Positions 1 to 64,000 of a DNA stretch of 64,000 nucleotides are shown in pieces (the first letter of the stretch is position 1; every line of letters starts with the position of its first letter). The position numbers were made by a program, and so were the translations under genes. The notes below the pieces were generated by a model, which was not told the origin of the DNA, made no database searches, and saw only the letters and a program-made list of their open reading frames with translations. The stretch covers positions 186,001-250,000 of the forward strand of contig JANQQE010000024.1 of the NCBI GenBank assembly GCA_028285105.1, read 5' to 3'. This DNA comes from Alphaproteobacteria bacterium. Its GTDB lineage: Bacteria > Planctomycetota > Phycisphaerae > UBA1845.

Positions 1-1558
1 ACGTACACGGTTCGTCCTCGACAATCGTACGTTCGATCTGGTCGTAGATTTCCGCCCGCTTCGTCGCATCGGTTTCCCGCACGCCTTCATCGAACAGCGC
101 ATCGACTTTCGGATTCTTGTATCCGACATAGTTGCGGCCTGTGTCAGCCGCGTTGCTGTGAAACAGATTTCGGGCTTCGTCGGGATCGGGCCCGCACGTC
201 CAAGCCGAAAGAAACGCATCGAATTCGTGAGCGAGATTGCGCTCGTTAAAGACAGACCATTCGAGCGTTTGCGTCTTCATCTCGATGCCCAGTTTCGCCA
301 GATCGCTTCGCAGAATGTCGGCGACATGCGGCGATGTCTGCGAACCGGATACTAGGTTCAAAACGAAGCCTGCCCGAACCTTTCCAACATCTGTTGAGCG
401 ATAGCGCCGACCGTCGTCATCGCTGACCCGCCAACCCGCAGCGTCAAGCAGCTTCGCAGCCAGATCCAAGTTGAACGAGGTTGCCCGTCGTTCGCCATTC
501 GTGAATGCATTCGGAAAGAAGCCGGAGCTTTCCCGAAACAATCCAAAAAACACACGCCCGTTCATCAGCGGTCGATTGACCGACATCCCCAATGCCCGCC
601 GAACGCGCGGATCGGTCAGGAAAGAATTGCTACCCCGCGTGTTCCAGCCGATGTAGTAATTTGTCCACTGCTCACCCCGCACCTTGACGCCACGGCTCGC
701 AAACCGCTGACCGACGCAATCTTCCGCGTATTGTCGAGGCGCGAGCGACATTTCGTCGATCTCACCGGCTTCAAATGCGAGGAGCGCTGCATTGTTGTCC
801 GAAATCACGCGGTAGACGATCTTCGCAAATGCCGGTTTCGGTCCGCGGTAATCGTCCCAGCGGGTCAGCACGATGCGTTCGCCGCTCGCCCATTCGGTCA
901 GGCGATAGGGACCGTTGCCGACGGGGTGGCGATTGGCACGCACGCAGCCGTCGCTTCGCTGCATCGTGGAATCGTCGTTCATCAGCGGTTCGTAAACGTG
1001 TTTCGGGATGATGGGAAAGTCGACACTCCACCTGTTGGTCGCGAGCGCATCTTTGAACGTAAAGCGAACCTGCATCGGATTGACTGCAACGCATTGCACG
1101 ATCTGGTCGGTCCCGTGGCGGGCCTTTCGGGCCAGGACGTTGTCGTCGAGAATCCGCTGCCAGCTGAAAACGATGTCGGCTGCGGTCAGGGGCACGTCGT
1201 CCTGCCAACGCAAATCGGTCTCCAAGGTAAGCGTTGCGCTGAGGTGGTTGTCGTTGAATTCGAACGATTCCACCACCCTGGGGTTGATCGTCCATTCGAG
1301 TCGATCATTCAAAACAAAGGGACGATCCCACAGCAAGTAATCGAACTGCGCGTCGATGGCTGTGAACATGAGTATCGGATTGAAACTCGACGGTTCAGAT
1401 CGAAGGCGACACCGCAACGTAGCGCCTTCATCCACCAGCGTACGATCGTCCGGCAGGGCATCGAACACACGCTCGGTACCAAACGCGATGGTGCCTGCTC
1501 CGTAGGGAAAGGCAAGCAGTCCAACCAGAATTGGAATGGTGCGCAGGCGGCAACTCAT
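1..1558 (-). CDS. Extracellular solute-binding protein, family 5 (peptide/oligopeptide ABC type), C-terminus outside window
   Basis: The minus-strand frame stays open for about 519 codons from an ATG at 1558 to the window edge, so the protein is truncated only by the window. The first ~22 residues look like a signal peptide (basic start, then IPILVGLLAFPYG), so it is exported. Stretches typical of SBP_bac_5 proteins are visible in order: RWQDDVPLTAADIVFSWQR near residue 100, VGNGPYRLTEW near 205, TDPRVRRALGMSVNR near 310, and AWTCGPDPDEARNLF followed by YKNPKVDALFDEG near the truncated end. Family knowledge: these proteins bind peptides, nickel or sugars and hand them to an ABC permease. No permease gene is in the window, so the substrate is unknown. 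It lies downstream of the HEAT-like gene on the same strand. Confidence 0.9.
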   Translation of the reverse strand, partial: MSCRLRTIPILVGLLAFPYGAGTIAFGTERVFDALPDDRTLVDEGATLRCRLRSEPSSFNPILMFTAIDAQFDYLLWDRPFVLNDRLEWTINPRVVESFEFNDNHLSATLTLETDLRWQDDVPLTAADIVFSWQRILDDNVLARKARHGTDQIVQCVAVNPMQVRFTFKDALATNRWSVDFPIIPKHVYEPLMNDDSTMQRSDGCVRANRHPVGNGPYRLTEWASGERIVLTRWDDYRGPKPAFAKIVYRVISDNNAALLAFEAGEIDEMSLAPRQYAEDCVGQRFASRGVKVRGEQWTNYYIGWNTRGSNSFLTDPRVRRALGMSVNRPLMNGRVFFGLFRESSGFFPNAFTNGERRATSFNLDLAAKLLDAAGWRVSDDDGRRYRSTDVGKVRAGFVLNLVSGSQTSPHVADILRSDLAKLGIEMKTQTLEWSVFNERNLAHEFDAFLSAWTCGPDPDEARNLFHSNAADTGRNYVGYKNPKVDALFDEGVRETDATKRAEIYDQIERTIVEDEPCT

Positions 1559-1710
1559 GCTTCGATTCGCCGAAGTTTTCTTCAGCGATCTCCTCCATGC
1601 GGAATTCAATCACCGCCGCAGTATGAATGCGCACCGCCACCATCGCCAGAATATTCTGACGTATTCGCACTTTTACAAGTTTCAGAACGAATGCATGCGG
1701 TATTGATGAC

Positions 1711-2817
1711 TTACGGTGCGCCGACCGGAACGTCCCAGGGGCTTTTGTTGAGAACGCCCTCTGTCTGTTCCGTGCCGATCCAAAGCAGCAATTCGATTTT
1801 CATCGCCGGAACAACGGAAGGACTCCCCGATTCCCGTTTCGCCATTTCGGATCGAATATCCGGCTTCTTGCCGCTGGGATTGACGATCGAATCGATCAGT
1901 TCTTCCAGCAGAACGATCATCTGCTCGATGGCGTCGCGACGGGCTTCGGCTTCAAATCCCTTGGCATCGAGATCCTCGAATGCTTCGACCGACAATCGCA
2001 GGAGCACAGCCAAACGCCCAACTATCGGAACTTGATCGTTGTTGCTGAGTCCATTAAGCCGGGACAAAAATTCGATCAGCGGAATCTCTGCTGCATCCAC
2101 GCTTTGCACCGATGCACGCATGAGACCGAGTCGACCGTCGAGCGCCGCGATGATCGATGCAAGAACTTTCTCGGTGTGATCGCTGCCAAAAAACAAGGCT
2201 TTGTACATCGCTGCGGCGACCACTTCGTTCGTCTCGACGGCAATCGCCTCTGCAACAGCCGACAAAGTGATGTCCGTCAGTCGGGCGTCAGCCGAAATGC
2301 CATCGACGATTCTCGCGAGACCCGTGGCACAAAGATATCGAACGACCTGGTCTGTGGATTTCAAACCGAGTACCAGCGCATCGCGTGCGGACACGGAACC
2401 CAATCTTGAAAGGACCGTGGACATCGCTCTGGCTGCCACCGGTTTCAGTTCCGCACCGCGATTGAATTGTTCGATGATTTTCAAACTGAAGCGCTCGGCC
2501 AACTTCTGTTTGAAGCTGACCGTATTGTCTGGATGATCGTATTGGGCCATGAATCGCGATACAAAATTCAATGCACCCTGCCGCGCCACCAGTTCAGTCC
2601 CGCCAGCCGCATTGTTAAGGGCGTTGATTTCCGTATCGATTCGTTCATCAAAAGACTTGTCGTCAGCCGTCGTCGGTTGGCCTGTCCGGAGGTTTTTCAG
2701 GAACTCGTCCTGAGGCCCCATGTCTGGATTGGCCTGCGCAAGCACCCTGGGTGCAGACAGACACACTAAGATCAAGACCATCAAAACTGTCGAGGTAGAC
2801 GTTCCAGAAAGACGCAT
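1711..2817 (-). CDS. Exported HEAT-like repeat protein of unknown function
   Basis: 368 residues. The ATG at 2817 is preceded by GGAG at good spacing. Residues 1-27 form a clear signal peptide ending RVLAQA, so the protein is exported. The body is alpha-helical and Ala/Leu rich. It has spaced segments such as MSTVLSRLGSVSARDALVLGL and YLCATGLARIVDGI that resemble HEAT-type repeats, as seen in many planctomycete periplasmic proteins. No catalytic motif was recognised. It ends 152 bp before the start of the solute-binding protein on the same strand, so the two may be co-transcribed. Function not assigned. Confidence 0.75.
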   Translation of the reverse strand: MRLSGTSTSTVLMVLILVCLSAPRVLAQANPDMGPQDEFLKNLRTGQPTTADDKSFDERIDTEINALNNAAGGTELVARQGALNFVSRFMAQYDHPDNTVSFKQKLAERFSLKIIEQFNRGAELKPVAARAMSTVLSRLGSVSARDALVLGLKSTDQVVRYLCATGLARIVDGISADARLTDITLSAVAEAIAVETNEVVAAAMYKALFFGSDHTEKVLASIIAALDGRLGLMRASVQSVDAAEIPLIEFLSRLNGLSNNDQVPIVGRLAVLLRLSVEAFEDLDAKGFEAEARRDAIEQMIVLLEELIDSIVNPSGKKPDIRSEMAKRESGSPSVVPAMKIELLLWIGTEQTEGVLNKSPWDVPVGAP

Positions 2818-3140
2818 TCATTGGCTCCAGAATCGAGTGGGCGCTTGCGTTTAAGTCAGTTTACCGCAGGCACTTTAGACCATCGGCACGTGCGGGGTTA
2901 CGAACACTATTCAAAGCTCGCCAAACCTGTCAAGCCAATGGTCGATATCACCTGCCGATCACAATCCAACTTTTTTCCAAGCCGTTCCGCCCCCGACCGA
3001 TGCTTTCAGACGCCTCATTGCAGCATTTCAATCCCAAACCCATTCGTGGTTGAGCGAATTCTCTACCAAATGTATAGTTTGGCTTCACCCTAAACGACGG
3101 CACTTTAATGTGAATACAACGTGGACACGCCACGCAACCC
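2818..3140. other. Divergent intergenic region between HEAT-like gene and rex
   Basis: About 320 bp with no convincing gene. It holds the promoter regions of both divergent genes. A good sigma-70 type promoter for rex is listed separately. A canonical Rex operator (TTGTGAA with its inverted mate) was not found, only a TGTGAA half-site near 3109. Confidence 0.6.
3050..3078 (+). promoter_or_regulatory. Sigma-70 type promoter upstream of rex
   Basis: TTGAGC at 3050-3055 and TATAGT at 3073-3078 are separated by exactly 17 bp and lie 63 bp upstream of the rex ATG. This is a sequence match only; no start site is proven. Confidence 0.55.
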
Positions 3141-3782
3141 ATGGGCAAGCACGAATCCATCCCAACGCCAGCCGTCCGGCGACTCAGCCTCTACCTCCGC
3201 CAGCTTGAAGCGTTTCAGGAAACCAACCTCAGAACCGTTTCTAGCAAACAACTCGGACAGGCGCTTCGCATCACCGACGCCCAGGTCAGAAAAGACCTCG
3301 CCTACTTTGGACAGTTCGGTCAACCTGGCATCGGATACGACGTTGACGAACTGATCGCCAAACTCCGTCATATTCTAGGAACCGACCGAACGTGGCCGGT
3401 CCTGCTCGTCGGGACGGGCAATCTTGGAAGAGCCCTGCTCTCCTACAAAGGATTTCAATCCAAGGGATTTGAAGTGGTGGCTGTGTTCGATGACGATCAG
3501 TCTCTTCACGGTCAAACTTTCGGCGACACCGGTCCCAACGTTCAACCGATGCAAAAACTCGATGAGGTCGTCAAGTCGACACAGATCCGACTGGCCATCC
3601 TCGCGGTTCCTGCCGCTGTTGCCCAATCGGTCACCGACAAGATGATCGCTGCCGGTGTCAAAGGCATCCTCAACTTTGCCCCGGTCGCGCTCCAGGTCCC
3701 CCGAGGCGTCAATGTCTCCAACGTAGACCTGGCTGTCCACCTCGAACAACTCTCGTTCGGCATCGGTTCTTCGGACGTGTAG
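3141..3782 (+). CDS. rex: Redox-sensing transcriptional repressor Rex
   Basis: 213 residues, the usual Rex length. Residues ~8-80 are the winged-helix DNA-binding domain (PTPAVRRLSLYLRQLEAF; SSKQLGQALRITDAQVRKDLAYFGQFG). Residues ~85-200 are an NAD(H)-binding Rossmann fold with the VGTGNLGRALLSY glycine motif and VVAVFDDD at the end of the second strand. Residues ~195-210 match the Rex C-terminal helix (NVDLAVHLEQLSFGI). Known for the family: Rex senses the NADH/NAD+ ratio and represses respiration and fermentation genes when NADH is low. The ATG at 3141 has only a weak Shine-Dalgarno sequence. It is monocistronic or leads into the PilZ gene 205 bp downstream. Confidence 0.95.
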   Translation: MGKHESIPTPAVRRLSLYLRQLEAFQETNLRTVSSKQLGQALRITDAQVRKDLAYFGQFGQPGIGYDVDELIAKLRHILGTDRTWPVLLVGTGNLGRALLSYKGFQSKGFEVVAVFDDDQSLHGQTFGDTGPNVQPMQKLDEVVKSTQIRLAILAVPAAVAQSVTDKMIAAGVKGILNFAPVALQVPRGVNVSNVDLAVHLEQLSFGIGSSDV

Positions 3783-3987
3783 TCCCGCGATCAATCACAC
3801 CCGTTGCGCAAGCGTCCGATAGAATCCTCGCCGCAAGAGACTCGTCGCCGACAATGCGACCGCTCCAAAAATTGCGTCCTATCCGATCGAACAACTTCAC
3901 CCAATTCGGTGGGGAGCGCGCTTTTGAATCGTAGACTTGGGCTTGAGAAGTGGATTGAGGGATTCGCCCATCGCTACGAGGTGACAT

Positions 3988-4350
3988 ATGCAGCTTGAAG
4001 AATTCGTCCCCATCACGTCTGCCAGCATCGAAGAAGTGTTGCGCCAGCGGTTCGGTTACTCGGAAGACGGTTATGATGATGAACGGCGGGTGCGCCCGCG
4101 TTGGCCCTTCCCTGGAACCGTTGAGCTATGGATTCCCGATGATTTCGGTGACGAGGAGTACGTCCTGGCCAAGGCGTTGAACCTCAGCCCCAAGGGTGTG
4201 GCGATTCTCAGCGATGACGAATTGGAAATCGGTATGCAATTATCGATCGCCATCCACCAGCCCGAAACCACTTTCGTCGGCAAAGCGATCGTACGGCATC
4301 GAACTGAAGACCTGCGCGGTCACCGCGTGGGGTTGGAATTTGTTTTGTAA
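3988..4350 (+). CDS. PilZ domain protein (putative c-di-GMP receptor)
   Basis: 120 residues. GAGGTGACAT immediately before the ATG is a good ribosome binding site. An acidic N-terminal lead of ~30 residues is followed by the two PilZ ligand motifs: an Arg-rich RxxxR-type box (ERRVRPRW, residues ~31-38) and the N-x-S-x-x-G box (NLSPKG, about residue 66). The beta-barrel ends with GLEFVL. Known for the family: PilZ proteins bind cyclic di-GMP and alter motility, secretion or polysaccharide output. It stands alone between rex and the convergent der gene, whose stop is 18 bp away, so its partner is unknown. Confidence 0.85.
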   Translation: MQLEEFVPITSASIEEVLRQRFGYSEDGYDDERRVRPRWPFPGTVELWIPDDFGDEEYVLAKALNLSPKGVAILSDDELEIGMQLSIAIHQPETTFVGKAIVRHRTEDLRGHRVGLEFVL

Positions 4351-4367
4351 CCGGCAGGGTGCGTCGA

Positions 4368-5759
4368 TCACATGCTTTCTTCGACCTGATCCGGTTCTTC
4401 TGCAATTTCTTCCTTCCACTTGCCGCTCGACACGTCAGGTGTATCGCGCCCGCGTCGCGCTCGAAACAACACGCGAATTGGCACTTCTTCAAACGGCAGA
4501 TGAGCTTGCAGATTATTGACCAGATACCGTTTGTAAGTGTTCTTGATCAGCGACGGATGGTTCACGAACAATACAATCGTCGGTGGTGAAATGCTGACCT
4601 GCGTCGCGTAATAGATTCGCGGCGGTTTGGAACCACGCTTTGGCGATGGACCACGACCGCTCAATGCCTCAGCCAACACTTTGTTCAGCTGACCTGTGGG
4701 CACCCGCGTTCGGGCCTGCTTAAAGAGCGACCAGGCTGTATCGATCACCGCATCGGTATTGTGCGAGTCCTTCGCCGACGTAAACACCACCGGCGCATAA
4801 TCCACTTCCGGAATCGTCTTTGTCAGATAATCGCCAAAGTCATCGGTGGACGCTTTGTCATGGGCGAGGTCCCATTTGTTAATCACCAACACGCACGGCT
4901 TGTTCTCGTCAGCAACCTTACGGGCCAGCTTCTTATCCACCGAGGTGATGTCTTTCGTCGAATCGATAAAGAGTACGCACACATCCGCCCGCACAATCGA
5001 CTTTTCAACGCGGTTGTATCCGTAATATTCAATCGACCCCGACCACTTGCTGCGTTTCTTCACGCCAGCCGTATCGATCGCGATAAACGCCCTACCATCC
5101 ACCTCGAACCGCAGATCGATCGCGTCGCGCGTCGTACCGGGTACTTCGCTGACGATCACGTGTTCTTCGCCCGCGATCGAATTGATGAACGTACTCTTGC
5201 CCGTATTCTGCCGGCCAATCACTGCCACCTTCATGATCGGGTCTGGTGGCACTTCGCCCCCTTCACCGATGAGTTCGGCCACCTTCTCCAGGAGATCGCG
5301 ACGCCCCCGATTGTGCAGCGCCGACGTAATCATCGGTTCGCCAAACCCGAGTCGCATGAACTCAACCGCCTGCAACTCCTTTGCGTTGTCGTCGGCTTTG
5401 TTGGCGATGAGCGTCACGCGATCTTGATACGGACGCAGTAAAGTCGCCACCTTCAAATCAAGCGGAACGATCCCGTCCATCACATCGACCACGAACAAAA
5501 TCCGTGTGGCCTGCTCGATGGCGTAGCTGATCTGCCGTTCGACGTGTTCGGTCAAGTCGTCATGGTCTTTGATGCCGTACCCACCAGTATCGACGAGTTC
5601 AAAGTGAACGCCTTCGACCTCGCACATGCAGCTTACGCGGTCGCGCGTCACTCCCGGCGTCGGCTCGACGATGCTGACCTTGCGATGCATCAGGCAGTTC
5701 ATCAGCGAGCTTTTGCCAACGTTGGGCCGGCCCACAATGGCGACAATCGGTACGAACAT
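4368..5759 (-). CDS. der: Ribosome-assembly GTPase Der (EngA)
   Basis: 463 residues with two tandem Era-like GTPase domains, which is diagnostic for Der. The first P-loop is GRPNVGKSS (residues ~9-17) with DTGG and NKADD. The second is GRQNTGKST (~183) with DTAG and NKWD. Residues ~360-440 form the KH-like RNA-binding domain, and a short acidic tail (EEIAEEPDQVEESM) follows. Known role: Der binds the 50S precursor and drives late assembly of the large ribosomal subunit in the cytoplasm. It lies downstream of tyrS on the same strand, separated by 140 bp that contain a perfect inverted repeat. Confidence 0.97.
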   Translation of the reverse strand: MFVPIVAIVGRPNVGKSSLMNCLMHRKVSIVEPTPGVTRDRVSCMCEVEGVHFELVDTGGYGIKDHDDLTEHVERQISYAIEQATRILFVVDVMDGIVPLDLKVATLLRPYQDRVTLIANKADDNAKELQAVEFMRLGFGEPMITSALHNRGRRDLLEKVAELIGEGGEVPPDPIMKVAVIGRQNTGKSTFINSIAGEEHVIVSEVPGTTRDAIDLRFEVDGRAFIAIDTAGVKKRSKWSGSIEYYGYNRVEKSIVRADVCVLFIDSTKDITSVDKKLARKVADENKPCVLVINKWDLAHDKASTDDFGDYLTKTIPEVDYAPVVFTSAKDSHNTDAVIDTAWSLFKQARTRVPTGQLNKVLAEALSGRGPSPKRGSKPPRIYYATQVSISPPTIVLFVNHPSLIKNTYKRYLVNNLQAHLPFEEVPIRVLFRARRGRDTPDVSSGKWKEEIAEEPDQVEESM

Positions 5760-5798
5760 TTAAGGATTCAACTTGGAGGAATCGGAAATCGAAAGTGT

Positions 5799-5861
5799 GT
5801 AGGTCGGGTCATCGACCCGACAGAATTGCTCGACATTTGTCGGGTCGATGACCCGACCTAC
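5799..5861. repeat. Perfect 24-bp inverted repeat with nested palindrome
   Basis: Left arm 5799-5822 and right arm 5838-5861 are exact reverse complements around a 15-nt spacer. Each arm itself contains TCGGGTC-atc-GACCCGA, so the element is doubly palindromic. There is no T-run, so it is not a textbook terminator. It sits between tyrS and der. It looks like a REP or MITE-type element; the copy number elsewhere in the genome cannot be seen here. Confidence 0.85.
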
Positions 5862-5899
5862 CTCTACGGCGACAGCCTACGCGCTATCTCACACCGCCA

Positions 5900-7126
5900 T
5901 CAGTCTACCACGAGTTTGACAAACTTTCTCTTACCCCGCTGAAAGACCTGCCCCGTGCGAATCGACACCGACCCTTGAGGATCGGTCAGCGGTTCACCAT
6001 CCAATCGCAGCCCATTCTCCGCGATGAGCCGCCGCGCCTCGCCCTTCGATTTCGCAAAACCGGCACAGACGGCCAAGTCGGCAGCTCCGATCGAATCGCC
6101 ATCAAGAAGGTCAGCCGGCACCTGCAAATCGTCCATCTCATCCGGCACGCCCGACTTTCCGGCACCATGAATCCGAAAGAATTCATTGACCGCAGCCGTC
6201 GCCGCCTCCGCATCATGAAACCGCGTCACGATGATCCGCCCCAACTCGACCTTGCCATCGCGCGGGTGCGTCTTCGACGAATCGGTCAACTCCGCAACCC
6301 GAGCCGCATCTTCCGTCGTCAGCAATTCGTAGTAGTTGGCCATCAATTCATCGGGGATGCTCATCACCTTGGCAAACATCTCAGCCGCCGGATCGGTCAC
6401 CGCGATGTAGTTGCCCATCGACTTGCTCATCTTCTCCTTGCCATCGGTGCCGACGAGCAGCGGCATGACCATGACGACCTGCGGCGGTTGATCGGCATTG
6501 CGTTGGAAGTCTCGACCCATGAGGTTGTTAAACGTTTGATCGGTCCCGCCAAGTTCGACGTCGGAGCGAATCTCAACGCTATCCTGCGCCTGCATCATGG
6601 GATAGAAAAGTTCGTGGATGAAGACTTCGGCGCCGGCTTTTAATCGCTTGGCGAAGGTGTCGCGCTCCATCATCCGAGCGACGGTGACTTTGCCGGCCAT
6701 CTTGATGACGTCGGCGAAGGACATCGGTTCGAGCCATTCGCTGTTCTTACGAATCTCGAGTTTGTCGGGCGAGGTGTCGATGACCTTGCCGGCTTGCTCG
6801 AGATAGGTCTGGGCGTTGGCGTCAACCTGCTCGCGCGAAAGCACCGGCCGCGTCTTGGACTTACCGCTCGGGTCGCCGATCATCGCGGTGTAGTCGCCAA
6901 TGATCAAAATCGCCTTATGCCCCAGGTCCTGAAAATCCCGAAGCTTCTGAAGGACAACAGTGTGTCCAAGCGTAAGGTCAGGCGCCGTAGGGTCCATCCC
7001 CAACTTCACCCGCAAAGGCACGCCCTTCTCCACCGACCGGGCAAGCTTCTTCGCCAACTCCTCCTCAGAGTAAACCGTGTCAGCCCCCCGCAAAGCCCGC
7101 GAAAGTTGTTCTTTAGAATCAAGCAA
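5900..7126 (-). CDS. tyrS: Tyrosine--tRNA ligase
   Basis: Class I aminoacyl-tRNA synthetase that charges tRNA-Tyr. The N-terminal Rossmann domain has DPTAPDLTLGHTVVL, the HIGH-like signature with Thr in place of the first His. The KMSKS loop is intact (residues ~232-236), and the C-terminal ~70 residues form an S4 RNA-binding domain (GLRLDGEPLTDPQGSV). The TyrZ-like length and motifs fit. The frame can be extended to a GTG at 7153, but the TTG at 7126 is preferred. GGGGA precedes it by 6 nt, and the protein then begins LDSKEQLSRALRGAD, the usual start of this family. The gene is probably independent of der. Confidence 0.95.
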   Translation of the reverse strand: MLDSKEQLSRALRGADTVYSEEELAKKLARSVEKGVPLRVKLGMDPTAPDLTLGHTVVLQKLRDFQDLGHKAILIIGDYTAMIGDPSGKSKTRPVLSREQVDANAQTYLEQAGKVIDTSPDKLEIRKNSEWLEPMSFADVIKMAGKVTVARMMERDTFAKRLKAGAEVFIHELFYPMMQAQDSVEIRSDVELGGTDQTFNNLMGRDFQRNADQPPQVVMVMPLLVGTDGKEKMSKSMGNYIAVTDPAAEMFAKVMSIPDELMANYYELLTTEDAARVAELTDSSKTHPRDGKVELGRIIVTRFHDAEAATAAVNEFFRIHGAGKSGVPDEMDDLQVPADLLDGDSIGAADLAVCAGFAKSKGEARRLIAENGLRLDGEPLTDPQGSVSIRTGQVFQRGKRKFVKLVVD

Positions 7127-7327
7127 AACCAATCCCCACAGGGTGCGGGCCACCGCACCGAATACAACGTAGGGTCCGTCCCGGACGCACCGAATAAGCC
7201 AAGAAAACCGCTCAAATTCGCACGAATAGCCTGCGGATGCTACAGAATAGGGGCGAAAGGATCAACAGCGGAAGATTGCAGCAACCCGACGAACGATTCA
7301 CATGAGAGATCCTAATTCATGCTTATA

Positions 7328-7948
7328 TCAAACTGCCTTGAAGAATCTGCACACATACCTGTGCCACCCCTTTTGAATTGGAGCCGCGATTCGCGAGAGC
7401 ATGTGACTGCGCTTAGGCAAGCTAGTCGCCATGAGCCTATGGAGCGAGACGCTCTCCGCATTCCCAGTGGCAAAGAAATTCTGAATCTCTTGGGCGAGTA
7501 CGTCACCAATATCTTCACTTTCCCAAATCACTTTGTAACCCTTATCCATTAACAGCCTAAACGAGTAACGCGCCTCGTTTTCTGCCTCTGGCTTTCGGGT
7601 AACTGCGGTAGTCCTTGCGAACCAATTCTTCAGGAATTGATTCGGTTCCCCGTATTGCAGAAGTGGACACTTGTAAACGTCCTCCTGCCCTGGAAGTAAA
7701 TTACCATTCGTTTCTTTTTGAAATACTAAGAGAGTTCCACGATCAGGATGATAAATTGAGACTTCGCACTCCGGAATTTCCGACACACCAGCATTTGATA
7801 CCGTCAATTTGATTCCCTCATCTCTGCAAATATCCATGAAGTACGCCCATTCCAACTTCAACTTCACGACCTTTTCAATGCTCCCCCAAGCCCGATCTAA
7901 AATCACACCTACTATTCCTCCGACAATCAAAATGAAGAATTCGATCAT
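7328..7948 (-). CDS. Membrane-anchored hypothetical protein
   Basis: About 206 residues. The start at 7948 was chosen because GGAGG lies 8 nt upstream; an upstream extension to 8035 lacks this. Residues 1-18 (MIEFFILIVGGIVGVILD) form one N-terminal membrane anchor. The rest is soluble, with no recognised motif. A stretch around residues 45-90 (GIKLTVSNAGVSEIPECEVSIYHPD) is predicted beta-rich and could be an Ig-like fold (inference). Codon use is less GC-rich than in the neighbours. It lies in the accessory islet between tyrS and the S66 gene. Function unknown. Confidence 0.55.
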   Translation of the reverse strand: MIEFFILIVGGIVGVILDRAWGSIEKVVKLKLEWAYFMDICRDEGIKLTVSNAGVSEIPECEVSIYHPDRGTLLVFQKETNGNLLPGQEDVYKCPLLQYGEPNQFLKNWFARTTAVTRKPEAENEARYSFRLLMDKGYKVIWESEDIGDVLAQEIQNFFATGNAESVSLHRLMATSLPKRSHMLSRIAAPIQKGWHRYVCRFFKAV

Positions 7949-8253
7949 TCCATAGTCCTCCAAGCTAAAACATATCTGGCGCAAGGATTGCTGTACCGTC
8001 TCAGGTAGGCCCAATTGCGTTCCAACGCTGACCAAATGCTATGGGTTCACACATAAGCCAGCCATTACACCAATACCGAGAATTTGTAATCAGCTAGGAG
8101 ACCCCGCAGTTTTGCTTTTTGGCTACCCAAAGTTTCAATTGACGCGAGGAGTTCATTTCTCCTCTCCTCCCGCCTTATAGTTGTTCAACCAGTGAGTCAT
8201 CAGTATGATATTCCACAAAAAGTCTAACATGAAACTTCGGAGGCACACGAAAT

Positions 8254-8934
8254 ATGCCTGAGAACGCAATTCGATTCGCCGTGCGAAACAAGAACAATCA
8301 ACGATCGGTATCGTGGAAACTCTGGACCAACACCGGCACAGGAAGGGACGATCTCTACCTTGTATGCCGTCCGCTCGGCGGCAAGCTCAAAACAAGTTTT
8401 CACCAATCAGGTCAATGGCAGATTAGCTTCATTCCCTCTTTTCTGAAGGCAAATGTGCCCGCAGCCAACTCTCTACACGCGAATCGACATATTGAACGTT
8501 GGAACCGCCCAAGGGAAATCGCGCCCCATATTACCCTTGCTTATAGAATCCTCGTACCTGCGGTGGCGGTAAACGTCCCAGTGAAAGAATCGTGGGCAAA
8601 GAAGATCGAGTGGATAGAATCTGCCCCGACCGACAAAGCGACGGAAATCGACGTCGTCATAACATCCCCCGAGGCAGTCGTGAGCTCCTGGCCAGGTCAG
8701 CGTTCAATGGGCACCAATTTGGTTAAGAAGCTGCAGATGGACTGTGGCGACAGCGTTTGGGTTGTGGCCCATACAGTGGAGATGCCAAGGTTTCCACCAC
8801 GTAATGCGAAACCTGTCTTTTTCGATTCATCCAAAGGCGATCTCCAATCTCATGAGAATCTTCGCGCAATTCTGGTTGGAAATTGTCAAGACGGCTCAAG
8901 ATATCTAGTGGATTGTCCAGTTTCAGTCGCGTAA
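8254..8934 (+). CDS. Hypothetical protein
   Basis: 226 residues without signal peptide or membrane segment. GGAGG lies about 10 nt upstream of the ATG. The N-terminal part (VRNKNNQRSVSWKLWTNTG, then DDLYLVCRPLGGKLKTSFH) has the look of a small beta-rich domain, and the C-terminal half is mixed alpha/beta. No family recognised. It has no paired gene on the same strand, and a protease fragment follows immediately on the opposite strand, so it probably belongs to an insertion or rearrangement hotspot. Confidence 0.55.
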   Translation: MPENAIRFAVRNKNNQRSVSWKLWTNTGTGRDDLYLVCRPLGGKLKTSFHQSGQWQISFIPSFLKANVPAANSLHANRHIERWNRPREIAPHITLAYRILVPAVAVNVPVKESWAKKIEWIESAPTDKATEIDVVITSPEAVVSSWPGQRSMGTNLVKKLQMDCGDSVWVVAHTVEMPRFPPRNAKPVFFDSSKGDLQSHENLRAILVGNCQDGSRYLVDCPVSVA

Positions 8935-8951
8935 TTGGGACCACAAGCTCT

Positions 8952-9240
8952 TCAACTGGCCGACATCGTCGGCACAAATGTCACCCACAACAACGTATTC
9001 GCATTGATAATCGCTGCGCTACGATCGGCCCTACGAGCGAACCCCTTCTTTCGTAGATGATTCCCAGGATTATCCCGAACGCCGTGATCGCCGGGATGAC
9101 TTGCGGCTGATCGCTGTGAGCTAATCCGAACAGGATGCCAGCCGCGACGATCGCCATCCAGCGACTCTTGACCCATTTGAACAGGATCGTTTGCAGGATG
9201 CCGCGGAAGAAAAACTCTCTTGCGATGGAGGGTGATCCGT
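8952..9240 (-). pseudogene. Frameshifted, 5'-truncated CPBP protease fragment
   Basis: The minus strand encodes EFFFRGILQTILFKWVKSRWM, then FGLAHSDQPQVIPAITAFGI and YERRGSLVGPIVA. This is nearly identical to the C-terminal third of the intact CPBP protease at 51109-52011. Near 9017 one base is missing relative to that gene, which moves the HAxxNA..TLLWVT tail into another frame (AAIINANTLLWVT). Similarity stops at about 9240, inside the codons for motif 1 (EExxxR), so the N-terminal membrane helices and the first catalytic Glu are missing. It is a decayed partial duplication. Confidence 0.8.
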
Positions 9241-9284
9241 TCGGTCGATCGTGATTCAGCACGTCATTTTGATGACGGTTGCTA

Positions 9285-10328
9285 TCAATGACCGTGTAAC
9301 GGAAGCGATTGAATCTTCAGAGGGTTGGTTTGAACCGCCATGAATCCACCCAGCGGAAGCGTCGCGTTGTTGGATACATGACCTGCCGGAAAGTTCGTTA
9401 CGACGGGAATGTCAAGATCGCTGAAGTAATCTTCAAATACCTGCCGTAGCGTCAGGTTGTTTTCAGGGTCTTTCGTTTCACATTTGGTAAACTTTCCGAC
9501 CAGAATGCCAGCCGCTTCATCGAGCTTTCCTGCAAGCTTCAGTTGGCACAGATATCGATCGATTCGATACGGCGCTTCTTTGATGTCCTCGATGAAGAGA
9601 ATCTTGTCGCGGCAGTCGATTTCGTACGGCGTGCCCATCAACGCGATGATCAATGACAAGTTGCCGCCGACCAGTTGGCCCGTCGCCGTGCCGGGCGAGA
9701 GTATTTGAAGTTTGCCATCTGCCTTTGGCGGTTCGTATTCGGTCGAACTCGACAGCGCATCGCCCTCCAGACACGACCAAAAATACTTTGCCGCGTACTT
9801 CGGCAAATTGCTCTTGCTTCCCAAGCCCCACATCGGGTTGGGAGTGTGAAACGTGACCAGTCTCGCCTCCTGATTGATCGCGAGGTGAAGGGCTGTGATG
9901 TCGCTGAACCCGATGAGTACCTTTGGGTTTGCTCGTATTTTTTCAAAATCGAGCAGGTCGAGGATGCGCGTTGCTCCGTAGCTTCCTGTTCCCGGAAATA
10001 TCGCATCGACGTCGGGGTCTTCAAACGCCCTCATCAGTTCAGCCGCCCGCTCTTCGTCGCGGCCTGCAAGGTACCCGCGCTGCCGGTAAAGATTTTTGGG
10101 CACTTGCACGTTGTATCCCCGCTCTTCAAGTCTTCTTCGCGCCCGCGACATGCGTTCTTCGTCAAGAACGCCAGCAGGCGCGACGAACGCAATGGTGTCG
10201 CCCGGACTCAAAGATGGCGGAACGATGTACGCTCGATCGTCGGGAGTGGACATCGAACAACCCAAACCAAAACCTAACGCAAAAACCGTTGCGAATCGAC
10301 GAAGACCAGCGATGTGAGATTGATTCAT
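9285..10328 (-). CDS. LD-carboxypeptidase, peptidase family S66 (lipoprotein)
   Basis: About 347 residues from the ATG at 10328. The start was chosen because the following residues form a lipoprotein signal (FALGFGLGC, lipobox Cys near residue 24); the upstream extension is basic and unlikely. S66 family signatures are present: IAFVAPAG, the nucleophile Ser in GFSDIT, the Glu in LFIEDIKEAPYRIDR, and a late His in FPAGHVSNNATLPLG. Known for the family: cleaves L,D-peptide bonds of muropeptides, or detoxifies microcin C-like peptides. A lipid-anchored envelope location suggests wall recycling (inference). It follows the GH20 gene by 87 bp on the same strand. Confidence 0.9.
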   Translation of the reverse strand: MNQSHIAGLRRFATVFALGFGLGCSMSTPDDRAYIVPPSLSPGDTIAFVAPAGVLDEERMSRARRRLEERGYNVQVPKNLYRQRGYLAGRDEERAAELMRAFEDPDVDAIFPGTGSYGATRILDLLDFEKIRANPKVLIGFSDITALHLAINQEARLVTFHTPNPMWGLGSKSNLPKYAAKYFWSCLEGDALSSSTEYEPPKADGKLQILSPGTATGQLVGGNLSLIIALMGTPYEIDCRDKILFIEDIKEAPYRIDRYLCQLKLAGKLDEAAGILVGKFTKCETKDPENNLTLRQVFEDYFSDLDIPVVTNFPAGHVSNNATLPLGGFMAVQTNPLKIQSLPLHGH

Positions 10329-10415
10329 TGTCAGAGGCTTCAACTGAAAGGGTTCAGGTGTCCTGCGCGGCGTTCTACAAGAATTTCTAAATCTCCGCCA
10401 CAACTCGTTTAACCT

Positions 10416-13319
10416 TCACTGAGACGCCCGCAGTCCGGTGAGTCCCAATAACACCAATGACGAAGGCGCATTTGAACTTTCGATTGTTATCGAGCGAATT
10501 GTTTGTTCCTGTGAACCCAGGTCCCACATCAAAGCTCGAAGACAAATACTCGAACCGCCGGCTGTCTGTCCACGCCAAACGACAGGAGCATCTGGAGCGG
10601 GCGTCAAGTCAGTGGTCGCGAAGACGTTTGACCCGTAAACCAGATCGCGTGTCGCATTCTTCCCATTTGCAAACGCAACTGTGATTCTACCGACCACGGT
10701 ATCTTGCGGGCTGGCAAATTCGCAAGCGACAATTAGTGCCAGGGTATCCGCAGCCGCATCGATACGAAGCGTTGCGACGGATGGCAGATTCAACTCGCGA
10801 CTCAATTGACCTTGCAGAGCGATGCAAGATTTTTCAGCCGTTTCCGAAATGTCAAAACGCAGACCGCCAAGTCGAAGCGGTCCCTTGGGAACGGTCGAAA
10901 GATCGTGTTTAGTTCCCAAACCAAACCACCCGGATGCATCAGCCGCCTGAAGCGCGTGGTTGCCAACCGGGCCAAGATCGGTGGTCCAGCCAGTTCGCCA
11001 TGCCGGTTTCAATGAAGTCATGTCGCAGAGATTGAAAAAACGCTGACCGGCATCGAGGAAGTCCATCGAAGATATGCGGTCTGCGTTCCAAGCAGATTCT
11101 GCGGCTAACACATACGCGAGGTACTGCGGCATGTTCTTTTGAAATGATGCGTCGTCGAGCGAGTAGCCCGCCCACGTGGTTTGAAGGAGACCATTTGATT
11201 TCGCCCGGTACGCGGCGTGTGCGAAATTCTTGATGTTACCAGGACGATTCCAGGTGGCAGCAATCGTTTCAAAACCCGCTTCCTCGAAGACGTCCAGATT
11301 CACGAAGGCTTCCGGGGCGTCGTCGGCATAATGCCAGTCCGAAATGATGATGTCCTTCGGAATCTGCAAGCGCATGGTTTCCGCCACATCTTTCGATTTC
11401 GCGTGGCACGCATCGGGTCCTTCGCCCTTGGCAAGCAGCATGTCGCCCCACATCATCACGCGAATATTTTGTTTCTTAAACCATGCACGAAGTTTGAGCG
11501 TGTCCTGCACAAAAAGCGATTCGACCGAGTGCTTTTTACTTTCTTCGCGAAACGGAACGCGCCCCCGGTCGGCATATTCGTCGTGACCGATGTGAAAGGT
11601 CTTCGGTTTGAACAGTTCGATCGCCTCGGCGTACACTTCGAAAATAAACGCGTAGGTGCGCGGGTTGGTCACGCAGTATGCCCACTTCGCTTCCGGGTCT
11701 TCGGCGATGTCGAGGTTGGCACCGTTCTCGAAAATCCACTGGCAATGCCCCAGCGATTGCACCAGTGGAATGACCTCAATGCCCAGCCGCTTGCAGTCTT
11801 CGAGTAGTTCGCGCACCTGCGATTTGGGCATGCCGTACTTGGGGTGATGCGTTTCCGGATGGGAATCCCACTCGACATACTCGGCTTCGAATACTAGGCT
11901 GTTCAGCTTCAGTCCGGCTAAGATGCGATCAAAGAGCATCTTATGAAGTGCGGTTCCGCCTCCGCCAGTAAACAGATGCACGCCACGGAACTTGAGGCTG
12001 GGCCAATCGCGAACCGAGCAATGTCGAACGGCGATCGACCCGTTCGCGTCAACGTGGGACAACTGCTTGATCGTCTGCACGGCGTGTCGAAATCCGGTAG
12101 CGTCGCGGGACTCGATCGAGATGCCGTTTGAACTGACTTCAAGGATGTAGCCCTCAGCCGCAATGGCGGAGTCGTCTGAAGCTGTCTTGAATTCGATCGT
12201 TGGCGATTCTGCTGAATGACTTTTGCTGACATCAACTCTGCCAGGCTTGTTCGTGGCAAGGCGCGATCGCCAGTCAGACAAGAGCAGGCTTAAAGCGCCA
12301 CCGGTTTCGACAGCGGACGGTTGTTGGGAATCCGGTGGGCTTCGAACTGCTGTCATATCGTCGAATACCACGTACCCTTTCCGAAATTCAATTTCCTTCG
12401 GTTGAGGTGTAACGATGGGCGGGTCGTTTGCGATGCCAATCTGCGCATCGCTGACCTTATGCACGCCAACGGTGCCCGCGATTTTTTCCTGTTCCTTTTG
12501 CGACGAATCGCCGCCAGCAAAACTGTACCGGATGCGGTAGTGAATTGGATTCGCGGGACCGCCATCCTCAGCGCGAATCGTCGATGACAGATCGCCAAAC
12601 CAGAAGTACGGATCGGTGGGGTTCGCCCAGCGGCTGGTGCGATAATCCTGAAACGTCAACGAAGCAACGGACTCGACTTCGATTTGGATTTGTCCGACGC
12701 GCGAATCGATCGTGAGTCGCTTGACGTTGTCGAGAAACATGCACTCGGGCTGCCCTTTTTCGATTGCAGCGACGGGAACGGTGCCAGACGTTTCCTGCGC
12801 GCACGTCGCCGAGTAAGGGCGGCCGACAATCACACTCGGGTTCCACGCGCCGACGCGCCACTGCACCAGGGCCTTTGAAACGTCCCCCATCAAATGTCCG
12901 CTCAGGGTTTGTTCAATCGTGTGGTTGTCGACGATGGCGATCGTTTCGGTTCCCTCAAACCCGAGCGTCGCCGACACGTGACGAATGGTCACTTGGGGCG
13001 AATCGTCGACCGATGATTGCGTTGCCGTCGCGACCGATTCGACCGAGGGTCCGACATAGTAGTGCGGCGCCCACGGCGGCGTCGTGACGATCAACTCGCT
13101 GGATTTGAAGATCTCAACGCCGCGGTAAACACACCGCATCCCTCCGGGGCGCGGTCGATATTCAATTCTAAGCGGGCCATTTTCGAGAACCTGGATGGGA
13201 GAGCTTGAAGTCGGTTTGGCGGATTGCCCCATCGCCGGATACGGGGCAGTGATTGCAAAGAACGCCAACGCCTGAAGAAGAATCACGCAGCGAATGAGGC
13301 GACATCGCGATAAATCCAA
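10416..13319 (-). CDS. Secreted GH20 family beta-N-acetylhexosaminidase-like protein
   Basis: About 967 residues. The frame reaches 13490 but would overlap the upstream gene by 164 bp. The TTG at 13319, just after that gene's stop, or the GTG at 13286, is more likely; the start is unresolved. A signal peptide follows (CVILLQALAFFAITAPYPAMG). After ~290 residues of beta-rich sequence comes the GH20b domain (PPIVTPQPKEIEFRKGYVVF) and the TIM barrel beginning LKFRGVHLFTGGGG. The catalytic Asp-Glu pair is in HIGHDEY. The C-terminal ~200 residues are beta-rich and may bind carbohydrate. Family role: removes terminal GlcNAc/GalNAc from glycans. It follows the GHL10 gene by 7 bp, so the two are coupled. 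Confidence 0.88.
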   Translation of the reverse strand: MDLSRCRLIRCVILLQALAFFAITAPYPAMGQSAKPTSSSPIQVLENGPLRIEYRPRPGGMRCVYRGVEIFKSSELIVTTPPWAPHYYVGPSVESVATATQSSVDDSPQVTIRHVSATLGFEGTETIAIVDNHTIEQTLSGHLMGDVSKALVQWRVGAWNPSVIVGRPYSATCAQETSGTVPVAAIEKGQPECMFLDNVKRLTIDSRVGQIQIEVESVASLTFQDYRTSRWANPTDPYFWFGDLSSTIRAEDGGPANPIHYRIRYSFAGGDSSQKEQEKIAGTVGVHKVSDAQIGIANDPPIVTPQPKEIEFRKGYVVFDDMTAVRSPPDSQQPSAVETGGALSLLLSDWRSRLATNKPGRVDVSKSHSAESPTIEFKTASDDSAIAAEGYILEVSSNGISIESRDATGFRHAVQTIKQLSHVDANGSIAVRHCSVRDWPSLKFRGVHLFTGGGGTALHKMLFDRILAGLKLNSLVFEAEYVEWDSHPETHHPKYGMPKSQVRELLEDCKRLGIEVIPLVQSLGHCQWIFENGANLDIAEDPEAKWAYCVTNPRTYAFIFEVYAEAIELFKPKTFHIGHDEYADRGRVPFREESKKHSVESLFVQDTLKLRAWFKKQNIRVMMWGDMLLAKGEGPDACHAKSKDVAETMRLQIPKDIIISDWHYADDAPEAFVNLDVFEEAGFETIAATWNRPGNIKNFAHAAYRAKSNGLLQTTWAGYSLDDASFQKNMPQYLAYVLAAESAWNADRISSMDFLDAGQRFFNLCDMTSLKPAWRTGWTTDLGPVGNHALQAADASGWFGLGTKHDLSTVPKGPLRLGGLRFDISETAEKSCIALQGQLSRELNLPSVATLRIDAAADTLALIVACEFASPQDTVVGRITVAFANGKNATRDLVYGSNVFATTDLTPAPDAPVVWRGQTAGGSSICLRALMWDLGSQEQTIRSITIESSNAPSSLVLLGLTGLRASQ

Positions 13320-13326
13320 ATTGCAC

Positions 13327-15489
13327 CTAACTTCCGAATCGCGTTTGCAGCATCGCCCAATCCGCAAGATCCGAATCGCCGTCATCGTCAACATCGAACG
13401 CCTCGCACGAAACCGGAATCGGTCCGCCATCGGGGCCCGGAAGGCATCCGGCTGCAACTTCGTAGTCGTCAAGATCGACATCGCCGTCACCGTCCGAATC
13501 GCCCAGAGCGTATCCTTCGAGCACCAGTTTCACGCCGTCGGCAGAGGTGTATTCGCCGGCCAAACTTCCCTCGGTCGAAACCGTCACCCGGACGTCGTTG
13601 CCGCTTTCGTCAAATATCCATCGCCCAATCGGAACCCACTGTCCTCCGCTTGAGCGCTGATCGACGTACACGTCCGTCGAGCCGTTAAAGTGATGGACCG
13701 TATACTTCGCTGCGGCATTCCGATTGCCCGATGCCGTATACCAGACGTACACGTCGTAGCGTCCGGCTTTTGGAATATCAGTCGAATAGTCAGCCGCATG
13801 AATCGCAGGCCCTTCGGCGACGCGCGATCCGAATCGAAGGTAATCGGCTTGGGCGGAAGAGATCCACGACCCAGATTCCTGATATGACGGTGAGCCATCG
13901 GCATCATCGATGACCAGTTGGAGCATTCGATCATCGACAAACGGATTTGCTGCCGGCGCTTCCCAAGGCTGGCCAGATTGCGGAAGGGTGTTGAGTTCAT
14001 CCTGGATTGCCACCTGCGCCGAGTATTGGTGATACACCCATAAACACCCGTGACTGACATTTTGACCTATGGCGTAGTTCATTTGGTCGGCCACGAGTCC
14101 CGCGCTGTTGTCTTCTTGTGCACGGTAACCCACCGCAAGTTTATCTACATGCGCCGGTGCCTGGGATTTCTGAATGTTGAACTCGTTTTGGAACGCAGAC
14201 AAGGTCGTCATGTACATCTGCGGCATGACCAGGTCCATGTAGCCGCCTTCGACCCAGTCCGACCATCGCTGCATGTGTTGCGTGATGCCATAAGATCCGG
14301 TTGGCGCAGACGAAACGACGATGCGCGGGTTCGCGGCTTTGATCGCATCGTAGCAGCGTTCAACCGCATCGTTGACCAACTCTTCGCGGAACGCGACCCA
14401 TGTGGCGTTGTTGATGTTGGTCGGCGGACTGGTTCCGTACTGCGCCTGATACAACGCGCTGGTGACGGCTTCATAACCGTACTCGCGCCCCTGTCCCAAA
14501 TCCCTTCGGCCCCAACGGTATCGATCAATCTGAATGTCGTCGAACGAATAGTTCTCCGCCAGTTCGCGAACCATGTCTTCGAGCAGCTGCATGGCATCGG
14601 GATGGCCGGGACTCAGAAACACAAACCCGCCATTTTCACCGGTGACTGCGCTGCCGTTGTCGTCGCGGGCGAGCCAATCCGGATGGGCTACGGCAATCGG
14701 GTGCGATGCCGGGCCGACGGCCATGCCGTACTCGAACCACGCGCCGACTTTTAAACCTTCCTCGTGAAAGATGTCGGTCAGTAGCGCCATGTAATCGGTA
14801 CTGCCGCCTGCCCATGATCCGCCCGCATTGAAGTACACCTTCGACGGCCAATAGACGGATGCACCGGAATATGCCGCGATGTATACGGTGTTGATGCCGC
14901 CGCTTCGCATGTTCTGAGCGATGCTGCGCAATTCCGATTCGGATCGACCGAGGTAGTAATAGTGCGTCAGCCAGCAAGCGCGTAACTCGTCAACAACCGG
15001 AACACCGAATGTTGGTTGAAAGCGAACGGCGTCGGCTACGATGGTCTTGCCCGGTTGTGCTGCGCTGGAAAGCGAAACTGAACCAACCGTTCCCGCATCA
15101 AAATCGAACCAACCCAATGGGACCCATTGTGATCCATTGATCTGCTGATTGATGAAAACGTCGGTGATTCCACCAGAATGGTGAACGCTGTATTGGGCGT
15201 TGTCCGGGCGACTCAAACCGGTCGATCGATACCAGACATCGACCTGATACTCGCCGGATTCGAGAAAATCGGGTCGCCATTCAACTTCGCCTTCCGCCTG
15301 ACTTGTTGAACGGTAGCGATAGTCAGCGCCGTATTGGCCGGACACGTTCGCCGTGGACCAGGTTTCCGATAGTACGCTAAACTGCGGGTCGGAGTTGTCG
15401 ACGATGATGGTCTGTGCGTTGACGGAATTCCACGTTCCGCAAGTAGATGCGAGTCCTACGAATGCGGCGATCGCTGTGATTCGGTTCAT
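13327..15489 (-). CDS. Secreted GHL10-type glycoside hydrolase with golvesin-like and dockerin-like domains
   Basis: About 720 residues. The ATG at 15489 begins a signal peptide (MNRITAIAAFVGLASTCG... NAQ). Residues ~40-150 resemble the golvesin/Xly C-terminal fold (YQVDVWYRS, YSVHHSGG, WVPLGWFDFD). Residues ~165-490 are a TIM barrel of the GHL10/DUF187 group (ACWLTHYYYLGRSE, VGAWFEYGMAVG, DDIQIDRYRWG, MDLVMPQMY). A second golvesin-like copy follows at ~530-650 (YDVYVWYTASG, WVPIGRWIFD). The end holds two calcium-loop motifs (DSDGDGDVDLDDYE; DVDDDGDSDLADW), a dockerin type I-like module. No cohesin is visible in the window. The substrate is unknown; the context suggests a glycan. Confidence 0.88.
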   Translation of the reverse strand: MNRITAIAAFVGLASTCGTWNSVNAQTIIVDNSDPQFSVLSETWSTANVSGQYGADYRYRSTSQAEGEVEWRPDFLESGEYQVDVWYRSTGLSRPDNAQYSVHHSGGITDVFINQQINGSQWVPLGWFDFDAGTVGSVSLSSAAQPGKTIVADAVRFQPTFGVPVVDELRACWLTHYYYLGRSESELRSIAQNMRSGGINTVYIAAYSGASVYWPSKVYFNAGGSWAGGSTDYMALLTDIFHEEGLKVGAWFEYGMAVGPASHPIAVAHPDWLARDDNGSAVTGENGGFVFLSPGHPDAMQLLEDMVRELAENYSFDDIQIDRYRWGRRDLGQGREYGYEAVTSALYQAQYGTSPPTNINNATWVAFREELVNDAVERCYDAIKAANPRIVVSSAPTGSYGITQHMQRWSDWVEGGYMDLVMPQMYMTTLSAFQNEFNIQKSQAPAHVDKLAVGYRAQEDNSAGLVADQMNYAIGQNVSHGCLWVYHQYSAQVAIQDELNTLPQSGQPWEAPAANPFVDDRMLQLVIDDADGSPSYQESGSWISSAQADYLRFGSRVAEGPAIHAADYSTDIPKAGRYDVYVWYTASGNRNAAAKYTVHHFNGSTDVYVDQRSSGGQWVPIGRWIFDESGNDVRVTVSTEGSLAGEYTSADGVKLVLEGYALGDSDGDGDVDLDDYEVAAGCLPGPDGGPIPVSCEAFDVDDDGDSDLADWAMLQTRFGS

Positions 15490-15565
15490 GTCTTGAAAGT
15501 CCCTGTTGACAATCTTCACCGCCAAGGATTTGGCAGCAAGATTGATCGTTTCAATCGCCCGGAGA

Positions 15566-15606
15566 TAGTTATATAATAATTTAATGATCACCGCGGACGA
15601 TTTCAA
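15566..15606 (-). promoter_or_regulatory. Promoter and AT-rich element upstream of GHL10 gene
   Basis: On the minus strand TTGAAA (15606-15601) and TAAATT (15583-15578) are spaced 17 bp, giving a leader of about 80 nt. The block 15566-15581 matches 13 of 16 bases of a block in front of the PEP-CTERM gene (19542-19557), sharing the core TTATATAATA. It may be a common operator or simply similar -10 regions. Confidence 0.4.
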
Positions 15607-15679
15607 CTGGTTATCCAAGAACAGCAAAATCGCCGTTATTTCTTCGATCCTGGTATCGGGGATATGCGAAGCGGTCCAT

Positions 15680-16885
15680 CTAGTCGCCGGCAATTGATGG
15701 CGGTTCAAAAACTTGGGCCATTTCCAACAACAGGCTCTGACAAAGCATCAGCGCTCGCGGAATATGAAAGGGCCCTTTCCACATGCTGCCCTTCAGTGTT
15801 GACGACGGCGTTCCGTCGCGGTGGAGATATCCGAACCATTCGCCGAACTCCGGATCTGGAAAGTGTGCAAACGTCCAATCGTGAATTCGATCGAACCACT
15901 TAAGAAAGTCATTCCTGCCCGTCATGCGGTAGGCGAGCAGTGTCGCGTACAATCCTTCACAGTGCGGCCACCAGAGCTTCATGTCGTGCTCGATGTATGG
16001 CGAAGGTTTCCCCTCGATGTCGATGAAATAAAGCAACCCGCCAAAGTCCGGATCCCATCCGCGGTTCAGCGCGTCGAGAAGCGATTGCGCCATGGCATCG
16101 ATCAACTCCTGATCGTTGCGCCGGCGGGCGATCTCCATGACGAACCACGCCGTTTCGATGGCGTGCCCGGGGTTCATGACCCGACCTTCGGGCGTGTCGA
16201 GTCGGCTGCCGTCTGGGCTGACCGTTTCGAACACGATCGCGCGTTCGGCATCGATAAAGTCGCGTCGCAACTCGTCGATCAGGGCGGTGATGGTGTTTTC
16301 AAAACTCGGGTCCTTAGTCAATGCGAACATCGCGTCGGCGACCGAAATGTGGCACATCAGCGGCGAGAGCGCTTTCATCGGTCGGGTACCTGGATCGATC
16401 TTGGGCGGAAATCTCCCCGGAGTTTCGAGCGCTTCGCAACAAAATCCATAGGTATCGATTGCCCCCTGCGCCATTTCAGAATCGCCGGTGATCTGGGCCA
16501 ACTTCGAAAAGGCCAGGATCGCAAAGACTTCGCTGTAGACGTATCGGCGCATCTGAAGCGGGCGTCCGCTCCGATCGACGCTGAAATACAGCTTTCCGGC
16601 GTTGTCGAAACAATGATCGCACAGAAACTGAATTCCGCTCCGAGCAAGGCGAAGCCATTCTTCGCGGGGTTCAACCTGTTCGTAAAGCGCTGCATAAGTC
16701 CAGGTACTTCTGCCGGCGAACCAGACCGATTTGTCCGTCGAATAGACGCTTCCGTCGCGGGCGAGACAAGTGAAGAATCCGCCGTGTTCCCGATCGACGC
16801 CGTGGCGCTGCCAGAATGGCATGACGTCGTCAAGCAAAGCACGCCGGTAGAATTCCGTAAGCGTGTTGATACGATTGAGGTCCAT
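15680..16885 (-). CDS. N-acylglucosamine 2-epimerase (AGE) family protein
   Basis: 401 residues, the full AGE length. AAAGGAG lies 7 nt before the ATG. The (alpha/alpha)6-barrel family signatures are visible: HGGFFTCLARDG near residue 34, WFAGRSTWTYAALYE near 55, NPGHAIETAWFVME near 238 (catalytic His region), and MKLWWPHCEGLYATLLAYR near 308. Known for the family: interconverts GlcNAc and ManNAc, or mannose/cellobiose-type sugars. The exact sugar cannot be read from sequence. There is no signal peptide, so it is cytoplasmic. It is the first gene of the minus-strand glycan arm and is divergent from the DUF4434 gene. Confidence 0.92.
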   Translation of the reverse strand: MDLNRINTLTEFYRRALLDDVMPFWQRHGVDREHGGFFTCLARDGSVYSTDKSVWFAGRSTWTYAALYEQVEPREEWLRLARSGIQFLCDHCFDNAGKLYFSVDRSGRPLQMRRYVYSEVFAILAFSKLAQITGDSEMAQGAIDTYGFCCEALETPGRFPPKIDPGTRPMKALSPLMCHISVADAMFALTKDPSFENTITALIDELRRDFIDAERAIVFETVSPDGSRLDTPEGRVMNPGHAIETAWFVMEIARRRNDQELIDAMAQSLLDALNRGWDPDFGGLLYFIDIEGKPSPYIEHDMKLWWPHCEGLYATLLAYRMTGRNDFLKWFDRIHDWTFAHFPDPEFGEWFGYLHRDGTPSSTLKGSMWKGPFHIPRALMLCQSLLLEMAQVFEPPSIAGD

Positions 16886-17057
16886 CGTAAATCTCCTTTG
16901 GCACGCGCGGAAGTATAGTGCGTGTTGGGCGAGCCGTCACGAGACGCAAAGTGCTGGAATCAAGAGAATAAGATTTTGCAACGACAATTGGCGTGCCTAC
17001 CCGTGGGTGAATGATTTACGCACAGAAACCTCTGGATAAAGGTTCGACTCACAAACC

Positions 17058-17999
17058 ATGAAGATTACTGGGACATTCATCGACGAGATCACCCATGACA
17101 TCCCGAGCCAGAATTGGGGACCGGACGAGTGGGCGGCTGATTTCAAAGTCATGCGTTCGATCGGAATCGATACGGTTATTTTGATTCGGTCGGGATATCG
17201 CGACCAAGCCGTCTTCAATTCCTGGGCGTTGCGCAAGCACCGTCCCATGCTCCCCGCACGGCAAAACTTAGCCGAATTGTTTCTGGACCTTGCAGGCCAA
17301 AACAACATGAAACTCCTCTGGGGAATTTACGATCCTGGCGATTGGGAAATTGACGGGAGGCAGGCATTAGACATCAATCGCGAATTCATGAACGAGGTTC
17401 ACGAGCATTTCGCAGGGCACGAAGCATTTGCCGGATGGTATTTGACTTTTGAATTGTCCCGACACGACCCGCAGCACGTCGAGTTGGTGCTGGATTCAGG
17501 AAGGCATGCCAAAAAACTCACGCCCGATTTGCCTACGATGATCTCGCCCTACATTTCCGGTAAGAAAGCCCCGCCAGGAATGAAGCCAATCCCCCGCAGC
17601 CAGCACGAAGATGAGTGGCGAAAAATCTTCCAAAAAATCAAGGAGTGCGTTGACATCGTCGCGTTTCAGGACGGCCACGTCGACTTTCTTGAAGCCCCGG
17701 AATACCTCGTTCTGCATTCGCGATTGGCGCGGGAAGCTGGAATCGCCTGTTGGTCGAATGTCGAGTCATTCGATCGAGACATGCCCATCAAGTTTCCGCC
17801 GATCGACTGGCGAAAACTCGAATACAAGATCGACGTGGCCCGAGAAGCCGGTGTCGACAAACTCATCACCTTTGAGTTCTCGCATTTTATGAGCCCGAAT
17901 TCCGTCCTACCAGCCGCCCGCAATCTGTTTAACCGCTATTGCGAACGGTTCAAACTCAACATCGAGGATCCAAACAGCAACCGTCATGGCCAAACATAG
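17058..17999 (+). CDS. DUF4434-type TIM-barrel protein
   Basis: 313 residues, no signal peptide. It opens with KITGTFIDEITHDIPSQNWGPDEWAADFK, typical of DUF4434 (glycoside-hydrolase-like TIM barrel). Further barrel strands are IDTVILIRSGY, KLLWGIYDPGDWE, FAGWYLTFE, PTMISPYIS and CVDIVAFQDGH. The acidic residues in FELSR and FQDGHVD are candidate catalytic residues (inference). The Shine-Dalgarno sequence is weak. It overlaps the FAD oxidoreductase start by 14 bp, so the two are translationally coupled. Confidence 0.8.
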   Translation: MKITGTFIDEITHDIPSQNWGPDEWAADFKVMRSIGIDTVILIRSGYRDQAVFNSWALRKHRPMLPARQNLAELFLDLAGQNNMKLLWGIYDPGDWEIDGRQALDINREFMNEVHEHFAGHEAFAGWYLTFELSRHDPQHVELVLDSGRHAKKLTPDLPTMISPYISGKKAPPGMKPIPRSQHEDEWRKIFQKIKECVDIVAFQDGHVDFLEAPEYLVLHSRLAREAGIACWSNVESFDRDMPIKFPPIDWRKLEYKIDVAREAGVDKLITFEFSHFMSPNSVLPAARNLFNRYCERFKLNIEDPNSNRHGQT

Positions 18000-19371
18000 C
18001 GCCGTCCAAGCAAGTGCATCAAGAACGCAATTGCGCGAGGCATTCTCTAATATCCCGTGCGACCGCACCGTTGACGTGGTGGTTGTGGGAGGCGGGCCAG
18101 CCGGTTGTGCAGCAGCCATCGCTTCGGCGCGCGAAGGTGCCAAGACATTGTTGGTAGAGCGATTCGCGGCACTCGGGGGAATGGGAACCATCGCACTTGT
18201 ACCCGCGTTCTGCCCATTTTCAGATGGCATTCAACCTGTTGTTCGTGGAATCGGCATGCGCGTCCTCGAAGCGATGAAAGCGCACATGCCCCTCGTGGAA
18301 GAAGACGCTTTGGACTGGGTACCGATTGATGCCGAGCGCCTCAAAATCGTCTACGACGAGTGTGTAAACGAATCCGGAGCCGATGTTCTTTTCCTGACGC
18401 ATTTCATTGATACGCTCGTCGATCCTGACGGTCGCGTGCAGTCGATTATCGTGCATAACAAATCCGGTCTGCAACGCATCGATGCGAAGATCATCGTCGA
18501 TTGCACTGGCGATGCCGATGTTGCGGTTGCTGCCGGAGCATCTTATGAGATTGGCGATGTCGATACGCACGAGATGCAGCCGTGTACCATGTGCTTTGTG
18601 CTGGCCGGGATCGATTGCCAACGATTGCGCGAGTTCCTATACAAAGACAATGCTCGCAATCTCCTTTTGAAGGACTCGATCGCGGCGGCCAAGGCTGCTG
18701 GCGATTTGAACATTGTGGAAGAAGCCGCCAATCTTGCGATTCAATCGTCAAGCACGATCGGCTTGAATTTCAGTCACGTATTCGATGTCGATGCAACCAA
18801 CGCCCAGAGTTTGTCCGATGCACACCTCGAAGGTCGCAAACTCATTGGGCACTTGACGGAGTTCATCAGGAAGTATTGCGCCGGTTGTGAGAACGCGATT
18901 CTCGTCAACAGCGGTGTCCAGATTGGCGTTCGCGAAACGCGCAGAGTCATCGGCGAGTATGTATTGACTTTGGACGACTACCTCGCGCGAAGAACGTTTG
19001 AAGACGAAATCGCGCGCAACAGTTACTACATCGATGTCCACCTTTCAAAGAAGTCGTGGGAGCGTGCTGCCGGCGAAACCATTGATTGGGATGCCCAGAC
19101 GCATCGATATGCTCCGGGAGAATCACACGGAATTCCCTATCGCTGCCTCATCCCGCATCCATTGAAAAATCTTCTGGTCGCCGGGCGATGCCTCAGCACG
19201 GATCGTCCCGTACAAGGTTCGACAAGAGTGATGCCGGTGTGCCTTGCAACCGGAGAAGCTGCTGGAATGGCGGCTGCAATGACGACACAGCAACCCGTTG
19301 GAGATGTCCGCAAGGTGGACGTCAACTCATTGCGAAACGCGCTGCGGGCATATGGCCAATTTCTGCCATAA
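17986..19371 (+). CDS. FAD-dependent oxidoreductase (FAD_oxidored family)
   Basis: 461 residues. The dinucleotide-binding motif GGGPAG is at residues 35-40, followed by the acidic end of the second strand (LLVERFAALGGMG). Further family features are DCTGDADVAVAAGA near residue 172, and a C-terminal segment HPLKNLLVAGRCLSTD...GSTRVMPVCLATGEAAG that closes the FAD site. The family is common in planctomycete and Bacteroidetes sugar loci, where such enzymes are thought to oxidise sugars or their derivatives; the substrate here is unknown. No signal peptide. Coupled to the DUF4434 gene upstream. Confidence 0.88.
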   Translation: MAKHSAVQASASRTQLREAFSNIPCDRTVDVVVVGGGPAGCAAAIASAREGAKTLLVERFAALGGMGTIALVPAFCPFSDGIQPVVRGIGMRVLEAMKAHMPLVEEDALDWVPIDAERLKIVYDECVNESGADVLFLTHFIDTLVDPDGRVQSIIVHNKSGLQRIDAKIIVDCTGDADVAVAAGASYEIGDVDTHEMQPCTMCFVLAGIDCQRLREFLYKDNARNLLLKDSIAAAKAAGDLNIVEEAANLAIQSSSTIGLNFSHVFDVDATNAQSLSDAHLEGRKLIGHLTEFIRKYCAGCENAILVNSGVQIGVRETRRVIGEYVLTLDDYLARRTFEDEIARNSYYIDVHLSKKSWERAAGETIDWDAQTHRYAPGESHGIPYRCLIPHPLKNLLVAGRCLSTDRPVQGSTRVMPVCLATGEAAGMAAAMTTQQPVGDVRKVDVNSLRNALRAYGQFLP

Positions 19372-19795
19372 ATCGATTTCAAGGCAGCGATCGCGCCTGG
19401 GACCAGGTGATACCAACCTGAAACAAGAACAAGTAGACGTAACCTTCTGATGAATAAGAGCTTCCGAATCATCCGCCAAACTTCGAAAACCGGTTGATTT
19501 GCAAAATACCCGATTCGGGATATCCATTGCAAAGCGGTTAATAATTATATAATATATGCCCAATGGCGAATCCCTTTCGCAAGGGTCGGAAGCGCCGTGT
19601 AAGTCTTGTGCATCCGATCATTGAAGCGCGATCCGCCTTCAGTCATGCAGAGAGAAGAGAGAGTGGTTCGAGTTCCAAACGGCTGCTGTTCTGCATTCGT
19701 CCCGTGTCAAGTGGACAGATGTCTTGAGCATGGCAGTCCGAAATTCGTATGCACGTATTGCTCAATTCTTTCATTTGCTGGAGGAGGACATCACC
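19372..19795 (+). promoter_or_regulatory. Long leader and promoter region before PEP-CTERM gene
   Basis: About 420 bp without a gene. TTGCAA at 19527-19532 and TAATAT at 19550-19555 are spaced 17 bp and lie in a very AT-rich block (19542-19557) that resembles the one upstream of the GHL10 gene. A short hairpin (CCCTT-tcgc-AAGGG, 19572-19585) follows the presumed start. This leaves a leader of roughly 230 nt before the ATG at 19796. No known riboswitch was recognised. Confidence 0.45.
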
Positions 19796-20701
19796 ATGAA
19801 GCAAGCACTCTCGATTTTCGTCGTGTTGGCATTGGCGAGCACGACACACGCCACGCTCATTGCGGCGGACAGTTACGTCAACGGCGGTCCAAGTGATTAC
19901 ACCGTTGGCGGTCTGAACGGTCAGAATCCATCCATTACCCCGGGTTGGACCGAGGGCAACGCCTGGTCGGTTGGTAGCGCCAACCTTCAGGCGGACAACA
20001 TTACCCTAACCAATGGCGCACTGACACACCCCACTGGCGGTAAAGGCAAATACATTGCCAGCAGTTTCGACTTCTTCCGCGCGGGACATCACAAGATTGA
20101 CGCATACACACCGGTCAATACCTATTACATGAGCTTTCTCGTCAATCCGGGTAGTTCATTTTTGGGTTCAGGAAGTCGCGAACACTCCGTTGTCGGATTC
20201 ACCAACTTCTGGGGCGGAAAGAACGAATTCGAAAATGCCCCAGCCGCAGCTTCTGAAGTGTACGGATTGTTCACCGGATTTACCGAAGGGGCAGCCGGCG
20301 AAGCTGACCTGATTATGCGTGCGCGCAACGGTGCGGGAGACCTGGAAGACACGCTCCTGGTTTCCAGCGTCGACAATCGCACGATGCACGTGATGTTCCG
20401 ATTGGACGTCAATGTTGGTGGCGGTTCGGTTGATGAAGTGACTTACTGGGTGAATCCCACGGACATCAGTTCGGAAGCTCAGGCGTCCGCAACGTCGGAA
20501 GCAACCGGATTGGTCAACACGTTTGCGATGGATACAAATTCCCGCATCGATCGCAAATGGGTCGTGGTCAATGACTATGCTCGTACGTTCTTCTGGGACG
20601 AGACGCGCCTTGGCACGACTTTTGGTGCAGTCGCACCCGAGCCGACGACCCTCGGTCTGCTGGCCATCGGTGGTTTGGCCGTATTGCGGCGACGCAGCTA
20701 A
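19796..20701 (+). CDS. PEP-CTERM anchored exported protein
   Basis: About 301 residues. The ATG at 19796 has GGAGGAGG upstream and begins a signal peptide (MKQALSIFVVLALASTTHA). The middle is a beta-rich, Gly/Asn/Thr-rich domain with no recognised catalytic motif. The last ~23 residues are a textbook PEP-CTERM signal: PEPTTLGLLAIGGLAVL then RRRS. Known: such tails are processed by an exosortase for surface attachment; no exosortase gene lies in the window. A prepilin-like and a dockerin protein follow on the same strand. Confidence 0.9.
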   Translation: MKQALSIFVVLALASTTHATLIAADSYVNGGPSDYTVGGLNGQNPSITPGWTEGNAWSVGSANLQADNITLTNGALTHPTGGKGKYIASSFDFFRAGHHKIDAYTPVNTYYMSFLVNPGSSFLGSGSREHSVVGFTNFWGGKNEFENAPAAASEVYGLFTGFTEGAAGEADLIMRARNGAGDLEDTLLVSSVDNRTMHVMFRLDVNVGGGSVDEVTYWVNPTDISSEAQASATSEATGLVNTFAMDTNSRIDRKWVVVNDYARTFFWDETRLGTTFGAVAPEPTTLGLLAIGGLAVLRRRS

Positions 20702-20731
20702 CCAGAATCGATCGAAACACGGTTCGCGTTT

Positions 20732-20776
20732 CGTCCCGGACGACCCAACGATCCGGGACGAGGCGCTCGGTGTTTT
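20732..20776 (+). terminator. Hairpin after PEP-CTERM gene
   Basis: CGTCCCGGA (20732-20740) pairs perfectly with TCCGGGACG (20752-20760). A short T-run follows about 12 nt later, so it is a weak terminator or attenuator before the prepilin-like gene. Confidence 0.4.
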
Positions 20777-20832
20777 TGAAGGAGCTTTTCCGCCCTTAGA
20801 GTTCACACCGACGGCCAATGGGAGGCCCCGCC

Positions 20833-21801
20833 ATGAGAGTACGCAAGGCATTCACACTCGTCGAATTGCTTGTGGTCATTTCAATCATCGCTTTGCTGAT
20901 TGCCATTCTGGTGCCATCCTTAAAGAAAGCACGCGATCAAACCAAACGGGTCGTCTGCTCTGCAAACCTTCGCAGTATTGGCCAAGCGATGCTGACCTAC
21001 GCCGTCGAGAACAACGATACGGTGCCTCCTCATCAAGGTGCAGAACCCAGTTACGTTTACATTCGCGGATCGACGCTCATCGATGCCCCCGGAAAGGAAT
21101 GGCATCTCGGCGAGTTGTTGATGAAGCAGATGAACATGGATCCCCTCAAGCGTGGAACCGACGACCAGTCCGGTACACGCAAATTCTCGGATGCGGAGAT
21201 GCGAAGAAGCGCCAGCGCAGGCGAGGTTTTTTACTGCCCTGCAACCGGGAACGGAAAGAACCTGAATCCGAATTTTCCGACGTGGGGTTTTCCGACGAGT
21301 TTTGGTTCGATTATGGACTATGCCCACATCTGGAATTACGTCGGGGCTGAGACGAGGGTCATTAACGGTGTGGTCATTCCAGTGACCGCCAATCCCGCGT
21401 ACATTGTTCTGGACGATCAGCAGCAAGCACTCCTTCAAGACGGCAAACCCAACAACCAGGCGCTTTACCGGCTGCCGCACAACGTATCGCAACGAAACTT
21501 TCGCCGGCTACCCAATAGCGGACCGGCGTCGGAGGTACCGTTGTTTGCAGAATACGTCACCAGTTTTTTCCGAACGCAACAACAATATGCAACCGATTAC
21601 CCTGCCGGAGATGTAGAGGCACAGGGAGGGAACCACCGGTCAACCGGACGATCAAGCGGTTCGGGCGTACCGGTTCTGGGAGGCAATTATTCGTACGTCG
21701 ATGGTCATGTCGAATGGCGGACACCCGCCAATACCAAACCCCGACTGATTATCAACAAGGTATTTACGGGAGGGACCAACCGGCCCACCTATTGGTGGTA
21801 A
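20833..21801 (+). CDS. Type II secretion/prepilin-like protein with DGH tail motif
   Basis: About 322 residues. The ATG at 20833 follows GGAGG by 8 nt; an upstream in-frame start at 20818 is not needed. The N-terminus is a type IV prepilin signal: MRVRKA then [24 protein letters not shown], with Ala instead of Gly at the processing site and Glu at +5. The body carries NLRSIGQAMLTYAVEN, usual in the planctomycete pseudopilin/DUF1559 group, and near the end NYSYVDGHVEW, the H-x9-DG type motif. Known: such proteins are very numerous in planctomycetes and of uncertain function. It is flanked by two other exported proteins. Confidence 0.85.
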   Translation: MRVRKAFTLVELLVVISIIALLIAILVPSLKKARDQTKRVVCSANLRSIGQAMLTYAVENNDTVPPHQGAEPSYVYIRGSTLIDAPGKEWHLGELLMKQMNMDPLKRGTDDQSGTRKFSDAEMRRSASAGEVFYCPATGNGKNLNPNFPTWGFPTSFGSIMDYAHIWNYVGAETRVINGVVIPVTANPAYIVLDDQQQALLQDGKPNNQALYRLPHNVSQRNFRRLPNSGPASEVPLFAEYVTSFFRTQQQYATDYPAGDVEAQGGNHRSTGRSSGSGVPVLGGNYSYVDGHVEWRTPANTKPRLIINKVFTGGTNRPTYWW

Positions 21802-21956
21802 CGTCCTATGGGTGTTAGCGCCTTATGGGGAGGGAAACGGAGCAGCCTTTCTAAAGACCGCACCAATGTTGTCGCCGTCGGTATTCGATCCGGCAATTTC
21901 GATATAGCAGTTAAGTGCGGCGGAGTATCAGAAACAAACGCAAAGGAGCGAAGGAA

Positions 21957-24539
21957 ATGAAGCGATTCCCGATCATGATTCTCATTGCCGCCGGGGCGAC
22001 ATGCTTTGCCCAACCGACAGCGGCTGATCAACCATTTGTTTTGGTCAACGTGGTCGATTTGTTCGACATGAATGGTTTGCAAGTGACGGTAGAGGCGACG
22101 GGCGACTGTAATACGCAACCGTCGAACATTCCGCTGGCATTGAATGAGTTGCGGATTGGCACGAACCCTTCGGTTGTGGCGACCGACGGCACGCGCGTGT
22201 GGATCGGCGGTTACTATGGCGGCAACAGTTTCCTTTCGGGGTCACCGGCCTGCGAGGATTCCTGGTATGCATCGGTGGGAATCGCAGAATTGCCAGACAT
22301 TACTGATCCGCAATCGTTCCCCCTCAATTTCATTCGATATGGGGGCACCTTCCAACAGGGCACAGGTATCGCGACGACGGCATGGTTCAGCGGGCTCGAT
22401 TACGACGAAGCCACCGACTCATTGTACGCTGCGTTCGACGAAGCGCTTGAAATCAACCCCATCCTGTTGCCACCTGGACAGACGCATGAAAACAGCTTCA
22501 TCGCTAAGGTGGATATCAACACGAACAGCGTGACATTCGGCGACTTCATCTGGAAAGTGAACGATCCACTCGGAGGCGCACAGCGAATCGAGGGTGGCGT
22601 CCGTGTCGATCCATTGGACCCCAACACGTTGAGTTCGATGTACGTCGGATCAGGGCGCATCTGGTTTTTGGATTCCAGCAATGGAGCGTTTCTTGACAAT
22701 CCGGTGATTTTCAGTCCGGAACAGCTTCCTGGCGTCCCGGCATCGACTGCGTATTTGCAGCACACATACGATCCGAATTCGGGCGATTACTACGCGCGGT
22801 TGCGGAACGCCATTAAACGAATTCCGCGAGATACGTCGACTCAGATTTCTCCATTCGATTTCCAGGGGTATCAGATACTCGCCGGAGACAACGGCACCGT
22901 TGACACCACCGCAGAAGGCGACGACGACCAGTTGCAGCCCTTTGGTACCGGAGGACTTTCGGCAAGTACGCCGATCATTCGCAAAGGCGCTAACGGAATC
23001 ATCGATACCGTTCCGCTGGGCGACGATGTGATCAGCGCGACGGCGGCAGTGAACTGGCACGGCGATCCACTGGATTGGCCTTTCGCAAGTCCGACACAGG
23101 GGCAAGGCATTGCGTTTATCGACTCGTCGAATCTGGTTGCTCTCGATGAAGACCTGATCATCGCGACAAGCCGCGGAAACTTCGGCGGTGGTATGGAATC
23201 CGACATTCGTTTCATCGATACGAACGGTGTATTGTTCGATGAATTGCTGCTTCCGTGCGTGCCCGAATCGCTTCCCGACGTGGTCCCCGCATTGAATCAG
23301 ACCGCGTTTTACGACGTCGATTATCACGCACCATCGGGAACGCTCGTCGTACTGGAGTTCGAGCGCCGACGCCTCTACGTTTACCGTGCGCAGACCACAA
23401 CCAGCAGCAAACCGTTCCTCTTCGACCACGATCGCGACGGCGATCTCGACCTCGTCGATCTCTGGCAATTCCAGCGGTGTTTCACTGGTTCCGAATTCTT
23501 ACAGGAAGAAGAACTCATATTTAACTGCCAGTATTTCACCATCGACGAAGACTGTGACGTTGATATTGACGACTGGACGCAGTTCGCACCAGAACTTGAC
23601 GCGGGCGGAGGTCCCGTTCCCACACCGCCCGATGCACCGAGCGTCAATAGTCCGGTTGAGGATGGCTCGACGACGGTCACCCTTAGCGATGTAGACGCCG
23701 GAATCGATCAGGTGCGCGTGTACGTCAATAACGGACTCGTCGCCACCGTGAACAGTCCAACGGTCGTCGGGAATACAACCGACGTGACCGTGCCTGCCCT
23801 GTCGCTGTTCGACAATGTTACGGCTGACCAGACCGACGGCATCGGTACCAGCCCGCTTTCAGACGGGCTTGAGGTTGGCAACGGAAATGGCGACGTATTC
23901 ATCTCGCTCGGCATTCGCGAATCCGGCGATCTGGGGATGTTGGGATCTAATGGAACGAGCAGCGGTGATTTCGAGTGGGTCGGCGCAAACACCAATGGTG
24001 CCGGCGGTTCGCCTCAAGGTCTTGCGTTGTCGCCGTCAGCCGGGTGGCAGACGATCGAATTCGACCCTGCAACCGATCCCATCAGTCCATTCTTTTCGTT
24101 GGGTGACGGGCAGATCACGGAGACTCGCGGAATTCTGGAATCCATCGCACTGACCGTCGATGCACAATCGCCGGGTCGAAGTAGCGGTGCGTACACGTTG
24201 TATGTTGATAACGTGATCAACGTGGGTGCCGGTCCGGGCAGCTCGGACGTCGTGATTACCGATTTCGAATCATTTGCATTGGGTGACGAGGTCCTTTTCC
24301 AGGAACCGACATTCTCCGGCTCGACGGTTGGCAACCTCGCCGCTCCGCTGAGTGTGAGTGAAGTGACGTCGGATCAAGCCAACGGCGGAACGAACTCGGC
24401 AGTTCTGCAATGGTTTTTCAATGACACGTCTGCCTCTCGTTGGGTGCGCGTGACGACATTTGCTGCGAACAACAAGGAACTGCCGATCATCGACCTGACC
24501 CAACCCATTCGGATGGATGTGTTGCTCCAGACCCCTTGA
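21957..24539 (+). CDS. Exported protein with beta-propeller-like and dockerin-like regions
   Basis: About 860 residues. The ATG at 21957 has AAGGAG and AAGGAA upstream and opens a signal peptide (MKRFPIMILIAAGATCFAQPTAA). Residues ~30-480 contain repeated short strands with VWIGGYYGG, SLYAAFDEAL and SMYVGSGRIWFLD, suggesting a propeller. Residues ~485-545 hold Asp-rich calcium loops (DHDRDGDLDLVDLWQF; DEDCDVDIDDW), dockerin type I-like. The C-terminal ~300 residues are beta-sandwich-like (VYVNNGLVATV; GRSSGAYTLYVDNV) and may be a carbohydrate-binding or adhesion module. No enzyme motif was recognised. Third of three adjacent exported-protein genes. Confidence 0.8.
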   Translation: MKRFPIMILIAAGATCFAQPTAADQPFVLVNVVDLFDMNGLQVTVEATGDCNTQPSNIPLALNELRIGTNPSVVATDGTRVWIGGYYGGNSFLSGSPACEDSWYASVGIAELPDITDPQSFPLNFIRYGGTFQQGTGIATTAWFSGLDYDEATDSLYAAFDEALEINPILLPPGQTHENSFIAKVDINTNSVTFGDFIWKVNDPLGGAQRIEGGVRVDPLDPNTLSSMYVGSGRIWFLDSSNGAFLDNPVIFSPEQLPGVPASTAYLQHTYDPNSGDYYARLRNAIKRIPRDTSTQISPFDFQGYQILAGDNGTVDTTAEGDDDQLQPFGTGGLSASTPIIRKGANGIIDTVPLGDDVISATAAVNWHGDPLDWPFASPTQGQGIAFIDSSNLVALDEDLIIATSRGNFGGGMESDIRFIDTNGVLFDELLLPCVPESLPDVVPALNQTAFYDVDYHAPSGTLVVLEFERRRLYVYRAQTTTSSKPFLFDHDRDGDLDLVDLWQFQRCFTGSEFLQEEELIFNCQYFTIDEDCDVDIDDWTQFAPELDAGGGPVPTPPDAPSVNSPVEDGSTTVTLSDVDAGIDQVRVYVNNGLVATVNSPTVVGNTTDVTVPALSLFDNVTADQTDGIGTSPLSDGLEVGNGNGDVFISLGIRESGDLGMLGSNGTSSGDFEWVGANTNGAGGSPQGLALSPSAGWQTIEFDPATDPISPFFSLGDGQITETRGILESIALTVDAQSPGRSSGAYTLYVDNVINVGAGPGSSDVVITDFESFALGDEVLFQEPTFSGSTVGNLAAPLSVSEVTSDQANGGTNSAVLQWFFNDTSASRWVRVTTFAANNKELPIIDLTQPIRMDVLLQTP

Positions 24540-24720
24540 CCGGTCTGAGCATGATGCGCAAACCCAATGCCGAGACGTGTGACAACCGCTGGCTCTTTGG
24601 ATGGCATCTGTAAATGTCGTTGCGGAGGCGCGGATTAGCTGGTATTGCTTGAACTGACGACATGCGGAACCTCTCTTTCCAAGCCGAATATGCGGCTTTG
24701 ATTTGGCGGGGGTTCTGAAC

Positions 24721-24775
24721 TACGAACGGAAATTCTGGGCTATGAACGGAAATTCTGGGCCATAAACGGAAAAAA
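24721..24775. repeat. Tandem 20-bp direct repeats in front of the GntR/LacI-type gene
   Basis: Units 24721-24740 and 24741-24760 are nearly identical (GAACGGAAATTCTGGGC core), and a third partial unit at 24761-24775 keeps AAACGGAAA. The array ends 2 bp before the regulator ATG. Position and periodicity suggest an autoregulatory operator; binding is inferred, not shown. A small AAGCCG/CGGCTT hairpin lies just upstream (24681-24698). Confidence 0.7.
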
Positions 24776-24777
24776 GG

Positions 24778-25884
24778 ATGACCCTTCCTTCAATAGACAA
24801 AGCCGATCCCACACCAAGGTATCTGCAAGCCGAGCAGATTCTGTTGGCGGCGATTAGTTCCGGGACCCTTCGTCCGGGCAGCAAGATACCGGCGACGCCT
24901 GAGATTGCGGCGTTGATCAAGGTCAGCTTGATTACTGCGCACAAAGCCTTGGAGCGTCTTGTCGAAGCCGGATTGCTACGCCGCGAGGTCGGTCGGGGTA
25001 CGTTTGTCTGCGACGATGTGGATGACGCTTTGGCCGCCCGCGCTCGATTATCGATCGGCTTGATGCTCGACGATGCGGTGAATGTCAACGACTACTACCA
25101 TGCATCGATCATCGATGGACTACGCCGGGCCTCGCGATGTGACGATCAGCGCGCCGAATTTTTTTTCAAGGACTGCGCATCTCTTCGCCGAAGCGAGTTC
25201 AAACGAACTTCGGGGATCATCTGCATTCACCCGGCTATTGAGCTTCACGACGAAATCGCACGCATGGCAGAGAGGGTTCCGCTGGTGGTCCTGGGTGGAA
25301 CGCTACCCGAGCGCGAAGTCGCATTTGTGGACTGCGACAACTTCGCCGGTTCGCAACTGGCAATCCGTCATCTGCACGGGTTGGGGCATCGTCGGATTGC
25401 GGTGTTGTCGGGACCGATGAACCTCAGCAATGCCCGCGACCGTACCGAAGGCGCCCTAAAGGAAATGGCCGTTTGCGGGATTCCAATCGATGACGTGACC
25501 AGCATCGTGTTTGAATCGAAAGAAAGCATTGCGCTGGATGCAAAAACGCAAACCCGATTCGTTCAACGTCTCAAGAGCAGCGATCGCCCGACGGCCATTC
25601 TTGCGGGAGGGTTTTATTTGGCACTCAGCGCTTTGCAGACGGTGCGTCAGATGAACCTGTCCGTTCCGGAAGATATTTCAATTGTCGGATTCGATGACCC
25701 GCCATCGGCACCGTTACTGGATCCACCGCTGACCACCGTTCGGCAACCGCTACAGAAGATGGCCGAAGAAGCCTACTTCGCGATTCGACGGGCTGTCGAT
25801 CGTGAAGATATGGAAGCCCCATCACTGGAACTTCCGACCAAATTAATCACCCGCGGTTCGACGGCGCCAATCAAGAATTCGTAA
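24778..25884 (+). CDS. GntR-type transcriptional regulator with LacI-like sugar-binding domain
   Basis: 368 residues. Residues ~12-80 are a GntR winged helix (YLQAEQILLAAISSGTLRPGSKIPATPEIAALI... AHKALERLVEAGLLRREVGRGTFV). Residues ~90-360 are a periplasmic-binding-protein fold as in LacI/AraR regulators (GLGHRRIAVLSGP; LSVPEDISIVGFDDPPSAPLLDPPLTTVRQP). Known for this architecture: sugar-responsive repressors such as AraR. It heads the operon with the GH38, transporter and CBM9-like genes, so it probably controls them in response to a glycan-derived sugar (inference). The 20-bp tandem repeats at its start are the obvious candidate operator. Confidence 0.92.
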   Translation: MTLPSIDKADPTPRYLQAEQILLAAISSGTLRPGSKIPATPEIAALIKVSLITAHKALERLVEAGLLRREVGRGTFVCDDVDDALAARARLSIGLMLDDAVNVNDYYHASIIDGLRRASRCDDQRAEFFFKDCASLRRSEFKRTSGIICIHPAIELHDEIARMAERVPLVVLGGTLPEREVAFVDCDNFAGSQLAIRHLHGLGHRRIAVLSGPMNLSNARDRTEGALKEMAVCGIPIDDVTSIVFESKESIALDAKTQTRFVQRLKSSDRPTAILAGGFYLALSALQTVRQMNLSVPEDISIVGFDDPPSAPLLDPPLTTVRQPLQKMAEEAYFAIRRAVDREDMEAPSLELPTKLITRGSTAPIKNS

Positions 25885-25940
25885 TGTCTTGGATCGTGAG
25901 TGTGCGATAATCGATCTCTTCCAGCGAAACTCAAACGACC

Positions 25941-28877
25941 ATGGTCAACCCAAGTGCGCAGAATACGGGAGGCGGTTCACCAACTTCCGAAACCGGCAGG
26001 ATTCAGTGTCACGTCGTGCCCAACACGCACTGGGATCGCGAGTGGAAATTTTCATTCGGACGACTGCAGTTCATGCTCGTCGAGATGATGGACTTGCTTG
26101 TCGATGTGCTGGCGAAAGCGCCTGAACTCAAGACGATTCATCTCGATTCGCAAACAGCCCCCCTGCTCGATTACCTGGATATGCGTCCACAACGCGAAGA
26201 AGAACTGCGCGCGTTCGTAGCAGATGGACGACTCGACGTTGGCCCATGGTACACCCTTCCAGACGAGTTCTGCGTGGGCGGGGAATCTCTCATTCGCAAT
26301 CTCTTGCTGGGGCATCGAATCGCTCGCCGGTTTGGCCGCGTGTGCAAGAGCGGTTATTCGCCGTTTTCCTGGGGGCAAATTTCGCAGATGCCTCAAATCT
26401 ACAATGGGTTTGGAATCGACGTCATGATGTTTTATCGCGGCGTCAACAATAAGGTCGCCCCTCGATCCGAATTCATCTGGTGCGGTCCCGACGGCACGTC
26501 GATCATCGCATCGCGATTGGCAAGGCGGCCTCGCTACAACGTCTGGTATGTGTTGCAGCGTCCGGCATACTGGGGCGCCAAGCTGGATGCACTCAACGAT
26601 TTTGAGTTGCCCTGGTCGTGTGGGCATGCCCCCTTCCGAATGATTGATCGCGATCATCAATCGCTCGAATACAAGCTGGCCCATCCGAAATATAACTACT
26701 ATCAGGACGTTATCGACGAGGCGTGTAAACAGGCCATTGAGGAGCAGGATGACGATTGGAGTACACCGCATCGGTTGTGGGCGAACGGTCACGATGCGTC
26801 GTCGCCCGACATGCGAGAGTCACAACTGATCGAAGATGCGAGCAAATCGCTATCGGATCATGCCGACGTATTCTTCAGCAGCATCGAGCAATTCCAGGAC
26901 GCAATACGTTCGCAACTGCAAGAAGGTTGGCCGGTGGTCACCGGTGAAATGCGACATCCCTTCACGAAAGGAAGTGCCAGTTCGCTGCTGGGTTGGATCA
27001 TCTCGGCACGCAGCTACTTGAAGCAGGACAATTTCTTAACCGAACGGGCGCTGACCCATCAAGCCGAGCCCACGGCCATCTTCGCGCACCTGCTGGGGGC
27101 GAATTTTCCTCGAGCGTTTATCGACCATGCGTATCAATTGCTCCTTCAGAATCACGCGCACGACTCTATAGGCGGGTGCGGACGCGATGTCGTTCACGAC
27201 GATATGCAATACCGATTCCGCCGAATTCGTGAAATAAGCGACTGCGTACTCGAACAATCGCTCATGGAAATTTCCGGTTCGATCGACACCTCGGGTTGGT
27301 CGGAGAACGATCTGGCAATCGTTGTTATGAATCTGACGCCTCGCTCACGCGGCGATGTGATCGAATTGGCGCTGGATATTCCAACCAACTGGCCTGATTT
27401 TGAATTGCTCGACGCTTCCGGCAAACCCGTCCGAACGCAGCTGCTCTCGAAGACGCCAGATTTTCAGGAATCGGTCTACAACCCGCACGATGTATCGACT
27501 TACTTGACGTCGCACCGTTGTCATCTGCTGGCGTTTGTCGATGATATCCCGCCAATGGGCTACAAAGCCATAGGCGTCCGCCGATCGAATGTTTCTCCAA
27601 AACAAGAACCTCCAGACATCTCCAAATCGCCCAACACGTTGGAGAATGAGTGGATAAATGTGCAGATCAATTCGAATGGAACGCTGCGTATTCTCGATAA
27701 ATCGACCGGACGGGTCGCGGATGGGCTGGCATACTTTAAGGACTCGGGGGCGGCTGGCAATCCTTGGCAACACCAGGCTCCAAAACATGACCGCACGTTC
27801 ACAACACTCGACGCAACGCCAACCATGTCGACGCTGCGCAACGGCCCGCTGGAAGCCAGTATCGAAGTGCAATTCGAATGGGCATTGCCAGGTTCGCTAA
27901 CCGAAGACGGACAATCGAGATCTAAAAAGATGCATTCGTTTCAGTTGACTTCGGTTGTCACGCTGCGGCGCGGTCAGCCGTGGGTCGAGATCGAAACGAC
28001 GTTTGAAAACACGGTGAAGGACCATTATCTGCGCGTTTGCTTTCCGACCGGGGTGCAGACTGACCGGGTCCAAGTACAGAGTTCCTTTGATGTGGTGGAG
28101 CGCAGCATCGCATTGCCCCAAGCAGACCCAGGCGACGAACCGCACCAACCCGAGCAGCCCATGGATTCCTTTGTAGATGTGTCCGACGGGAATGCCGGGT
28201 TGGCGATACTTAATGAAGGCTTGAAGGCATATGAAGCGTGTGACGACGAAGAGCGCACCGTCAATCTGACGCTTCTTCGCGCACTTGCGATGCGGTTCTT
28301 TGTTCCGGAAAAACAAGATCATCCGGGCTTGGCTGACGGAAGCCAATGTCCTGGACCGCAGCGGTTTCGATATGCCATCCTGCCACACGAAGGCAACTGG
28401 GAACAGGGCAACGTTTGGCAAACTGCCGATCGATTTAATTCGCCGCTAATCGCCGGACAGATCGGAATCACCAATCATGGCCGCGAACCAAAAAGCAAAT
28501 CCTTCCTTGAGGTGCAACCGGATTCTTGTTGTTGGAGTGCCCTCAAACAGAGCGAAAGCGGCGATGGATTCGTTCTGCGATTGTTCAACCCAACCGCAGA
28601 ATCGCTCGATGCGTCCGTTCGCTTTAATGAAGGACACGCCCCCGCCGTGTCGAATGAATCGCCAACCGAGAGGACCGCGAACGAATTTCAACTTCCCAAA
28701 AGCCAGCGCGTGCCTTGGGACAGCGTGCGCGAAGTGACGCTCGAGGAGCTACCGATTCGCGATCTCTCGCAAGACAAAGACGGATGGGTTCGATTCGCTC
28801 TACCGTCGCGCAAGATTTTCACGATCGAGCTACGTGCTTCAAACCGCGATAACCGGCAAGGTGAATCGAACGCATGA
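25941..28877 (+). CDS. GH38 alpha-mannosidase-like protein with substituted nucleophile position
   Basis: 978 residues, no signal peptide. The N-terminal GH38 signature NTHWDREWKF gives the zinc ligands His30 and Asp32. The late zinc ligand region is NHAHDSIGG (His405/His407). The C-terminal ~500 residues are the GH38 beta-sandwich domains (VSTYLTSHRCHLLAFVDD; GQPWVEIETTFENTV). In GH38 the nucleophile, also a zinc ligand, is an Asp in a motif such as GYxPDSFGQ. Here the aligned segment is GYSPFSWGQISQMPQI (residues 138-153), with Phe142 in place of that Asp. So the fold is clear but the usual mechanism is doubtful. It follows the regulator by 56 bp and overlaps the transporter by ATGA. Confidence 0.85.
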   Translation: MVNPSAQNTGGGSPTSETGRIQCHVVPNTHWDREWKFSFGRLQFMLVEMMDLLVDVLAKAPELKTIHLDSQTAPLLDYLDMRPQREEELRAFVADGRLDVGPWYTLPDEFCVGGESLIRNLLLGHRIARRFGRVCKSGYSPFSWGQISQMPQIYNGFGIDVMMFYRGVNNKVAPRSEFIWCGPDGTSIIASRLARRPRYNVWYVLQRPAYWGAKLDALNDFELPWSCGHAPFRMIDRDHQSLEYKLAHPKYNYYQDVIDEACKQAIEEQDDDWSTPHRLWANGHDASSPDMRESQLIEDASKSLSDHADVFFSSIEQFQDAIRSQLQEGWPVVTGEMRHPFTKGSASSLLGWIISARSYLKQDNFLTERALTHQAEPTAIFAHLLGANFPRAFIDHAYQLLLQNHAHDSIGGCGRDVVHDDMQYRFRRIREISDCVLEQSLMEISGSIDTSGWSENDLAIVVMNLTPRSRGDVIELALDIPTNWPDFELLDASGKPVRTQLLSKTPDFQESVYNPHDVSTYLTSHRCHLLAFVDDIPPMGYKAIGVRRSNVSPKQEPPDISKSPNTLENEWINVQINSNGTLRILDKSTGRVADGLAYFKDSGAAGNPWQHQAPKHDRTFTTLDATPTMSTLRNGPLEASIEVQFEWALPGSLTEDGQSRSKKMHSFQLTSVVTLRRGQPWVEIETTFENTVKDHYLRVCFPTGVQTDRVQVQSSFDVVERSIALPQADPGDEPHQPEQPMDSFVDVSDGNAGLAILNEGLKAYEACDDEERTVNLTLLRALAMRFFVPEKQDHPGLADGSQCPGPQRFRYAILPHEGNWEQGNVWQTADRFNSPLIAGQIGITNHGREPKSKSFLEVQPDSCCWSALKQSESGDGFVLRLFNPTAESLDASVRFNEGHAPAVSNESPTERTANEFQLPKSQRVPWDSVREVTLEELPIRDLSQDKDGWVRFALPSRKIFTIELRASNRDNRQGESNA

Positions 28878-30799
28878 ACCTACACCTTGCAGACTGGTCG
28901 GTCGTGGTCGGGTTGTTGCTCGTGGTCGTGGTTATGGCGATTCGCACCAAAAAGCACACCCGATCGGTCGCTGATTTTCTAGCCGCCGGGCGCTCGGCGG
29001 GTCGGTACGTCATCACCGTTTCCGAAGGGGCGGCTGCCCTCGGCGCGATTACCGTGGTCGCCACCTACGAGAAATTCTACCAAGCCGGTTTTAGCGCCCA
29101 ATGGTGGGACATTCCCAATCTGTCGACCGGTTTCGTGATCGCCTTGACGGGTTGGGTGATCTACCGCTTTCGGCAAACCCGCGCCATGACAATGGCGCAG
29201 TTTTTTGAAATGCGTTACAGTCGAAATTTTCGGATATTCGCCGGGATTCTCGCCTTCGTCGCCGGCTTGGTGAACTTCGGAATTTTCCCGGCGGTCGGAG
29301 CGAGGTTTTTCATTTACTTCTGCGGATTGCCACAATCGTTCGATGTATTCGGTTACGGCATCTCAACGTTTGTCACAGTGATGGTGGCGCTCATCGGCAT
29401 TTCGCTGGTCTTTACGTTTGTTGGCGGGCAGATCGCCGTCATTGTGACCGACTTTATTCAGGGCATGTTCTGCCTTGCCGCGTTTCTGGTAATTTTCGTG
29501 GTTCTTGCCCGGCAGTTCAGTTGGACGCAGATTTCCGAAGCGCTTGCCATGGCACCTCCAGATGCGTCGCTCATCAACCCCACGCGGATGAGCAAGATCG
29601 ACGGGTTCGATACGTATTTCTTCTTGATCGCCATCTTCGGTGCGTTCTACATGACGATGGCCTGGCAAGGTACGTCGGGATACAACAGTTCGGCGCGCAC
29701 CCCGCATGAAGCCCGGATGGCCAAGGTGCTTGGCAAGTGGCGGGAGATCGTACAGGGCATGTTGATTCTGTTCATGCCCATCTGTGCCTACACGTTCCTT
29801 CATCATCCCGATTTTGCAGAACGAGCCGCTGCCGCACAGCAGGTCATTTCAGGTATCGATTCGGAGCAAATTCAAAAGCAAATGACCGTCCCGATCACGC
29901 TCAGCGCCATTCTGCCCAAGGGCGTGATGGGCGTCCTGTGCGCGGTCATGCTCGCCGCGTTCATCAGCACGCACGACACCTACCTGCATTCATGGGGAAG
30001 CATCTTTATTCAAGATGTTGTCATTCCGTTTCGCAAGAAACCCTTCACACCGGCTCAGCACTTGCGGATGTTACGCTATTCCACCTGCCTGGTCGCGGTA
30101 TTCATCTTCTTCTTCAGCCTGCTGTTCAAACAAACCGAATACATCTTGATGTTCTTCGCCATTACAGGCGCGATTTACTTGGGTGGCGCAGGATCGGTCA
30201 TCGTTGGCGGCTTGTACTGGAAACGCGGAACGACAAAGGCTGCATGGTGTTCCATGACAATCGGATCGCTGCTGGCCGTCGCTGGCATTTATGCGAGACA
30301 AAAATTTCCCGATTTTCCACTCGATGGACAGCGAGCATTTTTCTTAGCAATGGTTGCTGCGATCGTCGTATACATTGTGGTGTCACTACTTGACCCTCGT
30401 CCGGGGGTGGATCTTGACAAAATCCTGCGGCGCGGTCGATTCGCCGTCTCCTCCGATCATGACAAGCATTCGCCCGCAAAGGGGCTTAGGGCATTGGCGA
30501 TGACCAGCGAGTTCAGTCGGGCGGATAAGTTCGTATACATTTCGTTCATTTCCTGGATCGCAGGATGGCTCACGGTGTTCTTGATCGGTACGCTCTATTT
30601 CTGGAACCGCGAAGTTCCGAACGAAAGCTGGCTTTGGTTTTGGAAGTACTATCTTTACCTCGCTTTTGTCATGGGATCGATCACCGTCGTCTGGTTTGCC
30701 ATCGGCGGTTTGCGCGACCTTCGGGCCATGTTTCACACGCTCGCGACAGCCCAGCGCGACGACAGCGATGACGGTTCGGTAGATTCCTTGAGGGACTAA
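28874..30799 (+). CDS. Sodium:solute symporter family (SSS) transporter
   Basis: 641 residues with about 13 hydrophobic helices spread over the whole length. N-terminal SSS features: DWSVVVGLLLVVVVMAIRTKK, then SVADFLAAGRSAGRYVITVSEGAAALGAIT. Later helices include MTMAQFFEMRYSRNFRIFAGI and TDFIQGMFCLAAFLVIFVVLA. Known for the family: Na+-driven uptake of sugars, sialic acid, amino acids or other organic solutes across the inner membrane. The ATGA overlap with the GH38 gene and a 3-bp gap to the CBM9-like gene show it is in one operon, so import of the released sugar is likely (inference). Confidence 0.93.
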   Translation: MNLHLADWSVVVGLLLVVVVMAIRTKKHTRSVADFLAAGRSAGRYVITVSEGAAALGAITVVATYEKFYQAGFSAQWWDIPNLSTGFVIALTGWVIYRFRQTRAMTMAQFFEMRYSRNFRIFAGILAFVAGLVNFGIFPAVGARFFIYFCGLPQSFDVFGYGISTFVTVMVALIGISLVFTFVGGQIAVIVTDFIQGMFCLAAFLVIFVVLARQFSWTQISEALAMAPPDASLINPTRMSKIDGFDTYFFLIAIFGAFYMTMAWQGTSGYNSSARTPHEARMAKVLGKWREIVQGMLILFMPICAYTFLHHPDFAERAAAAQQVISGIDSEQIQKQMTVPITLSAILPKGVMGVLCAVMLAAFISTHDTYLHSWGSIFIQDVVIPFRKKPFTPAQHLRMLRYSTCLVAVFIFFFSLLFKQTEYILMFFAITGAIYLGGAGSVIVGGLYWKRGTTKAAWCSMTIGSLLAVAGIYARQKFPDFPLDGQRAFFLAMVAAIVVYIVVSLLDPRPGVDLDKILRRGRFAVSSDHDKHSPAKGLRALAMTSEFSRADKFVYISFISWIAGWLTVFLIGTLYFWNREVPNESWLWFWKYYLYLAFVMGSITVVWFAIGGLRDLRAMFHTLATAQRDDSDDGSVDSLRD

Positions 30800-30802
30800 G
30801 CG

Positions 30803-31558
30803 ATGAGACAGTTGCTGCTGTATGTTGTACCTGCCCTTTTCGCGTTTTCTTCGTTGGGATGCGCCAGCAGAATCGTCTGCTATTTACCTGCATCTCGACC
30901 GGTCGCAAGACTCGCCGAGTCACCCGTCGTCATTGACGGAGAGCTTGATGAACCCGTATGGCAACACGCCGTTCGCGCGGGATTGGGACTTTCAAAGGAA
31001 GACTTTGCCGCGAATCCCTTAGATATTGAGCGGGGATGGATCATGTTGGCCTACGACGACGACAATCTTTACCTCGCAGCCACCCTCGTCGATTCGGATG
31101 TTGTGGCAGAAGGTGACCGCGATCAGATGTCCCACTGGCAGAAGGGAGACGTCCTGGAATGGTTTCTCAAACCGGCTGACAAAACCTGGTACTGGGAGCT
31201 TTACGCCACGCCGCATAGTCGCAAATCCAGCTACTGGTTCCCCGGGCGCGGACGTCTGGGGCTTCCCAGTTGTTTGGATTACAAGTGCGGTTTGAAGGTC
31301 GCGTCTAAAGTCAACGGTACGTTGAATCAATGGGAAGATCGTGACGAGGGATGGACAACAGAGATGGCCATCCCCTGGAGCGACCTGTCGCAACGTGGCG
31401 AAAAAGTCGGCCCGGGATCGAAGTGGTTGTTCCTTGTCGGTCGGTACAACTACTCCCGATACCTCGAAGGCACTGAACTGTCGATGCACCCGAGACTGTC
31501 AAAGACAAACTTCCACCTGGTCAACGAGTATGCGACACTTCAATTCGACGCGGAATAG
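30803..31558 (+). CDS. Lipoprotein with CBM9-like carbohydrate-binding domain
   Basis: 251 residues. Lipoprotein signal peptide with lipobox FSSLGC (Cys about residue 20). From residue ~40 the sequence follows the CBM9-like/DOMON-type fold: VVIDGELDEPVWQHA, then IMLAYDDDNLYLAATLVDSDV, DVLEWFLKPAD and WTTEMAIPWSDL. Known: this domain binds sugars or accompanies glycoside hydrolases. Membrane anchoring and location 3 bp after the transporter suggest glycan capture at the cell envelope (inference). Confidence 0.85.
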   Translation: MRQLLLYVVPALFAFSSLGCASRIVCYLPASRPVARLAESPVVIDGELDEPVWQHAVRAGLGLSKEDFAANPLDIERGWIMLAYDDDNLYLAATLVDSDVVAEGDRDQMSHWQKGDVLEWFLKPADKTWYWELYATPHSRKSSYWFPGRGRLGLPSCLDYKCGLKVASKVNGTLNQWEDRDEGWTTEMAIPWSDLSQRGEKVGPGSKWLFLVGRYNYSRYLEGTELSMHPRLSKTNFHLVNEYATLQFDAE

Positions 31559-31588
31559 CGACGCACATCAATCGATTTGGAACGACAT

Positions 31589-33061
31589 GTGAGCAGGTTG
31601 CCAGTGCCAAATTCTGACACAGTTGATTCCACCCATGAATCCCGAATTGCGCCCACGCGGGCAGAGGGTCTCGACGCACTGCGCGGCATGGCCATTCTTG
31701 CGATGGCTTTGTCGGGGTTGGTCCCGCAGGGTGTGCTACCGAAATGGATGTACCACGCGCAGGTTCCGCCACCCGATCACGTTTTCAATCCGTCGATTCC
31801 CGGGCTGACGTGGGTCGATCTTGTATTCCCATTCTTTCTCTTCTCGATGGGCGTTTCGATTCCTTTGGCCCTGAGTCGAAGAATTGAAAAAGGTGCCGGT
31901 GCGCTCGAACTCGCTGTTCATGTCGTTAAACGCGGCGTTTTGTTGACCTTCTTCGGCGTTTACATTCAGCATATCAAACCCTATGAACTGAGCCCCACAC
32001 CGAACACGGCGACCTGGCTGACAGCGATGCTTGGGTTCGGATTGTTGTTTCCGATTTTCCTGCGACTTCCTTCGCGAATTTCCGGTTCGCGGCAGATGAC
32101 GATACGCGCCGTGGGTTGGATATTGATCGCCGTTTTTCTGGTATGGCTCAAGTATCCTGACCATGAGCATCCGGGATTTTGGATGGGCCGGCGCGACATC
32201 ATCATCGTGGTACTCGCCAACGTGTCGATATCTGGTTCGATTGTCTGGCTGCTGACGCGCCGCGCGCTTGAGTTTCGTTTGATGGTGATGCTGGGTCTGA
32301 TCGCAATACGTCTCGCCCACGATTCTGGCGGTTGGGTTCAAAGCGCCTGGAACTGGAGTCCCATACCATCGCTCTATACACTCTACTTTCACCAGTATCT
32401 TCTTGTCGTGCTACCGGGCACGATCGTTGGCGACCTGATGGTGCAGCGATTGCAGGCAACGTCCAAATCGCCCACGATGAGCGGTGCATGGTCGGGTTTG
32501 AAGGCACAAAGTGTTGCCCTGATCTGCATGGGTCTGACCTGCTTCGTGTGCATGGGCTTGCAGATTCGCTGGTTGCCGCACACAAGTTTTATTGCAACCG
32601 CTTTATCCGTATTGGCGGTTGTCGTCTGGGGACGAGGAGGTTCAGCATCGTCGTGCTTCGCCCGCACGGTTTTTGGTTGGGCGACAGCCTGGTTGATTGT
32701 CGGTTTGCTTTTTGAGCCATTCGAAGGGGGCATCAAGAAAGACCATCCGACCGTCAGCTACTACTTCGTCACCGTGGGACTGGGAATGTACATGCTGGTG
32801 GCACTGAACATATTCATCGAACAATGCGATTTGCGGACGATCTTTGCCTTGCCGATCGGCAACGGTCAAAACCCGCTCCTTGCATACGCCGCTATTTCCA
32901 ACCTGCTCGCTCCTGCACTGGCGCTGAGTGGATTGGGGGCAGTCATGGCCAGTGTTTTTGGATCGCCCTGGGCAGGGTTTTTCAGTGCCGTCCTCAAGAC
33001 GCTGCTGCTCGGCTTGGCGGTGATGCTGTTAACGCGAAAGCGTTTGATCTGGCGCGCATGA
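31589..33061 (+). CDS. DUF5009 / HgsNAT-like membrane acyltransferase-family protein
   Basis: About 490 residues with roughly 10-12 membrane helices. An in-frame TTG exists at 31577, but the GTG at 31589 has GGA 7 nt upstream and is preferred. Family features: RAEGLDALRGMAILAMALSG, then WVDLVFPFFLFSMGVSIPLAL near residue 75, and PLLAYAAISNLLAPALA near the C-terminus. DUF5009 proteins are relatives of lysosomal heparan-alpha-glucosaminide N-acetyltransferase. Known for that enzyme: transmembrane transfer of acetyl to terminal glucosamine. A similar role here is an inference from family and context. It overlaps the HAD gene by ATGA. Confidence 0.85.
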   Translation: MSRLPVPNSDTVDSTHESRIAPTRAEGLDALRGMAILAMALSGLVPQGVLPKWMYHAQVPPPDHVFNPSIPGLTWVDLVFPFFLFSMGVSIPLALSRRIEKGAGALELAVHVVKRGVLLTFFGVYIQHIKPYELSPTPNTATWLTAMLGFGLLFPIFLRLPSRISGSRQMTIRAVGWILIAVFLVWLKYPDHEHPGFWMGRRDIIIVVLANVSISGSIVWLLTRRALEFRLMVMLGLIAIRLAHDSGGWVQSAWNWSPIPSLYTLYFHQYLLVVLPGTIVGDLMVQRLQATSKSPTMSGAWSGLKAQSVALICMGLTCFVCMGLQIRWLPHTSFIATALSVLAVVVWGRGGSASSCFARTVFGWATAWLIVGLLFEPFEGGIKKDHPTVSYYFVTVGLGMYMLVALNIFIEQCDLRTIFALPIGNGQNPLLAYAAISNLLAPALALSGLGAVMASVFGSPWAGFFSAVLKTLLLGLAVMLLTRKRLIWRA

Positions 33062-34107
33062 ATGCGCTGCGATTTGCGACGTCCGAAGCCAATGAAGCTG
33101 AATTTAGGGGAGTCAAAACAGTGACACGTGTTGTCAAACTACCACAACTCGGCTCGGTTTCTGAAGACTCGGGGGTTGTGTTTCTTGAAGCATGCAGCGA
33201 CGACGCTCATCGCGTGGGTTCGAATGGTGTCGTGTCAATCGTTGCGACGGGCGATCGAAAAGTAGAATTCATCGCGTTTGAATCGCGCACACTCGCTTAC
33301 GTTCGTTCTTCGCTTGGGTACCCTGCGTATTACCCTGTGCATTCAGTCAGTCTGCAAAAACCGATTCGTGCAATCCTCATGGACCTGGATGGAACCACCG
33401 TTCGAAGCGAGCCATTCTGGGTGTGGATCATTCAGTCGTGCGTAGCGAGCCTGCTGGGCGATGCGAGTTTTGAACTGTCGGAAGAGGACGCGCCGTTTGT
33501 TGCCGGCCACAGCGTCTCAGAGCACTTGCAGTATGCGATCGACAAATACTGTCCGGACAAGACGCTCGAAGAAGCAAGACGATTCTACTTCGAGCATACC
33601 CGCAGGGAGTTGGAGGCAATCGTCCAAGGCGCGGGCCGGCAGGATGCGTTTGTGCCAGCCCCCGGAGTCAAAGAATTCTTGTTGCAACTGAAAGCCCGCA
33701 ACATCAAGATTGGTTTGGTGACGTCGGGCCTTTACGAGAAAGCCTGGCCGGCAATCGTTTCCGCATTTCGGTCGATGGATCTTGGCGCGCCAGCCGACTT
33801 TTATGACGCCATTATCACTGCCGGCTTCCCGCTTGGAAAAGGCAATGCCGGAACACTTGGCGAATTATCTCCAAAGCCTCATCCGTGGCTGTACGCGGAA
33901 ACCTGTTGCGTCGGCTTGAATATCGATTTCAAAGATCGGAATTCAGTACTGGCCATCGAAGACAGCGGCGCGGGGGTGTGTTCCGCGCGAATCGCAGGTT
34001 TTCCAACAGTGGGCATCGCTGGTGGAAACATCATTGCAAGCGGAACGAAAGATTTTTGTACGTTCTACAAGCAATCTTTCGCCGATTTGCTTGAACTTAT
34101 CGCCTGA
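33058..34107 (+). CDS. HAD-superfamily phosphatase/phosphomutase with N-terminal extension
   Basis: About 349 residues from the ATG at 33058, which overlaps the upstream stop (ATGA). The HAD core starts near residue 102: motif I LMDLDGTTVRSEP, motif II LVTSG near residue 222, motif III Lys in SPKPHPWLY near 274, motif IV AIEDSGAGVCSA near 300. The arrangement with a helical cap resembles beta-phosphoglucomutase/GPH proteins. The first ~100 residues (MNALRFATSEANEAE... SLGYPAYYPVHSV) are an added alpha/beta segment not typical of HAD enzymes and not recognised. It is the last gene of the regulator-GH38-transporter operon, so it may handle an imported sugar phosphate (inference). Confidence 0.85.
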   Translation: MNALRFATSEANEAEFRGVKTVTRVVKLPQLGSVSEDSGVVFLEACSDDAHRVGSNGVVSIVATGDRKVEFIAFESRTLAYVRSSLGYPAYYPVHSVSLQKPIRAILMDLDGTTVRSEPFWVWIIQSCVASLLGDASFELSEEDAPFVAGHSVSEHLQYAIDKYCPDKTLEEARRFYFEHTRRELEAIVQGAGRQDAFVPAPGVKEFLLQLKARNIKIGLVTSGLYEKAWPAIVSAFRSMDLGAPADFYDAIITAGFPLGKGNAGTLGELSPKPHPWLYAETCCVGLNIDFKDRNSVLAIEDSGAGVCSARIAGFPTVGIAGGNIIASGTKDFCTFYKQSFADLLELIA

Positions 34108-34161
34108 CCAAGGCTTCCAAACACGGTTTCAAAATCACGATTCCCAGTAACTTTCATTTCA

Positions 34162-36360
34162 TCAGAGCGGTGCCCATACCTGGAACCATTGCGGGTGCCC
34201 GTAGCGCTTGTTGGATTTGAGGCCGCCAAATCCAAGCATCATCAACGGAATGGTCACCATACCCATCGCCCCGCAACCGATGCTACCTTCGGTACCGACT
34301 GTCCGAGATTCTGTATCATCGGTTTCTCCTTCGCTTACGTCATTGACCAATGCGCATCCCTCGTCATCGACATCCGAGTATGCTGACGTTGATTCGCATC
34401 GGTCGAATTCGTTGGCGACGCCGTCACGGTCTGAATCAAAGATATCTTCATCCTCACCAGCACCCGTCATCCCGTTACTTGGTTGATCGTTTCTGTTATC
34501 TGGCTGCGATGCAGGAGTCTCCGCACTACCGCCGCATACATCGCCAATGCCGTCATTGTCTCGATCGACTTGATCGGCGTTGGGCGTGTCCGGGCAGTTG
34601 TCGATGTCGCAGGTATTGGCTTCAAACCCAGGGTCACCGAAACCGTCACCATCGGAGTCCGTGCATGTGTCGCAGAGGTCTCCGATGCCATCGCCGTCAG
34701 AGTCCGACAGGTCGATTGAGGGCACTCTCGGGCAGTTGTCTACGACGTTCAGAATTCCGTCATCGTCCACGTCATCGCTGCAATCGTCGCCAACTCCGTC
34801 TTCGTCCAGATCGGCTTGGTCGGGATTGGCGCTGAATGGACAGTTGTCGAGTTCGCAAGTCGAAGCCGCAAAGCCTGGATCGCCAAACCCGTCACCATCG
34901 CTGTCGCTGCATGTGTCGCAGGCGTCCCCGAATCCGTCTTGATCCACATCGTCCTGAAACTCGTTAAAGTCGTCGGGGCAATTGTCTGCCGGGCAAGTGT
35001 TTTGCGCAAATTCAGGATCGCCGAATCCATCTTCGTCGCTGTCCGTACAAGTATCGCAAAGATCACCTATACCGTCGCCGTCTGCATCATTCAGGTTGTT
35101 GCCCGCCAACAGCGGACAGTTGTCAGTGAAGTTTAAGATGCCATCGCCATCCATGTCTTCATCGCAAGCATCACCGACACCGTTATTGTCCATGTCGGTT
35201 TGATCGGCGTTGGAGATGTCTGGGCAGTTGTCATCGACGTCGCAAACACCGTCACCGTCTGAGTCGGGGGCGAGTTTGAGCACAAGACTGCTTCCGGCGA
35301 TGTACACAACATCTCGGCGATCCACAACAACGTCGTCGGGGTTATTCAAGTAGATGTTGGTGCCAGGAACACGGAAGTCGATAAGCCGTGTCACTTCGCC
35401 ATTTGGCGTGACCTCGAACACAGTCCCCATGCTTCCACCGATGACCTGCGAGCCGGTCACGTACAGGGTACCGTCGTTGCTGAGAGCGATATCCATCGGT
35501 CGAATCAACCCATCGTCCGGACCGATGACTTCGGTGATTGCGCCATCGGGGGAGCGCATCAGCACGTTGTCGCTGATCAGCCCGGCGACGAAGACGTTTC
35601 CCTCGGAGTCGACGTCCAATCCGAAGGGCGCATCGAGTCCATCGTCTCGACTGATGACTTCCGTGCGATTGCCCGATGGATCGGTTCGCCGCACGTTGTC
35701 GAAGCTATCACTGGTCGTAAATACGCTACTATCGTTGTCAATGACGAGATTGGTGCAGCGATAGTTGCCTTTGACCTTGGAAATCTGACCGTTACGGGCG
35801 ATCTTAAATGCGTCAGTGCCAGAACTGGATTGACACACATATACGGCACCATCTGGACCGATGTCGATGGCTCGGGGTGACTTCAGGGCATAACCGTTGC
35901 CGTCGCCCGTTTCATCCAGAATCACGGAGGTGGCTCCCGATGGCGTGATCTTAAAGACGTTCCGACTGATGCTGGCCCCAACATAAACGTTGCCGTCATC
36001 GTCAACGGCGATTGCTCTTGGTCGGCCAAGCGGATTACCCTGACCGTCACCGGTCGCGTCCAAAAGTTCCGTGATCTCCCCGTCGACTGAAATTCCGATC
36101 ACCAAGCCGGTTTCTTCAAAGGGCTCTTGAACTCTTTCCCGGCCCGCCACAAAAACGTTGCCGGCATTGTCGACGGCAATCGCATCGGGCAGGAATGTCC
36201 GCCCCGGTACGAAATCGTATCCGTTGAGGATTCGCGACATCGCGTACTCAGCCCGGGCATTGGACGAAGCCAGAAACAAGCTGCCCGCCACGACCAGAAA
36301 CAGAAATGCCGTCCGCCGCGTCATATTCGTGGAACCGTGATTGTGTCGCATCGCGCTCAT
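34162..36360 (-). CDS. Exported NHL-like propeller protein with thrombospondin type 3 repeats and Cys-containing C-terminal anchor
   Basis: 732 residues. GAGGAG lies 7 nt before the ATG at 36360. A signal peptide ends near SSNARA. Residues ~40-370 are NHL/SMP-30 type propeller repeats (AIAVDNAGNVFVAG, AIAVDDDGNVYVGA, LDVDSEGNVFVAG, IALSNDGTLYVTG). Residues ~370-620 carry six thrombospondin type 3 units with DNCP and DSDGDG calcium-binding motifs. After an acidic linker comes a tail with GCGAMG, a hydrophobic helix (MVTIPLMMLGFGGL) and KSNKR. This tripartite tail resembles a sortase-like C-terminal sorting signal. Probably cell-surface and calcium-rigidified. It is convergent with the HAD gene. 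Confidence 0.88.
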   Translation of the reverse strand: MSAMRHNHGSTNMTRRTAFLFLVVAGSLFLASSNARAEYAMSRILNGYDFVPGRTFLPDAIAVDNAGNVFVAGRERVQEPFEETGLVIGISVDGEITELLDATGDGQGNPLGRPRAIAVDDDGNVYVGASISRNVFKITPSGATSVILDETGDGNGYALKSPRAIDIGPDGAVYVCQSSSGTDAFKIARNGQISKVKGNYRCTNLVIDNDSSVFTTSDSFDNVRRTDPSGNRTEVISRDDGLDAPFGLDVDSEGNVFVAGLISDNVLMRSPDGAITEVIGPDDGLIRPMDIALSNDGTLYVTGSQVIGGSMGTVFEVTPNGEVTRLIDFRVPGTNIYLNNPDDVVVDRRDVVYIAGSSLVLKLAPDSDGDGVCDVDDNCPDISNADQTDMDNNGVGDACDEDMDGDGILNFTDNCPLLAGNNLNDADGDGIGDLCDTCTDSDEDGFGDPEFAQNTCPADNCPDDFNEFQDDVDQDGFGDACDTCSDSDGDGFGDPGFAASTCELDNCPFSANPDQADLDEDGVGDDCSDDVDDDGILNVVDNCPRVPSIDLSDSDGDGIGDLCDTCTDSDGDGFGDPGFEANTCDIDNCPDTPNADQVDRDNDGIGDVCGGSAETPASQPDNRNDQPSNGMTGAGEDEDIFDSDRDGVANEFDRCESTSAYSDVDDEGCALVNDVSEGETDDTESRTVGTEGSIGCGAMGMVTIPLMMLGFGGLKSNKRYGHPQWFQVWAPL

Positions 36361-36633
36361 CGTTTGTCTCCTCGCGTAGGCCGCCGTCTACTGCGTAAAC
36401 CTCGAAACCGTTCTCACGAAGGGTTCTTGCCGTGCGGGCTTGGATATCTGAGGCAGGAAATATAAAAAAACGCAAAAGAAGAAAAACCGCGTTTCTTTGG
36501 ACAAAAAGTGAGACGTGGGTGACCAAGAGCTGCGGGCAAAAGCGAACGGCGCGCTAATTTCCGCGCGATCGCGCGGATGGGATTGAAATTACTTTGTCGG
36601 GGAACATAGGCAATCGCCCGGCAAACCCAGACC
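36361..36633. other. Intergenic region between phosphatase and TSP3 protein genes
   Basis: About 270 bp, no gene seen. It holds an A-rich tract and terminator-like hairpin (listed separately) and must contain the promoter of the TSP3 protein gene. Confidence 0.5.
36464..36494 (-). terminator. Terminator-like hairpin downstream of phosphatase gene
   Basis: On the minus strand AAACGC (36494-36489) pairs with GCGTTT (36473-36468) over a 15-nt loop and runs into a tract of seven T (36470-36464). The stem is short, so confidence is limited. Confidence 0.4.
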
Positions 36634-37299
36634 CTAGACCGGCGACCGCCCCCTGGATACCGAGGACGCACTGGCGATCGGAGATTCGTGGTTTTGATCG
36701 GAGGCAAGCATCGCCCGAATTCGCTCGACGTCCAATTGGTCGATCGTCAGAACAAGATTGAACCAGATCGGATGGTAGCCAAAACCGCCCAACGTCATCT
36801 CATTGATCGCCGCCTCTTTTGACCAATCTTCAACAATGATGCGATACGCCGCGCAAAGAGCGCCGGTTCGGTCGGCACCGTGATGGCAGTGAACGAAAAC
36901 CGGTTGTGCGTTTTCATCCGTTACCTTTCTGAGAAAAGTGACAATCGTCTCTTCGTTCAATTCCCACGGTTGAATGGGGAGATGATGATAAGCAAACCCG
37001 TACGATTCAATCTCATCCAAATCTTGCCGAAAGTCTCGAAGATTTACAATGGTCTTGATACCGAGTTCATTGAGTTCGTGCAGTCCTTCGGCACGCGGCT
37101 GGGCGCCTCTGTAAACACAGTCGCTAATCCGATGAAAGTTCGGCAGATCGCCCTGCAACTCGATGGGTGCAAGACCGTCCAAATGCAAATGATTTGGAAT
37201 ATCCCCAAGAGACAATCGACTGGAGGTCATCGAACTGCATCCGGTTGATACCGCACTTGCAGCGACCAGCCATAATTTAAGCCAAGTTGAGTGTCGCAT
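36634..37299 (-). CDS. Lipoprotein dual-specificity/tyrosine phosphatase
   Basis: 221 residues. Lipoprotein signal with SAVSTGC, Cys near residue 21. Residues ~50-190 are a DSP-type phosphatase: RISDCVYRGAQPRAEGLHELNELGIKTIVNLRD at the start, then the signature VHCHHGADRTG (catalytic Cys and Arg of C-x5-R). An acidic Asp for general acid catalysis is not obvious. Known for the family: hydrolyses phosphotyrosine, phosphoinositide or similar phosphoesters. Envelope anchoring is unusual for a cytoplasmic signalling role, so the substrate may be external (inference). It lies upstream of the TSP3 gene and downstream of the giant beta-helix gene, all on the minus strand. Confidence 0.88.
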   Translation of the reverse strand: MRHSTWLKLWLVAASAVSTGCSSMTSSRLSLGDIPNHLHLDGLAPIELQGDLPNFHRISDCVYRGAQPRAEGLHELNELGIKTIVNLRDFRQDLDEIESYGFAYHHLPIQPWELNEETIVTFLRKVTDENAQPVFVHCHHGADRTGALCAAYRIIVEDWSKEAAINEMTLGGFGYHPIWFNLVLTIDQLDVERIRAMLASDQNHESPIASASSVSRGRSPV

Positions 37300-37521
37300 T
37301 TCGTCGATCCCGTACTTTCACCATTCGCTGCATTCGCGTACACAACGCGAAACCAATCTTGGTTGCCCAGGCGCACGATGCCTGCTTCGTGTACGGGCAG
37401 CCAGTCATTTCTCAAGGGGTACTTGCCGACATCGGCATCGAATCTGACGTCAATTGCGCAGAATTTTCCGGGTATTTTTTTGGAGTGTGCGGTTCGTGCG
37501 TTGTCTGGAATTTAGCTTCGT

Positions 37522-40500
37522 TCAGTTGCCGAACAGTGATTCAAAAATTGCGAAGTCAGCAAGGTCCACGTCACCGTCGGTATCGAAATCGACTTCGTTG
37601 CAACCACCTGCCGCACCCGCATTGGGGCCAAACAGGCATGTCTCGAAACATGTGGCGTAATCGTCGAGATCGATATCGCCATCGGCATCGCAATCGCCCG
37701 GGGCAGGTTCGGGCAAGAACATCGCCGCAACAGGCAGCGATAGTCCGTCACAATCGATTGCGATCGACGCGAACGCGCCCGTCGCCGATTCCGGATTATC
37801 GATGACGGCGAGCGTCGGCGTCGCCAGCAACGAACCCGTAGCTCCCGAAAAGGGTGGGCTCATCGGGTTGAGGTCATCCCGAAACCGCGGGGTTGTGAAT
37901 CCAGTAACGTACAAGTGACCGGTGTTGGGGTTCTCCATCAGAGAAGTGATCGCCGCTGAATGACCGCACTCGCCCGTACCACAACTTTGAGCGTCACCGG
38001 TCGGATTGATGATGTCAAAAGCGCCGTCTGAAACCAGACCCGTGACTGCATCGCCGGAACGTTCGATCGAGAAACGATGCACGCGCGTCTCTCCGTCGGT
38101 TGTTTCGTTGATCGATGAACTGACAAAAATAGAATCGCCTGCCTGCGAAACAAGCATTGCTGTCGGGCTTCGAACCACCGCACTAATGTTAAAGCGCTGT
38201 TCCGATGCGTTGCCCACCGACGTGTCGTAAACGCTAATCCAGTCATTGGCATCGCCCGCTGCCAACGCGATGACCACATACAGATTTCCGTGGCGATCCA
38301 CCTCCACTTCGCGCATCCGCTGCAAGTCGGGCTCAAAGACGACACCACCGAACACAGTCGTCGTAAACGTGACCGAGGTTTCTGTGTACGGATTGATGCC
38401 ATACAGTTGCGTGACGGTGAAGCTTCCGTCGGCTGGCTCAGCCAATTGAAGCTGTGCCGTCGCTTTGTAGACTTGTCCGCTCGGGGTGTTCACGACGACA
38501 GGCGTCACATATGCGATTCGATCATCGTTCGGGTCAAACGCAACATCGAGCAACGGAAGTCCCTGGAAGTTGCCTTGAGGCGTATCATTCACTCCGACAT
38601 AAATGGTGTCGGCTCCGAACAATTCCGCAGAAGGCGCAATGACGGCAAAACCGTCACTCAATCGAATCAAACCATCGCGCGCGTGAATTTGAAAAAACTC
38701 GTTTTGACCCTTTGATATGATCTTCCAGTTGCCGCGATACCCGATGCCGCCAGGGGCGCTGGCGGGTGATTGTGAGGGGGCTGCACAAAAACCGTTGGTA
38801 TCGATCGTATAGAGTACGTCGCTTTGATCTCCGGGGCTTGATGACTTCCCAGCGATGAGCAACAAATTTGGTGGTGGCTGGGTAAATCGCGACTGACGAA
38901 CGCTACCAGCGCTGCGACCCGCGCCAGGCCCCCCGGTCCCGCAGGCGTCAAGCGCACCATCGTTGAAGAGGACCTCCCATGCCAGTAAGTCCGAAAGATC
39001 AACATATTGGTCTTGGCTTTGGAAGGAATCGAGACACCCATCGCTGCTTTGGATGTCTGCGACTTTTCCGATCTCGGCCATGAGCACCAATAGATCGCCG
39101 GTGTCGACTGTAGCCGTTCCGTTGAGGTCTCCGCATGCAAAGCAAAGGATGACCGGGTCCCATTTGTCGATCCAAATGCGCGCTCCGGTTCCACGAAGTT
39201 CCAGTTCTACATACGTTCCGCGCCTGAAATTCAGTTGCCCACTGGGAAACGTGCCGTGAAACACGCCAAGATCGCTCGAACCGATCGCGCCCGGGCGGCC
39301 CGGTTGTGGCGGTCTTATCCTCGCCAGTTCCACCAGACTTTCACCCACATTGGGACTGTCGCTGATGTAAACAACCAGTTCGGCGTTGGTGTTTGGATCG
39401 GCTAGAAACTGATACTCGAAAGCCACCGTGATATCTTCTTCGCCCGCTCGGGCGAAAGCTCCTTTCGCCGCCACCGACGTCGCAGATTGAAAGTCTCCGT
39501 CCGCTTGCGTTTTCATTTCCATCACGCCGTTGTTTCCGCCCAATGCACCGGGCAGAAGGGCAATTGCACCTTGCTTGGGGAATGCGGGTGGAAGGGGTTG
39601 CTGATCGCCAGAATCTCGCACTCGCTTTCGCACGCGAACGTCAAATTCGTTGAATGGCGATTCGGTTTGATCGTTCATTTCGATCACACCCAGTGAAAAT
39701 CCAAGCAATGGAATGTCGATGATCGAAGCCCCGTTCGAACTGACCGGGACACCGTTGGAATCGACGTAGCTCAACGATTCGTAGTAGAGCGATTGAAGCG
39801 CCGTATTCAGGATGGCGTTTGGATAGAGTACGAGTTGCTTGACGTAGGCGGCTTCGGCGACTCCATTGCTGGTGAATTGAAATCCCGCGCGATTGGTCAG
39901 ATTGACTTTCGCTCCGGGCAGAACTTCCAGTTTTTCGATGACCCAGTTCTCGGATGGATCGGCCGTGAACCCGGGACTGCCTGGCGCAGCGAACGCACCC
40001 GATTCGCACATGGGGTTTGTTCCATTGCTCGTACAATCATAATCAACCGATCGCAACTCCAGCAGCGTACCCTGATCGCCATCGATCCCTTCTTTGATGA
40101 TAACGGTCAGCCGGTTGTTGATGATGGACGGTTGCGATCCGTCACTCGGGTCCGGGTCGAGGTCCAGATAGCGATCTCCCTCCGACACGATGCTGTTGCA
40201 ACTGACCACGGATTGGCCCGACGCAAAGAATTCACCGCCATAACCTGGCGTCGATTCCACCAAACGGATATCGTTGTGGACAATGTCGTTGACCCCGCCA
40301 AGATCGAGCAGGTTCACAGCCACATTCGTGTTTTGAATCCGCGCCGTATCCTGTACGACCAGCGATCCGTTAACGCTAACGATACCGCCAGCCGGCGCGC
40401 CCGGGATGTCCTGAAGACTGCACACTTCGTCGGCCAACCCACTAAGGTTCAACGTTGCCTGTCCGCCGACAATCAACTTTGCGCCAGGTTCAATCTCGAT

Positions 40501-43500
40501 GGTGCCAAGTCCGCGAATGTCACTGCGTGTGATCGTTGCGCCTTGGGGCGGTGTAACCGGTCCGAGCGTCAACTGCGAATCTCCGGTCCAGATGATCTCT
40601 GATGCGGTGTCGAAATCGAGCAACTCACCGCCATCCTGATTGGCATCACCCATGACCATCGCGATCGACTGCGTACCGGTCATCAGAAAATCGGCATTGT
40701 TGCTGGTCAGGAAACCGCCAGTTGGATTGACAACCGGCGCAGATGCGAATTGCAGTTGGTCGGATGTCTCTGATGTTTCCTCGACAGTGAAAGGTGTAAC
40801 GGTCGCAACAAGAAGTTCGCCGTCAAACAGCAAATTTGCGCCCGGACCGGGTCCATCGTATACCGCACCGGTCACGATCAAGTCACCTTCACCCACAAAG
40901 CTGGCTTCCGCGAGTCCGCCAGCGCTCACATCGCTACCGAGAAACTGACCGGTCCAGGAAAGCGTAGCCGTGCCCGATTCCGCGCTTGGAGCCACGTACC
41001 AGGTGGTCTGGCTCCCGGTAACGACCAGATCGCTGATGGGGGCATCGATGATCTCCCATCGGGCTGGCACCGGATTCGCACCGCCCACTTGCGACGCAAA
41101 AATGCCTGTCGTGCCCAACGTTCCGCTGACCGTTGTAATCGCTTCGGCATCGCACGGTGCTGCATTATTAATCCGCATGGTCGAATTGGCATCGAGTTCG
41201 ATTGTTCCTTCGCCTTTGATTTCGCTTTCAAATACCTCCAGGTCTCCGCCCTGCAAGTTCCACCCACCGTCAAGCGTCATTTGCGTTTGCGACAATCCGA
41301 CGCCGGCGATTCCAGGTGCATTCACTCCGAGCGTCAGGTTGTTTACGCTGAGGAATCCGCCGTAACTGACCAACGCACTCGCGCAGTCGCCAAAATTGTC
41401 GACGAAAGTGCAATTGCGAAGCGTCGGTCCTCCGGCGATAGTAATCATTCCCCCACCCGATGACGGTAGGTCTGCATTTCCAAAACTGATTGTAAAACCA
41501 TCCAAAATCGCCAGCACCGAAGTCCCGGTACCGCTAACGACATGGTAAGCGTCATCAATAGGATCGCTCGGTACACCCAGGTCGCCGCTCAATAGCGTTT
41601 CATTCGTCGAAACGTCGCGATCCTCGCGAACCAATTCTGTACCATCGAATCCGCCATAAATCGCAACGCCATCAAGAAGTTGAAACGTGCTGCTCCGATC
41701 GCCCAGCAATTGGCCCACCCCGCGATCGGGATAGTAAGTACCCGCCGCAACCCAGATCTCCTGCGCCCCGCAACCGCTGGCAGCTGCGGCTTGCAGTGCA
41801 TCTTGCAAATCGTTGAACGCATCATTCCAACTGCTGCCATCGTTGGCACCCGTCGCAAATGAATCGACATGGAGACGCAATCCCACAAACGATCCGAATT
41901 CGTGCGCTCCCATGTCTACAATAGCGATTCCTCCAGTGCCCGTATCGGAGGTGGCTGGGTCGTTCACCAAACGTGGCAGCCCGCTGAAATCAAAGGGTAT
42001 CTGCTCGAGAACATTCTCGTCGCAGTCAAGGTCAGTATCATCAGCCGCCGTAGCCCCATTGCTTCCGGCATCAATCGCAGGCGAACCAGGCGACAAACGC
42101 AGGTCGCCATAATCATCGTCGCTGTCACCCCAGCCGTTCGTCCCCGCATCCGGCATCCGGACGAACAGCGGGTCGTCATCGATATTGCCATTGGTCAAAC
42201 CGCCAAATGCAACGATTGCATCGTCTGGATTGTCATCTTGAATCAACGAATACTTTACCGAGACAAGTCCCGTCGTCGTGACAGGAATTTGGTTTAGAAT
42301 ACCGGATGCACGGTTCTCCCAGAATATAGAATTGGCGATGTTGTGTTCCATCGCCTCGCCGATGGAAATGGCCGCAGTTGCTTGCGAATCGGTTTGGTTG
42401 TGGGAAAACGTACACCCTGAAAAATCGATCAATCCCCGCGCTGCGCCGCCAGCAAGCGCCGCATGGTTACCGACGAATTCCGAATTTGAGCAAAATGAAC
42501 CCGCACCACCGTCAATAAAGAGCGCGCCTCCCCAACGGTTCTGAGCTTGATTACCTGCAAAAAGGCTGTTCGCAATAAATACCGAACCGTCATTGACGCC
42601 CCAAAGCCGAATGGCTCCGGCGTTTGCGCACGCGAAGTTGCGAATGAACCGACTGTTTTGAATGTACTTGGGGCCGGCACTTTGAAAGTAAATCGCACCG
42701 CCGGATGCAAAGCAATCGGCCTCGGCACCGTTGTCGATGAAATCGCAGTCTTCGATTCGGATGTTGCATTCGGCGGGACTATCCGATATCGCGCCTCCGG
42801 AGTTTCGCGCTCGATTGCCTTGAAACAAGCACGACCTGAACACGGGCGAAGCGTCGGAAACACCCACGGCACCGCTGCAAACGCCTTCGTTGTCGATGAA
42901 TTGACAATCGGTTACGACGACGTCGGTGCTGTCGACAAAAAGGGCTGTATGACCGCCGCTGCAATTGGGCCCGGTGATTGGCTTGTTGCGCTCGAATCGG
43001 CAACGATTGATGACGGGATTGCCTCGGTCAACCCACAATCCCCCTCCATTCTTACATGCATTCTCAACAAAATCGCAGTCTTCAATAAGCAGGTTACTGG
43101 AACGATTGAACACGCCTGCGCCGTTCGCCGCGATATTTCCGCGGAAAGTACACCGTGCGATGTACGGATCGCCACCCGCCGCAAAGAAATTAACGCCACC
43201 TCCCGATCCGATCGTTGCGTTCGCTTCGAACGTGCAGTCCGTAACCACGATATCAGTCGTGCCCAATCGGACGGCTCCTGCATGACTGTAGCCAAAGTTC
43301 GCAACAAACCTTGTATGACGCAGCGTCGGACCGCCTTGACTGTATCCGCCGCCGCCGTTGAAACCCCCTTCGGATGGACCGTCGGCATTCCCCGAACGTA
43401 CAATGAAACCGTCGAGAACGGCTGAGTTGTCAGTACCCGATCCGGTGACGATGTTGTAACTGTTCTCGCACGTACCCAAATCCGAACAGCCGACCTCGCC

Positions 43501-43989
43501 GTTCGAATCGATGTCAAAGGGTTGGCAGAATTCGTCGAGTGCGATGCCGACCGTCGTGATACAAACGACCCCCGAAGGGAGATCGGCAATGTCGTCGCCA
43601 TCAAGATCGCCACTGAGTATCGTTGCATTGGTATTGATATCGCGTTCGTCGAGCAGCGTTTCCGTGCCGGCAAACCCACCGTAAAGCGCTAAATCGTTTC
43701 GCAATTCAAAAGATGCCGTTCGATCGCCGGGCGTCAGTTCAAAACCCTCATCAGGTCTGTACACACCTGCCGCCACCCATATTTCCCTGACCGTCGGATT
43801 CAAATCCGTTTCGGCCAGCGCATCTTGAAGCGAAACGAATGCATCGCTCCAACTCGATCCATCGTTAAGTCCACCCGTCGCACTAACGTCTACGTACAAA
43901 ATCGTCTGAGCCGCAGCTGGCGAGACAGCCCAACCGATGATCGCTGCGAGCAACGCACTGCTCTTGAATCTCAGGCGCGTATCAGTCAT
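37522..43989 (-). CDS. Giant exported beta-helix protein with dockerin-like modules
   Basis: About 2155 residues from the ATG at 43989, which has GGAG upstream and overlaps the prepilin-like gene by 8 bp; the frame further upstream is not used. Signal peptide ends SPAAAQ. Two homologous blocks begin [20 protein letters not shown] (residue ~28) and [20 protein letters not shown] (~700); each continues with EIWVAAG.Y.P and YGGF.GTE, the choice-of-anchor/right-handed beta-helix repeat type with many DCTF and NSIF rungs. A dockerin-like segment lies near 1620-1690 ([20 protein letters not shown]), then a propeller-like region. A final dockerin-like pair ([24 protein letters not shown]) ends the protein. 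No catalytic motif was recognised. Probably surface-exposed, with adhesive or polysaccharide-related function. Confidence 0.9.
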
Positions 43990-44848
43990 CGATGATCTCC
44001 ACATGACATGAGACAGCCTCGGGGTGAAGATCGCGGAAAGGCAATATGGTGTATTTCGCTGTGACATCGAGACCCTTGCGAATGCGCGTAAATGATACAT
44101 GACCATCCAAGAACGCAAGATTGTGTTTGTACTTCGCGCCGTGCCATTCGATTCGCTGGCTGCTGTTGTAAATCTGTGCATGCCGCCAACCGTGGTCGCC
44201 GGCCAATATCAGTTGCGATGGATTCGCCGTCACGCTCGACAGCGTCATGTTCGGAAGTCGCTTATTGATGGTCACGAGTAACGGTTTGCGACAAGGTGGC
44301 TGCAAAAATGGCAGCACTGGAAGTTGCGTTTGATCGATCAACATCGGATTGGTGATGTAGCTGTTGCCATAGTGCGCGAAGAATGTCGGACCGATGAACT
44401 CGCTGCCTTTGTCTCCCGGGCACAAAAAAACTTCGGCGCTGTCCCAAGTGACTTCCGGAAGTTTCAAGTACGGGTTAAGGACCTTGCGCTTTGGTTGAAT
44501 CACGACTGGCGGATTGGCGGGGTTGTCTCCACCATACGCCGGTCCGCCCAGACCCTGACGACCGCCAAAGTTTACGTTGGTGTTGACGCCCTTGAGAAAT
44601 CGCCATTCATTCGCAACGAGGTATTCGTCCCAGGCAACTGCAATTTGCCGAAGGTTGGCTTGGCACGCAATTCTTTTGGCCTGCATTCGAGCCTTGCGCA
44701 AACCCGGTAGCAGAATCGACACCAGCAGCGCAATGATTGAAATGACGACCAGGAGTTCTACAAGGGTGAACGCTCGGCACGTTTCTTGAGTACCGCGCGA
44801 TTCTCTGCGGCGAACGTTTCGAAGTGGATGCATTCGCATGTTGTTCAT
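43982..44848 (-). CDS. Prepilin-like protein with DGH tail motif
   Basis: 288 residues. Type IV prepilin signal [26 protein letters not shown] after a ~26-residue basic lead, again with Ala before the Phe. The body has [17 protein letters not shown], and near the end [12 protein letters not shown], the same DGH motif as the protein at 20833. The ATG at 44848 overlaps the kinase stop (ATGA), and its own stop overlaps the giant protein start. Translational coupling on both sides suggests a dedicated partner in display or export of the giant protein (inference). Confidence 0.88.
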
Positions 44849-46584
44849 GGCATATCACCCGAGCCTTTCGACTGCGATAGCGCTTCGACTCGAGCCTTGC
44901 AGGATTCACTCAGCCACCGATCTTTGGATGCCGCGACACAACCATCGAAAGCCACCATCGCTGCTGCAACATTGCCCGCAACAAGCTCTCGCTCGCCCAT
45001 TGAAAAATGAGCCAACGCTGGATGCTTCTTCGCCAGTTGGTCGAACAATGGAGCTGCTTTTGCGCCTTTTGCCAAGAGATACTCACTCGCCAGCGCCTCC
45101 GGCGAGTCCGATGACATCGACGCTTGTATCGCCCGCGCTCGATCCAATCGACCCGCCCGCCATTCCAGCAAAAACCAACCCAACGTCATCTGCCGTAACT
45201 GGGTCAGTACGTCTCCACGCAGGTGAGAAATGTGTCGGGTTTGCGATGTTGCAAGTTGATCCTTGCGTCGAACCTCCGCCAGCGCGCTTTCGGACTCCTG
45301 CCAATAGTAGAAACTGATACCGGCGAAACCGATCAGAGCAACAAGCATTGCGACTGTAATCACCGTGGCATAAGCATGGCGAACGGCCAGTTTTCGCAAT
45401 ACATACAAGGTTCTGTCTCTCTTGGCGTCGATCGGATCGCCATCGAGATAGCGCTGGATATCTGCCCGCAGTTCTCCGGCGCTTTGGTAGCGGCGCTGCG
45501 GCTCTTTGCTGAGTAGTTTCAATACGATGGTTTGAACTTCATTGTCGATGGGACATCGCCCGGTCTTGCGCACTTTCGCCGATTCGATTGAAATACCGCC
45601 CGCACCCGTCCACGAGCGCGATGGGGGCGTAGGCTCCGTTTCGATGATGTGCCGAAGCACGTCGGCCATCTGCCCCACCACCGGATACGGATATTTGCCG
45701 GTAAGCATTTCGTAAAGGATGACGCCCAGTGCATAGATATCCGTACGGGCGTCGATTTCACTGGAGAGCCCGCGCACTTGTTCCGGACTCATATAAGGCA
45801 GCGTCCCGACGAGTTGCCCGGTCAACGAAACCGGGGATTGGTTGTCGTCACCGACGCTCTTGGCCAACCCGAAATCCAAAATCCGCGGCTCGCCCGATGC
45901 ATCGACAAGTATGTTGCTTGGCTTGAGATCACGATGAATGACACCGTGCTGATGCGCGAACTGGACAGCCGCACAAATTTTTGAAAAAAGTGTGAGTGCG
46001 TCACCCATGGTCAGCGCGTTTTCTCGAACGAAATCCGTCAACGAGAGGCCATCGACAAAGTCCATGGCATAGTACTGACGTCCGTCAGGCGTTTTACCGG
46101 AGTCAAACACGGCGACAATGTTCGGGTGACTCAGACTGGCTGCCAATTCGACTTCGCGCTCGAACCGCAGTCGCGCGCTTCGCGATGCAAATCGGCCATC
46201 GAGCAGAACTTTGAGCGCAACCTTGCGCTTTGTGGACACCTGCAAGGCTTGATACACCACACCTTGCCCACCATGACTCAACTCGTGATCGATTTCATAA
46301 CCGGGAATCGGATCATCCGATCCCAAGGCAAAGCCCGAACTACGGTCAGCCGACATATCCATCGTTTCGGCGCAACCGGCGTCAGCCGCCACCGCTGCGG
46401 GCAAACGCCGCAACTCACGGGCGAGCGATTCTTCCCTGGTAAATCCCTCGTAAAGATCGCGACAGGATGCACATTGATCCAGGTGCGCCTCAACACGATC
46501 AGCCGTATCTGATTCCAGCATCCCTCGGGCGCTTGCCTCAATTTGATCGATGGCAGGGCACTGGGGAGTTGAATGGTCATTCAT
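44845..46584 (-). CDS. Membrane Ser/Thr protein kinase with N-terminal anti-sigma-type zinc finger
   Basis: About 579 residues from the ATG at 46584; a TTG at 46614 overlapping the sigma stop is less likely. Residues ~25-45 contain H-x3-C-x2-C (His34, Cys38, Cys41), the putative zinc-finger of anti-sigma (ZAS/zf-HC2) proteins. Residues ~96-370 are a complete PknB-type kinase: GGQGVV loop, Lys125, HRDLKPSN (217-224), DFG (237-239), [10 protein letters not shown]. One membrane helix (~400-425: [20 protein letters not shown]) follows, then a ~150-residue helical TPR-like outer domain. It sits 23 bp after the ECF sigma gene, so it likely senses an outside cue and controls that sigma factor. Confidence 0.93.
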
Positions 46585-46607
46585 TGTTCGCCACTCCGCC
46601 AATGGGC

Positions 46608-47225
46608 CTACCAATCCCGATCCAGAGATTCCAACATCTCACGCATTTTTTTCATCAACCGGCGTTTCGCCTGAAACACAGCGTCGCGCGAGATACCGAC
46701 TTCAGAAGCAACTTTATCTGCCGGCCATTCGTTCAATACGTAGAGTTCAAATGCACGCATGGTGTGCGGTTCGCATGTCTTGCGCAGTTCATCCAGACAA
46801 CTGTTCAGAACAGCTTGCCTCCATTCGTCTTCCCATGCTTCGGAAATACTGTGGTCGTCGGCAATCTTGTTGACAAACACAGTTGAACCGTCGTTCTCCG
46901 CCACTTGCTGTTCGCGCGGTGCCTTTCGCCATTGGCGACGGACGGAGTTCTTGGCTATTCCGAAAAGCCAACTGCGAAGTCGTCCTTTTTCGCGGGTGTA
47001 CTTGCCGGCAAGGTATGAATCCAGGAATGTCATCAGCGCTTCCTGCGCCGCGTCCATTGCGGTGTCGTGCGACAAACCCAGTCGCTTGCCAAAGGCGACC
47101 AGAACCGGACGATAACGCTGGACAAACGCGCTCCAGGTCACGTCGTTTCCCGCATCCTGCAACCCCAACAACAACTCTGTGTTTGTACGAAGGGTATGCG
47201 GATTCTTGGGATCGTCGATCGGCAT
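46608..47225 (-). CDS. ECF-type RNA polymerase sigma factor
   Basis: About 205 residues from the ATG at 47225. Region 2 is seen as WSAFVQRYRPVLVAFGKRLGL... DAAQEALMTFLDSYLAGKY and RLRSWLFGIAKNSVRRQWRK; region 4 as MRAFELYVLNEWPADKVASEVGISRDAVFQAKRRLMKKM. The frame extends to a GTG at 47390 and includes an ATG at 47378 with a strong GGAG. The added ~50 residues are atypical for the family and AT-rich in codon third positions, so 47225 is preferred. Known: planctomycete ECF groups linked to Ser/Thr kinases. It heads the kinase, prepilin-like and beta-helix operon. Confidence 0.92.
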   Translation of the reverse strand: MPIDDPKNPHTLRTNTELLLGLQDAGNDVTWSAFVQRYRPVLVAFGKRLGLSHDTAMDAAQEALMTFLDSYLAGKYTREKGRLRSWLFGIAKNSVRRQWRKAPREQQVAENDGSTVFVNKIADDHSISEAWEDEWRQAVLNSCLDELRKTCEPHTMRAFELYVLNEWPADKVASEVGISRDAVFQAKRRLMKKMREMLESLDRDW

Positions 47226-47820
47226 TTTTTTATTCCATTGGAGAAATGAACCCAACGCATCCATCGTAACAATAGGACATTTTTGCTTCAATCTTCGTCT
47301 GACTTTACGCCGTAGTCGGGCTGCATCTGCGTTATTATCCGCGCCATTCTCACCGTACGCCTCGTGCCACTGTTGCATTTTTTTCTCCACTCGATTCCGA
47401 CCTGCCGCTCCTTTTCATCTACCAGCGAACGTCGCAGCAACTCGGGGACATTGGGGCCACCCATCGCCAATTGGCGCTTCCGCACGATTGAATAACGACG
47501 TCCAAAGCGCATTGCCATTTGGTTCCGGCAATCTGATCCCAAATTTCAAATTTTGCTGATCTGATACCGGTAACGACTCAATGGCGGGGTCCGGGCTTCT
47601 AAACCAACGACCCGGTAACCAACTCGCCTGATTTGGCGTTTACACAGCTCGCGGGCCTGTCAGTCGGCATCTTCAGATTTTTTCTTTCCAGCGCGTCAGA
47701 TCGGCGGGCCGAGTTGGCAAGACCGGTTGTTGCGATGATCGGTCCACGGAACAACGAGCGGCAACCGTGGCTGAGACTGATTTGAAATCTTTGGTCAATA
47801 CCGCTCGTGGAGATACAGAT
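47226..47820. other. Divergent intergenic region between sigma factor and small lipoprotein genes
   Basis: About 595 bp (440 bp if the sigma gene starts at 47378). No further gene was seen. It must hold the promoters of both directions. Notable are short inverted repeats (CCACGG at 47744-47749 and CCGTGG at 47765-47770) and a block at 47675-47702 that recurs upstream of the Kazal-repeat gene. No consensus ECF promoter with correct spacing could be called by eye. Confidence 0.5.
47675..47702 (+). promoter_or_regulatory. Shared upstream block, copy 1
   Basis: A T-rich run followed by CCAGCGCGTCAGATC, 118 bp before the small lipoprotein ATG. Matches copy 2 at 48208-48234, including the T-run and CCAGCGC-x-TCAGATC. 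Possible common promoter or leader element. Confidence 0.45.
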
Positions 47821-48036
47821 ATGGAAACCAGAACACGAACGAACTTTTTGGGAATGGTTGTGATGCTTGCTGTCGGAATGATCCTCATCGTTGGAACCGG
47901 GTGCGATTTGTACGACTTCGCAGACTTTGGATATTACGATTCCGGTTTTGACTCCTGGGGCTATTACGATAGCGGGTTTGATGCCTGGGCGGATGACAGG
48001 ATCAGCACATTTGCAAGTGACTTTATCATCTATTGA
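47821..48036 (+). CDS. Small lipoprotein with tandem Tyr-Asp-rich repeats
   Basis: 71 residues. The ATG at 47821 has GGAG 8 nt upstream; an upstream in-frame ATG at 47767 lacks this. Lipoprotein signal METRTRTNFLGMVVMLAVGMILIVGTGC, lipobox GTGC. The mature part has two imperfect 10-residue repeats, GYYDSGFDSW and GYYDSGFDAW, rich in Tyr, Asp, Gly and Trp. No family recognised. A perfect terminator follows at 48106-48151, so it is a single-gene transcript. Its position opposite the ECF sigma gene makes it a candidate regulon member. Confidence 0.75.
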   Translation: METRTRTNFLGMVVMLAVGMILIVGTGCDLYDFADFGYYDSGFDSWGYYDSGFDAWADDRISTFASDFIIY

Positions 48037-48105
48037 CTGAATCGTTCAAATCGAGGGGTTGACCGTTCTGACAAACCGAGACTCCTTCATACCCTTTGGC
48101 AGTCG

Positions 48106-48151
48106 GCGTCGATGGTCTTCACTCTCCCTGAAGACCATCGACGCATTTTTT
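48106..48151 (+). terminator. Strong rho-independent terminator
   Basis: A perfect 16-bp stem (48106-48121 with 48129-48144) around a 7-nt loop is followed by ATTTTTT. It ends the small lipoprotein transcript, 70 bp after its stop codon. Confidence 0.9.
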
Positions 48152-48207
48152 ATGCGCTGAGACCGACTCTGTCATTGGCGGACGATCGTTCCCAGAGCTT
48201 CCGTTCC

Positions 48208-48234
48208 AAATTTTTTTCGGCCAGCGCCTCAGAT
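48208..48234 (+). promoter_or_regulatory. Shared upstream block, copy 2
   Basis: A T-rich run followed by CCAGCGCCTCAGATC, 110 bp before the Kazal-repeat gene ATG. Counterpart of copy 1 at 47675-47702, at almost the same distance from its gene, just downstream of the terminator. The gap 48037-48344 holds nothing else recognised. Confidence 0.45.
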
Positions 48235-48344
48235 CCCGTTCGCTTGATGGCAATGCAATTTAAGCGAGGCGCGATGTGGCTGCGTCGCCAAGAGTTAGGA
48301 ATGTTACGGGTCACCACCCCAAACCGATGGCAAGGAGATACACG

Positions 48345-50759
48345 ATGTGTAGAAATTCATTAACCGCGTATGAACACCCTAGGTCCTGTCGATTGTTCGT
48401 TGCATTGTTTGCGTCGTGTTGGGCGCTGGGGACGGTTGGGTGCAAAACAATGCCGCTCTCAAATGAAGAGGACCGTACCGAAACACAGTCGAGTGTCGGC
48501 TCGGACGAAACAGCCGAAACCTCTTCCGTCGGTGCCGAGTCGGGTCAGGACGGAGAATCCGAAATTGCGTTTGGCAATGAAAGCGAAACCCAATCTGCCG
48601 GTGTAATTTCGATGCAAGGTGAGCAAGAAGCGGCGTTGCCGGAAGAATCGCTGAAACGCACATTCAAGAAGATAACCGTTTTGAACAGTCAGGAACGGAT
48701 TGGATTGCTTCTGGAACATGGGCTGCCGAAAGCACCAAGCCAGGTCAGAGCGTCGCCGAACGGAGACGAGGTTCGGCAGGTCATGCTTCGATTCGTGAAC
48801 AACGAACCCGAAGCCACACACTTCCGCGTCGAGCAGTCGGTCGATGGTGGAGAATTCGAGAAAATCATTGAGTTGGACGAGGAAGCATTTGCCCGCAATC
48901 CGCAAATCGCCACAGGTCGCGATTTTGTCCATCTGGTTGAAACCGAAACCACGTTCACCAACGTCAACATTCTAAAAAAAGACCGCAGGCGAATTTCAGT
49001 TGGGTTCGGCAGGCTTCGGCCTGGCGTCGAGTACTGTTTTCGTGTTCGCGCCCTTGAAGGTGCCAGGGTTTCAAGATCAAGCGACGTCGCCTGCGTTACG
49101 CTGTCGCGCGGAATGGACGGGTGCACCGATAGCAACGACTGCGACGACGGCGAATTCTGTTACGTCGAATGTGGAGAAAACGCAGGGACTTGCGAACCGC
49201 ATGCCGGAACGCTCTGTACGACACTTTACGATCCGGTTTGCGGTTGCGATGGCCAAACGTACAGCAATGTTTGCTTTGCGGCTGCAAGGTTGGTGGAGGT
49301 TGCCCATGAGGGGACTTGCGCTACTTCCTGTCTAAACAATTCGAATTGCGCGGAAGATGAATTCTGCCAATTCGATTTTGCGGCCTGCGGCGGCGAAGGC
49401 ACTTGTCGGCGCGCTGAAGAAACCTGCGACGGACCGTTCAGTCCGGTGTGTGGTTGCGACGGTCGTACTTATCAGAGTAAATGCCTGGCGCAAGCTGCTG
49501 GCATGTCGGTTGCGTACAACGGAATATGCGAAGCCATTTGCATCGACGATACCGACTGCGCAACTGGCGAATTCTGTAATGCGATCGGTGAATGTCTTTC
49601 CACCAATTGCACCGACAACACCGACTGCGGTTTTGGACGAACTTGCGTTTCCGCGCCTGGCGAATGCGGAGGAGGTGGAACTTGCGAAGTGACACCCGAA
49701 TTGTGCCCGACTTTTTACGATCCAGTGTGCGGATGCGATGGAAACACTTATTCCAACGCCTGCTTCGGTCAGATGGCCGGCGCATCAATGGCCCACAGTG
49801 GTGCCTGCCAATCCGGCTGCACAAGCGATGCTCACTGCGATGAAGATGAGTTCTGCTCATTTCCAACTGGAACGTGTGGCGGGGAAGGTTCATGTGCGCC
49901 CACCGGTAATCTTTGCCCCCAGAATTACGACCCGGTCTGCGGATGCGATGGCAATACCTACAGCAATGCGTGCAGCGCCCGATCGTCCGGCGCCGCAGTG
50001 GAACATGCCGGACCATGCGAATCCGTTTGCAGCGGCGACAGTGATTGCGATGACGGTAATCCATGCACCGAAGATACGTGTCAGTCCAATGGCGAGTGCT
50101 CGAACACTCCGTTTAGTTGTGACGATGGTGATGAATGCACGATCAATTACTGTGACCCCGAGGTTGGCTGCGTGGCTGAGCCAACCGATTGCGACGAGAG
50201 TACTTTTCAGACATCCAATTCCGGGCGGGTGACCGTCGGAAGCAGTTGGAATCCGGTGTTGACGCCCGGAGCGCACAACGTGTTCGGTGACTTTGGACAA
50301 GTTGGTGCCGTGTTTGACGACGAGGCTGACTTCGTCGTCAATGTTGTCGAGGGTAACAATAACCTTCCGTATCCGCTCGCTCCGACCGTAGACATCTTTG
50401 GTGGCTGGACACTACAAAGCGGACGGGGTTATGCATCCGGTAGTCGATTCATCGTCTGGAGCCTCTTGGAAGGCGGAAGTCAGTTTGTCGCCGTGCATTT
50501 CAGCATGAACGCCAACTACGAACTGACACCCACGCTAATGTTAGCCGGTGACTTCACGCAACCGTACGGGGTCGTCATGCAAACCAGTCAGTTTTCAGGT
50601 TGGTCGATTGAAGATGGCCTAACGCCGGAAAGCGATTCTCCCGGCTTCTTACGCGGATGGGTGAGCGGCACACCGTTCTTCCAGGATCCCAGCGGTTGGA
50701 ACACTGTATGGAGCAGCCCGCTGACTTTCGAATTCGATGTGCTGATGTACGACGACTAG
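48345..50759 (+). CDS. Lipoprotein with FN3-like domain and four Kazal-type inhibitor domains
   Basis: About 804 residues. AAGGAG lies 7 nt before the ATG at 48345. Lipoprotein signal ends ALGTVGC (Cys near 33), followed by an acidic Ser/Glu-rich linker to ~100. Residues ~135-260 resemble a fibronectin type III domain (FRVEQSVDGGEFEKI; GVEYCFRVRALEG). Then Cys-rich units alternate with four Kazal-like domains with CGCDGxTYxxxC at about residues 297, 367, 461 and 530. A DC-rich segment (CDDGNPCTEDTC) and a C-terminal ~200-residue beta-rich domain follow. Known: Kazal domains inhibit serine proteases; no reactive-site specificity can be inferred. Likely an outer-surface protein, possibly protease-protective. 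Confidence 0.88.
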   Translation: MCRNSLTAYEHPRSCRLFVALFASCWALGTVGCKTMPLSNEEDRTETQSSVGSDETAETSSVGAESGQDGESEIAFGNESETQSAGVISMQGEQEAALPEESLKRTFKKITVLNSQERIGLLLEHGLPKAPSQVRASPNGDEVRQVMLRFVNNEPEATHFRVEQSVDGGEFEKIIELDEEAFARNPQIATGRDFVHLVETETTFTNVNILKKDRRRISVGFGRLRPGVEYCFRVRALEGARVSRSSDVACVTLSRGMDGCTDSNDCDDGEFCYVECGENAGTCEPHAGTLCTTLYDPVCGCDGQTYSNVCFAAARLVEVAHEGTCATSCLNNSNCAEDEFCQFDFAACGGEGTCRRAEETCDGPFSPVCGCDGRTYQSKCLAQAAGMSVAYNGICEAICIDDTDCATGEFCNAIGECLSTNCTDNTDCGFGRTCVSAPGECGGGGTCEVTPELCPTFYDPVCGCDGNTYSNACFGQMAGASMAHSGACQSGCTSDAHCDEDEFCSFPTGTCGGEGSCAPTGNLCPQNYDPVCGCDGNTYSNACSARSSGAAVEHAGPCESVCSGDSDCDDGNPCTEDTCQSNGECSNTPFSCDDGDECTINYCDPEVGCVAEPTDCDESTFQTSNSGRVTVGSSWNPVLTPGAHNVFGDFGQVGAVFDDEADFVVNVVEGNNNLPYPLAPTVDIFGGWTLQSGRGYASGSRFIVWSLLEGGSQFVAVHFSMNANYELTPTLMLAGDFTQPYGVVMQTSQFSGWSIEDGLTPESDSPGFLRGWVSGTPFFQDPSGWNTVWSSPLTFEFDVLMYDD

Positions 50760-51108
50760 CATTGGAAGTTGGCTCAGGTGAAATCCAAATTAATTTAGCA
50801 CAGGGGCGTCAAACGTTCGCATCCATAGGAATGGTTGCAACGAATGGCGCCCCTTTCTTGCCTGTCGTTCCTGAACAAATTGAATCAAATCGTGTGGAGA
50901 TCAGGTGATTGCTTCGCAATTTCAAAGATGAATACTTGCAACTTGCCGGATTCGATTCGAGCCTTTCAGATGCATGCCGTTCCGACGGAATAAGCTATAG
51001 CCTGTCTCCAGATTGAAGCGTCGACAAATCCTGCCACGTCGAAAATTCCGTTTGATTGCCCGATCCATGAGAAACTGCATCACGACAAATCGATTCTCTT
51101 GAGCATTC
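50760..51108. other. Convergent intergenic region with no gene seen
   Basis: About 350 bp between the Kazal-repeat gene and the convergent CPBP gene. It contains the long hairpin at 50802-50859. The rest (50860-51108) shows no gene or other recognised element. Confidence 0.6.
50802..50859 (+). terminator. Long imperfect hairpin downstream of Kazal-repeat gene
   Basis: AGGGGCG (50802-50808) pairs with CGCCCCT (50848-50854). An inner CGTT-GC-CCAT helix pairs with ATGG-GC-ACG, and TTCTT follows. Probable terminator for the Kazal-repeat gene. Confidence 0.6.
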
Positions 51109-52011
51109 TTAGCACTGTAGTTCCAGCGTTACCCACAATAACGTCTTGGCGTTAAAAATCGCGTGGGCGACAATCGGGCCGACCAGCGAACCTCTTCTTT
51201 CGTAGATGATTCCCAGGATGATCCCGAATGCGGTGATGGCCGGGATGACTTGCGGTTGATCACTGTGAGCGATTCCGAACAGGATGCTTGCTGCGACGAT
51301 CACCATCCAGCGACTCTTGACCCATTTCAACAGGATCGTCTGAAGGATGCCGCGGAAAAAAAACTCTTCGGCGATGGGGGTGATGATCGCTGCGCCGGCC
51401 CACATGAGCGGACGCATCCAGTCCGGTTGATCCGGCGAAGTCATCAGCCCGATCACTCGATGGGCGGGAAACTCGTACTCCGGGTCGAAATACAGCATCA
51501 ACCACTGGGTTGCGTACAAGATCCCCTGACAAATCGCCAGTGCGGCCAACGCCCCGAAAAAGCCTGCCGCGATGTCGCCCCCGATGCGCTTTCGACCGAG
51601 AACGAACGTGTCGCCCTTGTGGCTTGCGAACTTTGAACCGATCCAATAGGTGGCGAAAAGTGTACAAACGGTGGCGGTGTTCTGGGCCAAAGCGAGGACG
51701 GCATGCACTTTCGGGTTATCGGCGTTTTCAAGATCGATGCCTTCGTAGAGGCGGCTGAACAGTGTGACGGAAATCGATTGCACAATCGCCAGGACGAGGA
51801 TCGGCAGCAGCACCAACTCGGGCGGAATGCGATCGCTGCGGGCTGGTGCGAACGCGACGAGGGGACTCGCCCGGTGGTTGCGGACGAGTTGCACCAACAG
51901 CCAAAGGCAGACCGCACTGCCGAAGCCGATCAACACCCAATTGGTGCGGTCGAGAATTAGCGTCATGTCTGCTAATAGATGCAATGAATTGAACTCGAAT
52001 TCGTCGTTCAC
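51109..52011 (-). CDS. CPBP-family intramembrane metalloprotease
   Basis: 300 residues with about eight hydrophobic segments. The start is taken as the GTG at 52011; an internal ATG at 51966 lacks a ribosome binding site. The three CPBP (Abi/CAAX protease) motifs are intact: EEFFFRG (EExxxR), FGIAHS (FxxxH) and HAIFNAK (HxxxN). Known for the family: glutamate-type intramembrane proteases such as Rce1, and bacterial members of uncertain substrate. It is 71 bp from divergent trpC. Its C-terminal third is duplicated as a decayed copy at 8952-9240. Confidence 0.9.
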   Translation of the reverse strand: MNDEFEFNSLHLLADMTLILDRTNWVLIGFGSAVCLWLLVQLVRNHRASPLVAFAPARSDRIPPELVLLPILVLAIVQSISVTLFSRLYEGIDLENADNPKVHAVLALAQNTATVCTLFATYWIGSKFASHKGDTFVLGRKRIGGDIAAGFFGALAALAICQGILYATQWLMLYFDPEYEFPAHRVIGLMTSPDQPDWMRPLMWAGAAIITPIAEEFFFRGILQTILLKWVKSRWMVIVAASILFGIAHSDQPQVIPAITAFGIILGIIYERRGSLVGPIVAHAIFNAKTLLWVTLELQC

Positions 52012-52082
52012 TACACTCGCCTGGACGATGAGTCGAAATCGTCGCCACAGAATCCAAAGTCAATTGGTTTCGGGAGCCCCCG

Positions 52083-52889
52083 TTGAATAACATATTGCAG
52101 CAAATCGTCGCCGACAAACGCATCGAGGTCGAGCGGCAAAAGTCGCAAACGCCCCATGCCGATGTCGTTGCTGAGGCTCGATCCACAAATCCCCCGCGCG
52201 ATTTCAAAGCCGCCCTCACGCAACCCACGCCTGCCGGCATTCATCTAATCGCCGAGATCAAACGCAAGTCACCGTCAGCTGGCGTGATTCGCGATTCGTT
52301 CGACCCCGCACGCATCGCCGAAGTCTATCAGAGCGCCGGCGCTTCGGCGATCAGCATTTTGACCGATGAGAAATACTTCGACGGAAGGCTCGAGTACATC
52401 GACGAGGTTCGCAAGGTGACGGATTTGCCACTGCTGCGCAAGGACTTCACCATCGATGCGTATCAAATCGCCCAGGCCAGGGTGGCTGGCGCCGATGCGA
52501 TTCTGCTCATCGCCGAAGTTCTGTCGCCAGTAGAAATCGCGGAATTCGCAAACATCGCAGCCGACTTCGGACTTTCTGCGTTGGTCGAAGCGCACAACGA
52601 AAAGGAATTGCAAGGTGTGCTGGATGTGTTCGCGGCGAGTTTTCCAGCAAACGTCATCATCGGGATCAACAACCGCGACCTGACGATTCAAAAGACCGAC
52701 ATCGCCACGACGGCGCAGCTGGCGAAGATGCTGGATGCATCGATGACAATCGTATCCGAAAGCGGTATCCACACGCGCGATGACGTCATCAATGTGCAAC
52801 AAGCCGGCGCGCAAGCGATTCTTGTCGGAGAGTCAATTTTGAAGGCCGAAGACATAAATGGGAAGGTCAATGAATTGCTGGGGGTGTAA
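52083..52889 (+). CDS. trpC: Indole-3-glycerol phosphate synthase
   Basis: 268 residues, complete. Catalyses ring closure of CdRP to indole-3-glycerol phosphate in tryptophan synthesis. Family features in order: ILQQIVADKRIEVERQK, IAEIKRKSPSAGVI (catalytic Lys), SILTDEKYFDG, LPLLRKDFTIDAYQI (Lys), ADAILLIAEVL, GINNRDL and ESGIHTRDD. The start is a TTG with GGGAG 6 nt upstream. No other trp gene is adjacent, so the trp pathway is dispersed. Convergent with nifS, 6 bp between stops. Confidence 0.96.
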   Translation: MNNILQQIVADKRIEVERQKSQTPHADVVAEARSTNPPRDFKAALTQPTPAGIHLIAEIKRKSPSAGVIRDSFDPARIAEVYQSAGASAISILTDEKYFDGRLEYIDEVRKVTDLPLLRKDFTIDAYQIAQARVAGADAILLIAEVLSPVEIAEFANIAADFGLSALVEAHNEKELQGVLDVFAASFPANVIIGINNRDLTIQKTDIATTAQLAKMLDASMTIVSESGIHTRDDVINVQQAGAQAILVGESILKAEDINGKVNELLGV

Positions 52890-52895
52890 TTCGCA

Positions 52896-53999
52896 TCATT
52901 GCGCCGCGCTGACAATCATCTTCGCGGCGCGTTCGACTTCTTCGTTGGTGGTGTGGCGTCCCAGGCTGAAACGAACGGTGCCCAGCGCCAACTCTTGTGA
53001 CACGCCCATCGCCGAAAGCACTGGTGATACGAACGGCTTATCGCCGTGGCATGCCGCCCCTGCACTTGCGCAGATTTCCGGGGTTTTGGCCAGCACTTCC
53101 GCTCCGGTCTTGCCAACAAACGCGACGCTTAATGTACCGGGTAAACGATGCTTGGGGTGGCCATGAACGACGACGGTATCGCCCAATTCGCTTTGCAGCG
53201 TTGCTTGTAGTCTGTCGCGCTGCTGCCGTGTCTTTTCGCCTGACCGATCCGATTGCACCAATTCCGCCGCTTTTCCCAAAGCAACGATGTTCGCTACAGG
53301 TTCTGTTCCTGCCCGGCGGCCTTGTTCGTGACCCGCACCGTGAACGAGCGGTTCCAGCCTGATGCCTTCGCGAATGAACATCGCCCCGATGCCCTGCGGT
53401 GCATAGCACTTATGCCCCGCAAGCGTAAGCAGATCGACACCCAACTCGCGGGCATTGACTGGAATCTTCCCGACGGCTTGCGCGGCATCGGTGTGCATCC
53501 ACACGCCGGCATCGCTTGCGATTTCGGCAATCGGCTGAATCGTCCCGACTTCGTTGTTGGCCAGCATGATTGAAACAAGAATTGTGTCGGGTCGAATCGC
53601 CGCGCGAACTTCATCCGGATCGACCATGCAATTCGAGTCCACGCCAACGCGCGTGATTTCGAATCCGAATTTTTCGAGGAACGCACACGCATTCAAAATC
53701 GCCGGATGCTCAACGACCGAGGTGACGATGTGGCGGCCCTTATCCATTTGGGCCCATGCCGCACCTTTGATCGCGTGGTTGCACCCTTCCGACCCGCCTG
53801 AATTGAAGATGATCTCGCCGTCGCTCACACCCAGCATCGACGCGACCTGCGATCGTGCGCTGTCGACTGCCGCCCGCATCGCCCTGCCAGGTGCATGCGG
53901 ACTTGATGGGTTACCGTGATGCTCAAACAGATAAGGCGTCATCGCTTCGGCGACGGCTGGGTCGGTCGGTGTCGATGAATTGTGATCGAAGTGAATCAA
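52896..53999 (-). CDS. Cysteine desulfurase (NifS/IscS family)
   Basis: 367 residues. PLP enzyme that removes sulfur from cysteine for Fe-S clusters and thio-modification. Visible: N-terminal FDHNSSTPTDPAVAEAM, HTDAAQAVGKIPV, PLP Lys in LAGHKCYAPQGIGAMF, and the catalytic loop Cys region EICASAGAACHG. The start is TTG at 53999 with AAGGGGG upstream, 9 bp after the ftsY stop, so it is the last gene of the ribH-nusB-ftsY operon. No iscU/sufU follows. It is shorter than E. coli IscS (404), as usual for NifS-like desulfurases. Confidence 0.94.
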   Translation of the reverse strand: MIHFDHNSSTPTDPAVAEAMTPYLFEHHGNPSSPHAPGRAMRAAVDSARSQVASMLGVSDGEIIFNSGGSEGCNHAIKGAAWAQMDKGRHIVTSVVEHPAILNACAFLEKFGFEITRVGVDSNCMVDPDEVRAAIRPDTILVSIMLANNEVGTIQPIAEIASDAGVWMHTDAAQAVGKIPVNARELGVDLLTLAGHKCYAPQGIGAMFIREGIRLEPLVHGAGHEQGRRAGTEPVANIVALGKAAELVQSDRSGEKTRQQRDRLQATLQSELGDTVVVHGHPKHRLPGTLSVAFVGKTGAEVLAKTPEICASAGAACHGDKPFVSPVLSAMGVSQELALGTVRFSLGRHTTNEEVERAAKMIVSAAQ

Positions 54000-54008
54000 C
54001 GCGCCCCC

Positions 54009-54923
54009 TTAAGTTGCGAACATGGCATCGACATATGCCTGCGGGTCGAACGGTTCGAGATCGTTTTCCGTTTCGCCTAGTCCGACGAACTTCACCGGAA
54101 CGTTGAGCTTGTCACGAATACCAATGACGATGCCTCCCTTTGCACTGCCGTCGAGTTTGGACAGCACGATTCCACTGACATCGACATGCTCGCTGAAATG
54201 CGACGCCTGCAAAATTGCGTTTTGCCCGATCGTCGCATCAAGCACGAGCAACACTTCATGCGGAGCGCCTTCGATTTTCTTCTGCACGACTTTTTGAATC
54301 TTTGAGAGTTCACGCATCAGGTTGTCCTGCGTGTGCAACCGGCCAGCCGTATCGACGATGAGTACATCGGCATTGCGCGCGACGGCTGCCTCGCATGCAT
54401 CGTACGCCACCGCACCGGGGTCAGCCCCCTGTTGATGCTTGACGATTTGCACACCGATCCGCTCAGCCCACACCGTAAGCTGTTCGACCGCCGCCGCTCG
54501 ATACGTATCCGCAGCGGCTACGATGACTTTCTTCCCTTCGTTCGACAGCAACTTCGCAAGTTTGGCGATGCTCGTCGTTTTTCCGGAACCGTTGATACCC
54601 GCCACCAAAACAACTGTCGGACCTTTCGCCGCGTAGTTCAGTGTGCGATCGCCTTCGGGCCATTTCTTGACGATGACGGACTTAAGGTGTTCGACGATCT
54701 CCTGCGTTTCGTTGATTTTGCCCCTCTTCCACGCGGAACGTACCGAGTCGATCAGGTCGGCTGTTGCAGTGGGACCGATGTCGGAAACGAGCATGGTGTC
54801 TTCCAACTTGTTGAGTACGGCGTCGTCGATCTTCTTTCCGAACGGCAAAATCGAACGAAAACCGGCCCCGATCTTGTCGCGGGTCTTGGCCAGTCCCTTC
54901 TTGAACTTGTCAAACAATCCCAC
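54009..54923 (-). CDS. ftsY: Signal recognition particle receptor FtsY
   Basis: 304 residues, a compact FtsY lacking the long acidic A domain of E. coli. The N domain covers ~1-85. The G domain has the P-loop GINGSGKTTSIAKLAK, AADTYRAAAVEQL, DTAGRLHTQDNLM, and KLDGSAKGG with IGLGE-type VGLGETENDLEPFD at the end. Role: GTPase that docks SRP-ribosome complexes at the membrane. Start GTG at 54923, 6 bp after the nusB stop. Confidence 0.97.
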   Translation of the reverse strand: MGLFDKFKKGLAKTRDKIGAGFRSILPFGKKIDDAVLNKLEDTMLVSDIGPTATADLIDSVRSAWKRGKINETQEIVEHLKSVIVKKWPEGDRTLNYAAKGPTVVLVAGINGSGKTTSIAKLAKLLSNEGKKVIVAAADTYRAAAVEQLTVWAERIGVQIVKHQQGADPGAVAYDACEAAVARNADVLIVDTAGRLHTQDNLMRELSKIQKVVQKKIEGAPHEVLLVLDATIGQNAILQASHFSEHVDVSGIVLSKLDGSAKGGIVIGIRDKLNVPVKFVGLGETENDLEPFDPQAYVDAMFAT

Positions 54924-54929
54924 GCGAAA

Positions 54930-55394
54930 CTACCCCTTCTGCTCTCGTGCATTTGGATTGATCATGTTCCAAACCTTGTCGAGGATGCCATTGACGAAAC
55001 CGCCGGACTCCCCCGAACCGAATTCCTTAGCGATCTCGATGGCTTCGTTGATGATGACTTTGGGCGGAGCTTTAGCGAAATCGAATTCGGCCATCGCGAC
55101 CCGCAATACGTTTCGATCGACTGAGGCCATGCGCGCCATGGTCCAGCCTTGGGCATGCTGCGCGATTTCTTTTTCGACAACTTCGCGTTCGCGCCACGCC
55201 AACTCTACAACTTCGTGTGCATAGGAAAGAGTTTCGCCCGATTCGACGTGTTCAGCAAGAAACGTTGTCACCGTTGGCAGATATTCTTCGCCTTGACTGT
55301 CAAGCTGACACAATGCCTGCATTGCCAGTATTCGCGCTTTGTGTCGATCGATCGCCAACGTTGTTCCCGCTCCCTCCAGACGACCTTGCGTCAA
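54930..55394 (-). CDS. nusB: Transcription antitermination factor NusB
   Basis: 154 residues. RNA-binding all-helical protein for rRNA antitermination. Family features: [16 protein letters not shown] near residue 18, [19 protein letters not shown], then [32 protein letters not shown]. The TTG at 55394 overlaps the ribH stop; a second TTG at codon 12 (LAIDRHKA) is possible. The ribH-nusB order is common in bacteria. Confidence 0.95.
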
Positions 55395-55867
55395 TTGACT
55401 TTGGAAAGTTTTGAAAGCAAGCTGACCAATTCGATGGCACCTGCCGCGGCGTCCGAACCTTTGTTACCGGCTTTGCTACCGGCTCGTTCGATGGCCTGCT
55501 CCAACGTCTCAGTCGTAATCAATCCAAACGTCGTCGGTACGCCCGAGTCCAACCCAACTTGTGCAATCCCGCGGGCAGCTTGGCCAGCCACATAGTCGAA
55601 GTGAGGCGTCTGACCGCGAATCACGCACCCGAGGCACACAACCGCATCAAACGCCCCGCTGTCTGCCGCTTTCTTGGCCATGTAAGGCAACTCGAACGCA
55701 CCGGGCACATACAACACAGTGATGTCGTCCTCGGAACCCCCGTGTCGAACCAGCGTATCGATGGCCCCATCCACCAGCTTGCTGGTGATAAAATCATTGA
55801 AGCGACTGACGACAAGTGCGAACTTGAAACCTGCACAGTTCATCTCACCGGAAATTCGTTGGGCCAT
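55391..55867 (-). CDS. ribH: 6,7-dimethyl-8-ribityllumazine synthase
   Basis: About 158 residues from the ATG at 55867, which has AGGAG 8 nt upstream; an upstream in-frame extension to 55930 is not used. Catalyses the penultimate step of riboflavin synthesis and forms an icosahedral or pentameric shell. Family features: [59 protein letters not shown]. First gene of the ribH-nusB-ftsY-nifS operon. Confidence 0.96.
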
Positions 55868-56091
55868 CGTAAATGCTCCTGGTGACAGACGGGTTACACA
55901 AACAACCCGTGACTCATCGTTTAGCTGCAATTGATGTCACAAGGCGGATTGTGACCGATGGATCGCGAGGGTCAAGGGTACCGCGTGGCGTCGTTTCACG
56001 ACCGGATTAGCCAGCAAGCCTTGTGCTATTAGACGCGAGCAATCACAATACGGCCCGACCTAACAGATTCCATCGCCAATTCGAGGGGACC

Positions 56092-57366
56092 ATGATGCAC
56101 TCTGAGACATGCCGACGATCAAACTGGAATATGCTTTGCGGAACACTTGCCTGCACCATCGCAGCTGCCACCGCCCTGCCAACGATGGCCGCGTCACCCG
56201 ATTGGCCGCAATGGGGTGGACCCTCACGGGACTTCAAAGTCTCTGCGCCGAAACTTGCCGACTCCTGGCCGGAATCCGGTCCAAAGGTCAAATGGCGTCG
56301 GGCGCTGGGCGAAGGCTACTCGGCAATCGCCACCAAAGATGGCACCCTTTACACCATGTATCGCAAAGACGGCAAGGATGTCATTGTCGCACTGGATGCG
56401 GGCAACGGAAAGACCAGGTGGGAATACGCCTATGACGCTCCGCAACACGAGGGCAGTACCGATCGATTTGGCACAGGCCCCAACGCCACTCCGCTGGTTC
56501 TCGATGATCGCGTCATCACGCTCGGATTCACCGGCATCATGCAATGCATCGATCGAGCCACCGGCAAATCGATCTGGTCGCATGACTTCATCAATGAATA
56601 TGATGGCAGCGTTTTGAAGTTTGGAACGTCCGCCAGTCCGTTGCTCTATAAGGGAAATGTCATCGCTCTCGTCGGCGGTGAAAAAAATGGCATCATGGCA
56701 TTCAACCCAAAAGATGGATCGGTTGTCTGGAAAAGCAAACCCTATGACGTCAGTTATGCATCACCCATCATCATCAACGTAGACGGTCAGGATCAAATCG
56801 TTTTCTTCTCGTCGAGCGACGTAATGGGTGTCGATGCTTCCAACGGAAACTTCCTCTGGAGCTATCCGTGCAGCAATCAATACAAAAACAACGCCACCGA
56901 TGCCATCTGGGGCGACGACAATCTGCTTTGGGCAGCAACGCAGCTTGATGGCGGTACGCGGGTCATTCGCCTTTCGCAAAAAGGTGGAAAAACGTCTGTC
57001 GAGAAAGTCTGGGAATCCGACAAGATCAAAGTGTTTCATTGGAATGCTGTCCGCGTCAAAGACCATGTCTATGCTTCCATCGGCGGCAAGGTCACAATGC
57101 TGTCGGCAGTCAACGTCAAGACTGGCGATGTCGCGTGGAAAGAGCGCGGATTCCACAAAGCCAACTGCATCTACGCCGACGACAAGTTGATCTTTGTCGA
57201 TGAAAATGGCGTATTGGCAATGGCCAAGGTGTCACCCGAAGGAATGAAGATTCTGGGCCAGACGCAACTGCTAGAAAAAGTCGCATGGACTGTACCGACG
57301 CTGGTCGGCGATCAACTGTACGTCCGCGACACAAAAGAAATCGTAGCACTGGACCTGGGTGCGTAG
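56092..57366 (+). CDS. Exported PQQ-type beta-propeller repeat protein
   Basis: About 424 residues. GAGGGG precedes two adjacent ATG codons (56092, 56095). Signal peptide (MLCGTLACTIAAATALPTMAA). The rest is a PQQ_2/BamB-like propeller: DWPQWGGPSRD, VIVALDAGNGKTRWEY, MQCIDRATGKSIWSH, IMAFNPKDGSVVWKSK, VMGVDASNGNFLWSY, and a closing strand EIVALDLGA. No catalytic residues are expected; many such planctomycete proteins are of unknown function, and some assist outer-membrane assembly. Divergent from ribH. Confidence 0.9.
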   Translation: MMHSETCRRSNWNMLCGTLACTIAAATALPTMAASPDWPQWGGPSRDFKVSAPKLADSWPESGPKVKWRRALGEGYSAIATKDGTLYTMYRKDGKDVIVALDAGNGKTRWEYAYDAPQHEGSTDRFGTGPNATPLVLDDRVITLGFTGIMQCIDRATGKSIWSHDFINEYDGSVLKFGTSASPLLYKGNVIALVGGEKNGIMAFNPKDGSVVWKSKPYDVSYASPIIINVDGQDQIVFFSSSDVMGVDASNGNFLWSYPCSNQYKNNATDAIWGDDNLLWAATQLDGGTRVIRLSQKGGKTSVEKVWESDKIKVFHWNAVRVKDHVYASIGGKVTMLSAVNVKTGDVAWKERGFHKANCIYADDKLIFVDENGVLAMAKVSPEGMKILGQTQLLEKVAWTVPTLVGDQLYVRDTKEIVALDLGA

Positions 57367-57400
57367 AAGCATCGCGCCACCGGCATCTTGTAAACACCCG

Positions 57401-57572
57401 CCGTCAATCCCGCGAAAGCGGGATTCCAGACGTCGGCGTTGCCCTCAAGAAGCACGACAATCCGAGGATGCCCCATCGCGTCCATGTGTGGTACTGAGTC
57501 AGTCATGTGTGGTAAAGAGTCAGTGTAGCTTGCTACTGTGATTCTGGATTCCCGCGTGCGCGGGAATGACGG
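57401..57572. repeat. REPIN/MITE-like inverted repeat pair
   Basis: A 30-bp palindromic unit at 57401-57430 (CCCGCGAAAGCGGG core) and another at 57543-57572 (CCCGCGTGCGCGGG core) are inverted copies of each other, 26 of 30 bases matching. They bracket 112 bp between the convergent PQQ-propeller and ubiA genes. The layout is that of a non-autonomous REP doublet or MITE. Confidence 0.7.
57483..57524. repeat. 21-bp tandem duplication inside the inverted repeat pair
   Basis: Units 57483-57503 and 57504-57524 match at 19 of 21 bases (CATGTGTGGTA then AGTCAGT). It lies in the middle of the inverted repeat element. Confidence 0.75.
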
Positions 57573-57600
57573 AAATGGGGTCGCACAGCCGACCCCACCA

Positions 57601-58539
57601 TCAAAGCAATGCCGGCACCTTCAACAAAATATCGGTCACCGCACACGTTGCCAACAGCAGGCTGACCATCCCGTTGATCGTAAAGAACGCCAGATTGACT
57701 CTCGAAAAATCGTTGGCACGCACGCTTAGGTTTTCAATTAGCAAGAGTACCGCGACAATGCCGACGCCAACCATGTAAACCCATCCAAGCCCGGTCAGTT
57801 TGCCGACGTAAACCAGCAACACAACGACCATCACATGGGCGACGCGCGTCACCATCAAAGCGGCGGCGGGCCCGATTCGCGATGGGAGGCTGAACAAGCC
57901 TTCGTTGCGATCGACTTCGATGTCTTGGCATGCATAGATAATGTCGAACCCCGCGATCCAGAGCATGACTGTCACCGACAGCAAGACGGCGGGCAGACCC
58001 ACCGTTTCAGGATGAATCGCAATCCATGCCGCCAATGGTGACAAACCTATGGCACTGCCCAGCCAGAAGTGCGAATAGCGCGTGAATCTTTTGGCGAATG
58101 AATATCCGCAAAGCACCATCAAGACAGGTCCGCCAAGCAGCATTGGCCAGGCGTTGCCGAATTTGAAGTAAAAGCCGAAACAACCAATCGCGTACGTCGC
58201 AAAAAAAACCGCAAGAAACATCCACGCCTGGATCATCGTCAGTTTGCCAGCCGGTAATGGGCGGGAGGCCGTGCGCGGGTTTCTTGCATCGATTCGCGCA
58301 TCGACGATACGATTAAACGTCATCGCCACACTTCGAGCCGCCACCATGCACACGATGATCAAAACCAGATGAAGCCATCCAGGTCGTCCATCAGGAAGCG
58401 ACCGACCGGCGAGAAATGTGGCGATGATGGCAAACGGGAGGGCAAACACCGAGTGCGAAAACTTGATCATCTCCGTCCAGACCCGAACGGATTCGACGAT
58501 GCCGCGATCAGCAGCCGTTTGATCTGATTGCGTGGTCAA
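57601..58539 (-). CDS. ubiA: UbiA-family prenyltransferase (quinone synthesis)
   Basis: 312 residues with about eight or nine membrane helices. UbiA signatures are present: first Asp-rich motif TFNRIVDARIDARNPRTASRPLP, second motif DIIYACQDIEVDRNEGLFSLPSRIG. Known: prenylates 4-hydroxybenzoate (UbiA) or, in the futalosine menaquinone pathway, 6-amino-6-deoxyfutalosine-derived rings (MqnP). The operon with ubiX and ubiE fits either; which one is not decided by sequence, and the symbol is given at family level. The TTG start overlaps the ubiX stop (TTGA). Confidence 0.9.
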   Translation of the reverse strand: MTTQSDQTAADRGIVESVRVWTEMIKFSHSVFALPFAIIATFLAGRSLPDGRPGWLHLVLIIVCMVAARSVAMTFNRIVDARIDARNPRTASRPLPAGKLTMIQAWMFLAVFFATYAIGCFGFYFKFGNAWPMLLGGPVLMVLCGYSFAKRFTRYSHFWLGSAIGLSPLAAWIAIHPETVGLPAVLLSVTVMLWIAGFDIIYACQDIEVDRNEGLFSLPSRIGPAAALMVTRVAHVMVVVLLVYVGKLTGLGWVYMVGVGIVAVLLLIENLSVRANDFSRVNLAFFTINGMVSLLLATCAVTDILLKVPALL

Positions 58540-59162
58540 CGGCTATCTTTCGATTGGGCGGTTTTGAGCATGTCGGTCCAGCGCGTGTTCAAATCGTGCG
58601 GGATGCCAACAAGGTCCATCATTTTGCCAACGACAAAATCGACGACGTCTTCGAGCGTTTTGGGCAACATGTAAAAACCGGGCGATGCTGGACAAATGAT
58701 CGCACCTGCATTGCTGAGTCGCAGCGCGTTTTCGAGATCAAGGTGGCCCATCGGCATTTCGCGCAGGACCAACACCAACCGTCGCCGCTCCTTCAACGAA
58801 ACCTGTGCAGCGCGAGTCAGCACATTTGAACCAAGCCCACCAGCAATTGAACCGAGGGTGTTGCTGCTGCATGGGCAGATAATCATCCCGTCGGTGTGCA
58901 TCGATCCGCTGGCGATGCTGCTGCCGACATCCTGATGCGGATGGATGATGAGTCGCGAGGAATCATTTCCCAGAAGCGTCTTACCGTTCACTTCGTTGAA
59001 ATCGAGTTCGTCGTGAAAGAGCCTCCGCCCGTTTGGCGTGATTGCCAGATGCACTTCGGTTTCGGCTTCGATGAGGCACTGAATGAGTCGCTGGGCATAC
59101 ATCGCCCCGCTGGCACCCGTCACGCCGACGACAATTCGTTTCGATTCTGTGCTGCCTGCCAT
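58536..59162 (-). CDS. ubiX: UbiX flavin prenyltransferase
   Basis: About 208 residues. The ATG at 59162 has GGGAG 6 nt upstream. Features: RIVVGVTGASGAMYAQRLI, MIICPCSSNTLGSIAGGLGSNVLTRAAQVSLKERR, VLREMPMGHLDLENALRLSNAGAIICPASPGFYMLPKT. Role: makes prenylated FMN, the cofactor of UbiD-type decarboxylases. No ubiD is in the window. Located between the TPR-like membrane protein and ubiA genes. Confidence 0.94.
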   Translation of the reverse strand: MAGSTESKRIVVGVTGASGAMYAQRLIQCLIEAETEVHLAITPNGRRLFHDELDFNEVNGKTLLGNDSSRLIIHPHQDVGSSIASGSMHTDGMIICPCSSNTLGSIAGGLGSNVLTRAAQVSLKERRRLVLVLREMPMGHLDLENALRLSNAGAIICPASPGFYMLPKTLEDVVDFVVGKMMDLVGIPHDLNTRWTDMLKTAQSKDSR

Positions 59163-59188
59163 GATCAACTCCCCCGATTCCGATCGAT

Positions 59189-61078
59189 CTAACCGGTCCC
59201 TTCAACGTCGATGGGGGCTGGCTGACGCAGGAACTCCCGCGCAGACCCAGCCCACAAACTGTCTGGAAACTCGCTCAAAATCCTTTCACAATATGATCGG
59301 CCCTTCTGAATGTCGCCCAACTCCGCCCACGTCAGTGCGAGTCGATAGATCGCCTGCGACACGGCATCGCCATCGGGATAATCTTCCAACAACGCTTCCA
59401 GTTGCATCGCGCGCTGGTTCGGATCCTCATTCAGCATCGCGAGTTGAAGCTTGACGTTGTCTTCGAGCAATGCGTTTGGATACGCATCCAACAAGGCGTC
59501 GAGATTGGCTTTGAACAGCACGTGTTCCGGATCCAATTTGAGCATGCCGCCACAGAACGGTTCGCCAATGCGCGATCCGCAGAGTGGCCGATTGCCATAG
59601 CGCGGATCGCGGGCATTGCGCTTGATGAGGTCGCGCAGTTCGCGGGCGCGCGAGTCGACGGACTCGACATCGATCTTGAGTTGTTCGTCGGCAGGCGCAC
59701 GCTGCATGACCCCAACAACACCCGTATCGCCTTTGGCCACACGTTCTTCTTCAGTCTCGATTTTTTCGATCAACTTGTCGAGAAGGGCCAGCGCATCGTC
59801 GATCCGGCGATTGCGCGCCTCGATCTGTGCCAGCTTAAGCATTGCCACCTTCGAGGCCCTCGACCCCTCTGCGTTGGCTTCGACTTTCTTCCAAACCGGT
59901 TCGGAGACATCGGACGGAAAATCGGCGTAATACCGAAGCACCTTTTCTTTGCTTCGAAAAGCCTTCAGGTCCACACGCATGTCGAGCGTTTGACCCTGAA
60001 AATAAAGCGCATTGATGGCATATCGCGATTCGGGAAAGTGCTTCAGAAAGTGCTTGCACTCGCGGTTGATGGATTCGCGCTGCTTGGCGAATTCCGTGCG
60101 AACCTGCGTCTTGACGTCGAGTTCCAGCGCCATGCGAAACTCAAGCACTTCGCGAACGACACTGAACGGCTGCTTGGGCTCCGGCTGAGCCTCCCAATAT
60201 CGAAAGGCCAACCGCTCGAACTGCTCCGAAAAATTGTATTCGGGAACGTAGAACTCTTCCTGAAAATGGCGGGCAAGCAGTTGGTAGTACAACTCATCGC
60301 GTCCGACATATTTTTCGAAGATCACAACCGGAAGCGCAAAACTCACCAGCAGTAGCGGAGCGATGACACCCGGCCTGTAGTTCACCAACTTCGCCAGAAA
60401 CAACACGCCACCAATCAACATGCACGATGCCAGCGTCGCCATCAACCACGGAGCGATGAACTTGATCCGTTCGGATGGCGCGTACTCCGCCACCTGCGAC
60501 GAACTTTGCCGCGATGCCCCGTAAAAATAAAACATCACCAGAACCAGACCCAGTAGCGCCGACGCATATCGAAACCGAAATCGAAACGGTTTGATCGACG
60601 CAAGAATGCACGCACCCGTCAAAGTAATCGCAAGCCACGGCATTACCGCCACGAATGCCACAATCAATAAGAACGGTATGCAACTCGCGAATCGGTAAAG
60701 AATCGAAACCAATATCGGGATCGATACCAAAGCCGCCAAAAGCAACCCGACAACCACCCCGTGCATCGGGATCAAGTCCAATCGAATGGGAAACAGCACG
60801 AAATTCGCCAGCGTTGCATCGCCCCTCGGAAGGAACGTCTGTCCCAATTGCGACCAATAATCCGGTTGCAAAAACGCAAACATCACACCGGTGCGAATCC
60901 AGTATGCAAAGCATCCGAGACCTGCAAAAAGCAAGGTGTTGACAAGAAGAAGCACTGCCGCCCGAACGCGATACTTGGACGTCGCCCGAGACCAGAAGTC
61001 CACGACATCGATGTCGATTCCATCTTCGTTGATAGATGGCTCATCGCGAACTGGATTGCCTGCATTGGCAGTTGTCAT
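59189..61078 (-). CDS. Membrane protein with C-terminal TPR-like helical repeats
   Basis: 629 residues. Residues ~38-290 hold about seven membrane helices (VRAAVLLLVNTLLFAGLGCFAYWI; VVVGLLLAALVSIPILVSILY; IVAFVAVMPWLAITLTGACIL). The C-terminal ~300 residues are soluble helical repeats of TPR/YfgC-type periodicity (HFPESRYAINALYFQGQTLD; ALLEDYPDGDAVSQAIYRLAL; ILSEFPDSLWAGSAREFL). No family recognised. It overlaps ubiE by ATGA and is 26 bp from ubiX, so it is locked into a quinone operon. A role in assembling or anchoring quinone enzymes is only a guess. Confidence 0.85.
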   Translation of the reverse strand: MTTANAGNPVRDEPSINEDGIDIDVVDFWSRATSKYRVRAAVLLLVNTLLFAGLGCFAYWIRTGVMFAFLQPDYWSQLGQTFLPRGDATLANFVLFPIRLDLIPMHGVVVGLLLAALVSIPILVSILYRFASCIPFLLIVAFVAVMPWLAITLTGACILASIKPFRFRFRYASALLGLVLVMFYFYGASRQSSSQVAEYAPSERIKFIAPWLMATLASCMLIGGVLFLAKLVNYRPGVIAPLLLVSFALPVVIFEKYVGRDELYYQLLARHFQEEFYVPEYNFSEQFERLAFRYWEAQPEPKQPFSVVREVLEFRMALELDVKTQVRTEFAKQRESINRECKHFLKHFPESRYAINALYFQGQTLDMRVDLKAFRSKEKVLRYYADFPSDVSEPVWKKVEANAEGSRASKVAMLKLAQIEARNRRIDDALALLDKLIEKIETEEERVAKGDTGVVGVMQRAPADEQLKIDVESVDSRARELRDLIKRNARDPRYGNRPLCGSRIGEPFCGGMLKLDPEHVLFKANLDALLDAYPNALLEDNVKLQLAMLNEDPNQRAMQLEALLEDYPDGDAVSQAIYRLALTWAELGDIQKGRSYCERILSEFPDSLWAGSAREFLRQPAPIDVEGTG

Positions 61079-61860
61079 GGTGTCACCTTATCAGCCCGAT
61101 ACACCGTGACAACACCAAATGTCAGGGGCGTTGCAGTCGCTCTGGCAAAACCTGCAGACTTCAACTTTGCACACATCGTCACCGCATCGACGAAACTGAC
61201 GACGGACTTGGGGAGGTACGCGTAAGCCCCAGTGCGATCGCGACTCAATATCCGTGCTCCAAGGGGCATCAGCTTCGAGCTGTAAAACTCGTGAACACCG
61301 CGAACGAGCCAATTGGGAGGCCGGGTAAATTCCAAAACGACCGCGCGACCACCGGGCCGCAAAACGCGGTGCATCTCCTTCAAACCGATATCGAGATTCT
61401 GAAAATTCCGCACGCCAAACGCGCAGCTCGCAATGTCGAAAGATCCATCCGCAAACGGAAGACGCAAACCGTCGGCTTGCAACCATCTCGCACAAGGTTG
61501 CGTATTCAATGCACGTTGCAACATACCCAGCGAAAAATCGGCGCCTGTTAAACGCGACGGCTGAACCGCACCCGCGCCAAACGCCCGGAGCAAATCGCCT
61601 GTTCCGCAGGCAATGTCCAGGACCCAATCGTTCGATTTGACGCCTGCGATTTGGACGGTGCGCTTTCTCCAATAGCGATCGCGCCCGCCACTAAACAATG
61701 TGTTGATGCGCTCGTACGTCGGGGCGATCGAATCGAACATACGCTGAACGCGCTCGGACTTGTCAGCCTGCGAATGCACCGAGTCCAACCGACTGCGATC
61801 CCAAAGCTGTTCTTTGGCATCCTCAGCATTGTCAATCGGGTTCTCGATCGTCATCGTCAT
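61075..61860 (-). CDS. ubiE: Demethylmenaquinone/2-polyprenyl-benzoquinol C-methyltransferase (UbiE/MenG family)
   Basis: About 261 residues from the ATG at 61860 (or 61854). The frame continues upstream without a good start. SAM-dependent methyltransferase motifs: FDSIAPTYERINTLFSGGRDRYWR, VLDIACGTGDLLRAFG (SAM site), GADFSLGMLQRA, ADGLRLPFADGSFDIASCAFGVRNF, and EMHRVLRPGGRAVVLEFTRP. The PTYERIN and FGVRN stretches are typical UbiE/MenG signatures. Catalyses the C-methylation late in menaquinone or ubiquinone synthesis. First gene of the operon with the TPR-like protein, ubiX and ubiA. Confidence 0.94.
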   Translation of the reverse strand: MTMTIENPIDNAEDAKEQLWDRSRLDSVHSQADKSERVQRMFDSIAPTYERINTLFSGGRDRYWRKRTVQIAGVKSNDWVLDIACGTGDLLRAFGAGAVQPSRLTGADFSLGMLQRALNTQPCARWLQADGLRLPFADGSFDIASCAFGVRNFQNLDIGLKEMHRVLRPGGRAVVLEFTRPPNWLVRGVHEFYSSKLMPLGARILSRDRTGAYAYLPKSVVSFVDAVTMCAKLKSAGFARATATPLTFGVVTVYRADKVTP

Positions 61861-61982
61861 TCCGTGATGGTTCCGTCGTGACTGCAGGCACAATATACCG
61901 CAAGCTCGCACAGCCATTGTAGTTCGAAGTCTGCTTCGGACAATCATATATCGCTCGTCCGGTGAATACCGCTGACAATATA

Positions 61983-62021
61983 AAACGAGCGGCAGGGGTA
62001 CACGTCCCCCACCGCTCGTTT
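61983..62021 (-). terminator. Strong hairpin terminator downstream of superoxide dismutase
   Basis: AAACGAGCGG (61983-61992) and CCGCTCGTTT (62012-62021) form a perfect 10-bp stem with an inner GGGG/CCCC helix. On the minus strand it is followed by TTTTATATT. It lies 38 bp after the SOD stop and separates it from ubiE. Confidence 0.85.
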
Positions 62022-62058
62022 CAATTGTTTTGAAAAAACCGATTCTGACTTGCCCGAC

Positions 62059-62670
62059 TTACTTGGCCGCAGCGAATCGCTTGGACACTTCCGCCCAATT
62101 GACGACGTTCCAAAACGCCGCGATGTAATCGGGCCGACGATTCTGATAGTTCAAGTAATATGCATGCTCCCACACGTCAACGCCCAGCAGCGGCGTGCAA
62201 CCAAGGCTGTATGGGCTGTCCTGATTGGCAAAACCCGCAAGGTGCAGCTTGCCCGAACCATCGACCGACAACCACGCCCAACCCGATCCGAACTGCCCCG
62301 CCGCCGCGGCTGAGAATTTTTCCTTGAATGCGTCAAAGCTTCCGAACGCGCCGTCGATCGCAGCCGCCAAATCGCCCTCAGGCTTACCGCCGCCACCCGG
62401 TCCCATGATGGTCCAGAAGATCGAGTGATTGCTGTGACCGCCGCCATTATTGCGAATCGCACCGCGAACCGAATCGGGAAGCGAATCCAACCCACGAAGC
62501 AAGTCTTCGATACTCTTGGCAGCCAAGTCGGGATGCGATTCCAACGCGGCATTCGTCTTGGTGACGTATCCGGCATGGTGCTTGTCATGGTGGATCGTCA
62601 TGGTCTTCGCATCGATGTGCGGTTCGAGGGCGTTGTAGTCATAGGGAAGCGGGGGTAATTCGAATGCCAT
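62059..62670 (-). CDS. Superoxide dismutase (Mn/Fe family, Mn-type features)
   Basis: 203 residues. AGGAG lies 8 nt before the ATG. Metal ligands are all present: His in TIHHDKHH near residue 27, His82 in [11 protein letters not shown], Asp165 and His169 in [12 protein letters not shown]. Gly77 with Gln150 (FANQDSP) is the Mn-type pattern rather than the Fe-type Gln69. The GSGWAWL signature is complete. Converts superoxide to peroxide and oxygen in the cytoplasm; no signal peptide. Monocistronic by its terminator. Confidence 0.95.
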
Positions 62671-62813
62671 TGGTCAGCTCCTTAGCATGGGTTGCAGAGT
62701 ATGATTTCGGGCGAGATTGCCTCGCGATTCTTGCCATCTGTTGTGGTCAGGGGAGGCTATCCTTGACCGCCAAAATCGTCAAGCGATGGGCACGTCATGT
62801 CCAGCCGAGTCGC

Positions 62814-63908
62814 CTAATCGCAGACGATACGCCAACCTTCATGCGGCCAACCGATGATCACGTCCCGGTGCTTACCGCGACCTTTCTCGCAACGCAACGT
62901 GAGTTTGCGTCCAATCGGCAGCACGGCTTGTGGCCAGGTATGCCCGACGAGTTTGGTGTGAATGACTGGGACAACCCGATCGGAAGGCAGGTGATATTTG
63001 AGAATCGCTATGGTCTCATCCGTCTGGTCGCGACCGCCCGAATGAAAGTCGCCGATCAAAACGCCCGCACATTTTTCAAACCAACCGGCCAACTTGATGT
63101 GGGCGAATTGTCGATCGATGCGGTGCGGCGCTTCTTCCAGATCTTCGAGAACGATCCACTTGCCCGACGGGTTCATCTGTTTCGTATAAGCGCCCACCGT
63201 CAACGGCGTCACGAGAGACAAACATCCGCCAATCATCGTAGCCACGGATTCCTTCGGCAGCGAACCGCTCATTAGCTTGCCCGTGAGCTGCCTGCTCGGC
63301 GCCCGGCCTTCAAGGATCGCAGCCACATCGTTGAAGTACGCATCGAACTGCTCGCGCCCCTGACGCTGCGCCCAGCGCTTGGCAAACGCTCCGATCGCGC
63401 GGGAACCCATCGGCGTTTGTCGAAGCTTTCGAATGTTTTGCCGCGCGTATCGCTCCATTGCAGTGATGGGATACCCTGGCGTCATGTAATAAAAACCGTA
63501 CCCGCGCCGACAAATTCCAATCAGGTTAACAAGCGGCGTGATCTCGCTGAACCCAAACACTGCCAGCGGGGTCTTGCGTTTTTGCAGCGGTTGAAAATCA
63601 AGATGCGGAATAATCCGCGTCAACCAGCCCCCACCTTTAAGCGTCACCAGCGCAACGACACGCTCGTCTTCAATGACCGATTGCAATTCTTCGATGCGGG
63701 CACGATCGTCGCTGCGACCACCGCTCGATTCGTCGAGTTTCGCCTCAATCAATCGAGCCTTGCCGCGGACGCGATAACGCGCACCGACGACGTTTCTCGC
63801 GGCTTGAATCAGTTCTTTCGTCGAACGAAACTTCAGCGATTTCAGCGTCGCGTCGGCAGGGTTGGCCGGAGCCGTCAGGTGAATGATGGGTTTTGACATG
63901 CGTTCCAT
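62814..63908 (-). CDS. S66 family LD-carboxypeptidase-like protein (cytoplasmic)
   Basis: About 364 residues from the ATG at 63908; an ATG at 63899 is equally possible. No signal peptide. S66 features: IIHLTAPANPADATL at the N-terminus, nucleophile Ser in FGFSEIT, Glu in LEDLEEAPHRIDRQFAHI, C-terminal His in LVGHTWPQAVLPIG. Known: LdcA and MccF group serine peptidases acting on muropeptides or microcin C-type peptides. It is a distant second S66 member in the window besides the lipoprotein at 9285-10328. It lies between the sod gene and a truncated gene, all on the minus strand. Confidence 0.88.
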   Translation of the reverse strand: MERMSKPIIHLTAPANPADATLKSLKFRSTKELIQAARNVVGARYRVRGKARLIEAKLDESSGGRSDDRARIEELQSVIEDERVVALVTLKGGGWLTRIIPHLDFQPLQKRKTPLAVFGFSEITPLVNLIGICRRGYGFYYMTPGYPITAMERYARQNIRKLRQTPMGSRAIGAFAKRWAQRQGREQFDAYFNDVAAILEGRAPSRQLTGKLMSGSLPKESVATMIGGCLSLVTPLTVGAYTKQMNPSGKWIVLEDLEEAPHRIDRQFAHIKLAGWFEKCAGVLIGDFHSGGRDQTDETIAILKYHLPSDRVVPVIHTKLVGHTWPQAVLPIGRKLTLRCEKGRGKHRDVIIGWPHEGWRIVCD

Positions 63909-63940
63909 ACGGTGGGCCGTGCACACCGTGTTGTTTGTAA

Positions 63941-64000
63941 TTAACGTTTTACTGCGGCGACAAATTCGTCTGCCAGCGCGCGATCAATTGGCCTGCTGAT
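63941..64000 (-). CDS. C-terminal end of an unidentified gene (partial)
   Basis: The minus-strand frame entering from the window edge reads ISRPIDRALADEFVAAVKR and stops with TAA at 63943-63941, 33 bp before the S66 start. Only 19 codons are visible, too few to identify the protein. Confidence 0.45.
   Translation of the reverse strand: MSRPIDRALADEFVAAVKR

Follow-up and report, generated by a model that had tools for sequence, protein, structure and literature searches.

The 64,000-nucleotide stretch of DNA that was analysed (the window) contains, on its forward strand at 25941..28877, an open reading frame (ORF) encoding a 978-aa GH38-type protein. Pfam searches detected the Glyco_hydro_38N and 38C domains above cut-off (E 4.5e-30 and 8.9e-25, respectively) and Alpha-mann_mid slightly under cut-off, and the AlphaFold model (pLDDT 87, pTM 0.90), for which the best fold match is the GH38 enzyme of S. 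pyogenes (Z 42.1, rmsd 2.1, 836 residues), predicts a complete GH38 fold. With both domains and the overall fold present, the protein is a member of GH38 by sequence and by fold. Hydropathy analysis indicated no signal peptide. The protein is the sole GH38N protein detected in its own genome, and the 16S signature GCAGCCACCCGTAGGTGT, which we take to be the EUB338-II planctomycete probe, would place that genome in the Planctomycetota.

The gene is preceded by one encoding a regulator in which a GntR-type HTH is fused to a LacI-type sugar-binding domain (24778..25884, + strand; Pfam), homologues of which are present near several related loci. It is followed, also on the + strand, by genes encoding a sodium:solute symporter (SSF; 28874..30799; Pfam), the start of which overlaps the GH38 stop and a homologue of which is found in five of the compared loci, a CBM9-like protein (30803..31558; Pfam, slightly under cut-off), and a DUF5009/NagX-like membrane protein (31577..33061; Pfam and NCBIfam), which also adjoins the gene of the closest relative. 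NagX-like proteins are related to glucosamine acetyltransferases. These three genes lie between the GH38 gene and one encoding a HAD protein (33121..34107, + strand), all in one gene run. The HAD protein probably starts with the GTG at 33121, which follows AGGGGAG, and the longer ORF from 32824 is probably wrongly started. A divergent gene group (10416-16885, - strand) encodes GH20-like, GHL10-like and GlcNAc 2-epimerase proteins.

Bacterial GH38 alpha-mannosidases of known structure (SpGH38 of S. pyogenes, 2wyh; the E. faecalis enzyme, 3lvt/5kbp) share the full-length fold of the window protein (Z 37-42) at 27-29% identity. They also share its three zinc ligands (His/Asp/His), its acid/base Asp and an HD pair: the HWD motif (H30 and D32; 26028..26036) corresponds to SpGH38 H13/D15, the Asp of NGHD (D285; 26793..26795) to the acid/base D232, and the last two residues of HAHD (zinc ligand H407 and D408; 27159..27164) to H351/D352. 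What differs is the nucleophile, which is also the fourth zinc ligand. The alignment of GYSPFSWGQ with GYFPDTFGN of 3lvt/5kbp and 2wyh is gapless and sets Phe142 (codon TTT, 26364..26366) on SpGH38 D125. The H/N of the FG(H/N) motif is likewise replaced, by Gln, and R198 and N200 are gained relative to the bacterial enzymes. The only NCBIfam model that matched, MngB mannosylglycerate hydrolase (NF007331), did so at 448 bits against a curated cut-off of 1138, and MngB, unlike the window protein, retains the Asp (GYLPDSFG). An earlier note on this DNA had proposed, from the sequence by itself, that Phe142 stands in place of the nucleophile while the other zinc ligands remain, and the comparison with solved structures bears out both statements.

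The absence of the Asp is not readily attributed to an artefact. The motif is encoded by GGT-TAT-TCG-CCG-TTT-TCC-TGG-GGG-CAA and contains no other Asp or Glu in the alignment to solved GH38 enzymes, which rules out an alternative alignment that uses a neighbouring Asp. The earlier note had left a wrong base call open; sequencing error is ruled out because two base changes would be required to convert Asp to Phe at codon 142 and because this Phe recurs in independently sequenced relatives (57% and 45-49% identity). Decay of a lone gene is excluded as well, as the change is common to a clade. In the clade alignment, no clade-specific replacement carboxylate was found close to the active-site motifs: E177, although mostly clade-specific, varies within the clade and is distant from the motifs along the sequence, and E936 is located in the C-terminal domain. 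Judged by these alignments, the window protein has the zinc ligands (H30, D32 and H407) and the acid/base (D285) of the retaining GH38 alpha-mannosidases, lacks the nucleophile Asp of their GYxPDxFG motif, as do its relatives, and should not be filed among them by mechanism, although automatic annotation labels the clade proteins alpha-mannosidases.

Every close relative that we found lacks the Asp, which settles the question of whether a clade shares the substitution. Among the nearest relatives found, the sequence from a same-order genome is 57% identical, those from Clostridia MAGs 47-49% and those from elsewhere in the phylum 45-47%; all have Phe at residue 142, where more distant relatives have F, N, S or T. 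The DNA pattern for GY(S/T)P(F/N)xWGQ was matched in 5 of the 392 phylum genomes and in 2 of 291 genomes of the class of a clostridial carrier; the reversed control pattern gave no match in either search. The motif columns were left out of a maximum-likelihood tree, built by a quick method and with some long branches, in which one side of a single branch holds all 26 no-Asp rows (SH-aLRT 93; 1 change; none of 500 label shuffles as low). These rows are complete or partial sequences of planctomycete or clostridial origin. Five additional no-Asp sequences (L112, L114, L115, L116 and L119), left out of the tree, all have R198. Every clade member that covers these positions keeps the zinc ligands, D285 and D408, at a divergence that reaches ~28% identity. 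The best plasmid matches, GH38 proteins of Deinococcus plasmids, carry the Asp (GYLPDQFGH) and fall outside the clade. Two loci contain tandem no-Asp GH38 pairs, each with one F type and one N type (L060, 6758-12417; L061, 1770-7369), and a PfkB kinase gene adjoins the pair in L060. A no-Asp GH38 of ~633 aa (L064 in G082, 9317-11215; GFGISSFGH) has Ser at the nucleophile position and Lys at position 198, and its C-terminal domain is apparently missing.

Loss of the Asp is accompanied by a clade-specific gain in R198-Y-N200 (26532..26540). Of the 26 no-Asp rows, 25 have Arg and one (L064) has Lys at position 198, where all nine rows of the sister clade that has the Asp carry Gly; position 200 is Asn in 25 of the 26 rows and usually Cys in the sister clade. 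In nearly all no-Asp members, Gln also replaces H146 of the FGH motif. In SpGH38, Y192 hydrogen-bonds the nucleophile (PMC2815779), and positions 198 and 200 appear to flank the position of this Tyr, in an alignment that is gapped there. R198 immediately precedes helix 200-211 in the AlphaFold model. The conserved gain near the lost nucleophile is a basic residue and not an Asp or Glu, and the suggestion in the earlier note that another residue is used is not supported as far as acidic residues are concerned.

The HAD protein is a conserved partner of the clade. It is rare, being encoded in 9 of the 392 phylum genomes and in 6 of 100 relatives, and all five phylum genomes with the exact GH38 motif carry it (hypergeometric p 1.7e-9, kinship ignored). 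Among the 100 relatives, five of the six genomes with the HAD protein have a no-Asp GH38 (p 9.7e-6, kinship ignored), and overall 13 of 14 HAD genomes do. In 12 loci the HAD and GH38 genes lie next to each other on the same strand; they overlap by 4-8 bases in L071 and L070, and for most clade members they either adjoin or occur in the same genome. At 54-66% identity across loci, the HAD protein is far more conserved than the GH38 protein. The HAD protein resembles beta-phosphoglucomutase (beta-PGM-like): its DLDG motif, of the DxD nucleophile type, is invariant across loci, the model shows the class C1 HAD architecture plus a small N-terminal domain, and the two solved structures matched by its profile are both beta-phosphoglucomutases. 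Foldseek ranked beta-phosphoglucomutase first for the model and VIA placed it in a tie with mannitol-1-phosphate phosphatase and others; the modelled fold does not separate mutase from phosphatase. The phosphate-binding Arg of the beta-PGM cap appears to be Val in the HAD protein of the window. Four genomes (G010, G011, G038 and G076) have a no-Asp GH38 and no HAD protein; several of their loci have a PfkB kinase gene near, as does G064. In G085 (L104, G085:C180, 5320-9006), the neighbour of the HAD gene encodes a GH2 beta-mannosidase-like protein and no GH38 gene is close by, and the role of the HAD subfamily may therefore be wider than that of a GH38 partner.

The neighbouring genes provide hints about the substrate. 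Clostridial no-Asp members lie with GH88, GH94, two GH5, a CBM11 protein and ABC transport parts, and those in the phylum of the window lie with sulfatases and GH99-like, GH2 and GH43 proteins. The R. UCG13 xanthan locus (GH38-A/GH38-B) has parts like those of the clostridial loci (two GH5, CBM11, GH88, GH94 and ABC), a likeness of gene composition; no PL8 was recognised in the clostridial no-Asp loci. A review that covers this locus, reported by Ostrowski 2022, describes its two GH38 proteins as alpha-mannosidases (PMC10881899). We infer from these gene contents that alpha-mannosyl oligosaccharides could be the common denominator of the no-Asp loci. Two ~1000-aa proteins that form one cluster are encoded in the xanthan-like clostridial loci (L068, 1485-4499; L069, 1922-5095); the L069 protein had no Pfam match, and an as yet unrecognised lyase or esterase may be among the two.

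The sequence data point to changed chemistry in an active enzyme rather than to a dead protein, because the acid/base and zinc ligands are invariant, and among the options in the earlier note we favour a new activity or mechanism. As no carboxylate occupies the attack position, the nucleophile would have to be supplied by solvent or substrate. Phosphate is our first choice, since it would account together for the loss of the Asp, the basic residue acquired at that place and the genetic link to a sugar-phosphate enzyme. In this mechanism, an imported alpha-mannosyl (or related) oligosaccharide would bind with O2 and O3 on the zinc, as in GH38, and D285 would donate a proton to the leaving group. 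R198/N200, and possibly the zinc position vacated by the Asp, would hold an inorganic phosphate that attacks C1 from the face formerly used by the Asp. The product would be a sugar 1-phosphate with inverted configuration, to be isomerised or dephosphorylated by the beta-PGM-like HAD protein. The reaction is probably cytoplasmic and follows import, since the N-termini of clade members are short or hydrophilic with no apparent signal peptide.

The clade thereby bears similarity to the inverting phosphorylases of GH65, GH94 and GH130 with beta-PGM-type partners, which likewise have no catalytic carboxylate in the nucleophile/base role, an extra basic residue, a cytoplasmic location and a HAD neighbour. 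The folds of these phosphorylases are unrelated to GH38 and, to our knowledge, none of them contains zinc. Inverting phosphorylases need one catalytic residue, phosphate replacing the base, and their named markers are an absent signal peptide and special phosphate-binding residues (PMC8950772). The no-Asp proteins have no carboxylate at position 142, one acid catalyst (D285), short or hydrophilic N-termini, and a gained basic residue 198 and N200 that, placed by alignment only, may lie at the attack face. That a cytoplasmic, zinc-dependent and catalytically competent GH38 branch has given up its protein nucleophile in favour of phosphate, with the HAD protein processing the product, is the reading we tentatively prefer, at a likelihood well short of even. 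The narrower proposal, that the clade consists of zinc-dependent alpha-mannoside (or related) phosphorylases derived from a retaining GH38 hydrolase, with phosphate substituting for the Asp as nucleophile and perhaps as zinc ligand and with a HAD mutase devoted to the beta-sugar 1-phosphate, is more doubtful. Against phosphorolysis, Phe leaves less room for phosphate than Asp would, the HAD protein seems to have Val for the phosphate-binding cap Arg and ties with phosphatases in fold, four no-Asp genomes have no HAD protein, and the G085 HAD gene lies beside GH2.

The same active site could support hydrolysis by other routes. Substrate assistance, in which a zinc-bound, deprotonated 2-hydroxyl attacks C1 to give a 1,2-anhydro-mannose as in GH99, with D408 as base and D285 as acid, would make a protein nucleophile unnecessary in a retaining hydrolase. 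The zinc of GH38 binds the O2/O3 equivalents, which SpGH38 D352 and D15 contact (PMC2815779), the corresponding D408 and D32 are invariant in the clade, a 1,2-anhydromannose intermediate is described for GH99 endomannanases (PMC11403624), and such a reaction would tolerate an inert Phe on the beta face. We nevertheless consider it unlikely, as neither the basic residue gained at 198 nor the linked HAD protein is explained. Less likely again is an inverting hydrolase in which a zinc-bound water, in the coordination position of the lost Asp, attacks directly: without the Asp one zinc position is left open, the three other ligands and the acid/base are kept, and apo SpGH38 has a water on its zinc (PMC2815779), but no candidate general base was found and the HAD link is again left unexplained. 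Both routes account for the loss of the Asp only.

Two further explanations seem to us improbable, and equally so. The sugar in the -1 subsite might be anionic (a uronate or sulfated), with R198 reading its charge and the reaction perhaps an elimination or another non-hydrolytic step. The near invariance of R198, the sulfatases in several loci and GH88 in the clostridial ones would fit; the sulfatases, however, are not universal, and the clostridial loci look like those of a xanthan-type pathway, the matching step of which acts on a neutral alpha-mannose (PMC10881899). Alternatively, the protein could be a pseudoenzyme with a carbohydrate-binding, regulatory or scaffolding role, given that the textbook nucleophile is missing in all members and that GH38 mutants with Ala in its place still bind substrate (PMC2815779). 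Inactivity, which the earlier note had allowed for, is nonetheless difficult to reconcile with an acid/base and remaining zinc ligands that are invariant despite divergence to ~28% identity, or with the lack of a second GH38 in the genome of the window protein and in the clostridial locus regions examined. A 3-keto-glycoside lyase was also considered and set aside, as a Gfo/Idh/MocA partner was not seen to recur beside the clade.

The phosphorylase review PMC8950772 does not mention GH38, and we found no description of a nucleophile-less GH38 clade, an alpha-mannoside phosphorylase or a beta-phosphomannomutase in the open-access literature, which is weak evidence of absence; the clade is apparently undescribed there. 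A GH38 enzyme that acts by phosphorolysis would possibly be the first phosphorylase in the family and would add a zinc-dependent, nucleophile-free route to alpha-mannoside cleavage, of relevance to the degradation of sulfated and xanthan-like polysaccharides. With the nucleophile dropped, the rest of the site kept, an Arg gained and a sugar-phosphate enzyme linked, the clade may offer a concrete case of a glycosidase changing its mechanism.

Elsewhere in the window, the product of a gene at 34162-36360 (- strand) combines a beta-propeller part, matched by SMP-30/SBBP/NHL, with thrombospondin type 3 repeats, and an 827-aa protein (48276-50759) contains Kazal protease-inhibitor repeats, which are unexpected in a planctomycete.

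Follow-up and report, generated by a model that had tools for sequence, protein, structure and literature searches.

A conserved cassette of sigma factor, zinc-finger membrane kinase, prepilin-like protein and giant secreted protein in Phycisphaerae

According to the available text of the papers cited here, genes for ECF sigma factors lie beside Ser/Thr kinase genes in the EcfP/PknT and EcfK/PknS pairs and in groups ECF43 and ECF59 (PMC8103513, PMC8999054), and zinc-finger anti-sigma factors are described as ZAS proteins (PMC8999054). The pilus operon of the toxin-coregulated pilus encodes a secreted protein with a reported interaction with the minor pilin (PMC9565799). Planctomycetes possess expanded N_methyl/SBP_bac_10 pilin families that are often flanked by signal-peptide genes (PMC8567305), while the Planctosome model for freshwater Phycisphaerae features an anchoring protein of 2,210 aa together with dockerin domains (PMC6461901). 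Ser/Thr kinases are expanded in Planctomycetota, with none or very few predicted in Phycisphaera (PMC11032199); zinc fingers and pilins, both of which feature in the cassette described below, do not occur in the available text of that survey.

The window, the whole 64,000-nucleotide stretch of DNA that was analysed, carries a cassette of four adjoining minus-strand genes encoding a sigma factor, a membrane kinase, a prepilin-like protein and a giant secreted protein. All four genes, their coordinates and their overlaps had been given correctly in the first-pass annotation, as a re-reading of the sequence established. The features are as follows:

46608..47390, minus strand: ECF-type sigma factor, 260 aa, GTG start (Pfam Sigma70_r2 and TIGR02937)
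44845..46584, minus strand: membrane Ser/Thr kinase, 579 aa (Pfam, alignment of 28 kinases, hydropathy)
44848..45330, minus strand: C-terminal domain of the kinase, LGWFL-EW-AGR region (kinase alignment and position of the membrane span)
43982..44848, minus strand: prepilin-like protein, 288 aa (PF07963, TIGR02532, family alignments)
37522..43989, minus strand: giant, 2155 aa, with signal peptide, beta-helix part, conserved core and dockerin-like C-terminus (Pfam Beta_helix, 1e-15)
41095..43902, minus strand: beta-helix part of the giant, residues ~30-965 (PF13229, three stretches)
37660..40542, minus strand: conserved core of the giant, residues 1150-2110 (alignment over 16 giants)
37525..37716, minus strand: dockerin-like calcium loop pair at the C-terminus of the giant (by eye from the sequence)
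47821..48036, plus strand: small lipoprotein-like gene, divergent from and adjoining the sigma gene; cassette membership uncertain

The kinase, pilin and dockerin patterns that serve as sequence labels are motifs that we take to be the standard ones. The kinase ATG at 46584 lies 23 bp past the sigma stop, the kinase and prepilin genes overlap in an ATGA at 44845-44848, and the prepilin and giant genes overlap by 8 bp at 43982-43989. An in-frame TTG at 46614 is an alternative kinase start and would give an overlap with the sigma gene. ATGA is found at 20 of 44 kinase ends in the family, including that of the window. Short overlaps of this kind are commonplace in operons and by themselves prove little of a unit; it is the conservation of the neighbours that lifts the four-gene set above chance. 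A scan for promoter-like sites returned 3, compared with 6.7 in shuffled sequence; for terminator-like sites the figures are 12 and 13.3. The lipoprotein-like ORF is also present, divergent to the sigma gene, at locus L077, and a hairpin with a T run lies near it in the window, at 48106-48144.

A profile of the prepilin-like protein identified 31 relatives in 21 of the 114 genomes of the order, at a threshold of 200 bits chosen once the gap in scores, from 205 down to 190 bits, was known; the window and five seeds had entered via sigma similarity and the other 25 loci via pilin similarity. Within the order the set occurs in five families, and elsewhere in the class in two more; in the genus, 2/5 genomes have it. 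Its distribution over the surveyed order and class sample is patchy. With genes called by profile searches of stop-to-stop frames, a kinase was found upstream of the family pilin in 27/28 cases, compared with 3/109 for other pilins (Fisher 4e-24, shared ancestry ignored), and a protein of at least 1000 aa downstream in 22/26, compared with 12/89 (Fisher 2e-11, again ignoring shared ancestry). Both neighbours had to lie within 3 kb, the kinase on the same strand. The comparison set comprised 124 pilins scoring 40-200 bits (lower-scoring loci of the order, loci of a wider scan and second pilins within family loci), from which exclusion of rows too close to a contig end gave the denominators 109 and 89. 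The single locus scored as lacking a kinase, L231, owes this to an artefact of the overlap rule (kinase frame L231:735-2954). Outside the order, the kinase adjoins the pilin in 14/15 loci, the miss being L307; these are 15 of the 16 listed class-level pilin places of at least 200 bits, G333:C352 (200.7 bits) being left out. A wider contig scan with the pilin yielded at least 79 loci, and among the matches listed the only family members were L146 and L147. To judge by length and scores, both are contigs that the order set already includes (in G104 and G084), and they were not counted in addition to L229 and L236. Variation in architecture includes tandem copies in genomes G084 and G052, a changed gene order in L248, a core giant placed immediately ahead of the kinase (L237 of G103), and an unrelated FG-GAP giant after the sigma-kinase-pilin trio in L234.

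Pilin and giant core also occur together at the level of whole genomes. In the order, 17 genomes have both, 4 the pilin only, 2 the core only and 91 neither (n=114, p 1e-14); in the class sample, which includes the order genomes, the corresponding counts are 27, 5, 4 and 361 (n=397, p 1e-32), and outside the order 11, 2 and 2 for the first three. For the class, pilins were counted from 239 bits, which leaves uncounted four genomes with best scores of 179-199, one of them (G038) with a core match. The two proteins are sometimes found in one genome but unlinked, the core giant lying elsewhere in G063, G064 and G066. The pilin occurs without the core in G026 and G082 (where contigs end), G045 and G058, as well as in G404 and G410, which have weak core-like pieces only (41 and 22 bits); the core, in several cases partial, occurs without a counted pilin in G038, G081, G128 and G299. 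Across 16 modules, pairwise distances of pilin and core correlate at 0.88, of pilin and kinase at 0.83 and of kinase and core at 0.82, falling to 0.68, 0.56 and 0.51 after two close relatives, L077 and L240, are dropped (p 2e-4 to 4e-4). A whole adjoining core was required of these modules, the near-copy L246 was left out, and the kinases of L228 and L229 are cut by contig ends.

The four genes are conserved and inherited together as a unit. That they constitute one module had been proposed at first pass, together with the proviso that their linkage should be conserved; the linkage is conserved, and the proposal is well supported by recurrence in five plus two families, pilin-core co-occurrence and correlated divergence. 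Linkage by descent only, in which a common sigma-kinase pair happens to adjoin one pilin among dozens and one beta-helix protein among many, is very improbable. It can draw on the genome itself, which contains 37 pilin matches (E up to 0.01) and 23 beta-helix matches, the window pilin and giant included, and on the frequency of sigma-kinase pairs without a pilin: among 40 stretches surrounding the closest homologues of the sigma factor (35 from relatives, 5 from own paralogues), a kinase is present in most but a family pilin in only 5, which makes the sigma-kinase pair a general type. Against such an origin speak the recurrence across families and class, the tandem copies and the changed order, the co-occurrence of unlinked pilin and core, and the low control frequencies.

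The window sigma factor matches Sigma70_r2 (4e-10) and TIGR02937 (8e-21), each above cut-off; region 4 is weak alone (19.1 against 25.7 bits), and TIGR02937 spans residues 87-253. It possesses regions 2 and 4 and no other sigma regions, as expected of an ECF factor, and, like those of EcfP/PknT and EcfK/PknS, its gene is paired with a Ser/Thr kinase gene. Relatives align mostly from about residue 66, and a sigma-like gene lies directly upstream on the same strand in 21/27 order-level family kinases with room for one. Members of ECF43 have uncharged residues in place of the acidic DAED motif (STTA in EcfP), whereas of the 12 window-type cassette sigmas in which this position can be read, 10 retain at least two acidic residues; the other two, the window sigma and that of L077, read TAMD. 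An EcfP-style neutral motif was rejected as a family rule on this ground, and the family is not characterised by an EcfP-like switch.

The kinase has zf-HC2 (PF13490, 28.3 bits, cut-off 22.2) and Pkinase above cut-off, followed by a membrane span (residues ~400-418) and a conserved C-terminal domain that is predicted to be extracytoplasmic; a second, weaker hydropathy peak is found at 534-552. The catalytic Lys and Asp are invariant across 28 aligned kinases. As a membrane protein with an HxxxCxxC zf-HC2 encoded beside an ECF sigma gene, it resembles ZAS proteins, but its finger is part of a fusion that also comprises a Ser/Thr kinase domain, a membrane span and an outer domain that is conserved. 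Compared with EcfP/PknT and EcfK/PknS, the finger is an addition, and a pilin and a giant follow. Within the order the zinc finger tracks the sigma type: a window-type sigma precedes 11/11 zinc-finger kinases with an adjoining same-strand sigma (L226 is cut by a contig end) and 0/9 finger-less kinases, or 0/10 with L242, whose sigma is seen by Pfam only. This rule fails at class level, where the zinc-finger kinases L299, L303 and L308 sit behind a different sigma-like gene. The kinase C-terminus is different and longer in L079, L080 and L231, and only this longer form is found in G045 and G058, which have no core match. Neither the kinase zinc finger nor the core of the giants had been remarked on at first pass.

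The window pilin matches PF07963 (1.6e-5) and TIGR02532 (1.3e-5), each above cut-off, and combines the prepilin cleavage motif and hydrophobic helix of type IV pilins and type II pseudopilins with a family-specific globular domain (GG-QG, CP-D-G, DGH and IRKG motifs). It fits no named class: GspG, ComGC, ComGE and others score below cut-off and match the N-terminus only, Verru_Chthon cassette protein D (TIGR02596) gives 24.1 bits against a cut-off of 70, and the 31-member profile matches pilins in the PDB in its N-terminal part only. Unlike the expanded planctomycete pilins, the window pilin, the one family member scanned against Pfam, shows N_methyl alone at E 0.01, with no SBP_bac_10 (DUF1559), and its family has recurring sigma-kinase-giant neighbours.

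Cassette giants span about 1600-2600 aa. The window giant has a Sec-like N-terminus, and an N-terminal hydrophobic signal of their own is present in 20/20 family giants with an intact N-terminus. Its residues 27-435 and 707-865 can both be aligned with one and the same set of stretches in other giants, and the beta-helix part apparently consists of two related arrays. No C-terminal beta-barrel of the autotransporter or polymorphic membrane protein type was found; Beta_helix alone exceeds its cut-off, with a Chlam_PMP repeat below it. The core of ~960 aa aligned across 16 giants includes an internal dockerin-like stretch; that of the window giant matches no Pfam family, and the only PDB match to the core up to E 1 is a dockerin (E 0.14). 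On these comparisons, the core is a new, undescribed protein family. Predicted structures from few alignment rows reached a mean pLDDT of 39.7 for the core (3 rows) and 36.3 for the pilin (4 rows), values too low to support a comparison of folds. A propeller-like core end, suggested by strand pattern and alignment, was dropped and is not claimed because no library confirmed the fold; an SBBP match appears in 1/16 core members (E 0.004). Dockerin anchoring to a cohesin partner was likewise rejected, the genome (97.84% complete) having no match to cohesin PF00963; Pfam dockerin itself is not detected in the window giant at E 0.01. The giant resembles the Planctosome model in its size, its dockerin-like parts and its host class, but the genome has no cohesin match, and where that model has lamin-tail and P-domains the giant has a beta-helix and the new core.

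Our preferred, though tentative, reading of these domain contents is a self-regulated cassette that may make and export one giant extracellular protein. The kinase zinc finger would hold the sigma factor at the inner membrane, while the outer domain would read the state of pilin or giant; phosphorylation or a change of shape would free the sigma factor, which would then transcribe the operon. The giant would reach the periplasm by Sec, and the dedicated pseudopilin would join the cell's machine for type II secretion or type IV pili and pass the giant on through the outer membrane, at which the beta-helix would be displayed or released. TcpB/TcpF and CofB/CofJ are presumably minor pilin/cargo pairs of a comparable kind. 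The toxin-coregulated pilus operon encodes a whole type IVb pilus, whereas the cassette has a single pilin, a giant and a sigma/kinase pair. No secretion machinery lies within it; the 16 matches to T2SSE, a broad family of ATPases, are all elsewhere in the genome and are weak evidence for any one machine because T2SSE has matches in all 14 control genomes. Of the original interpretation, the single module stands, while a dedicated surface-display route through the prepilin-like protein is something we only infer, the giant having its own signal and the cassette no secretion machinery. Other pilins too sometimes precede large genes (12/89), which counts against an export role. A fuller version, a new kind of export control in which a kinase-fused zinc-finger anti-sigma protein would hold the sigma factor and its outer domain would read giant export via the pseudopilin, so that the cassette makes, exports and monitors its cargo, with an exchangeable beta-helix passenger on a constant core, is rather unlikely.

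The pilin may instead serve signalling, since its linkage to the kinase is tighter than that to the giant. As the kinase's outer partner, a sensor at the surface or in the periplasm, it would control the sigma factor through its state, with the giant as main regulated product leaving by a general route; we regard this as possible but on balance unlikely. The near-strict kinase-pilin adjacency in order and class, exceeding that of pilin and giant, is in its favour, as are L079 and L080, which retain sigma, kinase and pilin and lack a giant, whereas the strongest of the three distance correlations is that of pilin and core, which also co-occur when unlinked. More doubtful is a regulated surface-giant operon whose pilin is a structural partner, for example a carrying filament, involved in neither transport nor sensing: it accords with the pilin N-terminus and the co-inheritance with the giant, but sits poorly with the giants' own N-terminal signals and leaves the strict kinase-pilin pairing unexplained.

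Such a cassette was not found as a described system in the open-access literature, consistent with its first-pass designation as undescribed. It brings with it a new family of protein cores, as well as a kinase whose fusion to an anti-sigma-like zinc finger may connect phosphorylation to sigma control. Planctomycetes have pilins by the dozen and numerous giant genes for which no role is known; by tying one pilin to one giant family and one regulator, the cassette makes cargo-specific export by pseudopilins a testable question.

Family scans resolved the cassette into the following four genes:

46608-47390, minus strand: sigma factor, ECF-type
ATG at 46584, minus strand: Ser/Thr kinase, with zf-HC2 and protein kinase domains
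overlapping the kinase gene at 44845-44848, minus strand: prepilin-like protein (pilin), with a prepilin N-terminus
overlapping the pilin gene at 43982-43989, minus strand: giant protein, right-handed beta-helix, 2155 aa

The sigma stop codon lies 23 bp before the kinase ATG, the kinase and pilin genes overlap by ATGA, and the pilin and giant genes overlap by 8 bp; the gene set, spacing, overlaps and giant size proposed in the first-pass annotation agree with these coordinates. The window giant has a signal-like stretch at its N-terminus and, at its C-terminus, two dockerin-like calcium loops, recognised by eye. Divergent from the sigma gene lies a small lipoprotein-like gene (47767-48036, plus strand, lipobox VGTGC) with a hairpin beside it at 48106-48144; it occupies the same place in a stretch from the same genus (L077) and is a possible regulon member.

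A sigma factor search over 60 genomes (the window's own and relatives) was followed by inspection of 40 stretches around the best matches, 35 of them in relatives and 5 at paralogues in the window's own genome. A kinase adjoins the sigma gene in most of these stretches and a pilin is present in only 5, so a sigma gene paired with a kinase is the general arrangement, of which the cassette is a special form. The full four-gene order occurs in L077, in the same family (L078) and in another family (L094), and sigma-kinase-pilin in L079 and L080. A profile seeded by the window pilin and the five pilins of these stretches retrieved 31 pilins of at least 200 bits, a threshold placed at a visible score gap, in 21 of 114 genomes searched within the order; for the 25 that were not among the seeds, the surrounding DNA was fetched and its genes read as stop-to-stop frames and by profiles. 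A kinase lies upstream of the pilin in 27 of the 28 loci with enough flanking sequence, compared with 3 of 109 comparison pilins (40-200 bits), the sole miss (L231) being an artefact of the counting rule, and a protein of at least 1000 aa lies downstream in 22/26 versus 12/89, figures that, like those for co-occurrence and correlation, ignore shared ancestry. These counts bear out the linkage across relatives that the first-pass annotation had suggested looking for. Because the kinase-pilin linkage is the tightest in the cassette, the alternative that the pilin serves signalling, not export, is a serious one. In genome G057 (L251, 1261-6570), a sigma-kinase pair is immediately followed by two pilins scoring below the threshold (171 and 152 bits) and by no giant, possibly a sister of the cassette.

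Sixteen giants align over a core of ~960 residues (window residues 1150-2110) at 36-73% identity to the window protein, and their N-terminal beta-helix parts are variable both in length and in the number of copies. The window core is without a Pfam match, and any Pfam family found among the 16 members is confined to a single one; in the PDB, the sole match at E 1 or below is to a dockerin (E 0.14, internal stretch). The core, whole or cut, is present in 20 of the 22 giants behind a pilin; the L234 giant has FG-GAP and TSP_3 repeats in its place, and no core was seen in the cut giant of L248. Wherever the giant's N-terminus is intact (20 proteins), it includes a hydrophobic stretch. Pilins without a large downstream protein are those of L079, L080, L237, where a core giant directly precedes the kinase, and L243, whose genome (G066) encodes a core giant elsewhere. 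Gene order is altered in L248 (pilin-kinase-giant), and tandem copies occur in genomes G084 (sigma-kinase-pilin-giant-kinase-pilin-giant) and G052 (sigma-giant-kinase-pilin-giant). In G064, sigma-kinase-pilin is followed by the FG-GAP giant (L234:4186-8952) and a core giant follows another copy of the sigma gene at a separate site (L273:5767-11049), a possible cargo exchange. In G066 (C1:2193669-2196587; L274, L283) the core sits inside one open frame of 4696 codons, far above other giants. The G038 stretch L280 (5129-7237 and 10016-12007) encodes a short protein with the core close to a kinase resembling those of the family and yields no pilin-profile match, possibly a decayed or simpler cassette form.

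Of the 114 genomes searched within the order, 17 encode the pilin as well as the core, 4 just the pilin, 2 just the core and 91 neither. In a class sample of 397 genomes that includes genomes of the order, with pilins counted from 239 bits and four genomes at 179-199 not scored as having one, the corresponding numbers are 27, 5, 4 and 361 (outside the order: both 11, pilin only 2, core only 2). The survey extends to the class, and many of the genomes covered are assemblies in short contigs. Distribution is patchy: of the 5 genomes from the genus, 2 have the cassette. At class level, 15 of 16 pilin places of at least 200 bits were fetched, with a kinase adjacent in 14; pilin and core are far apart in G358, G378 and for one of the two G392 pilins. 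Across 16 modules, pilin, kinase and core distances are correlated with one another (0.82-0.88; 0.51-0.68 in the thinned set), consistent with the genes being inherited together. Collectively, these data demonstrate the conservation, architecture and co-inheritance of the cassette.

A sigma-like gene lies directly upstream on the same strand in 21 of 27 order-level kinases with upstream room, 20 detected by profile (several weakly) and L242 by Pfam, which also confirms three of the weak ones (L227, L232, L245). It is on the opposite strand in L233, in L235, and for the second copy in L236, the kinase comes after a giant, and no sigma-like gene was found directly upstream in L237, L241 or L247. 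Pfam scores the HxxxCxxC zf-HC2 finger, of anti-sigma type, in 10 of 28 aligned kinases. Within the order, finger kinases accompany a sigma like the window's own in 11/11 cases (L226 cut by a contig end) and kinases without the finger do so in 0/9 (0/10 counting L242). At class level, the finger kinases of L299, L303 and L308 stand 600-860 bp behind a different sigma-like gene, so the finger may track sigma type as a hint within the order, not as a general rule. Some class-level cassettes have a frame of ~180-205 aa between sigma-like gene and kinase (L295:8938-9495, L303:4033-4578, L308:4691-5305); the one scanned, that of L295, has no Pfam match.

ECF sigma factors linked to a kinase have been described before, and members of group ECF43 are without the acidic DAED motif (sections of PMC8103513 and PMC8999054). 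The window sigma has TAMD at this position, yet 10 of 12 window-type cassette sigmas, unlike such members, retain at least two acidic residues there, which rules out an EcfP-like neutral-motif switch as a family feature.

Hydropathy gives 14 of 15 kinases one membrane span, which separates the kinase domain from a conserved C-terminal part; in the window kinase this span (400-418) is joined by a second, weaker peak (534-552). Most order-level kinases align beyond the span in an LGWFL-EW-AGR region, and those of L079, L080 and L231 carry another, longer one. Genomes with this second form only (G045, G058) have no core match, and the next larger genes at their second-form loci, uroporphyrinogen-decarboxylase-like (L080) and a sigma gene (L079), are not giants; the third genome with it, G082, also has a first-form module, whose giant is truncated at the end of a contig. 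The co-variation, though small, is a hint that the giant or its export is what the outer domain reads.

Published work describes expanded pilin families in planctomycetes, often with signal-peptide genes as neighbours (PMC8567305), planctomycete kinase expansions with very few or no kinases predicted in Phycisphaera (PMC11032199), and a secreted protein reported to interact with a minor pilin of the toxin-coregulated pilus (PMC9565799). No description of the cassette was found in the available parts of the open-access literature, to which the search was confined, in agreement with the earlier suggestion of an undescribed system. Our tentative reading, given slightly less than even weight after a small reduction for the class-level exceptions to the finger-sigma link, is of a sigma-controlled cassette in which the kinase would anchor the sigma factor and watch the outside of the cell, possibly signalling by phosphorylation. 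The pseudopilin would be devoted to export, and perhaps display, of the giant by way of the general pilus or secretion ATPases of the cell, a broad family with 16 matches elsewhere in the window's own genome.
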